Assembly: GCF_028693505.1 (NCBI RefSeq) | Contig: NZ_JAQUVF010000019.1 | Location: 1-46,077, forward strand | Origin: Oscillibacter sp. | Lineage (GTDB): Bacteria; Bacillota; Clostridia; Oscillospirales; Oscillospiraceae | Direction of reading: 5' to 3' | DNA: 46,077 bases | Shown here: positions 1 to 46,077 of the stretch, piece by piece | Position numbering within the stretch: the stretch's first letter is position 1 | Layout: each line of letters begins with the position of its first letter | Notes under the pieces: model-generated | Seen by the model: the letters and a program-made list of their open reading frames with translations, nothing else | The model's database searches: none | Told to the model about the DNA's origin: nothing | Program-made: the position numbers and the translations under genes

Positions 1-368
1 TTGAGGCCGTACTTCTTGCGCTCCTTCATACGGGGATCGCGGGTCAGGAAACCGGCCTTCTTCAGGATGGGACGGTTGTCCTCGCTGGCCAGCAGCAGGG
101 CGCGGGAGATGCCGTGGCGCAGAGCGCCGGCCTGGCCGGACACGCCGCCGCCGGTGACGGTGGCAACGATATCCATCTTGCCGGTGTTGCCGGTAGACTC
201 CAGGGGCTGACGGACGACCATCTTCAGCGTGTCCAGACCGAAGTACTCTTCGATGTCACGGCCATTGACGGTGATGGAGCCGGTGCCGTTGGGGAACAGA
301 TGGACGCGGGCCACGGAGGACTTCCGGCGGCCGGTACCATACAGATAAGGCTTCTTAGACTGATACAT
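1..368 (-). CDS. rpsI: 30S ribosomal protein S9, partial (C-terminus off the window)
   Basis: The reverse strand reads from an ATG at 368 without a stop to the window edge, giving 122 residues beginning [20 protein letters not shown]. The GTGRRK start, the [10 protein letters not shown] segment, the [20 protein letters not shown] core and the [15 protein letters not shown] tail are the hallmarks of ribosomal protein S9, which contacts the P-site tRNA in the small subunit. Only the last ten or so residues, the basic tail, are missing. It lies 15 bases downstream of rplM on the same strand, the universal rplM-rpsI pair. A GGAGG-type ribosome site (AGGAGGAGTAAAGAG) precedes the start, and the gene shares the rplM promoter. 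Confidence 0.97.
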
Positions 369-383
369 TCTCTTTACTCCTCC

Positions 384-815
384 TTATTCGACGTCCAGAG
401 CGACGGGCTGCTGGGCCTGCTGCTCGTAGTTGGCGTCAGCGTAGATGTGCAGGCGCTTCAGAGAATCCTTGGCGACGGTGTTCTTCGGCATCATGCCGCG
501 AATTGCTACGCGCATAGCAACGTCGGGCTTCTCCTGCATCAGAATGCGGTAGGGAGTTTCCTTCAGGCCGCCCACCCAACCGGAGTGGGTGCGGTAGATC
601 TTCTGGGTGCCCTTGTTGCCGGTGAGCACTGCCTTGCCGGCGTTGATGATGATCACGTTGTCGCCGCAGTCGGCGTTGGGGGTGAAAGTGGGCTTGGTCT
701 TGCCGCGCAGCAGGTCGGCAGCCCGGACAGCGGTCTTGCCGAGGGGCTTGCCGGCGGCGTCCAGGATGTACCACTTGCGCTCAATGTTGGCCTTGCTTGC
801 CATAAAAGTGGACAT
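384..815 (-). CDS. rplM: 50S ribosomal protein L13
   Basis: This 143-residue protein matches the normal L13 length. Its start MSTFMASKANIERKWYILDA, the LGKTAVRAADLLRGK segment, the CGDNVIIINAGKAVLTGNK core and the AIRGMMPKNTVAKDSLKRL motif are diagnostic. L13 is an early-assembling protein of the large subunit. The ATG at 815 follows a clear GGAGG site. A second ATG four codons in is possible but the first has the better spacing. The gene is first in an operon with rpsI, driven by a near-consensus promoter at 891-919, with a short structured leader between promoter and gene that may serve autoregulation. Confidence 0.98.
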   Translation of the reverse strand: MSTFMASKANIERKWYILDAAGKPLGKTAVRAADLLRGKTKPTFTPNADCGDNVIIINAGKAVLTGNKGTQKIYRTHSGWVGGLKETPYRILMQEKPDVAMRVAIRGMMPKNTVAKDSLKRLHIYADANYEQQAQQPVALDVE

Positions 816-850
816 GGTGTTTCCTCCGATAGATATATTTGTATTTGCTT

Positions 851-883
851 TACAAATTAAGAGCTCCGGGTTAAAATCGGAGC
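851..883 (-). promoter_or_regulatory. Hairpin leader upstream of rplM, candidate L13-type autoregulatory leader
   Basis: In the minus-strand transcript, GCTCCG (883-878) pairs with CGGAGC (868-863) around a short loop, 48 bases before the rplM start. A further inverted repeat of ATTTGTA and TACAAAT follows closer to the ribosome site. Firmicutes often have an L13-binding leader at this place. The position fits, but I matched it only by location and hairpin shape, not to a family consensus. Confidence 0.35.
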
Positions 884-890
884 AAGGTTA

Positions 891-919
891 TTTATATCAC
901 GGTGGACAACTTCTGTCAA
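891..919 (-). promoter_or_regulatory. Sigma-A promoter for rplM-rpsI
   Basis: Reading the minus strand, TTGACA (919-914) is separated by exactly 17 bases from TATAAA (896-891). That is one mismatch from the perfect housekeeping promoter and fits a highly expressed ribosomal protein operon. Predicted transcription begins near 884, just before the leader hairpin. Confidence 0.85.
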
Positions 920-1020
920 CTGTAAATTCATTTAACAATATGAATTCTTTTGCTTTCTTCGATTTTCTTTAAAATGCTCTCAAATGCTCCCACCCTGTTT
1001 TTGGATTTTGGAGGTGGACG

Positions 1021-1581
1021 ATGAAACGAGAGACCGTGGAGCGGCTGCGTTTCCTGCTTTTCAGTATTGTGGTGCTGCTGTTTGCGGCGGGTTATCGGCC
1101 AACGATCTATGGAAACGACCCGGCGTCCATTGAGCGGTATATCATGGAAACGGCCGGGGAGCGGCTGGGGGACCATGTGGAGCTGCTGGCGGTGGAGGAT
1201 CGGGGCGAGGACCGCTTCGTGCTCTTCCGCCGCCAGCAGAAAAAACCGGACGATGTGTGGATCGTCCGGTTCCGGCAAAATGAAGGCGGGAAGTATGAGG
1301 CGTACAGCTCACGCCGTCCATACAGCATGTACTGCGCGCGTCCGGGCAGCCGGATCTACACGGAGTTTCTCACCGGCTGGGACGATGACCGGAGCGTTTA
1401 TTTTGTGGGCTGGAGCGAGAATCCGAAGGTGGAAACACTCTGGCTGCGCTTTGATGAGCAGCCGGAAATGACGCTGCCCATCAAGGAGAATCCGTCTTTG
1501 ACCATTCTGGAATTTCAGGCCGGGTACGGAGGATTCCACGCAAGCCATGAATTTCGGGACGCCCAGGGGAATGAAGTATAA
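1021..1581 (+). CDS. Hypothetical membrane-anchored protein
   Basis: This 186-residue protein has a charged N-terminus followed by one hydrophobic segment at about residues 10-24 (RFLLFSIVVLLFAAGY), which looks like a signal anchor or uncleaved signal peptide. The rest is soluble, rich in aromatic and acidic residues, with pieces such as FLTGWDDDRSVYFVGWSENP. There is no lipobox and I recognise no family. The ATG follows a strong TTGGAGGTGG ribosome site. It is transcribed away from rplM and towards bofA, so it seems to be a single-gene unit. Translation-quality features make it a convincing gene, but the function is unknown. Confidence 0.8.
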   Translation: MKRETVERLRFLLFSIVVLLFAAGYRPTIYGNDPASIERYIMETAGERLGDHVELLAVEDRGEDRFVLFRRQQKKPDDVWIVRFRQNEGGKYEAYSSRRPYSMYCARPGSRIYTEFLTGWDDDRSVYFVGWSENPKVETLWLRFDEQPEMTLPIKENPSLTILEFQAGYGGFHASHEFRDAQGNEV

Positions 1582-1587
1582 TATGTA

Positions 1588-1841
1588 CTAAAGAATCCAC
1601 TGCGTCAGCAGCAAAAGCACGAAACCCGGCAAACCGAGGACGCCGATGACCAGAGCGTTCCAGACATTCAGCCCCAGAGCGATCCCCGTGACGCCCGCCG
1701 TTGCATTCACGACCCAGAGAGCCAGAAAACCAAGAAGGGTGTTGCCCAAAAGACGCAGCGCAAGGCGCAGCGGCGCGCGAAAGACCCGCAGCAGGGCAAT
1801 GAGAAAAAAGCCTGCCAGCAGGCCCGCAATGATTTTTTGAC

Positions 1842-1851
<10 letters not shown>
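1588..1851 (-). CDS. bofA: Pro-sigma-K processing inhibitor BofA
   Basis: The 87-residue product is almost entirely hydrophobic, with two or three membrane segments, including LLAGFFLIALLRVF and LLGNTLLGFLALWVVNATA. The pattern LLGNTLLGFLALWVVN followed by GLNVWNALVIGVLGLPGFVLLLL is typical of BofA. In sporulating Bacillus, BofA holds the SpoIVFB protease inactive in the outer forespore membrane. A longer in-frame start exists at 1932, but the ATG at 1851 has a GGAGGAGG ribosome site seven bases away and gives the family length. It overlaps the end of the yaaL-like gene by ten bases, indicating coupled translation. Its presence supports a spore former. Confidence 0.85.
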
Positions 1852-2651
<800 letters not shown>

Positions 2652-2690
2652 TGTCTGTGCGCTGCAAAAATTTTACCGGCAGGGACCGGG

Positions 2691-2717
2691 CGATCCCGCG
2701 CTGCGCGGGATCGTTTT
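2691..2717 (+). terminator. Intrinsic terminator after tadA
   Basis: CGATCCCGCG (2691-2700) pairs perfectly with CGCGGGATCG (2704-2713) around a three-base loop, and four T residues follow. It lies 39 bases after the tadA stop and separates tadA from the sugar operon region. Confidence 0.8.
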
Positions 2718-3028
2718 GGCGAAAGATCGTCTATTATTTGACAATATTTCCGGAAATAAAAAAATATTCCCCCGAATTTTTGGTTCGCCGGTAAAAAGCA
2801 AAGAAGGAAACTGTTTATATTTAACAAATGTGACAAGGAGAGGTCAAAAAAATATTGCACATTGACCATATCTGTGCTATCGTGTACTTAACAAAAGCGA
2901 TGGCGCGGGCCAAGACCCCACAGTACAGGGACAAGTGGGGACAAAGCAAAAAGGTGCGCCGGACGAAGATGGCAAACAAGAGACATTCCCCAATGGCAGG
3001 TTTGTTGTTTGCCTCTGTTTTTTACCAG
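2718..3028. other. Non-coding regulatory region before the sugar operon
   Basis: No convincing gene lies here. It is more AT-rich than its surroundings. A perfect TTGACA (2738-2743) is followed by the 14-bp palindrome TATTTCCGGAAATA (2745-2758), with only a weak -10 (AATATT, 2763-2768) at 19-base spacing. Further down, TTGCAC (2855-2860) is 17 bases from TATCGT (2878-2883), and an overlapping TTGACC (2863-2868) is 17 bases from TACTTA (2886-2891). Either could be the operon promoter. This would leave a leader of about 300 bases containing both operators. Confidence 0.5.
2855..2891 (+). promoter_or_regulatory. Candidate promoter(s) of the sugar operon
   Basis: Two overlapping housekeeping-type promoters can be drawn: TTGCAC-17-TATCGT and TTGACC-17-TACTTA. 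Both have the right spacing but imperfect -10 boxes. They lie 140-170 bases upstream of the first operator, so repression would need a roadblock or looping. No better promoter was seen closer to the gene. Confidence 0.35.
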
Positions 3029-3048
3029 TTTCGTAAGCGCTTACGAAA
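3029..3048. promoter_or_regulatory. Palindromic LacI-family operator O1
   Basis: TTTCGTAAGCGCTTACGAAA is a perfect 20-bp palindrome with the central CG step typical of LacI/GalR-family sites. A near-identical copy lies 119 bp downstream next to the regulator start. The core resembles a catabolite-response element, but the flanking bases (C on the left, G on the right) differ, so a private operator for the adjacent LacI protein is more likely than a CcpA site. Confidence 0.85.
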
Positions 3049-3147
3049 TGCGCTGAAACCGGTGAAAGAAAGTCGAAGAAAGTTTTTTGAAGGCGGTTGT
3101 GTCCCGCTGCAAGCGGACGCTCGTTGCCGCTCTCTTTTTTCCCTTAG

Positions 3148-3167
3148 TTTCGTAAGCGCTTACGAAT
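3148..3167. promoter_or_regulatory. Palindromic LacI-family operator O2
   Basis: TTTCGTAAGCGCTTACGAAT repeats operator O1 with only the last base changed. It ends just before the ribosome site of the LacI-type regulator at 3187. Two identical sites bracketing the leader suggest autoregulation with cooperative or looped binding of a tetramer. Confidence 0.85.
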
Positions 3168-3186
3168 AATGGCGAGAGGTGTCGAA

Positions 3187-4266
3187 ATGAAAACGAAAGA
3201 GACGAAGCTGACCATCTATGATATCGCACAGGAGCTGCAAATTTCCATTGCCACCGTCAGCCGCGCGCTGAACGGGAAAGAGGATGTCAGCGAGGATACC
3301 AGAAAAAAGATTTTGGAAGCAGCGGAGGAAATGGGCTATAAAGCCAGCAAAACAGCTGCCAGCCTCTCTCGGAAGGAAAAACGGTTTGCGGCGCTGTTTC
3401 CGGATTTGATCCACGATTACGACAAGGAGGTCCGCAGAGGCATCCAGAAAGCGCTGGTGGATTTGCAGGACTATCACGTGAGCATGGAGATGCTGACGAT
3501 CCCCAGCGAGCCGGCAGCCTTTGCCGAGCGGCTGCAGGAGATGGCCTATCTCGGGTACGACGGCGTGCTGCTGGTTCCGCCGGAGGGGGAAAAAATTCTC
3601 TCGGAGCGGATTCGCCAGCTGAATCTTGGGAAGATGGCCGTGGTCACCATGACCACGGATCTGGATAAGGACGGCCGCCTTTTTACCGTCCAGAGCAACG
3701 GCCTCGTGGCCGGGCGCATGGCGGGCGAGCTGCTGGGAATGGTGCTGGGGCGGGGGAAAAAGGTGGCGCTGGTCACCGGCCAGCTGACGTCTCAGGTCCA
3801 TATTCGGACCGCCGAGGGCTTTCTCGCGGAGGTGGAACGCCAGGGCTTCTCCTTTGCGGGGATTTACGAGCACCACGACATGCCCCAGCGGGCCTACACG
3901 CTGGCGGAAAAGCTGATGAAAGAGCACCCGGATCTGGACGGCATCTACATGGCAACCGCCAACTCGGTGGCATTTTGCAACCATCTGGTGGAAATGGGCT
4001 ACGGCGGAAAGCTGAAAATCGTGGCTTCCGACGTGTTTCCGCAGATGATCGACTTTTTGAAATCCGGACTGGTCCTTGCCACCATCTTTCAAAATCCCTA
4101 TACGCAGGGCAGGCTTGCCACCAAATATCTGTTTGAGTATCTGACGGAGGGCAGAAAATTTGAAGGGACGGAGATTCTGCTGGACCCGCAGATCGTTTTG
4201 AAAAGCAATCTTGAGCTGTATGAGAAAAAGCTGCGCGGCGCCATGAACGAGGACATTTTGATCTGA
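3187..4266 (+). CDS. LacI-family transcriptional regulator of the sugar operon
   Basis: The 359-residue protein has an N-terminal LacI helix-turn-helix (TIYDIAQELQISIATVSRALNG, then DVSEDTRKKILEAAEEMGY hinge region) and a periplasmic-binding-protein-like effector domain from about residue 65 onward (FAALFPDLIHDYDKEVRRGIQKAL, GYDGVLLVPPEGEK, GKLKIVASDVFPQM). Such proteins repress transport and catabolic genes until a sugar binds. An ATG at 3169 is in frame but lacks a ribosome site and sits inside operator O2; the ATG at 3187 follows GAGAGGTG. The gene heads the operon, and the two operators just upstream point to autoregulation. The likely inducer is the substrate of the ABC importer that follows. 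Confidence 0.93.
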   Translation: MKTKETKLTIYDIAQELQISIATVSRALNGKEDVSEDTRKKILEAAEEMGYKASKTAASLSRKEKRFAALFPDLIHDYDKEVRRGIQKALVDLQDYHVSMEMLTIPSEPAAFAERLQEMAYLGYDGVLLVPPEGEKILSERIRQLNLGKMAVVTMTTDLDKDGRLFTVQSNGLVAGRMAGELLGMVLGRGKKVALVTGQLTSQVHIRTAEGFLAEVERQGFSFAGIYEHHDMPQRAYTLAEKLMKEHPDLDGIYMATANSVAFCNHLVEMGYGGKLKIVASDVFPQMIDFLKSGLVLATIFQNPYTQGRLATKYLFEYLTEGRKFEGTEILLDPQIVLKSNLELYEKKLRGAMNEDILI

Positions 4267-4584
4267 GACCACAACCTGGAAAATACCGGAGAATGCGGGG
4301 AAGATTGATGAAAGGAAGGAGGGGTTGCACCCAAAATACGAAAGGTGGGCGGGACTGTCCCGCATAATGGGAACCGCAAAGGGCGGCAGAGGGCGCCGCC
4401 GAATTGTCTTGATAGACTCCAAAGCGGCCACAGCGTACATCAGTTTCAAGCAGGCAAAAGATACCCCCCACATCTCTCTTCGTGTTTTGAAAAAGCTCTT
4501 GCATGAACCCTGGACGAACAAACTTGGATATGCTGCGCGGAGGACCCCAAGAGAGGAAGCGCCGGGCAGCGGAAAGGTATGGTC
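4267..4584. other. Intergenic leader between regulator and ABC importer
   Basis: About 318 bases hold no convincing gene. Two inverted repeats are visible: GCGGGA/TCCCGC (4349-4354 with 4358-4363) and GGCGGC/GCCGCC (4382-4387 with 4395-4400). Neither is followed by a T run, so they are not clear terminators. No copy of the operator palindrome and no strong promoter were found. The last 24 bases carry the ribosome site of the binding protein, inside an 18-base sequence repeated at 7439. Confidence 0.5.
4561..4578 (+). repeat. 18-base direct repeat, copy 1 (ribosome-binding leader)
   Basis: GCCGGGCAGCGGAAAGGT occurs here directly before the binding-protein start and again, identical, at 7439-7456 before the first permease. 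The GGAAAGGT end would act as the ribosome site in both places. Confidence 0.7.
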
Positions 4585-5670
4585 ATGAAAATGAAAAAAA
4601 GCTTGAAAGCGTTGGCACTGGCACTGGCACTGGTCATGACGATGTCCCTGGCGGGCTGTGGGTCCAAGGAGGAAGCCCCTGCCGCCAATCCTGAAAAGCA
4701 GGAGGGCACGGCGGAGCCGGCGAAGGACTTCAACCCCGAGGACTACTACGTTGCCATCTGCATGGACAACATGAACCACCCCGTCCACCGCATTGTCCAG
4801 CTGGGCTTTTTGAAGGCCGCCGAGGCGCTGGGCTATACCAATGCGAAGGTCATCGGTACCGAGGGCGGCGACACCAGCGAGGCGTTTGCGGCGGCGGAGG
4901 CCTTTGCGGCGGAAGGCGGCAACGGTCTGCTGCTCTGGTCCGGCGACTCCAGCGGCTATGAGACCATTGCCAGCTGCGCAAGTCAGGGCGTGGTCGTGGG
5001 TATCCCCCACTTCAACCACAAGCAGGCGGACGGCAAGTACCCCGAGGGTCTGGCCTTCAACATGGCCTGTGACCCCACGCTCTACGGCAAGCAGGTCGCC
5101 GAGCTGATGGCCAAGAATCTGGACGGCAAGTCCGGCAGCGTGGCGCTGACGCAAAACACCAAGAACGTGACGGAAAACGCCGCCACCGATTCCTTTCGCA
5201 AGACCTGGGACTCCCTGAACGGTACTTATGATCTCGGCAAAATCACCGTGCTGGATGTGCAGCTGGAAGGCGGCGTGGTGGATGCCGCCACAGCGACCAA
5301 CCTCGCCATCATTCAGGCGCATTCCGATATCATCGGCGCCTTCGGCACCACCGGCAACTCCCCCATCACCTGGGCGGACGCCGCCACCAAGGCCGGTAAG
5401 GCAGACGGCGAGATCTTCATCGTCGGCATGGACTCCACCGAGGCCAACCTCGATTATCTGGAGGCCGGCAAGGTGCAGGCCATCGTGGCCCAGCCCCTCT
5501 ATGACGAGGCTTACAAGACCATGGAATATCTGGATACCATTTTCCGCGGCGGCACCGTTCCGGAGTGGACGGATCTGGAAGCGCCCGTTGTGACGGCAGA
5601 CGGCGAGGGCAAAAACGGCATGGAGTTCCATCGCGAGATCGCCAAGCAGGTGCAGGAATTCTTTAAATAA
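4585..5670 (+). CDS. Sugar ABC transporter substrate-binding lipoprotein
   Basis: The 361-residue protein starts with a lipoprotein signal (about residues 1-24, lipobox SLAGC with Cys25), followed by an acidic, alanine/proline-rich linker. The body is a ribose/galactose-type binding protein: YYVAICMDNMNHPVHRIVQLGFLKAAEALGY at the first strand, an EGGDTSEAFAAAEAF segment, and a IVGMDSTEANLDYLEAGKVQAIVAQP C-terminal ligand pocket region. It would capture the substrate outside the membrane and deliver it to the permeases. The start at 4585 is chosen because GGAAAGGT lies six bases away; ATG 4579 is too close. A strong hairpin follows the gene, probably to stabilise its part of the message, as binding proteins are needed in excess. 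Confidence 0.92.
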   Translation: MKMKKSLKALALALALVMTMSLAGCGSKEEAPAANPEKQEGTAEPAKDFNPEDYYVAICMDNMNHPVHRIVQLGFLKAAEALGYTNAKVIGTEGGDTSEAFAAAEAFAAEGGNGLLLWSGDSSGYETIASCASQGVVVGIPHFNHKQADGKYPEGLAFNMACDPTLYGKQVAELMAKNLDGKSGSVALTQNTKNVTENAATDSFRKTWDSLNGTYDLGKITVLDVQLEGGVVDAATATNLAIIQAHSDIIGAFGTTGNSPITWADAATKAGKADGEIFIVGMDSTEANLDYLEAGKVQAIVAQPLYDEAYKTMEYLDTIFRGGTVPEWTDLEAPVVTADGEGKNGMEFHREIAKQVQEFFK

Positions 5671-5690
5671 GAAACGCGGTTGAATCTCCC

Positions 5691-5729
5691 GAGAGGGTGT
5701 TACAAGGGCTCTCCCGGTAACACCCTCTC
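5691..5729 (+). other. Intercistronic stem-loop after the binding-protein gene
   Basis: GAGAGGGTGTTAC (5691-5703) pairs perfectly over 13 bases with GTAACACCCTCTC (5717-5729). The loop is 13 bases. No T run follows, so full termination is unlikely. Hairpins in this place are known in other ABC operons to protect the upstream binding-protein mRNA and to lower expression of the genes that follow. Confidence 0.75.
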
Positions 5730-5789
5730 AGCATTCACAAAGCGCGTTGCAAGGTGAACGGAAGCACACGGACCGGGGAAGGGGAAGTT

Positions 5790-7373
5790 ATGGAGACGAA
5801 CTATGTGCTGGAAGCCGTAAATATCACAAAGCGGTTTCCCGGCGTGCTGGCAAACGACGCGGTTTGCCTGAACGTCAAATACGGCGAAGTACTGGGTCTG
5901 ATCGGCGAAAACGGCGCCGGAAAGTCCACGCTGCTCAAAATGTTAAATGGGATATACCCCAGCGGTTCTTATGAGGGATCGTTGGTTTTGGAGGGGACGG
6001 AGATTAAGCCGTCCAGCCCGCTGGACGCCATCCGTCAGGGAATCGGCTACGTGCCGCAGGAGACGAACGTGCTGAAAAACTTCAGCGTGGCGGAAAATAT
6101 CTATATGTCGAATCTCCGTCTGGAATCGTTGCAGGTCCAGGGCCGTCATTCCAAAAACCCGTTTGTGGATTTTGGAAAACTATATCAGGCCTGCACGGAG
6201 CTGCTCAAAGACAATAAAATCGATTTGGACCCGAAGGCGGACGTGCGGAAGCTGTCCGTCGGTCAGCAGCAGATGCTGATGATCGCCCGGGCGCTGGCGA
6301 CCAAGCCGAAGGTCCTCATTTTGGATGAGCCTACCACCTCCCTTTCCGCCAGCGATGTGGAGAGCCTGTTCGAGGTGGTGCGAAACTTAAAAGAGCACGG
6401 CACCAGCATCATTTTCGTGACCCACAAGCTGGAGGAGATTCTGGAGCTGACCGACCGGGTCACCATTTTGCGGGACGGCAGGAATATCAGTACCTATAAA
6501 AAGGCGGAGTACGACACCATGCGGATCATCGCCGATATGATCGGCCGCCAGATGTCCGACCTGTATCCCACGCGAGACAACCCCGTCGGGGAGGAAATCT
6601 TCCGGGTGGAGGGCCTCACGGTGGAGCATCCCTACATCGCAAACCGGGATTTGATCCACGAGGTCTCCTTCTCCGTCCACTCCGGCGAGGTGCTGGGCCT
6701 TGGCGGGCTGGTGGGCGCGGGCCGGTCCGAGGTGTGCTCGGCCATTTACGGCATGATGCCCCTGAAGTCCGGCAAAATCTTTCTCGATCAAAAGGAAATC
6801 CACATCCGTACCACGGAGGACGCCGTACGCCACGGCATCAGCATGGTCAGCGAGGACCGCAAGCGCTACGGCTTGAACTTCAGCTGGGACATCCAGAAGA
6901 ACATCGTCATTTCCAATTTGAAGGCGGTGAGCCACGCCTGCTTTGTGCTCCGGCAGAAGATCAGGGGGCGCGCGGAGCCTTATTTTCAGGACCTGCGCAT
7001 CAAAGCGCCCAGCCTCAATACCCGGGTCGCCACGCTTTCCGGCGGAAACCAGCAAAAGGTGGTCATCGCCCGGGCGCTGAACACGGAGCCGAAGGTCATC
7101 ATCCTCGACGAGCCCACCAAGGGCATCGACGTGGGGTCGAAGAACGAAATCTATCAGCTGATCAATCAGCTCAGCGCCACCGGAGCCGCCATCATCATCA
7201 TCTCCTCCGACCTTCCCGAGCTGATCGCCATGAGCGACCGAATGGTAATTATGGCGGAGGGGCGGGTGGCCGGCGAGCTACAAAAGGACGAGGCCAAGGA
7301 GATCCGGATCATGCAGCTGGCGACCAAGACCTTCCGGAATGAGGAAAAACGGGAACAGCAGGCGGCGGTTTGA
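5790..7373 (+). CDS. Sugar ABC transporter ATP-binding protein (RbsA/MglA type, two ATPase domains)
   Basis: The 527-residue protein contains two fused ABC domains, as in ribose and galactose importers. Domain one has a perfect Walker A (GENGAGKST, residues 39-47), signature LSVGQQQ and Walker B VLILDEPT. Domain two has the degenerate first motif typical of this family (GLGGLVGAGRSEVCSAIYG), signature LSGGNQQK and Walker B VIILDEPTKGIDVGSK. It energises uptake through the two permeases encoded next. The ATG at 5790 follows GGGGAAGGGGA; a GTG at 5754 has no comparable site. It lies 119 bases after the binding-protein gene, behind a stem-loop. Confidence 0.95.
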   Translation: METNYVLEAVNITKRFPGVLANDAVCLNVKYGEVLGLIGENGAGKSTLLKMLNGIYPSGSYEGSLVLEGTEIKPSSPLDAIRQGIGYVPQETNVLKNFSVAENIYMSNLRLESLQVQGRHSKNPFVDFGKLYQACTELLKDNKIDLDPKADVRKLSVGQQQMLMIARALATKPKVLILDEPTTSLSASDVESLFEVVRNLKEHGTSIIFVTHKLEEILELTDRVTILRDGRNISTYKKAEYDTMRIIADMIGRQMSDLYPTRDNPVGEEIFRVEGLTVEHPYIANRDLIHEVSFSVHSGEVLGLGGLVGAGRSEVCSAIYGMMPLKSGKIFLDQKEIHIRTTEDAVRHGISMVSEDRKRYGLNFSWDIQKNIVISNLKAVSHACFVLRQKIRGRAEPYFQDLRIKAPSLNTRVATLSGGNQQKVVIARALNTEPKVIILDEPTKGIDVGSKNEIYQLINQLSATGAAIIIISSDLPELIAMSDRMVIMAEGRVAGELQKDEAKEIRIMQLATKTFRNEEKREQQAAV

Positions 7374-7438
7374 GCGCATGCCTCCGAAAATCGAATGATG
7401 CTGCGGGAAGGGCGCGCCGTCGTTTGCGCTTCGGGCCT

Positions 7439-7456
7439 GCCGGGCAGCGGAAAGGT
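7439..7456 (+). repeat. 18-base direct repeat, copy 2 (ribosome-binding leader)
   Basis: Identical to 4561-4578. Here the GGAAAGGT end is nine bases before the ATG of the first permease. Sequence on either side of the two copies does not match. Confidence 0.7.
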
Positions 7457-7464
7457 GCAGTCAT

Positions 7465-8454
7465 ATGATGAGACTAAAAGAAAGAAACGAGCGTTCGGGA
7501 CTCGGGCTGAAGCTGCTGCTGACGCCGGAATTCGGAATTTTGATCCCGATTTTAATCGTATGCGTCATCACAACCATTTTGAAACCCAACTTCCTCACAT
7601 GGAAATACATCTCTTCCATTCTGGTGGGCAGCGTTTTCATCGGAGCCGCCACCATGGGAGAATCGCTGGTGATCATGGCAGGCGAGATCGACCTGTCCGT
7701 GGGCATGAACGGGTGCCTGGCGGGCGTCATGTGCGGCATTGCCGCCAGCCAGTGGGGGCTGGGGTTGGTCCCCTGCGTGCTGATCTGCCTGCTCACCGGC
7801 GCGGTGGTGGGGGCGCTCAACGGCGTTTGCGTCTGCTATCTGGGCCTGAGCAGCTGGATCACCACGCTGGCCACGCAGTTTATCTGTCAGGGCCTTGCGG
7901 TGACCATCTCCCAGGGAGAGCCGCAGTCCATCGCGTCGCTTGGATTGTCCTCCGTCACAAGAGCCAAGCCCTTGGGGCTGAGCTGGCTGTTCTTCGTCTT
8001 TGTGCTGCTGATCGTTTTGCTGGATGTGCTGATCCGGCGGACCCGGTACGGGTACTCGCTGCGCTCCGTGGGCGGCAATCAGGAGGCCTCGGTGATGGCA
8101 GGGCTGAACGCAAGACGCATCAAGCTCATTGCCTTTATCCTTGCCGGTACGTTTGCGGCGGTGGGCGGACTCTTTGATACGCTGAACGCCGGCGCTGCCA
8201 ACGCGGCATTTGGAAGCGGCAGAGAGTTCCGGGCCATCATCTGCTGCGCCATCGGCGGCATTTCCATGACCGGCGGCGCGGGCTCCGCCTTTGGCATTGC
8301 GCTGGGCGTGCTGCTGTTCCACACGCTCTGGTACTGCCTGCGGATTCTGGACGTCAATACAAACCTGCAGCTGGTGCTCATCGGCCTGATTCTGGTGCTG
8401 TCCGTCATTATGGACATTCAGCGCAAGCGGCTGGAAGCACGCAAGCTTGTCTGA
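7465..8454 (+). CDS. Sugar ABC transporter permease 1 (RbsC type)
   Basis: This 329-residue membrane protein has about nine to ten hydrophobic segments, beginning near residue 23 (FGILIPILIVCVITTILKP). Family motifs include GESLVIMAGEIDLSVG near the first periplasmic loop, RTRYGYSLRSVGGNQEASVMAGLN (the cytoplasmic coupling loop that contacts the ATPase) and EFRAIICCAIGGISMTGGAGS. These are typical of the ribose/xylose/autoinducer-2 permease family. Start may be 7465 or the next codon 7468. It is followed after 21 bases by a second, different permease, so the channel is probably a heterodimer. Confidence 0.93.
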   Translation: MMRLKERNERSGLGLKLLLTPEFGILIPILIVCVITTILKPNFLTWKYISSILVGSVFIGAATMGESLVIMAGEIDLSVGMNGCLAGVMCGIAASQWGLGLVPCVLICLLTGAVVGALNGVCVCYLGLSSWITTLATQFICQGLAVTISQGEPQSIASLGLSSVTRAKPLGLSWLFFVFVLLIVLLDVLIRRTRYGYSLRSVGGNQEASVMAGLNARRIKLIAFILAGTFAAVGGLFDTLNAGAANAAFGSGREFRAIICCAIGGISMTGGAGSAFGIALGVLLFHTLWYCLRILDVNTNLQLVLIGLILVLSVIMDIQRKRLEARKLV

Positions 8455-8475
8455 CCCGGGCTGGAAGGAGGATGA

Positions 8476-9474
8476 ATGACAATGAACGAGCAGACGATTC
8501 AAAAAACACAGACCGGGGCGCTGCGGCGTCTGACGCGGACAGACGAATTCGGCGTGCTGATCCCGCTGATTATCATCGTTGCGGTGACGACGGTGCTCCG
8601 TCCCGCCTTTTTATCCGTGGGCAACTTCTCTTCCATGTTCACGCAGCTGACCTTCATCGCGCTGACGGCGCTGGGCGCCAGCTTCCCCCTGATGGTGGGA
8701 CAGGTGGATATTTCCACCGGCAAGGTGGCGGGCTTTGCGGGGATCATCATGTCCTCGCTGGTGGTGGACCATGGCATGGACATGTTTCCCGCCATCGTGA
8801 TCGCCATGGCGGCCTGCCTTGCGGTGGGCGTTCTCAACGGCGTGCTGGTGGTTTACTGGAAAATCCCGGACTTTGTGGCCACCATGGGAACGCTCTATAT
8901 GGTGGGCGGCGCACGGTATCTTTTCGTTAAGGGGTATCAGTTTTCCCTCGCCACCCAGGAAAGCCACAAGCTGGTGGATGTTTTTGACGGGCGCTATTTT
9001 GGCATGCCGATCTACGTATGGATCATGGTGGCCATCTTCGCCATCGTGTTTGTGATCATCAAAAAAACGCTGTGGGGCCGCAGACTTCTGGCGGTGGGCG
9101 ACAACCGGGAGGTGGCCATCCTCTCCGGCATCCACGCGGATAAGATGCGCGTGCAGGCGTATATCATCTCCGCCGCGCTCTCCGCGGTGGCAGGGCTGCT
9201 GCTGACGCTGGACGTGGGCGTGGGTCTGCCGGAGACCGGAGACGGCTGGGAGTTCCGCGCCATTGCCGGGTGCGTGGTGGGCGGCGTCAGCTTAGCTGGC
9301 GGCAAGGGGTCTCCGCTGGGCGTGCTGATCGGCATTTCGCTGGTGTTCGTGGCGGAAAACGCCATCATTTTCCTGGGGTGTCCTGCCACCATGAAGGTGG
9401 CGGTGCAGGGCCTTTTGATGGCAGCCGCTGTTTTGTGCGACCTGTACCGGCAAAAGAGGAAGGTCGCGGCGTAA
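8476..9474 (+). CDS. Sugar ABC transporter permease 2 (RbsC type)
   Basis: The 332-residue membrane protein is a paralogue of the permease before it, sharing the layout and key pieces: FGVLIPLIIIVAVTTVLRP at the first helix, GQVDISTGKVAGFAGI, the coupling loop RRLLAVGDNREVAILSGI and EFRAIAGCVVGGVSLAGGKGS. The two are clearly diverged rather than a recent copy. Having two permease genes with one double ATPase suggests a heterodimeric pore. AAGGAGG precedes the start; ATG 8476 is four bases from it and ATG 8482 ten, so the true start could be either. Confidence 0.93.
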   Translation: MTMNEQTIQKTQTGALRRLTRTDEFGVLIPLIIIVAVTTVLRPAFLSVGNFSSMFTQLTFIALTALGASFPLMVGQVDISTGKVAGFAGIIMSSLVVDHGMDMFPAIVIAMAACLAVGVLNGVLVVYWKIPDFVATMGTLYMVGGARYLFVKGYQFSLATQESHKLVDVFDGRYFGMPIYVWIMVAIFAIVFVIIKKTLWGRRLLAVGDNREVAILSGIHADKMRVQAYIISAALSAVAGLLLTLDVGVGLPETGDGWEFRAIAGCVVGGVSLAGGKGSPLGVLIGISLVFVAENAIIFLGCPATMKVAVQGLLMAAAVLCDLYRQKRKVAA

Positions 9475-9571
9475 AAATCCCAAAGCGGGACGGAGTGGCC
9501 CTGCTTGCGTATGGAAAAAAGACCGACGGGTGAAAGCGTACCACCCAATTTTGATGTGAGGAGCGAAAATC

Positions 9572-10360
9572 ATGCAGGTAGATTTAAAAGATAAGGTCGT
9601 TCTTGTGACGGGAGCCGGCGGCGCCATCGGCGGCGCCATGGCAAAGGCCTTTGCCCGCAACGGGGCAAAGGTGGCGGTGGCGGGGCGGACGCTTGCCACA
9701 CTGCAAGCCACGGTGGATGAAATTACGGCCGCGGGCGGCGCCGCCGCTGCGGTGATTGCCGATGTTGGCAACAAGGAGAGCGCCCGGGCAATGATCGAGG
9801 AGACCGTGGGTCTCTTCGGCGCTCTGGACGTGCTGGTGAATAACGCCGGCATCAACGGCGGACCGGAAGAGCGCAAGCCCATCCACCAGTACTCCGACGA
9901 GCTTTGGGAAAAGATCATCAACGTGGACCTCAACGGCGTGTATTACTGCTCCAAGCCCGCCATTTTGCAGATGGAAAAGCAGGGCCACGGCGGCAGTATC
10001 ATTAACATCGGCTCCATCGTGGGCCTTGCGCCGCTGCGGCTCCAGTGCGCCTTCACCGCCGCCAAGGCGGGCGTGTTCAATCTGACGAAGGCCATGGCGC
10101 TGGAGCTGGCCCCGCTCAACATCCGGGTCAACGGCATCGCGCCGGGGTCCATCATGTTCGAGGGGACCAAAAAGCTTTTCTACGCGGACGCGCAAAAGGC
10201 GGAGGCCATGATGTCCCACATCCCCATGCACCGCCCCGGCGAGCCGGAGGATATCGCGGGCATGGCGTGCTTTTTGGCTTCGGACGACTCCGCCTATATG
10301 ACGGGGACCGTCAACGTGGTGGACGGCGGGTGGATTTGCGGCTACACCCGAGACTTTTAA
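9572..10360 (+). CDS. Short-chain dehydrogenase/reductase with Phe at the catalytic Tyr position
   Basis: The 262-residue protein is a classical SDR: cofactor loop TGAGGAIGG (residues 13-21), NNAGING (90-96), active-site Ser148 in NIGSIVGL, and the C-terminal NIRVNGIAPGS and GTVNVVDGGW motifs. The acidic/hydrophobic pattern after the second strand (VAVAGRTLATL) has Arg rather than Asp, leaning to NADP. The expected YxxxK motif reads FTAAK: Phe161 (codon TTC, 10052-10054) replaces the catalytic tyrosine, while Lys165 is kept. It probably acts on the imported sugar or a derivative, but either by altered chemistry or as a non-oxidoreductive SDR. It has a GTGAGGAG ribosome site and lies 16 bases before the zinc dehydrogenase. 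Confidence 0.92.
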   Translation: MQVDLKDKVVLVTGAGGAIGGAMAKAFARNGAKVAVAGRTLATLQATVDEITAAGGAAAAVIADVGNKESARAMIEETVGLFGALDVLVNNAGINGGPEERKPIHQYSDELWEKIINVDLNGVYYCSKPAILQMEKQGHGGSIINIGSIVGLAPLRLQCAFTAAKAGVFNLTKAMALELAPLNIRVNGIAPGSIMFEGTKKLFYADAQKAEAMMSHIPMHRPGEPEDIAGMACFLASDDSAYMTGTVNVVDGGWICGYTRDF

Positions 10361-10376
10361 AAGGAGAGAACGCGCT

Positions 10377-11420
10377 ATGAAAGTATTGGTAGCGTATCAG
10401 CCCGGCGAGCTGCGGATGGTGGAAATGGACCGCCCGGTGCCCGGCCCCCGGGAAATTCTCGCAAAGGTCGCCCACTGCGGCATCTGCGCCACGGATGTGG
10501 CTATTGCGGCGGGGACGCTGAAGCTGGGTGCGGGCATGGACCCCATCTATCCCGTGCGCATCGGGCACGAGTGGTCCGGCGTCATCGTGGAAACCGGCAG
10601 CGAAGCGTGGCGGCTGAAGGTGGGCGACCGGATCATCAGCGACACCGGCTATTCCTGCGGCGAGTGCGAGTACTGTTTGCGGGGCGACTATCAAAGCTGC
10701 GTCAACGGCCGCGCCATCGGCACCACCGGCGCGTGCTGGCCCGGTGCGTTCGCGGAGTACATGCTCATGCCCGAGCGGCTAACCTACAGGGTCCCGGACA
10801 ACGTGCCGCTGGACGAGGCGGCGCTGGTGGAGCCTTCCAGCATCGGCCTCTACGGCCTGACCCGCTCCCAGATGGGACCGGGGCAAAATCTGCTGGTGGT
10901 GGGCACCGGGCCCATCGGCCTTGGCGGTATGGCCTGCGCCAAGGGAATGGGCGCAGGAAAGGTGATTCTGGCTGGGCGGAAGGACAAAAAGCTGGCCGTG
11001 GGCAAGACCATGGGCGCGGACGTGCTGGTGAACACCACCCGGGAAAATCTTTTTGATGTGGTGATGCGGGAGACGGGCGGCCGGGGCATGGACGTGATTT
11101 TGGATACCACCGGCTCCGCGGAGCTGTTCAACGACATGCTGGAAATGCTGCGCCCCAGCGGAACGCTGGTCATCCCCGGGTTCTATGAGCAGGAAATTCC
11201 CTCCGCCAATCTGGACCGGCTGATCGCCAAAAACTGCACGCTGGTGGGCGCGGCGGGCACGCCCAATATGGGCCGCCCCATTCTGGATCTACTCTCCAAC
11301 GGGCATGTTTCCCTCAAGCCCATGATCACCGACCGCTATCCCTTTGAAAAGGCGCGGGAGGCCTTTGCGGCGGTAAAGGAACGCAACGACAGCCGCATCA
11401 AGATCATGGTGGATTTCTGA
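10377..11420 (+). CDS. Zinc-dependent alcohol/polyol dehydrogenase (MDR family)
   Basis: The 347-residue protein belongs to the medium-chain dehydrogenases such as sorbitol, threonine and galactitol-phosphate dehydrogenases. Visible features are the catalytic zinc ligands in CGICATD and GHEWSG, the third ligand region VEPSSIGLYGL, the structural zinc cluster C-x2-C-x2-C-x7-C in GYSCGECEYCLRGDYQSC, and a Rossmann loop GTGPIGLGGMACAKGMGA. It should oxidise a secondary hydroxyl of a sugar or polyol, or reduce an aldehyde made by the aldolase, with NAD(P). The ATG follows AAAAGGAGAG. Substrate cannot be told from sequence. Confidence 0.93.
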   Translation: MKVLVAYQPGELRMVEMDRPVPGPREILAKVAHCGICATDVAIAAGTLKLGAGMDPIYPVRIGHEWSGVIVETGSEAWRLKVGDRIISDTGYSCGECEYCLRGDYQSCVNGRAIGTTGACWPGAFAEYMLMPERLTYRVPDNVPLDEAALVEPSSIGLYGLTRSQMGPGQNLLVVGTGPIGLGGMACAKGMGAGKVILAGRKDKKLAVGKTMGADVLVNTTRENLFDVVMRETGGRGMDVILDTTGSAELFNDMLEMLRPSGTLVIPGFYEQEIPSANLDRLIAKNCTLVGAAGTPNMGRPILDLLSNGHVSLKPMITDRYPFEKAREAFAAVKERNDSRIKIMVDF

Positions 11421-11433
11421 GCGGTAAGCGGCT

Positions 11434-12537
11434 ATGAAGCAGTGGAACCCCATGCAGGACCGACCGTCCTGCATCGCGTACTACGGCAATATGGCGCAGG
11501 CGGCATCTTTGCGCCGCTGCACGCTCAGCGACGGAAAGGCCCGGGGCGTGGAGGCGGTGGACGTGCGCACCGGGGGCGGGCTGGAATTCACCGTCCTCCC
11601 CGGCCGGGGCATGGACATTGTGGACTGCCGGTACCGGGGCGTGCCGGTTTCCTACCTCTCCAAGGCAGGCGTCACGGCCCCCGGGTATCATGACCCCCGG
11701 GAAAGCCAGTGGCTCCAGAGCTTTTTTGCGGGCATGGTGACCACCTGCGGCCTTTCCAATGTGGGACCGGCCTGCGTAGACGAGCACCCCGTTCTGGGGC
11801 CGGTGCCCTACGGACTCCACGGCGACATCTCCAACACCGGGGCTGACAACGTGGGCACGCGGGAGGCGTGGACGGCGGGGGGCTACACCATGGAGGTGAC
11901 CGGCCGCATGAGCGAGGGACGGCTCCACGGGGAGCACCTGACCCTTCGCAGAACGGTGACGGCCCGCCTTGGCGAAAAGCGCTTCTTTTTGCGGGACGTG
12001 TTCACCAACGAGAGCGCCGCACCAAGCCCGCTGCTGTTTTTCTATCACATCAATATCGGTCACCCTATTTTGGATGACGGGTCCCGGCTGCTGTTGCCCG
12101 TGGGGCGCGTCTGGGCCGAGACGGAAGTCTCCAAGGCCGGGATGGAGGGGTACGACCGTTGCGGCGGTCCCCGCCCCGGCGCGCTAGAGCAGCAGTTTTT
12201 TCACGAACCGAAAACCGACGGGGCGGGAAAGACCGTGATGGCGCTGGTCAACGACGACCTTGCGCTGGGGCTGTACCTGCGCTATACGCGGGCGCAGCTG
12301 CCCTGCCTTGCCCAGTGGAAGGTGGAGCGTCCGGGGGAGTATGTCTTTGCGTTTGAACCGGGAATCTGCCACCCCAAAAGCCGGCGGGAGCAGCGGGAGC
12401 AGGGAACGCTCACGGTGCTCGCGTCCATGGAGAGCCGATGCGTGGACCTGGAGATCGGCATGTTGGACGGCGCTGAGGAAATCGCGGCGCTGGAGCGGGA
12501 AATTGCGGAGATCCGCAGGGGAGGAATCGGAGAATGA
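11434..12537 (+). CDS. DUF4432 / aldose-1-epimerase-like protein
   Basis: The 367-residue protein has the galactose-mutarotase-like fold signature of DUF4432: GLEFTVLPGRGMDIVDCRYRGVPVSYLS near residue 50-75, PYGLHGDISNTGA with the conserved His, LRRTVTARLGEKRFFLRDVFTN, and a CLAQWKVERPGEYVFAFEPGICHP C-terminal part. Related genes occur in sugar and deoxyribose catabolic operons, where some are thought to act as mutarotases; that link is recalled, not proven here. The job here is probably to interconvert anomers of the imported sugar. The ribosome site is weak. It overlaps the next kinase gene by four bases (ATGA), so the two are translationally coupled. Confidence 0.82.
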   Translation: MKQWNPMQDRPSCIAYYGNMAQAASLRRCTLSDGKARGVEAVDVRTGGGLEFTVLPGRGMDIVDCRYRGVPVSYLSKAGVTAPGYHDPRESQWLQSFFAGMVTTCGLSNVGPACVDEHPVLGPVPYGLHGDISNTGADNVGTREAWTAGGYTMEVTGRMSEGRLHGEHLTLRRTVTARLGEKRFFLRDVFTNESAAPSPLLFFYHINIGHPILDDGSRLLLPVGRVWAETEVSKAGMEGYDRCGGPRPGALEQQFFHEPKTDGAGKTVMALVNDDLALGLYLRYTRAQLPCLAQWKVERPGEYVFAFEPGICHPKSRREQREQGTLTVLASMESRCVDLEIGMLDGAEEIAALEREIAEIRRGGIGE

Positions 12538-13463
12538 AGAAAAAAATTGTGGTCTTTGGCAGCTTCGTGGTGGATCTGACCGCCAGAAGCCCCCGGCTTC
12601 CCATGCCGGGGGAGACGGTTTTGGGCAGCGCCTTTTCCATGGGGCCCGGAGGCAAGGGGTCCAATCAGGCGGTGGCGGCCCATCGGGCGGGGGCGGACGT
12701 AACCCTTGTCACTAAGGTGGGACAGGACGTGTTCGGCGCCGTCGCCACGGACTTTTACGAACGGGAGCGGATGGATACCCGCTATGTGCTGAAGGATGCA
12801 CACCACGAGACCGGCTGCGCCCTCATCACGGTGGATGAACACTCCGCGCAAAACGAGATCGTGGTCATCAGCGGCGCTTGCGGCTGCCTGACGGAGGGAG
12901 ACGTGGAGAAGTGCCGCGCCCTCATCGAAGGGGCGGGGCTGCTGCTGGTGCAGCTGGAGGTAAACTTTGACGCGCTGTTCCGCGTCATCAAAATTGCTCA
13001 TGAGGCGGGCGTGCCCATTGTGCTCAATCCCGCTCCGGCAAAGGAACTGCCGGACGAGATTCTCCGCATGATCGACGTTGTGACGCCAAACGAGACGGAA
13101 GCGCAGCTGCTCACCGGCGTGGAGGTCAAAACGGAGGCGGACGCCCGCCGGGCCGCGGAGGTGTTTCTTTCCAAGGGGGTCAAACAGGTGGTCATCACGC
13201 TGGGGTCCATGGGGGCGTTTGCCATGGACCGGGAAAGAAGCGAGCTGCTGCCCCGGCTGGAGGTGGAGGCCGTGGATACCACCGGCGCGGGGGACGCCTT
13301 TAACGGCGGCTTCGTCACGGCGCTCTCGGAGGGGGCGGACCTCTTCACCGCGCTGCGCTGGGGCAACGTGACCGGCGCGCTGTCCGTGACCCGTTTGGGA
13401 ACGGCCCCCGCCATGCCCCGCCGGGCGGAGATCGAGACGCTGTATCAAAAAGTTTATGGCTGA
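12534..13463 (+). CDS. Ribokinase-like PfkB-family sugar kinase 1
   Basis: The 309-residue protein is a PfkB-family kinase close to ribokinase. It starts with KKKIVVFGSFVVDLTARSPRLP, has the substrate loop GPGGKGSNQAVAAHRAGA (around residues 37-55), NPAPAKELPD, VTPNETEAQLLTG and the catalytic/anion-hole motif DTTGAGDAFNGGF with its Asp base. It should phosphorylate a pentose or related sugar with ATP. It overlaps the DUF4432 gene by four bases and has a GGGGAGG ribosome site. A second, distinct ribokinase-like gene lies 1 kb downstream, so the two probably differ in substrate or act on two products. Confidence 0.93.
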   Translation: MKKKIVVFGSFVVDLTARSPRLPMPGETVLGSAFSMGPGGKGSNQAVAAHRAGADVTLVTKVGQDVFGAVATDFYERERMDTRYVLKDAHHETGCALITVDEHSAQNEIVVISGACGCLTEGDVEKCRALIEGAGLLLVQLEVNFDALFRVIKIAHEAGVPIVLNPAPAKELPDEILRMIDVVTPNETEAQLLTGVEVKTEADARRAAEVFLSKGVKQVVITLGSMGAFAMDRERSELLPRLEVEAVDTTGAGDAFNGGFVTALSEGADLFTALRWGNVTGALSVTRLGTAPAMPRRAEIETLYQKVYG

Positions 13464-13476
13464 CAGGAGGAAAACA

Positions 13477-13983
13477 ATGGAACTGTATCCGCTGGGCGTG
13501 AGAAGAGACGGCTCCTACTATACCCGCATCGAGTGGGCAAGCCATACGGAGTCGGACCCCACCTTCTGGGTGGCGAATCTGATTCGGGACGACACAGAGC
13601 GAAACGGCGGCACCTGGGGCGCCAACACCAAGGGGCCTGCCTCGGTGGTGGTGAGCTTTTTCGGAGAGAGCCAGAAGATCGGCAAAATCCGTATCTTCCG
13701 CAACGTGGGACTGGATATCAGCGTGCTGGAGGAGCTGGCAAAAGCCGTGGACCTTTACATCAGCAATACCGACGAGCCCAGAAAGCTGCGCCGGAAGGAG
13801 GACCGCATCGAGGACGTCCCGTGGACCTTCCTTGCCCACGTGGAGCTGGAAAAGGCAGAGGGCTGGCAGGAAATTTTGCTGGAACAGCCGGTGGAGGCCA
13901 AGTACCTGCGCATGGACCTGCTGGAAAACTTCGGCACGCCCATTCCGTGGACCGAGACCAGCGAACTGAAGCTTTATCCCTGA
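13477..13983 (+). CDS. Discoidin / F5/8 type C-like protein of unknown role
   Basis: The 168-residue protein has no signal peptide or membrane segment, so it should be cytoplasmic. The pattern WASHTESDPTFWVANLIRDD, NTKGPASVVVSFFGESQKIGKIRIFRN and VEAKYLRMDLLENFG resembles a galactose-binding (discoidin, F5/8 type C) fold, which usually binds carbohydrate on secreted enzymes. A stand-alone, intracellular version inside a catabolic operon is unusual. It could be a sugar-binding accessory or an unrecognised enzyme. ATG 13477 is chosen for its AGGAGGAAAA site; ATG 13456 overlaps the kinase end and lacks one. The fold call is by eye only. Confidence 0.7.
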   Translation: MELYPLGVRRDGSYYTRIEWASHTESDPTFWVANLIRDDTERNGGTWGANTKGPASVVVSFFGESQKIGKIRIFRNVGLDISVLEELAKAVDLYISNTDEPRKLRRKEDRIEDVPWTFLAHVELEKAEGWQEILLEQPVEAKYLRMDLLENFGTPIPWTETSELKLYP

Positions 13984-14027
13984 CCCGGAGAAACCGGCTC
14001 AATTTTAAATATCGGAGGAACAATGCT

Positions 14028-14468
14028 ATGGAAAAGAAAAAATGGACGCTTGTCAACGCGGAAAACGTCGCGCCGTTTGTGTGCGATGAGACATATTCTT
14101 CCAAGCAGCTCACCGGCGACGAGATGGCGGGCTTTCCCGTCATCAACATCAACGAGGGCACCTTGAAGGGCGGCTGCCGCACCGGCGGCGGCGCTCACGA
14201 GGAGGCGGAGATTTATTACATCGTGGAGGGAAGCGGCATCCTCTGGCTGGATGAGGACAGTGTCCCCGTGAAACCCGGCGATATCATCATCATCCCGCCC
14301 CACGTGTTCCACTGGATCGACAACACCATGAACGAAAAGGAATTCAAGCTCTTTACCCTCTGGCCCAAGCAGGAGCAAAACGACGTGTATTTTACCCGGA
14401 AGAAGGCCTGGGGCACCGCTTTCAAATATCTGGACCCGGACTATCTCCAAAAGAGACGGGAGCAGTAA
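14028..14468 (+). CDS. Cupin-domain protein
   Basis: The 146-residue protein is a single cupin barrel. Motif one is seen in GGAHEEAEIYYIVEGSGILWLDEDS and motif two in PGDIIIIPPHVFHWIDN, which supply His and Glu residues suited to binding a metal. Small cupins in sugar operons are often isomerases, epimerases or lactone-handling enzymes, but the exact reaction cannot be read from sequence. The ATG at 14028 follows ATCGGAGGAACA. One base separates its stop from the second kinase, so they are tightly coupled. Confidence 0.85.
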   Translation: MEKKKWTLVNAENVAPFVCDETYSSKQLTGDEMAGFPVININEGTLKGGCRTGGGAHEEAEIYYIVEGSGILWLDEDSVPVKPGDIIIIPPHVFHWIDNTMNEKEFKLFTLWPKQEQNDVYFTRKKAWGTAFKYLDPDYLQKRREQ

Positions 14469-14469
14469 G

Positions 14470-15393
14470 ATGCGGATCACGGTTCTGGGCGATCTGCTGT
14501 ACGACTGCTTTATCTGGGCGGACCGTCTTCCGAGGGTCGGCGAGACGGTGACCGGGGACCGCAACGGCTTCTATGCCGGGGGCAAGGGCGGCAATCAGGC
14601 GGTGCAGGCGGCGCGTCTGGGAGCCGAGGTCCACATGATCGGCAAGGTGGGCCGGGACGAGCGGGGCGCGTTTCTGCTGGAAAATCTCCGGCGGGAGGGC
14701 ATCCACGCGGAGTTTGTAAGCCAAGAGGGCGAAACCGGCACCTGCTGCGTGCACGTGGACCACGCCGGGCACAACGCCATCATCGTAGCTCCCCTGGCAA
14801 ACGAAAAGCTTACGGTGGAGGAGGTCCGCCGGGCGCAGTCGCTCATTGAGCACTCCGATGTGCTGCTCATGCAGCTGCAAGTCAACGAGGAGGCCGTCAC
14901 CGAGGCGCTGCGCATTGCCCACGGGGCAGGGGTACGGACGGTTTTAAATCCGGCTCCCGCCAGAAATGTACCGGGCGCGTATTTTAAAACCGTGGACTTC
15001 TTCACCCCCAATGAGACGGAGGCGGAGTTCTTCACAGGGTACTATCAATCCGAAATGGAGAATGCTTCGTGGCGGCGCGCGGTGGTGGACGCCTTCCGGA
15101 AAAAGGGCGTGCGCAACCTGATCGTGACGCTGGGGGAGCGGGGGTGCCTGTACGCCGGGGAGGAAGACGAGCTGCTCTGCCCGCCCTATCCCGTGGAGGC
15201 GGTGGATACCACGGCGGCGGGGGACTCTTTTAACGCCGCGCTGTGCGTGTCTCTGGCCGGGGGAGACTCCCTTGCCCAGGCGCTGCGCCGGGCCAACGCC
15301 GCAGGCGCGCTGACGGCGTCCCGCCACGGTTCGCTGCCGTCCATGCCGGACCGGGAGACACTGGAAACATTTATGAGGAGGAATGCAACATGA
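14470..15393 (+). CDS. Ribokinase-like PfkB-family sugar kinase 2
   Basis: The 307-residue protein is a second PfkB kinase, with substrate loop YAGGKGGNQAVQAARLGA, NPAPARNVPG, FTPNETEAEFFTG and the catalytic motif DTTAAGDSFNAAL; the Ala is also found in E. coli ribokinase. It is clearly diverged from kinase 1 and has an insertion after the TPNETEAE motif (about residues 190-205). It probably phosphorylates a pentose, deoxy-pentose or nucleoside-like sugar. Its stop overlaps the aldolase start (ATGA at 15390), a direct pairing that suggests this kinase supplies the aldolase substrate. Confidence 0.93.
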   Translation: MRITVLGDLLYDCFIWADRLPRVGETVTGDRNGFYAGGKGGNQAVQAARLGAEVHMIGKVGRDERGAFLLENLRREGIHAEFVSQEGETGTCCVHVDHAGHNAIIVAPLANEKLTVEEVRRAQSLIEHSDVLLMQLQVNEEAVTEALRIAHGAGVRTVLNPAPARNVPGAYFKTVDFFTPNETEAEFFTGYYQSEMENASWRRAVVDAFRKKGVRNLIVTLGERGCLYAGEEDELLCPPYPVEAVDTTAAGDSFNAALCVSLAGGDSLAQALRRANAAGALTASRHGSLPSMPDRETLETFMRRNAT

Positions 15394-16064
15394 AAATCAG
15401 CCGCTATTTTGACCATGCGGTGCTGAAACCCAATATGACCGAGCAGGAGGTGCGAGACGCCATCCAGCTGGGCATCGACTATGACGTCTATTCCGTGTGT
15501 GTGCGCCCCTGCGACATCGATCTGGCCGTCTCTATGTGTAAGGGCACCAACACCCGCGTCAGCTGCGTGCTGGACTTTCCCCACGGCGACAGCACCGCCG
15601 AGGGCAAGGCCGCGCTTGCGGAGCAGTACGCCGCCAAGGGCGTGGCGGAGATCGATATGGTGATGAACTTCGGGTATGCCCGCTCCGGGAAGTGGGACGA
15701 GGTGGAGGCGGGGATCGCCGGTGTGGTGCGCGCCGCCAAGGCCCACGGCGTGGGCGTGAAGGTCATTTTTGAAAGCTGCTGCCTGACGGTGGAGGAGATC
15801 AAAAAGGCCACCGAGCTTTGCATCCATGCCGGGGCGGACTTCGTGAAAACCTCCACCGGCTTTGCCGCCTCCGGGGCCAGCGTGGAGGCTGTCGCGGCCA
15901 TGCTGGAAGCCGCGCAGGGCCGTATCAAGGTGAAGCCCTCCGGCGGCATCCGGGACTATGAGACCGCGAAAAAATACGTGGACATGGGCGTTCACCGTCT
16001 GGGCGTGGGCTTTGGCTCCACGCCGGGAATCTGCAAGGGCGAAGCGGCGGCGCTTGGCGAGTAA
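15390..16064 (+). CDS. DeoC-family aldolase with altered phosphate loop
   Basis: The 224-residue protein has the class I aldolase signature of deoxyribose-phosphate aldolase: VLDFPHG, EIDMVMNFG with Asp89, the Schiff-base Lys153 in FVKTSTGF and Lys182 in KPSGGIR. Normal DeoC cleaves 2-deoxyribose 5-phosphate to acetaldehyde and glyceraldehyde 3-phosphate. The usual C-terminal phosphate loop (RIGTSSG or RFGASS) reads RLGVGFG: the two serines are Gly207 and Phe208 (16008-16013). The substrate may therefore be non-phosphorylated or different. AGGAGGA precedes the ATG, and it overlaps kinase 2 by four bases. I withhold the symbol deoC because the activity is uncertain. Confidence 0.88.
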   Translation: MKISRYFDHAVLKPNMTEQEVRDAIQLGIDYDVYSVCVRPCDIDLAVSMCKGTNTRVSCVLDFPHGDSTAEGKAALAEQYAAKGVAEIDMVMNFGYARSGKWDEVEAGIAGVVRAAKAHGVGVKVIFESCCLTVEEIKKATELCIHAGADFVKTSTGFAASGASVEAVAAMLEAAQGRIKVKPSGGIRDYETAKKYVDMGVHRLGVGFGSTPGICKGEAAALGE

Positions 16065-16083
16065 GCGGGAAGGAGACGGGCAA

Positions 16084-16872
16084 ATGAACTTTCCGGAAGC
16101 GGTGGAAGGGCAGGCGGTAAAGCCCGGTCAGGCCGCTGTTTTCTGGCTGGGTCAGGCAGGGTTTCTCATCAAGACGGCGGGCGGCAGGAAAATTGCCATC
16201 GACCCGTATCTCTCCAACTGCGTGCAGCGTCTCATCCCCGAGGAGGGGGACGGATTTAAGCGGCTGATGCCGCCGCCGTGCGAAGCGAAAGAACTGGATT
16301 TGGACGTCCTGCTCATCTCCCACGAGCACAACGACCACTTCGACGTGGACGCCATCGGCGATCTGGTGCGGGAAAAGACGCAGGTTTATACCAACTGCGT
16401 GGTGGCGGCCCAAATGGAGGAGATGGGCTTTGCCGCTGACCAAATACACGTGCTGCACAAGGGGCAGGCGGAAGCTCTGGGGGAGTGCACCCTGCTCCCG
16501 GTGGACTGCGACCATGGGGAGCTGGCCCCGGAGGCGCTGGGCTTTCTGCTGGATTTCGGCTTTGGCAGGCTCTATTACGCGGGCGATACCGCGCTGACGC
16601 TCAGCCGCCTCGCGGTCCCTCTGGCAATGCGTCCCGAGGTGGCCATTCTGCCCATCAACGGGGCCTTTGGCAATTTGAACGGCGTGGAGGCCGCCCGCTA
16701 TGCGGGACTGCTGGGGTGCAGGGTCTGCATCCCGTGCCACTTCTGGACCTTCCCCCTCCATCACGGCGATCCTCAGCAGATCATCGAGAGCATCGGCGCG
16801 CTGGCGCCAAGGTGCCGCGTGCAAATGCTGTGTCAGGGCGAGGGCTGCCTCGTCGGCGGGGAGGCCCCTTGA
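16084..16872 (+). CDS. UlaG-like metallo-beta-lactamase-fold hydrolase
   Basis: The 262-residue protein has the metallo-beta-lactamase fold motif HEHNDHFD (His80, His82, Asp84, His85), the IKTAGGRKIAIDPYLSN beginning, RLYYAGDTALT and a C-terminal IPCHFWTFPLHHGDP segment. This arrangement matches the UlaG group, whose founder opens L-ascorbate 6-phosphate lactone. A lactonase would fit an operon with a sugar dehydrogenase that makes a lactone. It is the last gene of the operon, with a GGAAGGAGA ribosome site, and is followed by a perfect 20-bp terminator stem. Its exact substrate is unknown. Confidence 0.88.
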   Translation: MNFPEAVEGQAVKPGQAAVFWLGQAGFLIKTAGGRKIAIDPYLSNCVQRLIPEEGDGFKRLMPPPCEAKELDLDVLLISHEHNDHFDVDAIGDLVREKTQVYTNCVVAAQMEEMGFAADQIHVLHKGQAEALGECTLLPVDCDHGELAPEALGFLLDFGFGRLYYAGDTALTLSRLAVPLAMRPEVAILPINGAFGNLNGVEAARYAGLLGCRVCIPCHFWTFPLHHGDPQQIIESIGALAPRCRVQMLCQGEGCLVGGEAP

Positions 16873-17039
16873 AACCATTGCCGCGCAAAGACTTGCGGCA
16901 AAATAATGTGAACAATTTGTAAAGAGAAAAAAGGATGCGGAGATTTAAAACTTTCGTAATAATTGGCGCTGGTTTGCTTAACAACTTTCCGGTATCTTAA
17001 TACTTGCAAGAGACAAAACTTCTTTTCATCCAATCTTCC

Positions 17040-17084
17040 AAAATAGGAAACGGGTCAGCCACAAGCTGACCCGTTTCCTATTTT
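17040..17084. terminator. Bidirectional terminator closing the sugar operon
   Basis: AAAATAGGAAACGGGTCAGC (17040-17059) pairs perfectly with GCTGACCCGTTTCCTATTTT (17065-17084) around a five-base loop. T runs exist in both directions. It ends the plus-strand operon and also the convergent minus-strand membrane protein gene. The preceding 167 bases are AT-rich and hold no convincing gene. Confidence 0.93.
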
Positions 17085-17152
17085 GATTTTCGCCCACCGA
17101 CAGCGCTGCCGGCGGGCGAAAACGGTAGAATCAAAGAGGAAAAGGTGCTATA

Positions 17153-17998
17153 CTACTCCACGTCTTTTTCAAAGGACGGCGGGGCGCTCAGTCGCAGCAG
17201 CAAAAATCCCAGCAACGTCGCGCCGCTGCCGAGGTATGCCAGAAGAGAGCCGGGCTGCTTTGCGGTATCCGCCACTGCGGCGATGCACAAAACCACAGCG
17301 GCGCAGACGTACAGGGCAAACCGGCGGGTCTGCCCTGCCTGAAAAGCGAAGGAAGAGAGCCGGTAGAACGACAGCGTCAAAAATACAAGGGCCAGCAGCT
17401 CCACATAATACGCCTCTAAAGACGGATTCACGGAGCATGCCCGGTAAGTCAGCACCAGCCGGACGACAAGGGCCGCCACGGGGACCAAAAGCCATGTGCC
17501 TGCAAGGACGGGAGCGTTTTCTCTGCGGCCCTGCCGGCGGCAGGCTGCGGCGGATAGGAAGAGTCCTGCCGCCGCCGCGAGGGAAAAAAGGCCCATCAAA
17601 AGATGCGACCGGGGGGAAAAGCCCGTTGTCAGCGTGTCTGCGGACGCGGCGGAGATCCCGCCCAGCAGGCCGAAACCGGAAAGCAGGTCCAGCGTGCCGG
17701 AGAGGGCGATGAGGAAGGAACCGGCCACCGGCAGCGCCAGCAGCCGCGCATCTCTGGTGGAAAAATCCGCCGGAAGGGCGGGACCTGGCGCCCCTTCGCT
17801 GGGGAGCCGGCGGGAAAGCAGAAAAAAGAGAAGCGCCAGTGCCGCCAGCAGCACCGGCAGGGCAATCCCCGGGAGACTGCCGGGAATAGGCAGGCCGGTT
17901 TCCGTTTCAAAGCCGGTGCGGTTTTGCGCTGCCCGCAGGAACAGGGCCACAATGCCCCCCGCCACGGCGGACAAAGGGAGCAAATACTGCTTTTTCAT
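17153..17998 (-). CDS. Hypothetical polytopic membrane protein
   Basis: The 281-residue product is strongly hydrophobic with about eight membrane segments, for example YLLPLSAVAGGIVALFLRA at the start, LPVLLAALALLFFLLSRRL, GSFLIALSGTLDLLSGFGLLGG and FALYVCAAVVLCIAAVADT. No transporter or enzyme motif stands out. An in-frame upstream start exists at 18334 but runs over the promoter and spoIID; the ATG at 17998 has GAAAGGGG upstream and begins with a natural membrane start MKKQ. A good promoter lies at 18045-18073. It is convergent with the sugar operon and divergent from spoIID. Confidence 0.82.
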   Translation of the reverse strand: MKKQYLLPLSAVAGGIVALFLRAAQNRTGFETETGLPIPGSLPGIALPVLLAALALLFFLLSRRLPSEGAPGPALPADFSTRDARLLALPVAGSFLIALSGTLDLLSGFGLLGGISAASADTLTTGFSPRSHLLMGLFSLAAAAGLFLSAAACRRQGRRENAPVLAGTWLLVPVAALVVRLVLTYRACSVNPSLEAYYVELLALVFLTLSFYRLSSFAFQAGQTRRFALYVCAAVVLCIAAVADTAKQPGSLLAYLGSGATLLGFLLLRLSAPPSFEKDVE

Positions 17999-18044
17999 CT
18001 GAAAAGCCCCTTTCGGAGGAAAGATTGGCAAAAATACAGATGCT

Positions 18045-18073
18045 AGTATAGCATAGCCACCGTGGTTTGTCCA
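18045..18073 (-). promoter_or_regulatory. Sigma-A promoter for the membrane protein gene
   Basis: On the minus strand TGGACA (18073-18068) and TATACT (18050-18045) are separated by exactly 17 bases. It lies 47 bases before the start at 17998. Confidence 0.7.
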
Positions 18074-18082
18074 TGCCGGGCC

Positions 18083-18111
18083 ACATTTTCCGCAGGGTCG
18101 CGGCATAGAGT
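18083..18111 (+). promoter_or_regulatory. Candidate sigma-E (sporulation) promoter for spoIID
   Basis: ACATTTT (18083-18089), a 14-base spacer and CATAGAGT (18104-18111) resemble the mother-cell sigma-E consensus (ATATT near -35, CATACAAT near -10), with two mismatches in the -10. spoIID is a sigma-E gene in Bacillus, so the placement is sensible. Matched by eye. Confidence 0.4.
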
Positions 18112-18151
18112 AGAGGGACAGGCTATCCCCATACGGAAGAGGAGGAGACTC

Positions 18152-19171
18152 ATGATGAAAAAACGCTCCATTCGACAAAGCGTAGTGGTGTCCGCGGCAC
18201 TGCTCTTGGCGCTGTTCCTGCTGCCTCTGGCGGTGATCGCGCCCTTTCGGTCCGCGCTGTTCGGTCTGGAAACGCCGGTGGATGAAACGGAGGGCGCTCC
18301 GTTTGTCAGCGGGGATCTGGATGCCCAGACGCACTTGAAGGTTTTAAACGGAGACACGGTGGAGGAGATGGACCTTGGCGCCTACCTTGTGGGGGTGGTC
18401 CGGGCGGAAATGCCGGCCTCCTTTGAAATAGAGGCGCTCAAGGCCCAGGCGGTGGCGGCGCGGACCTATACGCTCTATAAAATGCGCTCCGGCGGCAACC
18501 ACGGGGACTCCGCCGATATCTGCACGGATTCCACCTGCTGTCAGGCGTATCTCGCGGAGGACCGGGCGCTGGAAAACTGGGGAAAGAGCGGCCGGAAGAA
18601 CGAGGAAAAGATCGAGACGGCGGTGAAGGAGACCGACGGGCAGGCGATATTGTACGCCGGCGCGCCCATTTTGGCGGTGTTCCACTCCTGCTCGGCGGGA
18701 CTGACCCGGGCGGCGGGAGAGGTGTGGGTCAACGACCTGCCCTATTTGCAGGCGGTCACGTCGCCGGAGCCGGAGGACAGCATCCCAAATTATTTCAGCC
18801 GCGTGGAGTTCACGGCGGAGGAATTCAAAACCAAGGTCCTCGCCGCCTGCGAGGGAGCAGATCTCTCCGGCGGCGTGGCGGGGTGGCTCAAGGACGCGGT
18901 CACCGATTCGGCGGGGAGCGTTGAAAAGGTCACGGTGGGCGGCGTCACCGTCAAGGGCGGGACGCTGCGCTCCATTCTGGGTCTGCGCTCAGCCTGCTTT
19001 GAATGGGAGGTGCAGGACGGAAAGCTGGTGTTTTACGTCACCGGATATGGCCACGGCGTTGGCATGAGCCAGTACGGCGCCAATGAGATGGCGGCGGAGG
19101 GCGCGGATTATCTGGAAATTTTGACACACTACTATACCGGCGTGACGGTGGGACCCTACCGGCAGGGCTGA
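18152..19171 (+). CDS. spoIID: Stage II sporulation protein D (peptidoglycan lytic transglycosylase)
   Basis: The 339-residue protein has an N-terminal membrane anchor (about residues 9-30, VVVSAALLLALFLLPLAVIAP) and the SpoIID domain. The catalytic glutamate lies in the characteristic YLVGVVRAEMPASFEIEALKAQAVAARTYTL stretch. Later signatures are AVKETDGQAILY, AVFHSCSAGLTR and the C-terminal YGHGVGMSQYGANEMA. SpoIID cuts glycan strands during engulfment of the forespore. The ATG at 18152 follows AGAGGAGGAG; earlier in-frame starts lack a ribosome site. With bofA it is firm evidence for a spore former. A possible sigma-E promoter lies just upstream. Confidence 0.95.
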   Translation: MMKKRSIRQSVVVSAALLLALFLLPLAVIAPFRSALFGLETPVDETEGAPFVSGDLDAQTHLKVLNGDTVEEMDLGAYLVGVVRAEMPASFEIEALKAQAVAARTYTLYKMRSGGNHGDSADICTDSTCCQAYLAEDRALENWGKSGRKNEEKIETAVKETDGQAILYAGAPILAVFHSCSAGLTRAAGEVWVNDLPYLQAVTSPEPEDSIPNYFSRVEFTAEEFKTKVLAACEGADLSGGVAGWLKDAVTDSAGSVEKVTVGGVTVKGGTLRSILGLRSACFEWEVQDGKLVFYVTGYGHGVGMSQYGANEMAAEGADYLEILTHYYTGVTVGPYRQG

Positions 19172-19174
19172 CGC

Positions 19175-19204
19175 TTTACAAGTCTTGGAGGACTGTGGTA
19201 AAAT
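19175..19204 (+). promoter_or_regulatory. Candidate promoter for the secreted deacetylase-like gene
   Basis: TTTACA (19175-19180) and TAAAAT (19199-19204) are 18 bases apart, starting just after the spoIID stop and 38 bases before the next gene. A reasonable housekeeping promoter. Confidence 0.5.
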
Positions 19205-19241
19205 ACAGGCAATACCACGGGAAAAAGGGAGGGGACGGCGC

Positions 19242-20378
19242 ATGAAAAAAAGAGCTGCGGCGCTGCTTTTGTGCCTGCTTGTGATCGTGCAGTTAGCGGC
19301 CCCGCCGGCAAGGGCCGCGTCCAGCGTCTATTTTGTGGCGGTGGGCAGCAATGTTTTGCCCATGACGGACGCCACCATGCCCTTCTGGTCCGGCGGCTAC
19401 CTCTATGTTTCCAGCAGCATGTTTACCGGGATGGTGTGGAATTCGCTGGGCATTTCCCATGTGCCCGCCAACGCAAAGCAGCCGCTGATCCTTTACAACG
19501 AGGAAGACCGGCCCTTGATGTTTGACCTTTCCAAAACGTATGCCCAGGATACCGACGGCAACACCTACTATCCGGGGGCCGTGCGGCGAAACGGGAATGT
19601 ATTTGTGCCGGTTTCGCTGGTGGCAAGCTTTTTCGGTTTGCAGTACTCGCTGATCCCCAATGTGGAGCACGGGTATCTGGTCTGGCTGCGCCAGCCGGGC
19701 TACGGCCTTTCCGACGAGGACTTTGCCGACGCGGCAACCTATCCCATGGCCACGTGTTACACCCAGTATCTCAAATCGCGCCAACCGACCGGCAGTACGC
19801 AGACGCCAACCGTGGAAAAACCGGCGGAAACGCCGGAAGTGACCACCGGGGGAAAGAGCCTTTACCTCTGCATGGAGGCGGGCAGTCAAACCGGAGAGCT
19901 TCTGGATGTGCTGGACCGCTATGCGGCCCGGGCGGCGTTTTTCTGCTCCCCGGAATTTTTGGAGACGCAGGGGGATTTGCTGCGGCGCATGGCTGCCACC
20001 GGCCAGATGATCGGCCTTGTGATCGACGCCGCCGACAAACGCGAAACGGTGGAAGAGCAGCTGCGCGCGGGCAACGAGGCGCTCTGGCGCGCCACCTTCC
20101 AGAAAAGTCGGCTGGTTTATATCAAAAACGGGGACGCCGCGGCGGTGCAAACGGCGGAGGACGCTGGATTCCGGTGCCTGCATCCGGATCTGGACCGGTC
20201 GGACTACGACTTGCGCAGCGTCTCTCAGGCGGAAAGCCTTTTAAAGCGGGTGTCCGAGCGCCGGGGGAACGTGACGCTCTGGCTGGGGGAGCGCTTCAAT
20301 GCTGTGGGAGCGCGGGCGCTGGTGGCGGCAGCCGGGGAGGCGGGAGACCGGTGCCTGCCCTTCACCGAGACTACGTGA
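19242..20378 (+). CDS. Secreted protein with degenerate polysaccharide-deacetylase-like domain
   Basis: The 378-residue protein begins with a signal peptide (residues 1-25, LLLCLLVIVQLAAPPARA). Residues 26-165 look like a copper-amine-oxidase-N-type surface domain (NGNVFVPVSLVASFFGLQYSL). A proline/threonine linker follows (about 182-200). The C-terminal part resembles a NodB deacetylase: AARAAFFCSPEFLETQGDLLRRMAATGQMIGL parallels the usual ATFF...GHEIGNH. The catalytic Asp pair and His-x3-His are not seen, so it is probably a non-catalytic wall-binding protein. ATG 19242 follows GGAGGGGA. It lies between spoIID and a two-component system. Confidence 0.75.
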   Translation: MKKRAAALLLCLLVIVQLAAPPARAASSVYFVAVGSNVLPMTDATMPFWSGGYLYVSSSMFTGMVWNSLGISHVPANAKQPLILYNEEDRPLMFDLSKTYAQDTDGNTYYPGAVRRNGNVFVPVSLVASFFGLQYSLIPNVEHGYLVWLRQPGYGLSDEDFADAATYPMATCYTQYLKSRQPTGSTQTPTVEKPAETPEVTTGGKSLYLCMEAGSQTGELLDVLDRYAARAAFFCSPEFLETQGDLLRRMAATGQMIGLVIDAADKRETVEEQLRAGNEALWRATFQKSRLVYIKNGDAAAVQTAEDAGFRCLHPDLDRSDYDLRSVSQAESLLKRVSERRGNVTLWLGERFNAVGARALVAAAGEAGDRCLPFTETT

Positions 20379-20396
20379 GACACTATTTACAAAAAA

Positions 20397-20427
20397 TTCA
20401 ACATAGCCCGGCAGGAACGGGTATAAT
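20397..20427 (+). promoter_or_regulatory. Candidate promoter of the two-component/HtrA operon
   Basis: A perfect TATAAT (20422-20427) lies 33 bases before the response-regulator start. The -35 is weak: TTCAAC (20397-20402) at 19 bases spacing or TCAACA at 18. Confidence 0.45.
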
Positions 20428-20459
20428 TGAGTAAAACGCAATGTACGGGAGGAAACGCC

Positions 20460-21173
20460 ATGGGCCGCAATATTTTGGTGGTGGAGGACGATCGCAACAT
20501 CTCCGATCTCATTCACATGTATCTGGTAAAAGAGGGCTTCGACGTGCGGATCGCCGGGGACGGCGGGAAGGCCATCGAGGAATTTCAAAAGCAGGCCCCG
20601 GACCTGATCCTGCTGGATATCATGCTGCCGGTGATGGACGGGTGGGCCGTGTGCGCCAAGGTCCGGGAGACCAGCAAGGTCCCCATCATCATGCTCACCG
20701 CCAAAAGCGAGGTGTTCGACCGCATTCAGGGGCTGGAAATGGGGGCGGACGACTATATCGTCAAGCCCTTTGAGATGAAGGAGCTGATTGCCCGCATCAA
20801 CGCGGTGCTGCGGCGCACGGAGATTCCCAACGACACCAGCAAGCGCTTGACCTTTGATAAGCTGGTCATCAATCTGGATTCCTACGAGCTGATCGTGGAT
20901 GGAAAGAAAATTGACACGCCGCCCAAGGAACTGGAGCTTTTGTATCATCTGGCCGCCACGCCCAACCGGGTCTATACCCGCAACCAGCTGCTGGACGAGG
21001 TGTGGGGCTTCGACTATTTTGGCGACAGCCGCACGGTGGACGTGCATATCAAGCGCCTGCGGGAAAAGGTGGAGAATATCTCCGGCCAGTGGGCGCTGAA
21101 AACGGTTTGGGGCGTGGGCTATAAGTTTGAGCTGACGCCCGCCCGGTCGGCGGCGGAAAAGAGCGAGGGATGA
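20460..21173 (+). CDS. OmpR/PhoB-family response regulator
   Basis: The 237-residue protein has a receiver domain (acidic pair ED10-D11, phospho-acceptor Asp53 in LLDIMLP, Thr80, Lys102 in VKPFE) and a C-terminal winged helix (PPKELELLYHLAATPNRVYTRNQLLDEVWG, then RTVDVHIKRLREKVE). It would be phosphorylated by the kinase encoded immediately after, with which it overlaps by four bases. The ATG at 20460 has GGGAGGAAACGCC upstream. The neighbouring HtrA gene suggests control of an envelope or secretion stress response. Confidence 0.96.
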   Translation: MGRNILVVEDDRNISDLIHMYLVKEGFDVRIAGDGGKAIEEFQKQAPDLILLDIMLPVMDGWAVCAKVRETSKVPIIMLTAKSEVFDRIQGLEMGADDYIVKPFEMKELIARINAVLRRTEIPNDTSKRLTFDKLVINLDSYELIVDGKKIDTPPKELELLYHLAATPNRVYTRNQLLDEVWGFDYFGDSRTVDVHIKRLREKVENISGQWALKTVWGVGYKFELTPARSAAEKSEG

Positions 21174-22624
21174 AACGGTTTTCCAAACGGTTTCAGGGTC
21201 TGTACTGGCGGCAGCTTTGGGTGACCGCCGGTATGGTCATGCTGACGCTTTTTCTGCTGGGCGCCTCGTTTTTTTCCCTGAGCTATAACTATGCCCGGGG
21301 CCAGAAGAGCGAGGAGGTCCAAAGCAAGGCGCAGGTTATGAGCCAGCTTTCCGTCAGCTATTTGGAAAACGGCCGCTTTCTTACCATCGAAGAGCTGCAA
21401 AGCGACCCGGATTTCCAGCAGCTGGCCTCCTTTGCCGCCACGGTGTCCGACGTGCAGTTCATGATCTGCGACACCCGCGGGCGGGTTTTGCTCTCCACCG
21501 ACCCGGGCCTTTCCGGCAAGAGCGTGACCATGCCGGAGGAGATGACAGCGCAGATTATGAAGGAGGGCAGCGCCGCCAGCCGCGGGGATTTGGACGGACT
21601 GTACAGTACGAAGCGGTTCGTGGTGGGCGTCACCGCCGTGAATCCCATTCGGCAGGAGACGGTGGGCGAGGTGTTTGCCATCTCCACCACCACGTCGCTG
21701 GACGCCATGTGGAAGGGCTTTGTGGGACTATTTTTCATGACGGCCTTTGTGGTGCTGATGATTTCCTTCATGGCCTCCTCCGTCACCACCATGCGCCAGA
21801 TCCAGCCCATCCGGGAAATGGCGCAGGCCACCCGGCAGTATGCGGAGGGGAACTTTGACATCCGCATGAACGACTATGGGCGGGATGATGAGATCGGGGA
21901 ACTGGCGGCTTCCTTTAACAATATGGCCGAGTCGCTCCAGCAGACGGAGCGGCAGCGGCGGGAATTTGTGGCCAACATCTCCCATGAGCTGAAAACGCCC
22001 ATGACCACCATCGCCGGTTATACAGACGGCATTCTGGATGGCACCATCCCACCGGAAAATGAGCAGCAGTATCTGCAAATCATTTCCGACGAGAGCCGCC
22101 GCCTCTCCCGCATGGTGCGGCGAATGCTGGACGTGAGCCAGCTGCAGGCCATCGACCCTCTGCGCGGCGGCAGCCACTTCGATATCTGCGAGAGTATGCG
22201 CCGGGTGCTGATCTCCATGGAAAAGAAGATCACGGACCGGCAGCTGGATGTGGACGCGGATATTCCGGAGGAGCCGATCCTGGCGCTGGGGGACAACGAT
22301 ATGATCACCCAGGTCATCTACAATCTGCTGGAAAATGCCACAAAATTTGCACGTGAGGGGTCCACGCTGTATCTGGGCGTGGCCAGCATCGACGGCAGGG
22401 CCCGGGTGAGCGTGCAGAATCTGGGAGATACGATCCCGGCGGAGGAGCTGCCGCTGCTGTTCGAGCGGTTCCATAAAAGCGACAAGTCCCGCTCTGAGGA
22501 CAAGGACGGCGTGGGGCTGGGGCTGTATATCGTGAAAACGATTCTGGAGCAGCACCGTGAAAAAATCAATGTGACCAGTGAAAACGGCGTGACAACGTTT
22601 TCATTCTCTCTGGCCACGGAATGA
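21170..22624 (+). CDS. Sensor histidine kinase
   Basis: The 484-residue kinase has a first membrane helix (about 17-38), an extracytoplasmic sensor of about 140 residues, a second helix (about 183-204), a HAMP linker and a HisKA domain with phospho-acceptor His272 in FVANISHELKTPM. The ATPase domain shows the N box NLLENATKF and G box DGVGLGLYIVK. It autophosphorylates and passes the phosphate to the response regulator before it. The gene starts inside the regulator stop codon (ATGA) and is followed by htrA after six bases, giving a three-gene operon. Confidence 0.96.
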   Translation: MKRFSKRFQGLYWRQLWVTAGMVMLTLFLLGASFFSLSYNYARGQKSEEVQSKAQVMSQLSVSYLENGRFLTIEELQSDPDFQQLASFAATVSDVQFMICDTRGRVLLSTDPGLSGKSVTMPEEMTAQIMKEGSAASRGDLDGLYSTKRFVVGVTAVNPIRQETVGEVFAISTTTSLDAMWKGFVGLFFMTAFVVLMISFMASSVTTMRQIQPIREMAQATRQYAEGNFDIRMNDYGRDDEIGELAASFNNMAESLQQTERQRREFVANISHELKTPMTTIAGYTDGILDGTIPPENEQQYLQIISDESRRLSRMVRRMLDVSQLQAIDPLRGGSHFDICESMRRVLISMEKKITDRQLDVDADIPEEPILALGDNDMITQVIYNLLENATKFAREGSTLYLGVASIDGRARVSVQNLGDTIPAEELPLLFERFHKSDKSRSEDKDGVGLGLYIVKTILEQHREKINVTSENGVTTFSFSLATE

Positions 22625-22630
22625 GGCGGC

Positions 22631-23881
22631 ATGGAGGAAGAAAACAGAACGGACCGGCATTCGCCGGAGGAAATCGTGGAAACGTACCGCCCACGGGAAT
22701 ACCGGGAGGTGGTGGAGGTCTATACCCGCCCGCTGCCGGGAAGGAAAAAACCGGCGCTTCCGATGCGCAGGCGGGGGCGGAAGGGACTGTGGATCTTCCT
22801 CGGCTGCTTTGTCGTGGCGGCGGCGCTGGCCGGCATCAGCTGGACGATGAGCCGCCTGTACAGTCAGCAGAGCGAGGACTATTATCAGCAGGCCCAGCCG
22901 GAGAGTACCGGCGAGGTCACCATCCCCTCCTATCCCACGGGACAGGGCGTCCGCTTGCCGCTGGACCGGGACCACGGGGACCCCATGACGGTGCAGGAAA
23001 TTTATCAGCAGGTGAATCCCGCGGTGGTGACGGTCATGGCCCAGCTGGAAAACGGAACGGGCGTCTCCGTGGGCACCGGCGTGATCTTTACCGCGGACGG
23101 GTACCTTCTGACCAACTACCATGTGGTGGCGGGCAGCACGGACTGCACCGTGGCGCTGGACACGGGACGAAAGTATGCGGCAAACTATGTAGCCGGAGAT
23201 GAAAAGAACGATCTGGCGATTTTGAAGATGGACGGCGTGAACCTGCCTGCGGCAGCGTTTGGCGATTCGGATCTGCTGACGGTGGGCGACCCGGTGTACG
23301 CCATCGGCAATCCGCTGGGCGTGGAGCTGCGGGGCACGCTGACGGACGGCATCGTTTCCGCCATCAATCGGGACGTGCAGGTGGACGGGCGGACCATGAC
23401 GCTGATCCAGACCAACGCGGCGCTGAACTCCGGCAACTCCGGCGGCCCGCTCATCAATCAGTACGGTCAGGTGGTGGGCATCAACGTCATCAAAATGAGC
23501 TCCCGGTACTCCAATGTGGAGGGGCTTGGCTTTGCCATTCCGTCGGCTTCCATGGAGCGGATGGTGAACGACCTGCTCTCGTGCGGCGAGGTTTTGCCGG
23601 AGCCGCTTTTGGGCGTGACGGTGCTGCAAAACGGGAGTTTGCTCAGCGATACCCTCTGGGGCGTGGAGGTTTTGGAAGTGACGCCGGACTCCGCCGCGGG
23701 CAGGGCCGGGATTCAGCAGGGGGACTATCTGCTCACTGCCGGGGACATCGAGCTGCGGGACAGTCAGGATTTGTTGCGCGCCCGACGGCAGTATCATCTG
23801 GGCGAGGAAATGCCGGTGGAGCTGTGGCGCGATGGAGAAATTTTGAACGTCACGCTGGAGCTGGAACAGGGCGTCTCCTGA
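22631..23881 (+). CDS. HtrA/DegP-like serine protease with PDZ domain
   Basis: The 416-residue protein has a cytoplasmic N-terminal tail of about 50 residues, one membrane helix (about 53-70), an acidic linker and an exported trypsin-like domain with the triad His164 (LTNYHVV), Asp194 (NDLAIL) and Ser270 (NSGNSGGPL). One C-terminal PDZ domain follows (GVEVLEVTPDSAAGRAGIQQGDYLL). Such membrane-bound proteases remove misfolded exported proteins. Its place directly after a two-component system mirrors the CssRS-HtrB secretion-stress unit of Bacillus; a similar role is inferred. The ribosome site is weak (TGAGGCGG), suggesting coupling to the kinase gene. Confidence 0.94.
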   Translation: MEEENRTDRHSPEEIVETYRPREYREVVEVYTRPLPGRKKPALPMRRRGRKGLWIFLGCFVVAAALAGISWTMSRLYSQQSEDYYQQAQPESTGEVTIPSYPTGQGVRLPLDRDHGDPMTVQEIYQQVNPAVVTVMAQLENGTGVSVGTGVIFTADGYLLTNYHVVAGSTDCTVALDTGRKYAANYVAGDEKNDLAILKMDGVNLPAAAFGDSDLLTVGDPVYAIGNPLGVELRGTLTDGIVSAINRDVQVDGRTMTLIQTNAALNSGNSGGPLINQYGQVVGINVIKMSSRYSNVEGLGFAIPSASMERMVNDLLSCGEVLPEPLLGVTVLQNGSLLSDTLWGVEVLEVTPDSAAGRAGIQQGDYLLTAGDIELRDSQDLLRARRQYHLGEEMPVELWRDGEILNVTLELEQGVS

Positions 23882-23900
23882 AAAACCCTCATTTCAAAAT

Positions 23901-23934
23901 AAAAAAGTGACCGGAAGTCCGGTCACTTTTTTTT
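23901..23934. terminator. Bidirectional terminator between htrA-like gene and TauE half genes
   Basis: GTGACCGG pairs with CCGGTCAC (23907-23914 with 23919-23926), extended by a run of six A and eight T bases. It ends the plus-strand htrA operon and overlaps the end of the minus-strand gene at 23923. Confidence 0.9.
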
Positions 23935-24294
23935 GCGCTTTCGGGGCAGAATGAGACTGACGCCGGAGAGGAGCAGATAGACGCCGAAGGGTTTTCGCAG
24001 GACCTCCACCTCAAGGCCGGTGGAGATCCAGGCGCCCAGCAGCGCCGTCACCAGCGCCGCAGGAACGGCGGAGGAGAGCGTGGGCTTGTCCAGAAACCCG
24101 CTTTTTGCGTGGCAGAGGAGGGCGCCGGCGGCGGTGGGCAGGAAGAACAGCAGGTTCACGCCCTGCGCCGTCCGCTGGTCCACGCCCAGAAACAGCGTCA
24201 TCACCAGCAGCAAAAGCGTTCCGCCGCCCACACCCCATGCGGAGATGATGCCCGCGCCCAGACCGCAAAGGAAAGGAAGCAGCCACTCTGTCAT
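23923..24294 (-). CDS. TauE/SafE permease, C-terminal-half gene
   Basis: The 123-residue protein has about four membrane segments, beginning with LLPFLCGLGAGIISAWGVGGGTLLLLVMTLFLGV. The glycine-rich GAGIISAWGVGGGTLL and the QRTAQGVNLLFFLPTAAGAL motif are TauE/SafE features. Family members are normally about 250 residues with two similar halves; here each half is a separate gene. The ATG at 24294 overlaps the stop of the preceding half by four bases, so both are made together and probably assemble. Function is export of a small anion such as sulfite or a sulfonate; the substrate is unknown. The final residues are RKRKKK. Confidence 0.85.
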   Translation of the reverse strand: MTEWLLPFLCGLGAGIISAWGVGGGTLLLLVMTLFLGVDQRTAQGVNLLFFLPTAAGALLCHAKSGFLDKPTLSSAVPAALVTALLGAWISTGLEVEVLRKPFGVYLLLSGVSLILPRKRKKK

Positions 24295-24644
24295 CGCAGA
24301 TACCTCACCCCCGCATAAAAGAGAAAAGCGGCAAACAGCCACTTTAGAAACTGCGTGGGGACCTTTCCGTAAAGCCTGCCGCCCAGCGTACCGCCGATCA
24401 GGCCGCCTGCAAGATAGGGAAGGGCCGTGAAAAGGGAGACCCCGCCCCGCCAGAGATAGACGGCGGCGGATACGGCGCACACCGGAAAAATAACCCCCAC
24501 GCAGGTGGCGTAGAGCTTTCTTTGGGGGAGCGCACCCCACCGGGATAAAATGGGCAGAAACACCATGCCGCCCCCGCCGCCGAAAAGCCCGTTGGCAAGT
24601 CCCGCGGCGCCGCCCGCGATGCGCGCCGTCCACTTCGGACCCAT
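24291..24644 (-). CDS. TauE/SafE permease, N-terminal-half gene
   Basis: The 117-residue protein has three to four membrane segments and the motif GLANGLFGGGGGMVFLPILSRWGALPQRKLYATCVGVIFP, which parallels the repeat found in the next gene. It is half the length of a usual TauE/SafE protein. Translation from 24644 uses the GGAGGAGG site eight bases away; an in-frame ATG at 24665 lies before that site. Stop and start overlap the second half (TCAT at 24291-24294). It follows the DUF1540 gene on the same strand after a GC-rich hairpin. Confidence 0.85.
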   Translation of the reverse strand: MGPKWTARIAGGAAGLANGLFGGGGGMVFLPILSRWGALPQRKLYATCVGVIFPVCAVSAAVYLWRGGVSLFTALPYLAGGLIGGTLGGRLYGKVPTQFLKWLFAAFLFYAGVRYLR

Positions 24645-24674
24645 GGCGTCGCCTCCTCCCGTCATGTACCCTTT

Positions 24675-24704
24675 GTCCGGGGGAAGAAGGCTCTCCCCCC
24701 GGAC
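24675..24704 (-). other. GC-rich stem-loop between DUF1540 and TauE genes
   Basis: GTCCGGGGG (24675-24683) pairs with CCCCCGGAC (24696-24704). No T run follows on the minus strand (AAAGGG instead), so it may only partly stop transcription or protect the upstream message. Confidence 0.45.
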
Positions 24705-24711
24705 CGCAGGA

Positions 24712-24903
24712 TTACTTCATTTTGAAACTCTGGCAGTCGGTGCATTCCACCTGCGTGGGGTTGGTCTCGTGGGTACCCACCTGAATGGCGGTCAGACCGC
24801 AGTACTGAGTGTCCTGGCAGTGGTGGGCGCAGTTGTTCACGGAGCACTTGACGCTCTGGTTGGGGGTGCATTCGCAGCCGGTGTTGGTGCAATCCTTGTT
24901 CAT
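24712..24903 (-). CDS. DUF1540 cysteine-rich small protein
   Basis: The 63-residue protein has nine cysteines: MNKDCTNTGCECTPNQ, then SVKCSVNNCAHHCQD, TQYCG and VECTDC. This is the pattern of the DUF1540 family, small Clostridia/Bacillus proteins probably binding a metal. No function is established. An upstream ATG at 24921 is in frame, but the start at 24903 has GGAGGATC at suitable distance and begins with the usual MNKD. It is a small gene of its own, followed by the two TauE half genes. Confidence 0.82.
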   Translation of the reverse strand: MNKDCTNTGCECTPNQSVKCSVNNCAHHCQDTQYCGLTAIQVGTHETNPTQVECTDCQSFKMK

Positions 24904-25021
24904 AAAATGATCCTCCTGCATGAAGAATATTGGCTTTTCGCCGTTAGGTAGTGTGTACCGTGCCGGGAAAACTATGTATTCTGTTTTTTAAAAAAATTGA
25001 ATGCCCCGGCGTTTGCGCCTT

Positions 25022-25067
25022 GGGCAAAGAAAAAGAGAAGCCTTACGGCTCCTCTTTTTCTTTGCCC
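25022..25067 (-). terminator. Terminator after mgtE
   Basis: GGGCAAAGAAAAAGAG (25022-25037) pairs with CTCTTTTTCTTTGCCC (25052-25067), with an inner AGCC/GGCT extension. The hairpin begins four bases past the mgtE stop. T-rich stretches lie inside the arm and not after it, so strength is moderate. Confidence 0.6.
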
Positions 25068-25070
25068 GGT

Positions 25071-26456
25071 TCAGATGCCCAGCAGCAGCGCGGCAAACTG
25101 AAAATAAATCAAAAGAGAGATGGCGTCCACAATGGTGGTGATGAACGGCGAGGCCATCACCGCCGGGTCAAAGCCGATCTTCTTTGCCAGCAGCGGCAGT
25201 GTACAGCCCACCAGCTTGGCGCAAAACACGGTGAGGATCAGCGTGGCGCAAACGGTTGCGGCCACGGGAACGGTGACGGCGCTGTTGTGAAAGAGCATCC
25301 GGTCCACCAGCATCAGCTTGACGAAATTGGCGGCGGAGAGCACCACGCCGCAGACGATGGAGACCCGCGTCTCCTTCCACACCACCTGGGGAAGGTCGGA
25401 AAATTTGATCTGCCCCAGAGAGACGCCGCGAATCACCGTCACCGATGCCTGAGACCCGGAGTTTCCGCCGGTGTCCATCAGCATGGGGATATAGGCGGTG
25501 AGCACGGTAAACGCCGCCAGCGCGGTTTCAAATTTGGCGATGATCTGCCCGGTAAAGGTGGCGGAGATCATCAGCAGCAGCAGCCACGGAATGCGGGCCC
25601 GGAAGATTTCAAAAATGCCGTTTTTCAAATAGGGCTTGTCGGAGGGCAGAATGGCCGCCATCAGCTGGATATCCTCCGTGACCTCGTCCTGCAAAACATC
25701 CATGGCGTCGTCCACGGTGACAATGCCCACCAGCCGATTTTCCGTGTCCACCACCGGCAGGGCCAGAAAGTCGTACTTGCTCAGCGCCCGGGCGGTCAGC
25801 TCCTGATCGTCCAGCGTGGAGACGGAGACGATGCTGGTCTCCATGATGTCCTCAATCACCGCGTCCTCGTCCGCCAGCAGCAGCGTCCGGATGGACACCA
25901 GCCCGATGAGACGGCGGTTCTTGTCGATGACATAGCAGATGTTGATGGTCTCCTTGTCGGGGCCTGTGCGGCGAATCCGCTTGAAGGCGGCTGCCACCGT
26001 CATGTCCTTTTGCAGATCCACATACTCCGTGGTCATGATGGACCCCGTGGAATCCTCCGGATATTTCAGAATTTCATTGATGCTCTTGCGGGTGTCCGGG
26101 TCGGAGTGGCGGAGAATGCGCTTGACCACGTTGGCGGGCATTTCTTCCACGATATCCACGGTATCGTCCAGATACAGCTCGTCCAGCACCTCTTTGAGCT
26201 CGGTGTTGGAAAAACCGCGAATCAGCATTTCCTGCTCATCGGAATCCAGCTCCACAAAAACCTCTGCCGCCAGCTCCTTGGGCAGTAGCCGGAACACCAA
26301 AGGCAGCTGCTCCTCGCTCAGCTCCTCGCACAGCTGGGCGATGTCCGCCGCCTCCATGGGAAGAAGGAGACTGCGCAGCTGCGCATACTGTTTTCGGAGG
26401 ATCAGCTCCTCTATTTTATCCAGTAATTCCGCGCGTCTGTTTTCCATATCAAACAC
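25071..26456 (-). CDS. mgtE: Magnesium transporter MgtE
   Basis: The 461-residue protein has the full MgtE plan: a helical N-domain with repeated LLPMEAADIAQLCEEL-like units, two CBS domains (about residues 130-255, with CYVIDKNRRLIGLVSIRTLL and LPVVDTENRLVGIVTVDDAMDVL), and five C-terminal membrane helices with MLMDTGGNSGSQAS, the selectivity region of the magnesium channel. The cytoplasmic domain gates the channel by sensing internal magnesium. No good ATG exists upstream; GTG at 26456 follows GAGGAG at seven bases and is chosen, with ATG 26447 the alternative. Transcription is controlled by an M-box riboswitch. Confidence 0.94.
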   Translation of the reverse strand: MFDMENRRAELLDKIEELILRKQYAQLRSLLLPMEAADIAQLCEELSEEQLPLVFRLLPKELAAEVFVELDSDEQEMLIRGFSNTELKEVLDELYLDDTVDIVEEMPANVVKRILRHSDPDTRKSINEILKYPEDSTGSIMTTEYVDLQKDMTVAAAFKRIRRTGPDKETINICYVIDKNRRLIGLVSIRTLLLADEDAVIEDIMETSIVSVSTLDDQELTARALSKYDFLALPVVDTENRLVGIVTVDDAMDVLQDEVTEDIQLMAAILPSDKPYLKNGIFEIFRARIPWLLLLMISATFTGQIIAKFETALAAFTVLTAYIPMLMDTGGNSGSQASVTVIRGVSLGQIKFSDLPQVVWKETRVSIVCGVVLSAANFVKLMLVDRMLFHNSAVTVPVAATVCATLILTVFCAKLVGCTLPLLAKKIGFDPAVMASPFITTIVDAISLLIYFQFAALLLGI

Positions 26457-26483
26457 GGCGTGTCTCCTCCCTTCCAAATGATT

Positions 26484-26526
26484 GTGAAAATAAAAACTCC
26501 AGTCGTTCCGCCCGGTACGACTGGAG
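26484..26526 (-). terminator. Riboswitch-controlled terminator before mgtE
   Basis: On the minus strand CTCCAGTCGT pairs with ACGACTGGAG (26517-26526 with 26497-26506), followed by GTTTTTATTTTC. It sits just after the M-box and just before mgtE, where high magnesium would favour termination. The second strand may also pair with the region around 26527-26570 as an antiterminator. Confidence 0.8.
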
Positions 26527-26569
26527 AAATTCCATCTTGCCGGAAAACCGCCTCTGCGGACAGTTTTCC

Positions 26570-26722
26570 CAACCGTTCAAGCTTTAGCCTCACAAGGCAG
26601 TGAAATCGCATTAGATGATACCTTCCTGTTCGATATCGCCTGTTCAAACCATCGCATGATGTCTCCATCATTTTGCGGCAGCGATCCATATCCCTGTGGT
26701 AGCCTTACCTACCGGACGTTAT
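26570..26722 (-). promoter_or_regulatory. M-box (ykoK-type) magnesium riboswitch
   Basis: The minus strand between the promoter and the terminator shows the M-box landmarks in order: GGTAGGTAAGGCTACC (26716-26696 region), CGCTGCCGCAAAATG, GGTTTGAACAGG, then GCTAAAGCTTGAACGG near the 3' end (GCTAAAGC at 26588-26581). M-boxes sit upstream of mgtE in Firmicutes and turn it off when magnesium is plentiful. Position, element order and the following terminator all fit. Exact ends are approximate. Confidence 0.8.
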
Positions 26723-26739
26723 GCACTTTTATTGTGTTT

Positions 26740-26768
26740 ATAGTATGCCAAAAAACGACCGGTGTCAA
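26740..26768 (-). promoter_or_regulatory. Sigma-A promoter for the M-box/mgtE transcript
   Basis: On the minus strand TTGACA (26768-26763) is 17 bases from TACTAT (26745-26740). Transcription would start about 10 bases before the riboswitch. Confidence 0.75.
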
Positions 26769-26810
26769 CCCATGGAACCAAATTGCGCCCGCGGCAAATC
26801 AAAATAAATC

Positions 26811-26822
26811 GAACATGTGTTG
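26811..26822. promoter_or_regulatory. LexA-like box over the radC promoter
   Basis: CGAACATGTGTTGC (26810-26823) differs from the Gram-positive LexA consensus CGAACNNNNGTTCG in the last two positions. Its right half overlaps the -35 box at 26820-26825. Imperfect, so only a candidate. Confidence 0.4.
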
Positions 26823-26848
26823 CACGAATAAAGCCGGCGTGGTATGAT
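26820..26848 (+). promoter_or_regulatory. Promoter P1 for radC-uvrB
   Basis: TTGCAC (26820-26825), a 17-base spacer and TATGAT (26843-26848). It lies 106 bases before the radC start. Confidence 0.65.
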
Positions 26849-26876
26849 AAACTGGACTGGAGGGTAGAGAAATACC

Positions 26877-26906
26877 TTGTGAGGTATTGTAAAAATGTGA
26901 TATAAT
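26877..26906 (+). promoter_or_regulatory. Promoter P2 for radC-uvrB
   Basis: TTGTGA (26877-26882) and a perfect TATAAT (26901-26906) are 18 bases apart, with an extended TG motif directly before the -10. Confidence 0.65.
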
Positions 26907-26953
26907 ACGATATTAAATAAAAGTAGGTATGCTGATGGAGGGGGAATTGCTCC

Positions 26954-27628
26954 ATGGGGGTCCACGACGGACACAGAGAAAAGATGCGCCAGCGGTTTCA
27001 GCAGGGAAATCTGGATGCCTTTGCGGACCATGAGGCGCTGGAGCTGCTGTTGTATTACGCCATTCCCCGGCAGGACACCAACCCCATCGCCCACGAGCTG
27101 ATGGAGCGCTACGGCTCTTTGTCAGCCGTGCTCTCCGCACCGGTTGAGGATTTGGAGCGGGTGAGGGGCGTGGGAGAGCGGGCGGCGGTGCTGCTGCATC
27201 TGGTGCCGCAGCTTTGCAAGAAGGCGCGTCTGGCCGACGTCAGTCAGGACCTGGTGCTGAATTCTTCGGAGAGCGCGGGAGCCTACCTGCTGGAGCGCTT
27301 TTCCGATGAGAAGAACGAGGTGATCTACCAGCTGTGCCTGGACCGGAAGGGAAAGCTTCTTTCCTGCAAGCGGCTGGGAGAGGGCGGCGTGTCCTCCGCC
27401 AATCTGAATATCCGGAAACTGGTGGAAAACGCCCTGCTGACAGGAGCCAGCGCCGTGATTTTGTCCCACAATCATCCCAGCGGCGTGGCGCTGCCCTCGC
27501 CGGAGGATTACAGCACCACCGCCCGCGTCAAGGCCGCGCTGACCACCATCGGTATTCAGCTGGCGGACCACATCATCGTGGCCGACGGGGATTTCGTGTC
27601 CATGGCGGACAGCGGCTATCTCACCTAG
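26954..27628 (+). CDS. radC: RadC/JAMM-domain DNA repair protein
   Basis: The 224-residue protein has an N-terminal helix-hairpin-helix part ([25 protein letters not shown], then VRGVGERAA) and the C-terminal JAMM metal motif [14 protein letters not shown], with the His-x-His and Asp spaced as in RadC. Early names linked RadC to repair; its true role is still unclear and may involve replication-fork or mobile-DNA functions. ATG 26954 follows GGAGGGGGAATTG. It lies 92 bases before uvrB on the same strand. Confidence 0.93.
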
Positions 27629-27720
27629 GGCAACACCGCCCAATCTTTGCGTGGCGCTGCCCTGAGGGACTTGTGGCGTCCGGCGAAAACCGCCGGGCAG
27701 ATGATTACATGGAGCGTGTT

Positions 27721-29691
27721 ATGCCGAAATTTGAAGTTGTTTCTGAATACCAGCCCTCCGGCGACCAGCCCCAGGCCATTCGCGCCCTGGCGGAGGGGAT
27801 CGAGAACGGCCTGAAGGAGCAGGTGCTGCTGGGCGTCACCGGTTCCGGCAAGACCTTCACCATGGCCAAGGTGATCGAAAAAGTGCAGCGGCCCACGCTG
27901 GTGCTGGCCCACAACAAGACGCTGGCGGCCCAGCTGTGCGCGGAATTCAAGGAGTTTTTCCCCAATAACGCCGTGGAGTATTTCGTCTCCTATTACGACT
28001 ACTATCAGCCTGAGGCGTATATTCCCCATACGGATACCTATATCGCAAAGGACGCCTCCACCAACGACGAGATCGACCGGCTGCGCCTGTCCGCCACCTG
28101 CGCCCTGCTGGAGCGGCGGGATGTGATCGTGGTGTCCTCCGTCAGCTGTATTTACGGACTGGGCGAGCCGGACGACTTTGCCAAACTGGTGGTCTCTTTG
28201 CGCACCGGCGCCCGGTGGGACCGGGACGAGCTGTTGCGGCGTCTGGTGGAGATCCGGTACGAGCGCAACGACATCGCCTTTGAGCGGAATATGTTCCGTG
28301 TCCGGGGCGACACGGTGGAGCTTTATCCCGCCTATTATAAGGACCACGCCATCCGGGTGGAGTTTTTCGGGGATGAGATCGAGCGCATCAGCGACTTTGC
28401 GCCCCTCACCGGGGCGGTGAACCGGGTGCTGGGCCATATCGCCATCTATCCCGCCAGCCATTATGTCACCACCAAGGATAAAATGGAAAAGGCCATCGGG
28501 GAGATCCGGCGGGAGATGGAAGAGCAGGTCCAGCGCTTTACCGACAACAACCAGCTGGTGGAAGCCCAGCGGATTCGCCAGCGGACGGAGTACGATATCG
28601 AGATGATGACGGAGCTTGGATATTGCTCCGGCATCGAAAACTATTCCCGCATCATCTCCAACCGGAGCGCCGGTTCCCCGCCCATGACGCTGCTGGACTT
28701 TTTCCCCGATGATTTCCTGCTCTTTGCGGACGAGAGCCATGTGACGCTGCCGCAGGTGCGGGCCATGTACAACGGGGACCGGGCGCGAAAGGACTCTCTG
28801 GTGCAGTACGGCTTCCGCCTGCCCTGCGCCTACGATAACCGCCCGCTGAAATTCGAGGAATTTGAAACCCATATCGCTCAGGCGGTGTTCGTCTCCGCCA
28901 CCCCCGGACCTTACGAGCGGGAGCGGGCGGACAACATCGTCCAGCAGGTGATCCGCCCCACCGGACTGCTGGACCCCCGGGTGGAGGTCCGGCCCGTCAC
29001 CGGCCAGATCGACGATTTGATGGAGGAGATCCAGACCCGCGCCGCGAGACGCGAGCGGGTGCTGGTGACCACGCTGACCAAGAAAATGTCGGAGGACCTG
29101 ACGGAATACTTTAAGAACGCGGGCATCCGCGTGCGGTATATGCATGCGGACGTGGAGACCATCGAGCGCATGGAGATCATCCGGGACCTGCGCCTGGGCG
29201 AATTCGACGTGCTGGTGGGCATCAACCTTTTGCGAGAGGGTCTGGACTTGCCGGAGGTCACTCTCGTGGCAATTCTGGACGCGGACAAGGAGGGCTTCCT
29301 CCGCTCGGAGACCTCCCTCATCCAAACCATCGGCCGCGCCGCCAGAAACGCGGAGGGACTGGTGGTCATGTATGCCGACGAGATCACGCCCTCCATGCGC
29401 GCCGCCATCGACGAGACGGAGCGCCGCCGCGCCATTCAGGACGCGTACAACCAGGCCCACGGCATCGTGCCAAGGACCATCATCAAGGGCGTGCGGGAGG
29501 TGCTGGAGATTTCCAGGACCGCGGAGGGGGATACTATCCGGGGCAGGAAGAAGCGCAAGCTCTCCGAGCAGGAGCGCTCCGCGGAGATCGCCAAGCTGGA
29601 AAAGGAAATGAAGGAAGCCAGCAAAATGCTGGAATTCGAATACGCCGCCGTTTTGCGGGACCGCATTATCGAGCTGCGAGGGGAGAAGTGA
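27721..29691 (+). CDS. uvrB: Excinuclease ABC subunit B
   Basis: The 656-residue protein has the normal UvrB length. Features: Walker A GVTGSGKT (residues 38-45), the damage hairpin region [16 protein letters not shown] helicase motif in [47 protein letters not shown], the arginine-finger motif QTIGRAARN, and a C-terminal UVR motif [28 protein letters not shown]. UvrB receives damaged DNA from UvrA and positions UvrC. The start at 27721 is preferred over 27709 because GGAGCG lies five bases before it. It overlaps nothing, but the next gene starts one base after its stop. Confidence 0.97.
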
Positions 29692-29692
29692 G

Positions 29693-30430
29693 ATGGAGGA
29701 GACGCGCACCAAGCTGCAAAAAATAACGCTGATAGCCGTCGCGGCGATGCTGGTGGGCTTTGGCATCCTCATGGCTGTCTCCCACCTGCTTTTCCGGGGC
29801 GTGGCCTTTGAGGAGACGCTTTTGCGGGTGGAGGAATCCGCCGGTGAAACGGTTTACACCGGGAAGGTGCGGGGGGAGCGCGTCCGCATCGCGGTCTCTT
29901 CCGCCGGGGAGAACACCAAGCAGGTCATCTGCGAGAAGGGAGACGGCAGCCGGGACGCGTATACCATGGCGTATCCCCTTCCGCCCATCCAAACGGAGCG
30001 GGGGCAGATGGTGGACGGCGTGCGCATTCGGAAGAACGATCAGATGCTCTTTGAAGGGGGCTACGACCCCGCCGATACCCTGAGCGGCTGGTATCTGCCC
30101 GACGGCACGTGGGACATCGACGTTGTGTTCGTGACGGGCGAAGCGCCTGCGGTCCGGGAGTTGACGCGGGGGCAGGTGGCCTACCTTGCCTCCGGACCGG
30201 AATTGGCGGCCCGGGGCAGCTGGGCGCTGTACCTCTTGATGGCGCTTTTTTCTGTGCTGGTGGCGCTGGACGCCGCGTTTCCCATGACGATTTTTACCAT
30301 GCAGCACTGCTGCGACGTCCGGGACCCGGAGCCGTCGGACTTTTATCTTTCCATGCAGCGGGTGAGCTGGGTGGTATATCCATTTCTGCTGTTTGCCGGC
30401 TATACGGCGGCGCTTTTGCAGCTGCCCTAA
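29693..30430 (+). CDS. Hypothetical membrane protein between uvrB and the MBOAT gene
   Basis: The 245-residue protein has one N-terminal membrane segment (about residues 12-34), an exported beta-rich middle (VYTGKVRGERVRIAVSSAGENTKQVI and later SGWYLPDGTWDIDVVFVTG) and two C-terminal segments (about 178-198 and 225-242). I recognise no family. The start lies one base after uvrB with GGGGAG upstream, so it is coupled. It may serve the envelope module that follows. Confidence 0.8.
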   Translation: MEETRTKLQKITLIAVAAMLVGFGILMAVSHLLFRGVAFEETLLRVEESAGETVYTGKVRGERVRIAVSSAGENTKQVICEKGDGSRDAYTMAYPLPPIQTERGQMVDGVRIRKNDQMLFEGGYDPADTLSGWYLPDGTWDIDVVFVTGEAPAVRELTRGQVAYLASGPELAARGSWALYLLMALFSVLVALDAAFPMTIFTMQHCCDVRDPEPSDFYLSMQRVSWVVYPFLLFAGYTAALLQLP

Positions 30431-30454
30431 CTTTTACGAAAGAGATGTGATTCC

Positions 30455-31867
30455 ATGGCCTTTAGCAGCGTGGCCTTCCTGTTCGGTTTCCTGCCGGCGG
30501 TATTGCTGTTTTATTTCCTGACGCCCAGTCGGCTTCGCACCGGACGGAATTTCCTGCTGCTGGTGTTCAGTCTGGCGTTTTACCTCTGGGGCGGCTTGCG
30601 CCTTTTGCCGGTGCTGCTGGCCTCCTGCGTTGGCAACTGGGCGGCGGCGCTGCTGGCGTCGACCGGGCGGAGATGGCGCAAAGGCGTATTCCTTGCCGGA
30701 ATTTTTCTAAACCTTGCCGCGCTGGGGTACTTTAAGTACACGGGGTTTCTGCTGGGCAGCCTGCAAACGCTGGGCCTTTCCGTGGCGACGCCCGCCATCG
30801 TCCTGCCTGCGGGCATTTCCTTTTTCACCTTTCAGGCCATCGCGTATTTAACGGATGTGTACCGCGGTACCATCCCACCGGAGCGGAGTCTTTTCCGCTT
30901 CACGCTGTTCATGGCCTTCTTTCCCCAGCTGCTGCAAGGCCCCATCCTGCGGTACGGGGCGTTTGCCCCGGCGCTGACGGACCGGCAGGAGACCGCCGCC
31001 GACGCCCAAGCGGGGGCCACCCGGTTTTGCTTCGGTCTTGCCAAGAAGGTCCTGCTGGCGGACGCGCTGGGCCAGATCGCGGACGGGGCCTTTGCCGCCG
31101 GGGACCGGCTGACCGTGTCCCTTGCGTGGCTGGGCGCCATTGCCTACACGCTGCAATTATATTTTGATTTTTCCGGCTATACGGATATGGCCATCGGCTT
31201 GGGGCGGGTGTTTGGCTTTCACCTGCCGGAGAATTTCAACTACCCCTATCTCGCGAAATCCGCTTCGGAGTTTTGGCGTCGGTGGCACATGACGCTCTCC
31301 TTCTGGTTTCGGGACTATGTGTATATCCCCTTGGGCGGCAACCGCTGCGCCAAGGGACGCCAGCTTGTAAATCTTTTCATCGTGTGGATGCTGACGGGAC
31401 TGTGGCACGGCTCCGCGTGGAATTTTGTGCTGTGGGGCCTTTACTACGCGGTGGTGCTGGCCGGGGAAAAATTTCTCTGGGGCCGGGGGCTGGAGAAGCT
31501 GCCCGCTGCGCTGCGCCACGGGTATGCGCTGGTGCTCATCATCGTGGGATGGGTGTTTTTCCGGGCAGGAAGTCTTGCGCAGGTGGGGGAGATGCTCTCC
31601 GCCCTGTTTGGCGCAGCCCCCGGCGGCGCGTGGAGCGGCGAGACGGCATACTATCTCCGCCAATTCCGGTGGGAACTGCTGGTGGCGATCCCTGCCGCCC
31701 TGCCCGTGAAGAACGCCCTGCAAGCATGGCTGTCCGGGCGCAGGAGCCGTCTTTCGGGGGTGACGCTGGCGGTGGGACCGCAGGCGCTGGCCTTTTGCCT
31801 TTTTGGCTGGTCCGTGGTGCGGCTGCTCAGCTCCACCTTCCGTTCCTTCCTGTATTTCCAGTTTTGA
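30455..31867 (+). CDS. MBOAT-family O-acyltransferase (AlgI/DltB type)
   Basis: The 470-residue protein has about ten membrane segments and the MBOAT active-site region LTGLWHGSAWNFVLWGLYYA with the invariant His, plus the upstream ENFNYPYLAKSASEFWRRWHMTLSFWFRDYVYIPLGGNR motif. AlgI-type members pass acetyl groups across the membrane to polysaccharides or wall polymers. The gene that follows encodes a DHHW/AlgJ-like extracellular partner, a common pairing. Ribosome site is moderate (GAAAGAGATGTG). The target polymer is unknown; no dlt genes are next to it, which argues against teichoic acid D-alanylation. Confidence 0.93.
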   Translation: MAFSSVAFLFGFLPAVLLFYFLTPSRLRTGRNFLLLVFSLAFYLWGGLRLLPVLLASCVGNWAAALLASTGRRWRKGVFLAGIFLNLAALGYFKYTGFLLGSLQTLGLSVATPAIVLPAGISFFTFQAIAYLTDVYRGTIPPERSLFRFTLFMAFFPQLLQGPILRYGAFAPALTDRQETAADAQAGATRFCFGLAKKVLLADALGQIADGAFAAGDRLTVSLAWLGAIAYTLQLYFDFSGYTDMAIGLGRVFGFHLPENFNYPYLAKSASEFWRRWHMTLSFWFRDYVYIPLGGNRCAKGRQLVNLFIVWMLTGLWHGSAWNFVLWGLYYAVVLAGEKFLWGRGLEKLPAALRHGYALVLIIVGWVFFRAGSLAQVGEMLSALFGAAPGGAWSGETAYYLRQFRWELLVAIPAALPVKNALQAWLSGRRSRLSGVTLAVGPQALAFCLFGWSVVRLLSSTFRSFLYFQF

Positions 31868-31882
31868 GAGGAGACCCTTTCC

Positions 31883-33073
31883 ATGGCGAAAAAAACCGAC
31901 AGGATATTCCTTTCCTGTTTGCTGGCGGTGCTGCTGGCGGTGCCGGCGGGTGTTGCGCTGTGGTCCCATCAGGAGACCAGCGCCTATTATGAAAATCGAG
32001 CCCTCGCCCAGTTTCCCGCGCTTACGTGGGAGAGCCTTTGGGACGGCAGCTTTGCCTCCGCGTTTGAGAGCTGGTATTCGGACCATGTCCCCGGCCGGAC
32101 CACGCTTTTGAAGGCGGATACGGCGGTGCAGATGCAGGTGCTTCGCCGCCCGGTGGTCAACGGCATCCTCACAACGCAGTCGGTGCTGCTGCCTTTTATG
32201 GAGTATGAGGAATGGGCGCCGGAGTCCTATCCCGGCCCGGCGAAAACCATCGCGGCGGATTATCAAAAGCTGGACGCGCATATCCGGGCAAACGGCGGCA
32301 GCTTTTACTTTGTGGGATTTCCGGAGCAGCGGGTCTATTTTGAAGACTTGTTTCCGTCCTACCTGAGCAGCCATCAAAAAGAGGCTGCCGGGGCGGACAA
32401 GGCCTTTGCGGACGCCCTGACGGCGCAGGGGATTCCCTTTTTGGACATGGGCGCGGTGTACGACGCCCAGGGCCATCCTGCAAATTTTTACTCTGCCGTG
32501 GACCACCATTATAATTACTACGGCGCGTATGCCGCCTACCGCGCCATTTTGGCGGACCTGAACGCCGACGGGTGGGACCTCCCCGTGCTGGAAGAGGACG
32601 ATCTGGAGTTTCAGATTCTGCCAAATCCCTATATCGGCTCCCGGAGCCGGAAGCTCTATAATCTCTGGCCCAATGAAGAGCGGGCAGTGATCGGCGTCCA
32701 GCGCCAGCCGGTGGCCTTTACCCGCACCGATAACGGGCAAAATAGCGACAAGCCCCTGTTCGTGCTGCCACAGACGGCGGACCTGCCCACTACCTACAAT
32801 CTCTATATGGGCGGCGATTTTGGAGAGACGGTGCTGAAAACCAACCGTCCCACGCTGCCCAAGGCACTGATCTTCGGGGATTCCTTTACCAACGCCATGG
32901 AGACGCTGCTCTACGCTTCCTTTGACGAAACTCGGATTCTGGACCTGCGGCACTACACGGAAAAGAGCCTGAAGGACTATATCAGCGACTACCAGCCGGA
33001 TATCGTTTTGTGCGTGCAAAACGACACGTTTTATTACACCACCACCGGAAACGGCGCGGTGTGGGAGGAGTAA
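31883..33073 (+). CDS. DHHW/AlgJ-like SGNH-fold protein, partner of the MBOAT acyltransferase
   Basis: The 396-residue protein has an N-terminal membrane/signal segment (about residues 8-27) and an exported domain resembling AlgJ/AlgX. The N-terminal YYENRALAQFPALTWESLWDGSFASAFESWYSDHVPGR is typical of the DHHW family, VDHHYNYYGAYAAYRAIL supplies the His/Asp motif and ALIFGDSFTNAM supplies the GDS nucleophile serine. It probably completes acetyl transfer to an extracellular polymer, using groups delivered by the MBOAT protein. GAGAGGAG lies before the ATG. Confidence 0.9.
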   Translation: MAKKTDRIFLSCLLAVLLAVPAGVALWSHQETSAYYENRALAQFPALTWESLWDGSFASAFESWYSDHVPGRTTLLKADTAVQMQVLRRPVVNGILTTQSVLLPFMEYEEWAPESYPGPAKTIAADYQKLDAHIRANGGSFYFVGFPEQRVYFEDLFPSYLSSHQKEAAGADKAFADALTAQGIPFLDMGAVYDAQGHPANFYSAVDHHYNYYGAYAAYRAILADLNADGWDLPVLEEDDLEFQILPNPYIGSRSRKLYNLWPNEERAVIGVQRQPVAFTRTDNGQNSDKPLFVLPQTADLPTTYNLYMGGDFGETVLKTNRPTLPKALIFGDSFTNAMETLLYASFDETRILDLRHYTEKSLKDYISDYQPDIVLCVQNDTFYYTTTGNGAVWEE

Positions 33074-33078
33074 GCCCC

Positions 33079-33249
33079 ATGGAGACGGAAAAAACGAACC
33101 GGCGTGCCGCCCGGCGGGCGTCCATTTTAGCGAGCTTTGAGCCGGTGGTGGCGTCTGCGGTGGGAATTCTGGCGTTTGGAGAGCTGCTTGGCGCTTTGAC
33201 CATCGTTGGGATCGTGTGCGTTTTAGCAGGCGTTTGGATTTTGAGGTAA
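33079..33249 (+). pseudogene. EamA/DMT transporter C-terminal remnant
   Basis: The 56-residue reading frame ends with two membrane segments. ASILASFEPVVASAVGILAFGELLG and VGIVCVLAGVWIL match the last two helices of an EamA drug/metabolite transporter, normally about 300 residues. The first 250 residues are missing; only METEKTNRRAARR precedes. GGGAGGAG and an ATG allow translation, so a short membrane peptide could be made, but a decayed transporter is more likely. Confidence 0.75.
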
Positions 33250-33255
33250 AAGAGT

Positions 33256-33759
33256 ATGGCGAAGAGCAAGGAAGAAAAAACCAATGTGATGCGGATTCTG
33301 GAGCAGAAGAGGATTCCCTATACCGCCCACTTTTACGAGGAAAGCGAAGGGCCGGAGGGCACCCGGGAATACGGCGTCCACGTTTTAAGGGCGCTGGGGC
33401 AGGACACGGAGCGGGGCTTTAAAACGCTGGTGGCCCGGGGAATTTCCGACGGCATCTATGTATTTGAAGTGCCGGTGGCGGAAACACTGGATTTGAAGAA
33501 GGCTGCCCGGGCGGCGGGAGAAAAATCCGTGGAGCTGCTGGCAGTGGCGCAGATCAACGCCGTCACGGGATACGTGCGGGGCGGCTGCTCCCCGGTGGGG
33601 ATGAAAAAGGCGTTTCCGGTGATCTTCCACGCCACGGCGCTGGCGTACGAGACCATTTACATCTCCGCCGGAAGAATCGGCGCGCAGGTAGAGGCCGCGC
33701 CGGGGGCGCTGCTGGCGCTGACCGGCGGAAAAACGGCGGATATCATCGTGGAGGAGTGA
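33256..33759 (+). CDS. ybaK: YbaK/EbsC-type Cys-tRNA(Pro) deacylase
   Basis: The 167-residue protein matches YbaK in length and sequence: RILEQKRIPYTAHFYEESEG near the start, GFKTLVARG with the conserved lysine, EVPVAETLDLKKAARAAGEKSVELLA, and the C-terminal RGGCSPVGMKKAFPVIF and SAGRIGAQVEAAP motifs. It removes cysteine from mischarged tRNA-Pro. Ribosome site is weak (GAGGTAAAAGAGT), starting within seven bases of the EamA remnant stop. Confidence 0.93.
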   Translation: MAKSKEEKTNVMRILEQKRIPYTAHFYEESEGPEGTREYGVHVLRALGQDTERGFKTLVARGISDGIYVFEVPVAETLDLKKAARAAGEKSVELLAVAQINAVTGYVRGGCSPVGMKKAFPVIFHATALAYETIYISAGRIGAQVEAAPGALLALTGGKTADIIVEE

Positions 33760-33763
33760 GAAT

Positions 33764-34159
33764 ATGGATGCCGCGGAAGCTGCCGAGGTGCTCAATCAAT
33801 GCTTTGACGGGATATTTTCCACATCGACATACGCGTTGGCCCGCAGGGGGTACCGCAGAATGAAGGCGCAGGTCGTCAGCCGGTCGTTCCCTGTGAAGGA
33901 TGGCTCTCCGGAGAAATTTTTGGCGGCGGCTTTGGAGGCGCTGAATCACCTCCCGGTCCTGCTGCTGGAAGAGCCTGCCCCTGCGTGTATCCGGGTGGTG
34001 ATGGGCAGCGGCGCTGCAAATCTCAATCCGGCGGTCATGGAAATTGTGATGACCGACGGGATGTGCTGCGTGACTGCTTGGGCAAAAGAGGGACTGATTC
34101 ATCAAAAAACGGCGGAAAAAGCCATCGATCGCTTTCAAACGCTGATGGAATCCGTGTAA
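33764..34159 (+). CDS. Hypothetical small protein
   Basis: The 131-residue protein has no signal peptide or membrane segment. Hydrophobic strands alternate with short helices ([39 protein letters not shown]). I do not recognise it. The ATG follows GGAGGAGTGAG and its start lies four bases after ybaK, so it is in the same unit, which ends before a hairpin at 34165. Confidence 0.75.
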
Positions 34160-34164
34160 CGCGA

Positions 34165-34188
34165 ACAGCGGCCGGGAGACCGGCCCTG
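34165..34188 (+). other. Stem-loop upstream of uvrA
   Basis: GGCCGG (34169-34174) and CCGGCC (34179-34184) close a GAGA tetraloop, extended by ACAG/CTGT. It is not followed by T residues. It could be a weak stop or mRNA stabiliser between the small gene and uvrA. Confidence 0.4.
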
Positions 34189-34221
34189 TGAGATATCAGT
34201 TTAAGGAGATAAGAGACGCAC

Positions 34222-37050
34222 ATGCAGGATAAAATCGTTGTCAAGGGCGCCCGGGCCAACAACCTGAAAAATATCGACGTGACCATCCCCCGGGACAAGC
34301 TGGTGGTGGTGACGGGCCTGTCCGGGTCCGGAAAATCCTCCCTGGCCTTTGATACCATTTACGCGGAGGGTCAGCGGCGGTATGTGGAGAGCCTTTCCTC
34401 CTATGCCCGGATGTTCCTGGGCCAGATGGACAAGCCGGACGTGGATTATATCGAGGGGCTCAGCCCCGCCATCTCCATCGATCAAAAGACCACCAGTAAG
34501 AATCCCCGGTCCACCGTGGGGACCGTGACGGAGATTTACGACTATCTGCGTCTGCTGTGGGCGCGGGTGGGCACGCCCCACTGCCCCAAATGCGGCAGAG
34601 AGATCAAGCAGCAGACCATCGACCAGATCATCGATCAGGTGCTCTCGTTGCCGGAGGGGACCCGGATTCAGGTGATGGCCCCTGTCATTCGGGGAAAAAA
34701 GGGCGAGCACACCAAGGTTTTTGAGGACGCCAAGCGCTCCGGCTATGTCCGGGTCCGGGTGGACGGAAACCTCTACGAACTGGATGAGGACATTGCGCTG
34801 GAGAAAAACAAGAAGCACACCATTGAGGTCATCATCGACCGTCTCATCATCCGGCCCGACATCCAGCAGCGGCTGACGGACAGCGTGGAGACCGCCTCCG
34901 CCCTCTCGGGGGGCCTTGCGGTCATCAACCTTTTGCGGGAGGAGAAGGATTTGCTCTTCTCCCAAAACTACGCCTGCGAGGAGTGCGGCATCTCCATGGA
35001 GGAGCTGACGCCCCGGATGTTTTCCTTCAACAATCCCTTTGGCGCCTGCCCCACCTGCACGGGCCTTGGCAGTCAGCTGAAGGTGGACCCGACGCTGATC
35101 GTGCCGGAGCCGGGGCGCTCCATTCTGGACGGGGCCATTCAGGCCTCCGGCTGGGGGAACATCCGCTCCGACGGCATTGCCCGCATGTATTTTGAGGCGC
35201 TTTCCAAGAAGTACCACTTTGCCCTGACCACACCCTGGGACGAGCTGGGGGAGGAGGTACAGGGAATCGTCCTCTACGGAACCGGCGGGGAAAAGCTGGA
35301 GCTGCACTACGACCAGCCCCGGGGCAAGGGCGTGTTGTACCAGCCCTTTGAGGGCATTTGCAACAATATCGAGCGGCGCTATCAGGAGACCCAGAGCGAC
35401 GCCAGCAAACGGGAGCTGGAGGAGCTGATGGCGGAGTGTCCCTGCCCCACCTGCAAGGGCCGCCGCCTGAAAAAGGAGTCTCTGGCCGTGACGGTGGGAG
35501 ACGTGGATATCGACGCGCTGACCCGCCTTTCCGTGGTGGATGAGCTGAAGTGGACAGACAGATTGACCCTGACGGACCAGCAGCGCCTCATCGCGGACCG
35601 GATCTTGAAGGAGATTCGCTCCCGCCTTGGCTTTTTGCAGTCCGTGGGGCTGGGGTACCTCACGCTCTCCCGAGCGGCGGGAACGCTCTCCGGCGGCGAG
35701 AGCCAGCGCATCCGGCTGGCCACTCAGATCGGCTCTTCCCTGATGGGCGTGCTCTACATTCTGGACGAGCCCTCCATCGGTCTGCACCAGCGGGACAACG
35801 ACAAGCTGCTGGCCACGCTGCGGAATCTGCGGGATTTGGGCAATACGCTGCTGGTGGTGGAGCACGACGAGGATACCATGCGCGCCGCCGACTATCTCAT
35901 CGACATCGGACCCGGCGCCGGCGTCCACGGCGGCGAGGTGGTGGCGGCGGGCACGCCGGAGGAGGTCATGGCGAACCCCAACTCCCTGACGGGGCAGTAC
36001 CTCTCCGGAAAGATAAAAATTCCCGTCCCCACCCACCGGCGCACGGGAAACGGAAAGCTTTTGAAGGTCGTCGGCGCGGCGGAGAACAACCTGCGCCACA
36101 TCGACGCGGCATTTCCGCTGGGGACCTTTACCGTGGTCACCGGCGTCTCCGGCAGCGGCAAAAGCTCCCTTGTGAACGAGGTGCTCTTCAAGCGGCTGGG
36201 CGCGGACCTCATGCGCATGAAGACCCACCCCGGCAAGTGCGAGGGCATCGAGGGCATCGAACATCTGGACAAGGTGGTGGACATCGACCAAAGTCCCATC
36301 GGGCGGACGCCCCGGTCCAACCCCGCCACCTATACGGGACTGTTCAACGACATCCGGGACCTGTTTTCCTCCACGCAGGAGGCCAAAAGCCGGGGCTACG
36401 GCCCGGGCCGGTTCAGCTTCAACGTCCGGGGCGGACGGTGCGAGGCCTGCTCCGGCGACGGCGTTTTAAAAATCGAGATGCATTTCCTGCCGGACATCTT
36501 CGTACCCTGCGAGGTGTGCAAGGGCAGACGGTATAACCGGGAGACGCTGGAGGTCCATTACAAGGGCAAAAACATTGCCGAGGTGCTGGACATGACCGTG
36601 GACGAGGCGCTGGAGTTTTTCTCGGCGCTGCCGAAAATTCGCAATAAGCTCCAGACCTTGCAGGATGTGGGGCTGGGGTATGTGAAGCTGGGCCAGCCCT
36701 CCACGGAGCTTTCCGGCGGCGAGGCCCAGCGGGTGAAGCTGGCGACGGAGCTTTCCAAGCAGGCCACCGGCAAGACCATCTATATTTTGGACGAGCCCAC
36801 CACCGGCCTTCATACCGACGATGTGCGCAAGCTGCTGGAGGTGCTGGACCAGCTGGTGGATACCGGAAACACCGTGGTGGTCATCGAGCACAATCTGGAC
36901 GTCATCAAATGCGCCGACTATCTCATCGACCTGGGCCCCGAGGGCGGCGACGGCGGCGGAACCATCGTCTGCACCGGCACGCCGGAGACGGTGGCCGCCT
37001 GCCCCGAGAGCTATACAGGCCAGTATTTAAAGAAAATGCTGGCGCCATAA
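34222..37050 (+). CDS. uvrA: Excinuclease ABC subunit A
   Basis: The 942-residue protein has the two ABC ATPase modules of UvrA: Walker [15 protein letters not shown] near residue 31-44 and [14 protein letters not shown] in the second half, signatures [12 protein letters not shown] and [12 protein letters not shown], Walker [11 protein letters not shown] and [10 protein letters not shown]. Zinc-module cysteines are in CPKCGR, CEECG with CPTCTGLG, and CEACSGDG with CEVCKGRRY. It finds DNA damage and loads UvrB. AAGGAGAT precedes the ATG. It is about 4.5 kb downstream of uvrB, separated by an envelope module, not directly beside it as in many genomes. Confidence 0.98.
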
Positions 37051-37139
37051 ATCGCGGCGGGAACCGCGTATCCCAAAGGAGCTTCGCCGCGACAGCGGCA
37101 AACAATAAAATTGCTCAAAAAGAAAGTTGAGGATTACCT

Positions 37140-38039
37140 ATGAATCAAATCACAAAAACCGCCATGGTCACCGTCTGCGGACGGCCCAATGTGGGCAAAT
37201 CCAGTCTCACCAACGCGTTGGTGGGCGAAAAGGTCGCCATCGTCTCCAACAAGGCGCAAACCACCAGAAACCGGATCTACGGCGTGGTGAACCGGGACGA
37301 CACCCAGTATATCCTGCTGGACACGCCGGGTCTCCACAAGCCCAAGTCCGCTCTGGGGGACTATATGGTCAAGGTGATCACCTCCAGCCTCTCCGACGTG
37401 GACTGCGCGCTGGTGCTGGTGGAGCCGATTGCCCACGTGGGCACGCCGGAGCTGGCGCTGATCGAGCGCATCCGGGAAGAGCACCTGCACGCCATTCTCT
37501 GCATCAATAAGATCGACACCGTGGAACCGGCGGCGCTGCTGCCGGTGATTGCGGCCTACAACGAGGCGTGGGACGGCTTTGACGCCATCATCCCCATCTC
37601 CGCGCACACTCGCAGCGGTCTGGACGATTTGATGGCGGAGCTTGCAAAATACGCCACCGAAGGCCCCCAGCTGTTTCCGGACGGACAGACCTCCGATCAG
37701 CCGGAGCGGCAGGTGGTGGGGGAAATCGTCCGGGAGAAGCTGCTGGTGTGTCTTGACAAGGAGATTCCCCACGGCACCGCGGTGGAGATCACGAAATTTT
37801 CCGAGCGGGATTCCGGCGTGATCGACGTGGACGCCACCATCTACTGTGAAAAGAGCAGCCACAAGGGCATCATCATCGGCAAGCAGGGCGTGATGCTCAA
37901 GCGGATCAGCACGCTGGCCCGGCAGGATATCGAAAAATTTATGGGCACCAAGGTCTACCTCCAAACGTGGGTGAAGGTCAAGGAGAACTGGCGGGACAAT
38001 GTGAACTACGTCCGCTCCTTCGGTTATCACGACGATTGA
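37140..38039 (+). CDS. era: GTPase Era
   Basis: The 299-residue protein has the Era GTPase motifs GRPNVGKSSLTN, TRNR(IYG), LLDTPGLHKPKSALG, NKID and ISAHTRSGLDDL, then a KH domain with GKQGVMLKRI. Era assists 16S rRNA maturation and small-subunit assembly. GAGGA lies before the ATG. The order era-yqzL-recO follows, as in other Firmicutes. Confidence 0.97.
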   Translation: MNQITKTAMVTVCGRPNVGKSSLTNALVGEKVAIVSNKAQTTRNRIYGVVNRDDTQYILLDTPGLHKPKSALGDYMVKVITSSLSDVDCALVLVEPIAHVGTPELALIERIREEHLHAILCINKIDTVEPAALLPVIAAYNEAWDGFDAIIPISAHTRSGLDDLMAELAKYATEGPQLFPDGQTSDQPERQVVGEIVREKLLVCLDKEIPHGTAVEITKFSERDSGVIDVDATIYCEKSSHKGIIIGKQGVMLKRISTLARQDIEKFMGTKVYLQTWVKVKENWRDNVNYVRSFGYHDD

Positions 38040-38113
38040 AAAAACGCTGAATTTTCCAGTTATCAAATTCGACATTTTTCCACAGACTATTCCTGAAAGA
38101 GGAGGTCTGCAAG

Positions 38114-38215
38114 ATGGATGCTGCGGTTTATTGGGAGTCCTTTTGCCTCACCGGCGACCCGCTGGCCTATGTGCTGTACCGTTCGGCGGCGGGAGAGGAC
38201 GGGCCAAAAGCGTAA
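38114..38215 (+). CDS. YqzL-like small protein
   Basis: The 33-residue open frame reads MDAAVYWESFCLTGDPLAYV and ends DGPKA. The pattern of aromatic residue, TGDP and YVLY matches YqzL, a tiny Firmicutes protein encoded between era and recO, exactly here. A strong GAAAGAGGAGG ribosome site lies just before. Function is unknown. It is too short for most gene finders. Confidence 0.8.
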   Translation: MDAAVYWESFCLTGDPLAYVLYRSAAGEDGPKA

Positions 38216-38260
38216 TGGTCGGGGGAGCGCGCCCCCGTACATAAGTAGAAGGAGGCCTCT

Positions 38261-39043
38261 ATGGCTGGAACGCCCTACATCGTCACGCGGGGCATCGTTT
38301 TGCGGGAGACCGAGACGAAGGAGTCGGACAAGATTTTGACCCTTTTGACCCAGGAGCGGGGCAAGATCGCCGTCATCGCCCGGGGCGCTCGGCGCAAAAA
38401 CAGCAAATACGCCGCCTGCGCCCAGTCTCTGGTCTGGTCGGAGTGGACACTTTACCAAAAGGGAGAGTGGTACTATGCCAACGAGGGCGCCTCGCTGGAG
38501 CTGTTTGACGGCCTGCGGCAGGATTTGGACGCCATGGCGCTGGGCTTTTACTTTGCCGAGCTGACGGAGGCCGTCACCACGGAGGGGGAAGCCGCGCCGG
38601 AGCTGCTGCGCCATCTGCTCAACGGCCTGTTCGCCCTTGGAACGCTGCGAAAGCCGCCCGCGCTGGTAAAACCCGCGTTTGAGCTGCGGCTGCTGGCTCT
38701 GGCGGGGTATGAACCGCTGGTGGACGGCTGCGCCTACTGCGGCGCACCGGAGCCGGACGGGCCGCTGCTGGATGTGGTGCAGGGGGTTTTGCGGTGCCGC
38801 GGCTGCGGCGCCGCCGCCGGGGCGCGGGCGCTCTCCATGCCGCTGTGCCCGGACTCTTTGGCGGCGCTGCGGCATATCGTCTATGGAGACCCCAAACGGT
38901 TGTATGGCTTCACGCTGGGAAATCCGGCCTTGGCGCGCCTGTCCGCGGCGGCGGAGGCGTTTCTTGCCGCCCAGCTGGAGCGGAGCTTTCGCACGCTGGA
39001 CTTTTATAAGAGCCTTCAGCCCCCGGAAATTCCGTCGAAATAG
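38261..39043 (+). CDS. recO: DNA repair protein RecO
   Basis: The 260-residue protein begins with the OB-fold of RecO (YIVTRGIVLRETETKESDKILTLLTQERGKIAVIARGARR) and has a helical C-terminal domain with zinc-finger cysteines in CAYCGA and CRGCG. RecO helps load RecA onto single strands coated with SSB. AGAAGGAGG precedes the ATG. It completes the era-yqzL-recO group. Confidence 0.95.
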   Translation: MAGTPYIVTRGIVLRETETKESDKILTLLTQERGKIAVIARGARRKNSKYAACAQSLVWSEWTLYQKGEWYYANEGASLELFDGLRQDLDAMALGFYFAELTEAVTTEGEAAPELLRHLLNGLFALGTLRKPPALVKPAFELRLLALAGYEPLVDGCAYCGAPEPDGPLLDVVQGVLRCRGCGAAAGARALSMPLCPDSLAALRHIVYGDPKRLYGFTLGNPALARLSAAAEAFLAAQLERSFRTLDFYKSLQPPEIPSK

Positions 39044-39054
39044 AGTACGTTTCG

Positions 39055-39060
39055 TATAAT
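39055..39060 (+). promoter_or_regulatory. Possible -10 box before mutS2
   Basis: A perfect TATAAT lies 30 bases before the mutS2 start. The upstream -35 (TTCCGT, 39030-39035) is poor and 19 bases away, so a separate mutS2 promoter is only possible. Confidence 0.35.
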
Positions 39061-39090
39061 TAAAGCGAAATGATACGAAGAGGAAATGTT

Positions 39091-41478
39091 ATGAGCGAAT
39101 TATTTGACAAATCTATCCGCACCCTGGAGCTGCCCCGGGTGCTGGGCCTGCTTTGCGAGCAGGCCGTCAGTGGGGAGGCGAAGGCCCGGGCACTGGCAGT
39201 CCGCCCCGAGACCGAGGCGGAGGAGGTGGAGCGTCTGCTGGACCAGACCGACGCCGCCCGGGAGATGATCGGCCTGCGGGGCAGCCCCTCCTTCTCCGGC
39301 GTGAAGCCGGTGCGGGAGGCGCTGGACCGGGCGGACCGGAGCGGCGTGTTGAACACCCGGGAGCTGCTGACCATTGCGGACCTCCTCACCGCCGCCCGCC
39401 GGGGCAGGGAATATCTGGGGGACGCGATGGCGCAGCGGACCGCCGTCGACCACCTCTTTTTGTCCCTCCACGGAAACCGGTTTCTGGAGGAGAAGATCAA
39501 GCGGTGCATTCCCGACGAGGATACCATTGCAGACGCCGCCTCCACGGAGCTGGGGGACATCCGCCGCCATATGCGCGCGGCGCAGGCCAAAAGCCGCCAG
39601 ATCCTGCAAAAGATCATCTCCTCGCCGACCTACGGGAAGGTTTTGCAGGAGAATCTGATCACCCAGCGGGACGGCCGCTTTGTGGTGCCGGTGAAGGCGG
39701 AGCACAAGGGCGACCTGCCGGGTCTTGTCCACGACATCTCCTCCTCCGGGGCGACGCTGTTTGTGGAGCCTATGGGCGTGGTGCAGGCCAACAACGAGCT
39801 CATCGAGCTGGAGGCCAAGGAGCAAAAGGAGATTGAGCGGATTTTGGCGGAGCTTTCCGCCGAGGCGGCGGCCCATCGGGAGGACATCCAGTGGGACTAC
39901 GACGCGCTGGTGCATCTGGACCTGATCTTTGCCCGGGGGGCGCTCTCCTACAAGATGAACGGCGTCCGGCCGGAGGTCCGGCGGGACGGGGCCATCCGCC
40001 TGCGCCGGGCCCGGCATCCCCTGCTGGACCCCAAGTGCGCGGTGCCCATTGATATCGAGCTGGGGGACACCTTCGACACGCTGGTCATCACCGGTCCCAA
40101 CACCGGCGGCAAAACGGTGAGCCTCAAAACGCTGGGCCTTTTGACGCTGATGACCCAGTGCGGACTGCACATCCCCGTGGCGGAGCGCAGTGCGGTGTCC
40201 GTTTACGCGCGGGTTTTGGCGGATATCGGCGACGAGCAGAGCATCGAGCAAAACCTGTCCACCTTTTCGGCCCATATGGTCAATATCGTGAACATTTTGA
40301 AAGAGGCGGACCGGCACAGTCTGGTCCTTTTCGACGAGCTGGGCGCGGGCACGGACCCGGTGGAAGGCGCGGCGCTGGCCATTGCCGTCATTCAGCACGT
40401 GCGGGGCGTGGGCGCCAAGGCGGCGGCCACCACCCACTATGCGGAGCTGAAAACCTTTGCCATGACCACCGCCGGAGTGGAAAACGCTTCCTGCGAGTTT
40501 GACGTGGAGACCCTCAGCCCCACCTACCGGCTTTTGATCGGGATTCCCGGCAAGTCCAACGCCTTTGCCATCTCCAAGCGGCTGGGGCTTCCCGAGGAGG
40601 TCATCGCAGCCGCCAAGGTCCAGATGAACGGGGAGAGCGTCCGCTTTGAGGACGTACTGGCCCAGCTGGAGACCAAGCGGCAGGCGCTGGAAAAGCGGGA
40701 AATGGAAGCAAGCCGCCTTTACGCCCAGCGGGAGGAGGACGCCCGCAAGGCTCGGGAGTTCCGGGAGCAGATGGAGCGGGCCAAGGAGAGCGCCCGCAGC
40801 CGGGGCGAGGCGGAGGCCAAACGAATTTTGCGGGACGCCCGGGCCGCGGCGGAGCAGGCGTTTTCCGAGCTTTCGGAGATGCGAAAGCAGCAGGCGAAGG
40901 CCGACCGGGCGCAAAATGTCAACGAGGCCCGGGCCAATCTCTTCCGCGCTCTGAACGAGGCGGAGGGAGCCGTTTCCCAAAAGGACGCCCGGCAGGAGCC
41001 GATCCCGAAGCCCAGCCGCCCCATTCAGGTGGGGGATCTGGTGGAGATTCCCGGGGTCCGCACCCCGGCGGAGGTCACGTCCGTTGGAAAGGACGGGGCC
41101 TTGCAGCTCAAGGCCGGCGTTTTGAAAATGAAGGCAAGGGCCGAGGAGGTCCGCCTCATCGAAGCGGATGAGAGGGCGGCCAGAAAGCCCGCCGCCGCCC
41201 GTCGGCAAAGTGCGCCCCGTGAGCTGAGAGCGTCCGCTGCCCGGGAGCTGGATATCCGGGGGCTGGAGACACTGGAAGCCGAGGCGGTGGTGGAAAACTT
41301 CCTCTCCGCCGCCGTGATGGGCCGACTGGAGACCGTCACCATCATTCACGGCAAGGGCACCGGCGCTTTGCGCAAGGCCGTCCATGAGATCCTGCGGCGG
41401 AACAAGGCTGTAAAGGACTTCCGCCTGGGCGTCTACGGCGAGGGGGAGAACGGCGTCACCGTGGTGACGCTGAAATAA
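39091..41478 (+). CDS. mutS2: Endonuclease MutS2 with Smr domain
   Basis: The 795-residue protein has the MutS2 plan: a helical clamp region, ATPase core with GPNTGGKTVSLKTLG, then DIGDEQSIEQNLSTFSAHM and LFDELGAGTDPVEGAAL, a long coiled coil (about residues 520-640), and a C-terminal Smr nuclease domain with ELDIRGLETLEA and IIHGKGTGALR. It restrains recombination or splits stalled, collided ribosomes, depending on species. The ATG at 39091 follows GAGGAAA; an in-frame ATG at 39070 has no site. A TATAAT lies just upstream. Confidence 0.97.
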   Translation: MSELFDKSIRTLELPRVLGLLCEQAVSGEAKARALAVRPETEAEEVERLLDQTDAAREMIGLRGSPSFSGVKPVREALDRADRSGVLNTRELLTIADLLTAARRGREYLGDAMAQRTAVDHLFLSLHGNRFLEEKIKRCIPDEDTIADAASTELGDIRRHMRAAQAKSRQILQKIISSPTYGKVLQENLITQRDGRFVVPVKAEHKGDLPGLVHDISSSGATLFVEPMGVVQANNELIELEAKEQKEIERILAELSAEAAAHREDIQWDYDALVHLDLIFARGALSYKMNGVRPEVRRDGAIRLRRARHPLLDPKCAVPIDIELGDTFDTLVITGPNTGGKTVSLKTLGLLTLMTQCGLHIPVAERSAVSVYARVLADIGDEQSIEQNLSTFSAHMVNIVNILKEADRHSLVLFDELGAGTDPVEGAALAIAVIQHVRGVGAKAAATTHYAELKTFAMTTAGVENASCEFDVETLSPTYRLLIGIPGKSNAFAISKRLGLPEEVIAAAKVQMNGESVRFEDVLAQLETKRQALEKREMEASRLYAQREEDARKAREFREQMERAKESARSRGEAEAKRILRDARAAAEQAFSELSEMRKQQAKADRAQNVNEARANLFRALNEAEGAVSQKDARQEPIPKPSRPIQVGDLVEIPGVRTPAEVTSVGKDGALQLKAGVLKMKARAEEVRLIEADERAARKPAAARRQSAPRELRASAARELDIRGLETLEAEAVVENFLSAAVMGRLETVTIIHGKGTGALRKAVHEILRRNKAVKDFRLGVYGEGENGVTVVTLK

Positions 41479-41613
41479 GGAAAAAGGGGCGGCGCGCTGA
41501 AAAACGCCATCCCAAAGGGCAAGTCGGCAGGAGACGCAGGGGCATTGGGTGTCCCTTTACAACGGCTGATTTTCCCTGCCATACCGGAGAAAAGAAAGGA
41601 TCAGGTGAGGCGT

Positions 41614-42387
41614 ATGCAGGCGCTTTCCAGACAATATCACATCAACTGTGTGCCCGGCGACGTGGGCCGTTACTGTATTCTGCCCGGCGACCCGGAGCGG
41701 GTGGCCGCCATTGCCGCCCTGCTTGAGGACGCGCACCCGGTTGTTCATAACCGGGAGTTCAACGTCTGGACCGGCACGCTGCTGGGGGAGAAGGTCACTG
41801 TCTGCTCCACGGGCATCGGCGGGCCTTCTGCGGCCATCGCCATGGAGGAGCTGCACAAGTGCGGCGCGGATACCTTTGTCCGCACCGGGACCTGCGGCGG
41901 CATCGATTTGAATGTCCAGTCCGGGGATATCGTGGTGGCCACCGGCGCCATCCGCTTTGAGCACACCAGCCGGGAGTACGCCCCGCTGGAATTTCCTGCG
42001 GTGGCGGATTTTGAGATCGCGGCCTGCCTTGCCAAAGCCGCCAAGACCCTTGGCCTGCCGCTGCACACCGGCATTGTCCAGTGCAAGGACAGCTTTTACG
42101 GCCAGCACAGCCCGGAGGCTTCCCCGGTCTACTATGAGCTTAAGCAGAAATGGGAGTCGTGGAAGCGGCTGGGCGTGAAGGCCAGCGAGATGGAGTCTGC
42201 GGCGCTGTTCGTTGTGGCGGCGGCCCTTGGCTGTCGCTGCGGGTCCTGCTTCCATGTGGTGTGGAATCAGGAGCGAGAGGCGGCGGGCCTCGACCAGAAG
42301 ATGAGCGAGGATACCTCCGCGTCCGTCCGCGTGGCGGTGGAGGGACTGAAGCTGCTGATCGAAGAGGACCGGAAGGCCGGTACATAA
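41614..42387 (+). CDS. udp: Uridine phosphorylase
   Basis: The 257-residue protein has the uridine/purine phosphorylase motifs: ILPGDPERV near the start, the phosphate-binding arginines in NREFNVWTG and [34 protein letters not shown] and the nucleoside-binding [14 protein letters not shown]. It splits uridine with phosphate to uracil and ribose 1-phosphate. ATG 41614 follows AGGTGAGG at short spacing; ATG 41545 is in frame but lacks a site. It is followed by a strong terminator. The symbol rests on family motifs; a broader nucleoside specificity is possible. Confidence 0.87.
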
Positions 42388-42399
42388 AGGCCGGAGCGT

Positions 42400-42440
42400 A
42401 AAAAAGATTCCTGCCGCTTTAAGCGGCAGGAATCTTTTTT
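42400..42440. terminator. Bidirectional terminator between udp and metA
   Basis: GATTCCTGCCGC (42406-42417) pairs perfectly with GCGGCAGGAATC (42423-42434), flanked by six A on the left and six T on the right. It ends udp on the plus strand and metA on the minus strand. Confidence 0.95.
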
Positions 42441-43386
42441 ATGCTTCCGTTTCTTCCGTCCGAACGCCCCGCTCAATGTCCTGAATGTGATAGGGAGACG
42501 TTTGGTAGACGCAGTAGTTCAGCCAGTTGGTATACAGCAGGTGGGCGCAGGAGCGCCAGGCGACCAGCGGCTTTTCGTTGGGATTCCCGTGGGGGAAGTA
42601 ATGCTGGGGAAGCGGAACATCCACCCCGGCATTGAGGTCCCGCATATATTCCTTGCGCAGGGTGTCCCGGTCGTACTCCGCGTGACCCATCAAAAATACC
42701 TGACGGCATTGGGCCGTCTTGACCGCGTAGACCCCGGCCTCCTCCGAGGCGGCAAGGATCTTCAGTTCCGGCACGGCCTCGATGTCCGCCCGGTCCACGG
42801 TGGTGTTGCGGGAATGAGGGACCCAGAAGGTGTCATCAAAGCCCCGGAAGAGGATGAAATTGGGGTCCTCCACGGTGTGCTCAAACACGCCGAAAAGCTT
42901 TTGCGGCAAAGGGCGCTTGGGAATGCCGTAATGATAGTACAGCCCCGCCTGCGCGCCCCAGCAGATATGCAGGGTGGAGTGGACGTGGGTCTTGGACCAC
43001 TCCATGATCTCGCACAGCTCCGGCCAGTAATCCACCTCTTCAAACGCCAGCAGCTCCACCGGCGCGCCGGTGATGACCAAGCCGTCGAAGGTGCGCTGGC
43101 GCACCTCGTCAAAGGTCTTGTAAAAGGCCAGCATGTGGGCCTGGGAGGTGTTTTTGGACACGTGACCGCTGGGCGCAATCAGCTCCAGCTCGATTTGCAG
43201 GGGCGTGTTGCCCAGCACGCGGGCCAGCTGCGTCTCCGTGTCCACCTTGGTGGGCATCAGATTGAGCAGCAGGATCTGGAGCGGACGGATATCCTGCGTG
43301 ATGGCCCGGGTCTCCGTCATGACGAAGATGTTCTCCTGGGTGAGCGTGCTGGTGGCGGGCAGCTGATTGGGAATCTTGATGGGCAT
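42439..43386 (-). CDS. metAA: Homoserine O-acetyltransferase (MetA family)
   Basis: The 315-residue protein is a MetA-type homoserine acyltransferase with the catalytic Cys142 in ICWGAQAG, His235 and Glu237 in MGHAEYD. Position 111 is Glu (TGAPVELLAFEE), the residue associated with acetyl-CoA use in Bacillus-type enzymes; succinyl enzymes have Gly. It therefore makes O-acetylhomoserine, the substrate of MetY encoded just upstream on the same strand. The ATG at 43386 directly follows the metY stop (TAAATG), with AGGAGG inside the metY end as ribosome site. Both share the methionine T-box. Confidence 0.95.
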   Translation of the reverse strand: MPIKIPNQLPATSTLTQENIFVMTETRAITQDIRPLQILLLNLMPTKVDTETQLARVLGNTPLQIELELIAPSGHVSKNTSQAHMLAFYKTFDEVRQRTFDGLVITGAPVELLAFEEVDYWPELCEIMEWSKTHVHSTLHICWGAQAGLYYHYGIPKRPLPQKLFGVFEHTVEDPNFILFRGFDDTFWVPHSRNTTVDRADIEAVPELKILAASEEAGVYAVKTAQCRQVFLMGHAEYDRDTLRKEYMRDLNAGVDVPLPQHYFPHGNPNEKPLVAWRSCAHLLYTNWLNYCVYQTSPYHIQDIERGVRTEETEA

Positions 43387-44670
43387 TTAAATAGCCTCCA
43401 GTGCTTGTGAAATGTCCTCGATCAGATCGTCCTGATGCTCCAGTCCGCAGGACATCCGGACAAGCCCCGCGGGGATGCCGGCCTCTTGCAGCTGCGCATC
43501 GGTCATCTGGCGGTGGGTGGAGGTGGCGGGATTCAGGCAGCAGGTGCGGGCGTCTGCCACGTGGGTCTCAATGGCGGCAAGCTTAAGATTGCTCATAAAA
43601 ACCTCCGCCGCGGCGCGGCCGCCTTTCAGCTCAAAGGACACCACGCCGCAGGAGCCGTGGGGCAGGTACTTTTGACCCAGCGCGTAATAGGGGTCGCCGG
43701 GCAGACCGCAGTAATGGACGGTCTCCACCTTGGGATGCCGGGATAGAAATTCCGCCACGGCCTGCCCGTTTTCGCAGTGGCGGGCCATGCGGACGTGGAG
43801 ACTCTCCAGTCCCAGATTCAACAAAAAGGCGTGCTGGGGGGCCTGAATGGAGCCGAAGTCCCGCATTAGCTGGGCGGTGCATTTCGTGATGAACGCGCCC
43901 TCTCTGCCGAACTTCTCCGCGTAGGTGACGCCGTGGTAGCTATCGTCCGGGGTGCACAGACCGGGGAACTTCTCGGCGTGGGCCAGCCAGTCGAATTTGC
44001 CGCTGTCCACAACGGCGCCGCCCACGGCCGCGCCGTGTCCGTCCATATATTTTGTGGTGGAGTGGGTCACAATATCCGCGCCCCACTGGAAGGGGCGGCA
44101 GCCCACGGGGGTGGCAAAGGTGTTGTCCACGATCAGGGGAACGCCGTGACGGTGGGCGGCCTTGGCAAAGCGCTCGATGTCAAACACAGTCAGGGCAGGG
44201 TTTGCAATGGTCTCGCCGAACACCAGCTTTGTGTTGGGACGGAAGGCACGCTCCAGTTCCTCGTCCGTGCAGGTGGGGCCGACGAAGGTGCACGCCACGC
44301 CCATCTTCGCCATGGTGACGGAAATCAGGTTGAAGGTGCCGCCGTAAATGCTGGAGGAGGCTACGATGTGGTCCCCGCAGGAGGCAATGTTGAACAGGGC
44401 AAAGAAGTTGGCCGCCTGACCGGAGGAGGTCAGCATACCCGCCGTGCCGCCCTCCAGCTGGGCAATTTTTGCCGCCACGTAATCGTTGGTGGGGTTTTGC
44501 AGCCGGGTGTAAAAGTACCCGCTCGCCTCCAGATCGAAGAGCTTGCCCATCTCCTCGCTGGTGGCGTATTTAAAGGTGGTGGACTGGATGATGGGGATTT
44601 GACGGGGCTCGCCGCTGCCGGGGGTGTAGCCCCCCTGCACGCAAATGGTTTCCGGACGGTAGTTACTCAT
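43387..44670 (-). CDS. metY: O-acetylhomoserine sulfhydrylase
   Basis: The 427-residue PLP enzyme belongs to the Cys/Met metabolism group. Motifs include PIIQSTTFKY, GYFYTRLQNPTNDYVAAKIAQLEGG, LVFGETIANPAL, VDNTFATP and the PLP lysine Lys207 in HSTTKYMDGHG. It makes homocysteine from O-acetylhomoserine and sulfide, by the direct route. The ATG at 44670 follows AAAGGAG; the frame remains open upstream through the T-box but has no start signal there. It is the first gene after the T-box and pairs with metAA. Confidence 0.96.
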   Translation of the reverse strand: MSNYRPETICVQGGYTPGSGEPRQIPIIQSTTFKYATSEEMGKLFDLEASGYFYTRLQNPTNDYVAAKIAQLEGGTAGMLTSSGQAANFFALFNIASCGDHIVASSSIYGGTFNLISVTMAKMGVACTFVGPTCTDEELERAFRPNTKLVFGETIANPALTVFDIERFAKAAHRHGVPLIVDNTFATPVGCRPFQWGADIVTHSTTKYMDGHGAAVGGAVVDSGKFDWLAHAEKFPGLCTPDDSYHGVTYAEKFGREGAFITKCTAQLMRDFGSIQAPQHAFLLNLGLESLHVRMARHCENGQAVAEFLSRHPKVETVHYCGLPGDPYYALGQKYLPHGSCGVVSFELKGGRAAAEVFMSNLKLAAIETHVADARTCCLNPATSTHRQMTDAQLQEAGIPAGLVRMSCGLEHQDDLIEDISQALEAI

Positions 44671-44700
44671 GATAAGCGCTCCTTTCAATTGTCTGGAACG

Positions 44701-44748
44701 AAAAAAACGGCTTTCGTCCCAAAGAAGTTTCTTTGAGACGAAAGCCGT
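44701..44748 (-). terminator. T-box-controlled terminator
   Basis: On the minus strand ACGGCTTTCGTCTCAAAG pairs with CTTTGGGACGAAAGCCGT around a small loop, followed by TTTTTTTCG (44707 downwards). The alternative antiterminator pairs the T-box sequence just upstream with part of this hairpin when uncharged tRNA binds. Confidence 0.9.
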
Positions 44749-44975
44749 AAAGCTTCCGCGGTACCACTCAAATTGCGGCGGTCCCAAGACCGTCCGCCAC
44801 TCATAGGGTCCAACAACCCCGTCGCCTTCACGCAGCGCACACGGGACGCCCTACCGGCTTTCCGCCCTCGAACGTCCAGCTCAGGAGCCATAGGACCTGA
44901 AAATTTCCGCCACCGGCTTCCACCACCCGCCGGCTCTCTGAAGGCGTCTGTCCTCGTCCCTCTCCATCATCGCTT
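44701..44975 (-). promoter_or_regulatory. T-box riboswitch, methionine specifier
   Basis: The minus-strand leader begins AAGCGATGATGGAGAGGGACGAGGA, a typical T-box opening, contains the AGAGAG..GGTGG stem-I distal elements, and ends with TGAGTGGTACCGCGG, the conserved T-box sequence (44770-44756). The likely specifier is ATG (44891-44889) in CCTATGGCTCCTGAGC, which reads methionine. Uncharged tRNA-Met would then switch on metY-metAA. Confidence 0.92.
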
Positions 44976-44981
44976 TGGCTT

Positions 44982-45010
44982 ATTATAAAAAGAGCGCAAC
45001 CGTTTGTCAA
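44982..45010 (-). promoter_or_regulatory. Sigma-A promoter for T-box/metY
   Basis: On the minus strand TTGACA (45010-45005) is 17 bases from TATAAT (44987-44982), a perfect consensus promoter. Transcription would start near 44975 at the T-box. Confidence 0.92.
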
Positions 45011-45473
45011 TATCTAAAAAGAACATACAGTAAGCCTTTAACCCATGGTATCGCTTTGGTACCAATGGTTAGAGGCTTTTATTTTATTTTGTGGAGATAT
45101 TGATGCCTGTTTTAAGCTAATCAAAAGAATGGTATAGATTTTGTTTTGCATTTCTCTCAAGCTTGGCGTGGAGGGCACATTCTGTTTTGCCAAATAGATA
45201 TTCATTCGTATGCACCCTGGTTTTTCTTGTTCTTATCCCTGACCAATGAATCTGAATTTGGTTTTGCCTGGATAATTTTCCCCAAAATGCAAAATGCGTC
45301 GAAATCTATCGATCGTTTTTGAAAAATCAGTGTGACGTCATCATCCGGTTTATGCGGTTAGAAATCTTTGCAGGAAAGTACGGTGGGAAGAAGCGTCCAA
45401 TTTAGGATAACACGCGACGAGACCTTAATTATATATGTAAGGCTTTGAACCACATTTTGATTCAGCGACATGA
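45011..45473. other. AT-rich non-coding stretch with one long imperfect hairpin
   Basis: About 460 bases show no convincing gene. A long imperfect hairpin (45032-45078; AAGCCTTTAACC pairs with GGTTAGAGGCTT) is followed by T-rich sequence, like a plus-strand terminator, though no plus-strand gene lies before it. A frame of about 50 codons without a start can be read on the minus strand near 45190-45360. The base composition changes from the GC-rich chromosome to clearly AT-rich, pointing to a boundary with acquired DNA. Confidence 0.6.
45032..45090 (+). terminator. Possible terminator hairpin at the boundary
   Basis: AAGCCTTTAACCCATGGTA pairs imperfectly with TGGTACCAATGGTTAGAGGCTT, then TTTTATTTTATTTT. 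Its T run points to the plus strand, but it could also act for the minus-strand genes. Confidence 0.4.
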
Positions 45474-45920
45474 TCAATATTCCGTAGACTCCGTTGCGGA
45501 GATCACGGCAGCATTGGGTGCACGGAATTCCGAAATTTCAGCTGTTGACAGATCGAAATACATCACGCGATTCTCTGCATCGTACGCACCAACCACTTTA
45601 TAACGCGTTTTCGGCTGATACGCAGGAATGAGGGTTGCAAGCACATCGTGGAGATTTTTATTGCCACAGCTCAACGTGCTGGTCTGTTCGCCCCTGGTCT
45701 TGGAAAACGGCACAGATTTTGCCTCGTTACTTTTGCAAACGCGAATGGCAAAAATCTGATGTGCAGGGTCAGTGCAATACTGCACATTCTGAGGGTAATT
45801 CATATCTTCCAGGATGCGCTTGCTAAAGGTAACGCCATTCTGGTTAATGAAAAGATCAGGCATTACATTGGTGCTAAGATCCAGAACTTCAAGATTGATA
45901 GTAGAAAAATTGATAGCCAT
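45474..45920 (-). CDS. Hypothetical protein of AT-rich accessory region
   Basis: The 148-residue protein starts MAINFSTINLEVLDLSTNVM and has no signal peptide or membrane segment. It includes RILEDMNYPQNVQYCTDPAHQIFAIRVCKSNE and RYKVVGAYDAENRVMYFDLSTAE. I cannot place it in a family. The base composition is clearly lower in GC than the rest of the window and codon use differs. The ribosome site GAAGGGA is somewhat distant from the ATG. It follows directly on a partial gene of the same strand, so it is in a small operon, likely of a mobile element. Confidence 0.72.
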   Translation of the reverse strand: MAINFSTINLEVLDLSTNVMPDLFINQNGVTFSKRILEDMNYPQNVQYCTDPAHQIFAIRVCKSNEAKSVPFSKTRGEQTSTLSCGNKNLHDVLATLIPAYQPKTRYKVVGAYDAENRVMYFDLSTAEISEFRAPNAAVISATESTEY

Positions 45921-45925
45921 GTTGA

Positions 45926-46077
45926 TTAATTCCCTTCTTCTTGACCATCGTCAAGCTTGTTAATACTGTTTACAATGTTAATAAATTGATTACGATCCTC
46001 TTGCGTCCAATCCATATCCAGCAGGAAATATCCACATAAAACGCCGGATTTAACCGTTGCCAGCGTAAACTTTTTCT
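45926..46077 (-). CDS. Hypothetical protein, partial (C-terminal end)
   Basis: The minus strand is open from the window edge to a TAA at 45928-45926, giving about 49 residues ending NIVNSINKLDDGQEEGN, with earlier LATVKSGVLCGYFLLDMDWTQEDRNQF. No start is in view because the gene continues past the window. Its end lies five bases before the next start, so the two genes are co-transcribed. Composition is AT-rich like its neighbour. Function unknown. Confidence 0.65.
   Translation of the reverse strand, partial: KKFTLATVKSGVLCGYFLLDMDWTQEDRNQFINIVNSINKLDDGQEEGN

Follow-up and report, generated by a model that had tools for sequence, protein, structure and literature searches.

What compound is handled by an operon in which a LacI-family regulator and a sugar importer are followed by dehydrogenase-like proteins, kinases, an aldolase, a hydrolase, a cupin and a discoidin-fold protein? 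Within the window, by which we mean the whole 46,077-nucleotide stretch of Oscillibacter sp. contig NZ_JAQUVF010000019.1 that was analysed, 14 co-directional genes at 3187–16872 form one operon-like unit with two LacI-type palindromes upstream (Table 1). These features confirm that the sugar operon noticed in the sequence-only reading is real, with 14 genes instead of the 13 counted there. A genome-wide search with the 18-nt palindrome core, allowing up to three mismatches, found no site beyond the two upstream of the operon. The longest LacI frame begins at 3169, and by eye 3187 is the likelier start; the discoidin frame opens at 13456, and AGGAGG precedes the ATG at 13477. A cupin with a long fused N-terminus (a 311-residue frame from 13533) was rejected, as the upstream part is the discoidin gene in another reading frame, with the cupin's own start at 14028.

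Table 1. Genes and predicted control elements of the operon (window coordinates).
Feature	Position	Strand	Basis or remark
Predicted LacI-type operator, perfect palindrome TTTCGTAAGCGCTTACGAAA	3029..3048		0 mismatches, chance 0.00
Second predicted LacI-type operator	3148..3167		1 mismatch over 20 nt; inner 18 perfect
LacI-family regulator	3187..4266	+	Family matches; start chosen by eye
CUT2-type sugar-binding lipoprotein (Peripla_BP_4)	4579..5670	+	Family match
Hairpin between binding-protein and ATPase genes	5691..5729		13-nt perfect arms
Sugar ABC ATPase	5754..7373	+	Nearest models xylose XylG, GguA, AraG, RbsA
ABC permease 1	7468..8454	+	Family match
ABC permease 2	8476..9474	+	Family match
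SDR-fold protein, Asp-Ser-Phe-Lys at Asn-Ser-Tyr-Lys tetrad positions	9572..10360	+	Family match, alignments
Zn-dependent MDR dehydrogenase (ADH), IolM/Tdh-like	10377..11420	+	Under cut-off of both models
DUF4432 aldose-epimerase-like protein, probable mutarotase	11434..12537	+	Family match
RbsK1, PfkB/ribokinase-family kinase	12534..13463	+	Family match
Stand-alone discoidin (F5/8 type C) protein, disc	13477..13983	+	Sequence/fold match
Single-domain cupin	14028..14468	+	Family match
RbsK2, second PfkB/ribokinase-family kinase	14470..15393	+	Family match; outside conserved core
DeoC-family aldolase	15390..16064	+	Family match, alignment; phosphate motif GVGFGST for GTSSG
UlaG/UPF0173-like metallo-beta-lactamase-fold hydrolase	16084..16872	+	Family match
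Terminator-like hairpin	17039..17085		21-nt perfect arms

The importer ATPase scores under the cut-off of each of its four nearest models, and the structural model of the binding protein, which is 79-81% identical between the window and genome G826, matches sugar-binding proteins generally, with no one ligand named. Collecting genomes through the discoidin gene, which six genomes carry besides that of the window, we observed a core of seven genes encoding the SDR, the Zn-dehydrogenase, the UlaG-type hydrolase, the cupin, DeoC, a ribokinase-type kinase and the discoidin protein. All seven lie on a single contig in five of the seven disc-bearing genomes (G000, G826, G1303, G1552 and G1578); in G753 the core is split, with six genes on contig C17 and disc on C12, and in G1396, which has disc, no UlaG match was found at E 1e-15. 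The neighbourhood comparison proposed in the sequence-only reading thus recovers the core in five other genomes. Given this mode of collection, cores without disc lie outside the sample and the constancy of disc is in part a product of selection. DUF4432 is carried by two loci, those of the window and G826.

Metagenome proteins point the same way. Among the 120 disc clusters compared of 275 and the 120 SDR clusters of 2347, 11 exact contig sizes (>3000) were shared, against a null mean of 0.2 and maximum of 3; with the 120 cupin clusters compared of 200, the disc clusters shared 7 exact sizes and the SDR clusters 10. Though rare among the genomes sampled, the core turns up in two or more families belonging to the order of the window, in the G826/G1303 group and also among these metagenome proteins, so it probably serves a real nutrient. 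In the literature, judged mostly by titles and the openings of abstracts, we found no description of this core, and the earlier view, that the operon is an orphan whose enzymes make up an unusual set, holds.

Two members of the core deserve particular attention, the SDR and the stand-alone discoidin protein. In the SDR, the catalytic tyrosine of the YxxxK motif is replaced by phenylalanine, and aspartate stands where classical SDRs have asparagine, in all six core copies and in all 120 sequences listed (one of which is the window's own). The tyrosine is kept in all four printed alignments with solved SDRs and in the two other SDR frames present at the loci compared. Asparagine is present in two of those four alignments, and both domains of 2et6 have histidine, so the catalytic asparagine is not universal. 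Taken together, the two replacements make ordinary dehydrogenase chemistry unlikely, and the normal dehydrogenase that had been assigned here is correspondingly doubtful. Five of the six core SDRs have aspartate after the second strand; the window SDR reads Gly-Arg-Thr, as do 112 of the 120 listed sequences. A division of cofactors, with NAD for the SDR and NADP for the ADH, was accordingly dropped for the window. The discoidin protein matches the discoidin, or F5/8 type C, family in sequence or fold, and by eye it has no signal peptide.

The DeoC end of the pathway, the cleavage of a deoxy sugar, has moderate support. The Lys, Lys and Asp motifs, which we take to be the Schiff-base lysine, the second lysine and the aspartate, are intact in all ten aligned DeoC copies, six of them core copies. 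The phosphate-binding GTSSG is replaced by GVGFxST in the window and G826, so these two enzymes may not accept a 5-phosphate in the usual way; the core DeoCs of G1552, G1578 and G1303 read GTSSG and that of G753 reads GTSAG. At E 1e-8 the core DeoC is the sole match in G753 and G1552. The window's genome has a second DeoC-family copy on contig C2 (36%), from which it follows that the operon's copy may be specialised. At the position aligned to Asn14 of E. coli RbsK, six of seven kinases have V, L or I and one has Asn, which is suggestive of a deoxy-sugar substrate and fits one without proving it; both RbsK1 and RbsK2 exceed one ribokinase cut-off, so that the substrate may also be ribose. In G826 an acylating-type aldehyde dehydrogenase, under the cut-off of each model, follows DeoC. 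Next to the G1303 core lies a locus of microcompartment type, which has two DeoCs and an aldehyde dehydrogenase over its subfamily cut-off, and in which shell proteins, a PduL-like protein and TIM were recognised by eye. No aldehyde dehydrogenase gene is present in the window operon. The kinase and DeoC, with these neighbours in two relatives, thus lend moderate support to the deoxy-pentose guessed at earlier.

From these observations we tentatively hypothesize, at somewhat short of even chances for the explanation as a whole, that the operon is a complete, locally regulated catabolic unit for a sugar-like compound, not simply deoxyribose, which is remodelled to a 2-deoxypentose-type sugar, phosphorylated and cleaved by DeoC. 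The substrate, every reaction and their order we infer as follows. The CUT2-type importer would take in the compound and the LacI repressor would be released. The Zn-ADH, the remodelled SDR, the UlaG-type metallohydrolase, the cupin and the discoidin protein, assisted by the DUF4432 mutarotase, would then 'unlock' it through oxidation, elimination or hydrolysis, and reduction, much as levoglucosan is broken down, giving the 2-deoxypentose-type sugar. A ribokinase-family enzyme would phosphorylate this sugar, and DeoC would cleave the product to acetaldehyde or a close aldehyde and a triose phosphate, which would be glyceraldehyde-3-phosphate if the sugar were 2-deoxyribose. It is rather unlikely, in our estimation, that the core represents a new pathway whose unlocking module, coupled to redox steps, forms a 2-deoxy sugar within the cell to feed DeoC, with the D-S-F-K SDR performing chemistry other than that of an alcohol dehydrogenase (e.g. 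C=C reduction) and the cytoplasmic, stand-alone discoidin-fold protein serving as an enzyme or substrate chaperone. The genes of the core lend themselves as a set to reconstitution in vitro.

A rival account, which we regard as rather unlikely, is a plain operon for 2-deoxyribose or DNA sugar, with import, mutarotation by DUF4432, phosphorylation by RbsK1 or RbsK2 and cleavage by DeoC; the SDR, ADH, UlaG-type protein and cupin would be a side branch, such as a parallel oxidative use of deoxyribose or deoxyribonate. In the available text of Price et al. 2019 (PMC6365646), kinase plus DeoC is the known pathway, and an oxidative SDR route runs in parallel in two species, with an SDR and a lactonase in a third; the available parts of PMC4207490 and PMC8156839 tie SPU-type microcompartments to deoxyribose phosphate, and a similar-looking locus lies beside the G1303 core. 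A side branch, however, would be expected to be lost somewhere, yet these four proteins accompany the kinase and DeoC in six of the seven disc-bearing genomes. Neither a beta-keto acid cleavage enzyme, a molybdenum dehydrogenase nor a glycerate kinase is among the operon's Pfam and NCBIfam matches, in which it differs from the oxidative pathway as far as that text describes it, and the SDR residues are unlike those of an ordinary dehydrogenase.

In a pentose, hexose or sugar-lactone route, which we consider improbable, the SDR as a 1-dehydrogenase and UlaG as a lactonase would yield an aldonate, the ADH a keto acid processed by the cupin, and DeoC would have a different specificity. The SDR passes the NCBIfam 'glucose 1-dehydrogenase' subfamily cut-off (225 vs 215 bits), the genes of G1552 and G753 run SDR-UlaG-ADH-cupin, and the DeoC phosphate motif of the window is changed; but Tyr-to-Phe is unexpected in an aldose 1-dehydrogenase, the usual motif is kept in three other core DeoCs, and homology alone is insufficient to show that the UlaG-like protein is a lactonase. 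By analogy with the Thermotoga inositol pathway and its enzyme families, IolN included, a cyclitol or carbocycle could instead be oxidised by two oxidoreductases to a 1,3-diketone, hydrolysed at a C-C bond by the UlaG-like protein, isomerised by the cupin and finished by kinase and aldolase. This too seems quite improbable: the ADH reaches 213 bits against the IolM model, whose cut-off is 450, and nearly the same against L-threonine dehydrogenase (200 bits), ribose-, arabinose- and glucose-binding proteins match the binding-protein model at least as well as 4irx does, and DUF4432 and the kinase and DeoC point to an aldose.

Comparison with described systems places the preferred remodelling pathway among partial likenesses. 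With the deo pathway (DeoK and DeoC) the window shares a PfkB kinase, a DeoC with intact catalytic residues and an adjoining aldose mutarotase-like protein, but it differs in five further conserved proteins, the altered DeoC phosphate motif, the CUT2-type importer and LacI. The oxidative deoxyribose/deoxyribonate pathway, in the available text of PMC6365646, likewise uses an SDR and a sugar-derivative hydrolase, the SDR route running in two species beside the kinase and aldolase, but the residues of the window SDR are changed. The G1303 neighbourhood resembles the SPU (sugar phosphate utilizing) microcompartment loci in the accessible part of Axen et al. 2014 (PMC4207490), unlike which the core here contains six genes in addition to DeoC. 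Inspection by eye picked out shell-type genes in G1303 and G1396; none were recognised by eye at the window operon or the G826, G1552, G1578 and G753 stretches, and no shell protein is among the window operon's family matches. The core may suggest what feeds some DeoC-bearing microcompartments. The levoglucosan cluster LgdA-B1-B2-C, in the available text of PMC7676230, also includes LacI and a sugar ABC importer, and its logic of oxidation, elimination, hydration and reduction is borrowed by analogy for the pathway proposed here. In the E. coli yphA-H cluster no SDR, cupin, kinase, DeoC, UlaG or discoidin gene is annotated, and yphB, considered as a DUF4432 homologue, was rejected (at E 1e-3 it gave no match to the DUF4432 protein of the window); the cluster nevertheless has a sugar-type ABC importer, a Zn-dehydrogenase 30% identical to that of the window and an aldose-epimerase-like gene, annotated as putative.

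The operon comprises 14 plus-strand genes, one more than the sequence-only reading had counted, in the order lacI, sbp (a CUT2-type sugar-binding lipoprotein), ABC ATPase, two permeases, SDR, Zn-dependent ADH, DUF4432, rbsK1, discoidin, cupin, rbsK2, deoC and ulaG, and it is flanked by a tRNA-adenosine-deaminase-like gene and the SpoIID region. Pfam and NCBIfam matches confirm the gene families, in line with that reading's statement that each is known. From the SDR gene to ulaG the genes overlap or lie at most 44 bases apart, and the GC content (0.61, against 0.60 for the window) offers no compositional hint of recent import. Upstream of lacI there are two palindromes, TTTCGTAAGCGCTTACGAA(A/T); because their 18-nt core is confined, at up to 3 mismatches, to these two sites in the genome (2.06 Mb on 49 contigs, of which the window is one; 97.65% complete), this operon is probably the only target of the LacI protein. 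A hairpin with perfect 21-nt arms lies downstream of the operon, and another occupies the gap between the sbp and ATPase genes, which is in keeping with binding proteins usually being made in excess.

Positions of the operon, its surroundings and additional loci in other genomes (G, genome; C, contig; L, fetched stretch)
Feature	Sequence	Position	Strand	Remark
Operon	window	3187-16872	+	
tRNA-adenosine-deaminase-like gene	window	near 2187		by eye
SpoIID gene	window	18062-19171		
468-aa gene	window	25071-26477	-	MgtE transporter-like by eye
M-box magnesium riboswitch	window	26561-26723	-	89 bits; upstream of 468-aa gene
LarAH6-family nickel-dependent malate racemase	L033 (G826 C16)	7983-9236		directly after core ADH; 579 bits, above cut-off
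310-aa gene	L029 (G1303 C91)	8612-9544		between UlaG and disc; epimerase-like by eye; no Pfam or NCBIfam match at thresholds used
DeoC-like gene and D-S-F-K SDR	L072 (G1578 C74)	4910-6339		second core-type set
FAD-dependent oxidoreductase with ADH, UlaG, cupin	L059 (G1578 C76)	27-5744		second core-type set
DeoC locus	L060 (G1396 C150)	1-7542		two DeoC copies

The gene-neighbourhood search used the stand-alone discoidin protein (disc) as its marker; the six other genomes were reached through it, so the set is selected for disc. The protein, which by eye lacks a signal peptide, is modelled as a discoidin/CBM32-type sandwich (mean pLDDT 81, weak at residues 35-37 and 49-51). It has 275 database relatives (120 listed); 40 of those listed, aligned with five locus orthologues, show like these 60-86% identity to the window copy. 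In genome samples, which overlap, disc is rare at E 1e-20: 1 of 391 genomes in the class sample and 1 of 398 in the phylum sample (each time the window's own), 2 of 394 in the order sample (its own and G753), 3 of 327 in the order of G826 and 3 of 118 in the family of G753, both counts including the named genome, and 2 of 18 in the family of G1303, with no new carriers. The seven distinct carriers are the window's genome; G753, G1552 and G1578, all of the window's order but of a different family; and G826, G1303 and G1396.

A core of seven genes (SDR, ADH, UlaG, cupin, DeoC, RbsK1 and disc) lies on a single contig in five of the seven carriers, recurring in G826, G1303, G1552 and G1578. In G753 the core is spread over two contigs, disc on C12 and the other six genes on C17. 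In G1396 disc stands alone on C33; the DeoC copies of that genome lie elsewhere, and a UlaG search at E 1e-15 gave no match. G826 also has the importer (binding protein 79-81% and ATPase 69% identical to the window's) and DUF4432 (51%), and G1303 likewise encodes an importer, with two binding proteins at 50-54%. DUF4432, whose one solved relative (3ty1) is distant, has no match in the fetched stretches of G1303, G1552, G1578 and G753 and is thus accessory. The disc, SDR and cupin database lists report the longest contig of each cluster, and those for disc and SDR (120 listed each) share 11 exact sizes above 3000 bases (jittered lists: mean 0.2, maximum 3 in 1000), disc and cupin 7, and SDR and cupin 10; matching by equal contig size, without contig names, is indirect evidence that the three are linked in metagenome proteins. 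C74 (7394 bases) and C76 (6751 bases), the contigs with the second core-type genes of G1578, are short and possibly belong to a single locus.

All four printed alignments of the window SDR with solved SDRs place Phe opposite the catalytic Tyr, with Ser and Lys retained; at the catalytic Asn site it has Asp, where the solved enzymes have Asn (2/4) or His (2/4, both 2et6 domains). Phe and Asp occur in 6/6 core copies, in all 120 sequences listed of 2347 matched (the window's own among them) and in the additional SDR adjoining the DeoC-like gene of G1578 C74. The fetched loci contain two more SDR frames, from G1396, and these have N-S-Y-K. Because the change is kept in every copy, the residues argue for altered chemistry over decay. 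Dienoyl reductases without this catalytic Tyr reduce C=C bonds, and by analogy such a reduction would be one option. After the second strand the SDR has Asp in five of the six core copies and Gly-Arg-Thr in the window's, as in 112 of the 120 listed, so no shared cofactor rule emerges. Residues at this place are read as a cofactor indicator, and the Gly-Arg of the ADH (6/6 core copies) suggests NADP(H). Both ADH zinc motifs, Cys/His/Glu and four-Cys, are kept in 6/6 core copies, and HxHxDH of the UlaG-like protein and His, Glu, His of the cupin are each intact in 7/7 aligned copies.

RbsK1 aligns best with ribokinases, and no frame in the fetched loci of the relatives favours RbsK2 over it. Both window kinases score above the TIGR02152 ribokinase cut-off and below that of NF008353. 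At the position of E. coli RbsK Asn14 they have V (RbsK1) and L (RbsK2), and the relatives V (G826, G753, G1303), N (G1552) and I (G1578); a hydrophobic residue here would suit a deoxy sugar. This reading is tempered by the TIGR02152 scores of both window kinases and by the overlapping substrate ranges of natural RbsK and DeoK (PMC13432705, available text). The catalytic Lys, Lys and Asp are conserved throughout the DeoC alignment (ten copies, six from cores), and the core DeoC is the sole genome match at E 1e-8 in G753 and G1552. Instead of GTSSG, the motif by which DERAs normally bind phosphate, the DeoC of the window and that of G826 carry GVGFxST, which speaks against a plain DERA.

That the DeoC and ribokinase end is accompanied by five other proteins in 6/6 core-bearing genomes suggests a prior conversion, and we tentatively favour a route in which the imported compound would first be remodelled to a 2-deoxypentose-type sugar, ahead of the kinase and DeoC. 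A precedent for unlocking a modified sugar, according to the available text of PMC7676230, is levoglucosan use, in which oxidation, elimination, hydration and reduction do so and whose cluster likewise has a LacI regulator and a sugar ABC importer. We consider it rather unlikely that the operon serves plain deoxyribose use with an oxidative branch running in parallel (cf. the available text of PMC6365646). A cyclitol route appears improbable, and equally so an aldonate or lactone route. The families are already known; the gene combination and SDR residues look new as far as searched: neither was found described in the titles, abstract openings and passages searched (subscription papers mostly outside), and the earlier claim that no described pathway unites all these families holds within that literature.

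Downstream of its core DeoC, G826 encodes an acylating-type aldehyde dehydrogenase that stays below the cut-off of each model (AdhE, 468 bits; sulfoacetaldehyde dehydrogenase, 438; an acetaldehyde dehydrogenase model, 422), together with succinyl-CoA-ligase-type proteins and a complex of the pyruvate-dehydrogenase type. In G1303 a microcompartment-type locus adjoins the core, with two DeoCs (one counted as core), an aldehyde dehydrogenase (649 bits against a subfamily cut-off of 403) and, by eye, shell proteins, a PduL-like protein and TIM. The DeoC product is therefore probably an aldehyde that is oxidised further. Compartments with DeoC and TIM are named SPU by Axen et al. (PMC4207490, available text). 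The G1396 locus on C150, where a 789-aa glycyl-radical-like enzyme and its activase were recognised by eye beside a regulator and TIM, is a possible unusual microcompartment locus.
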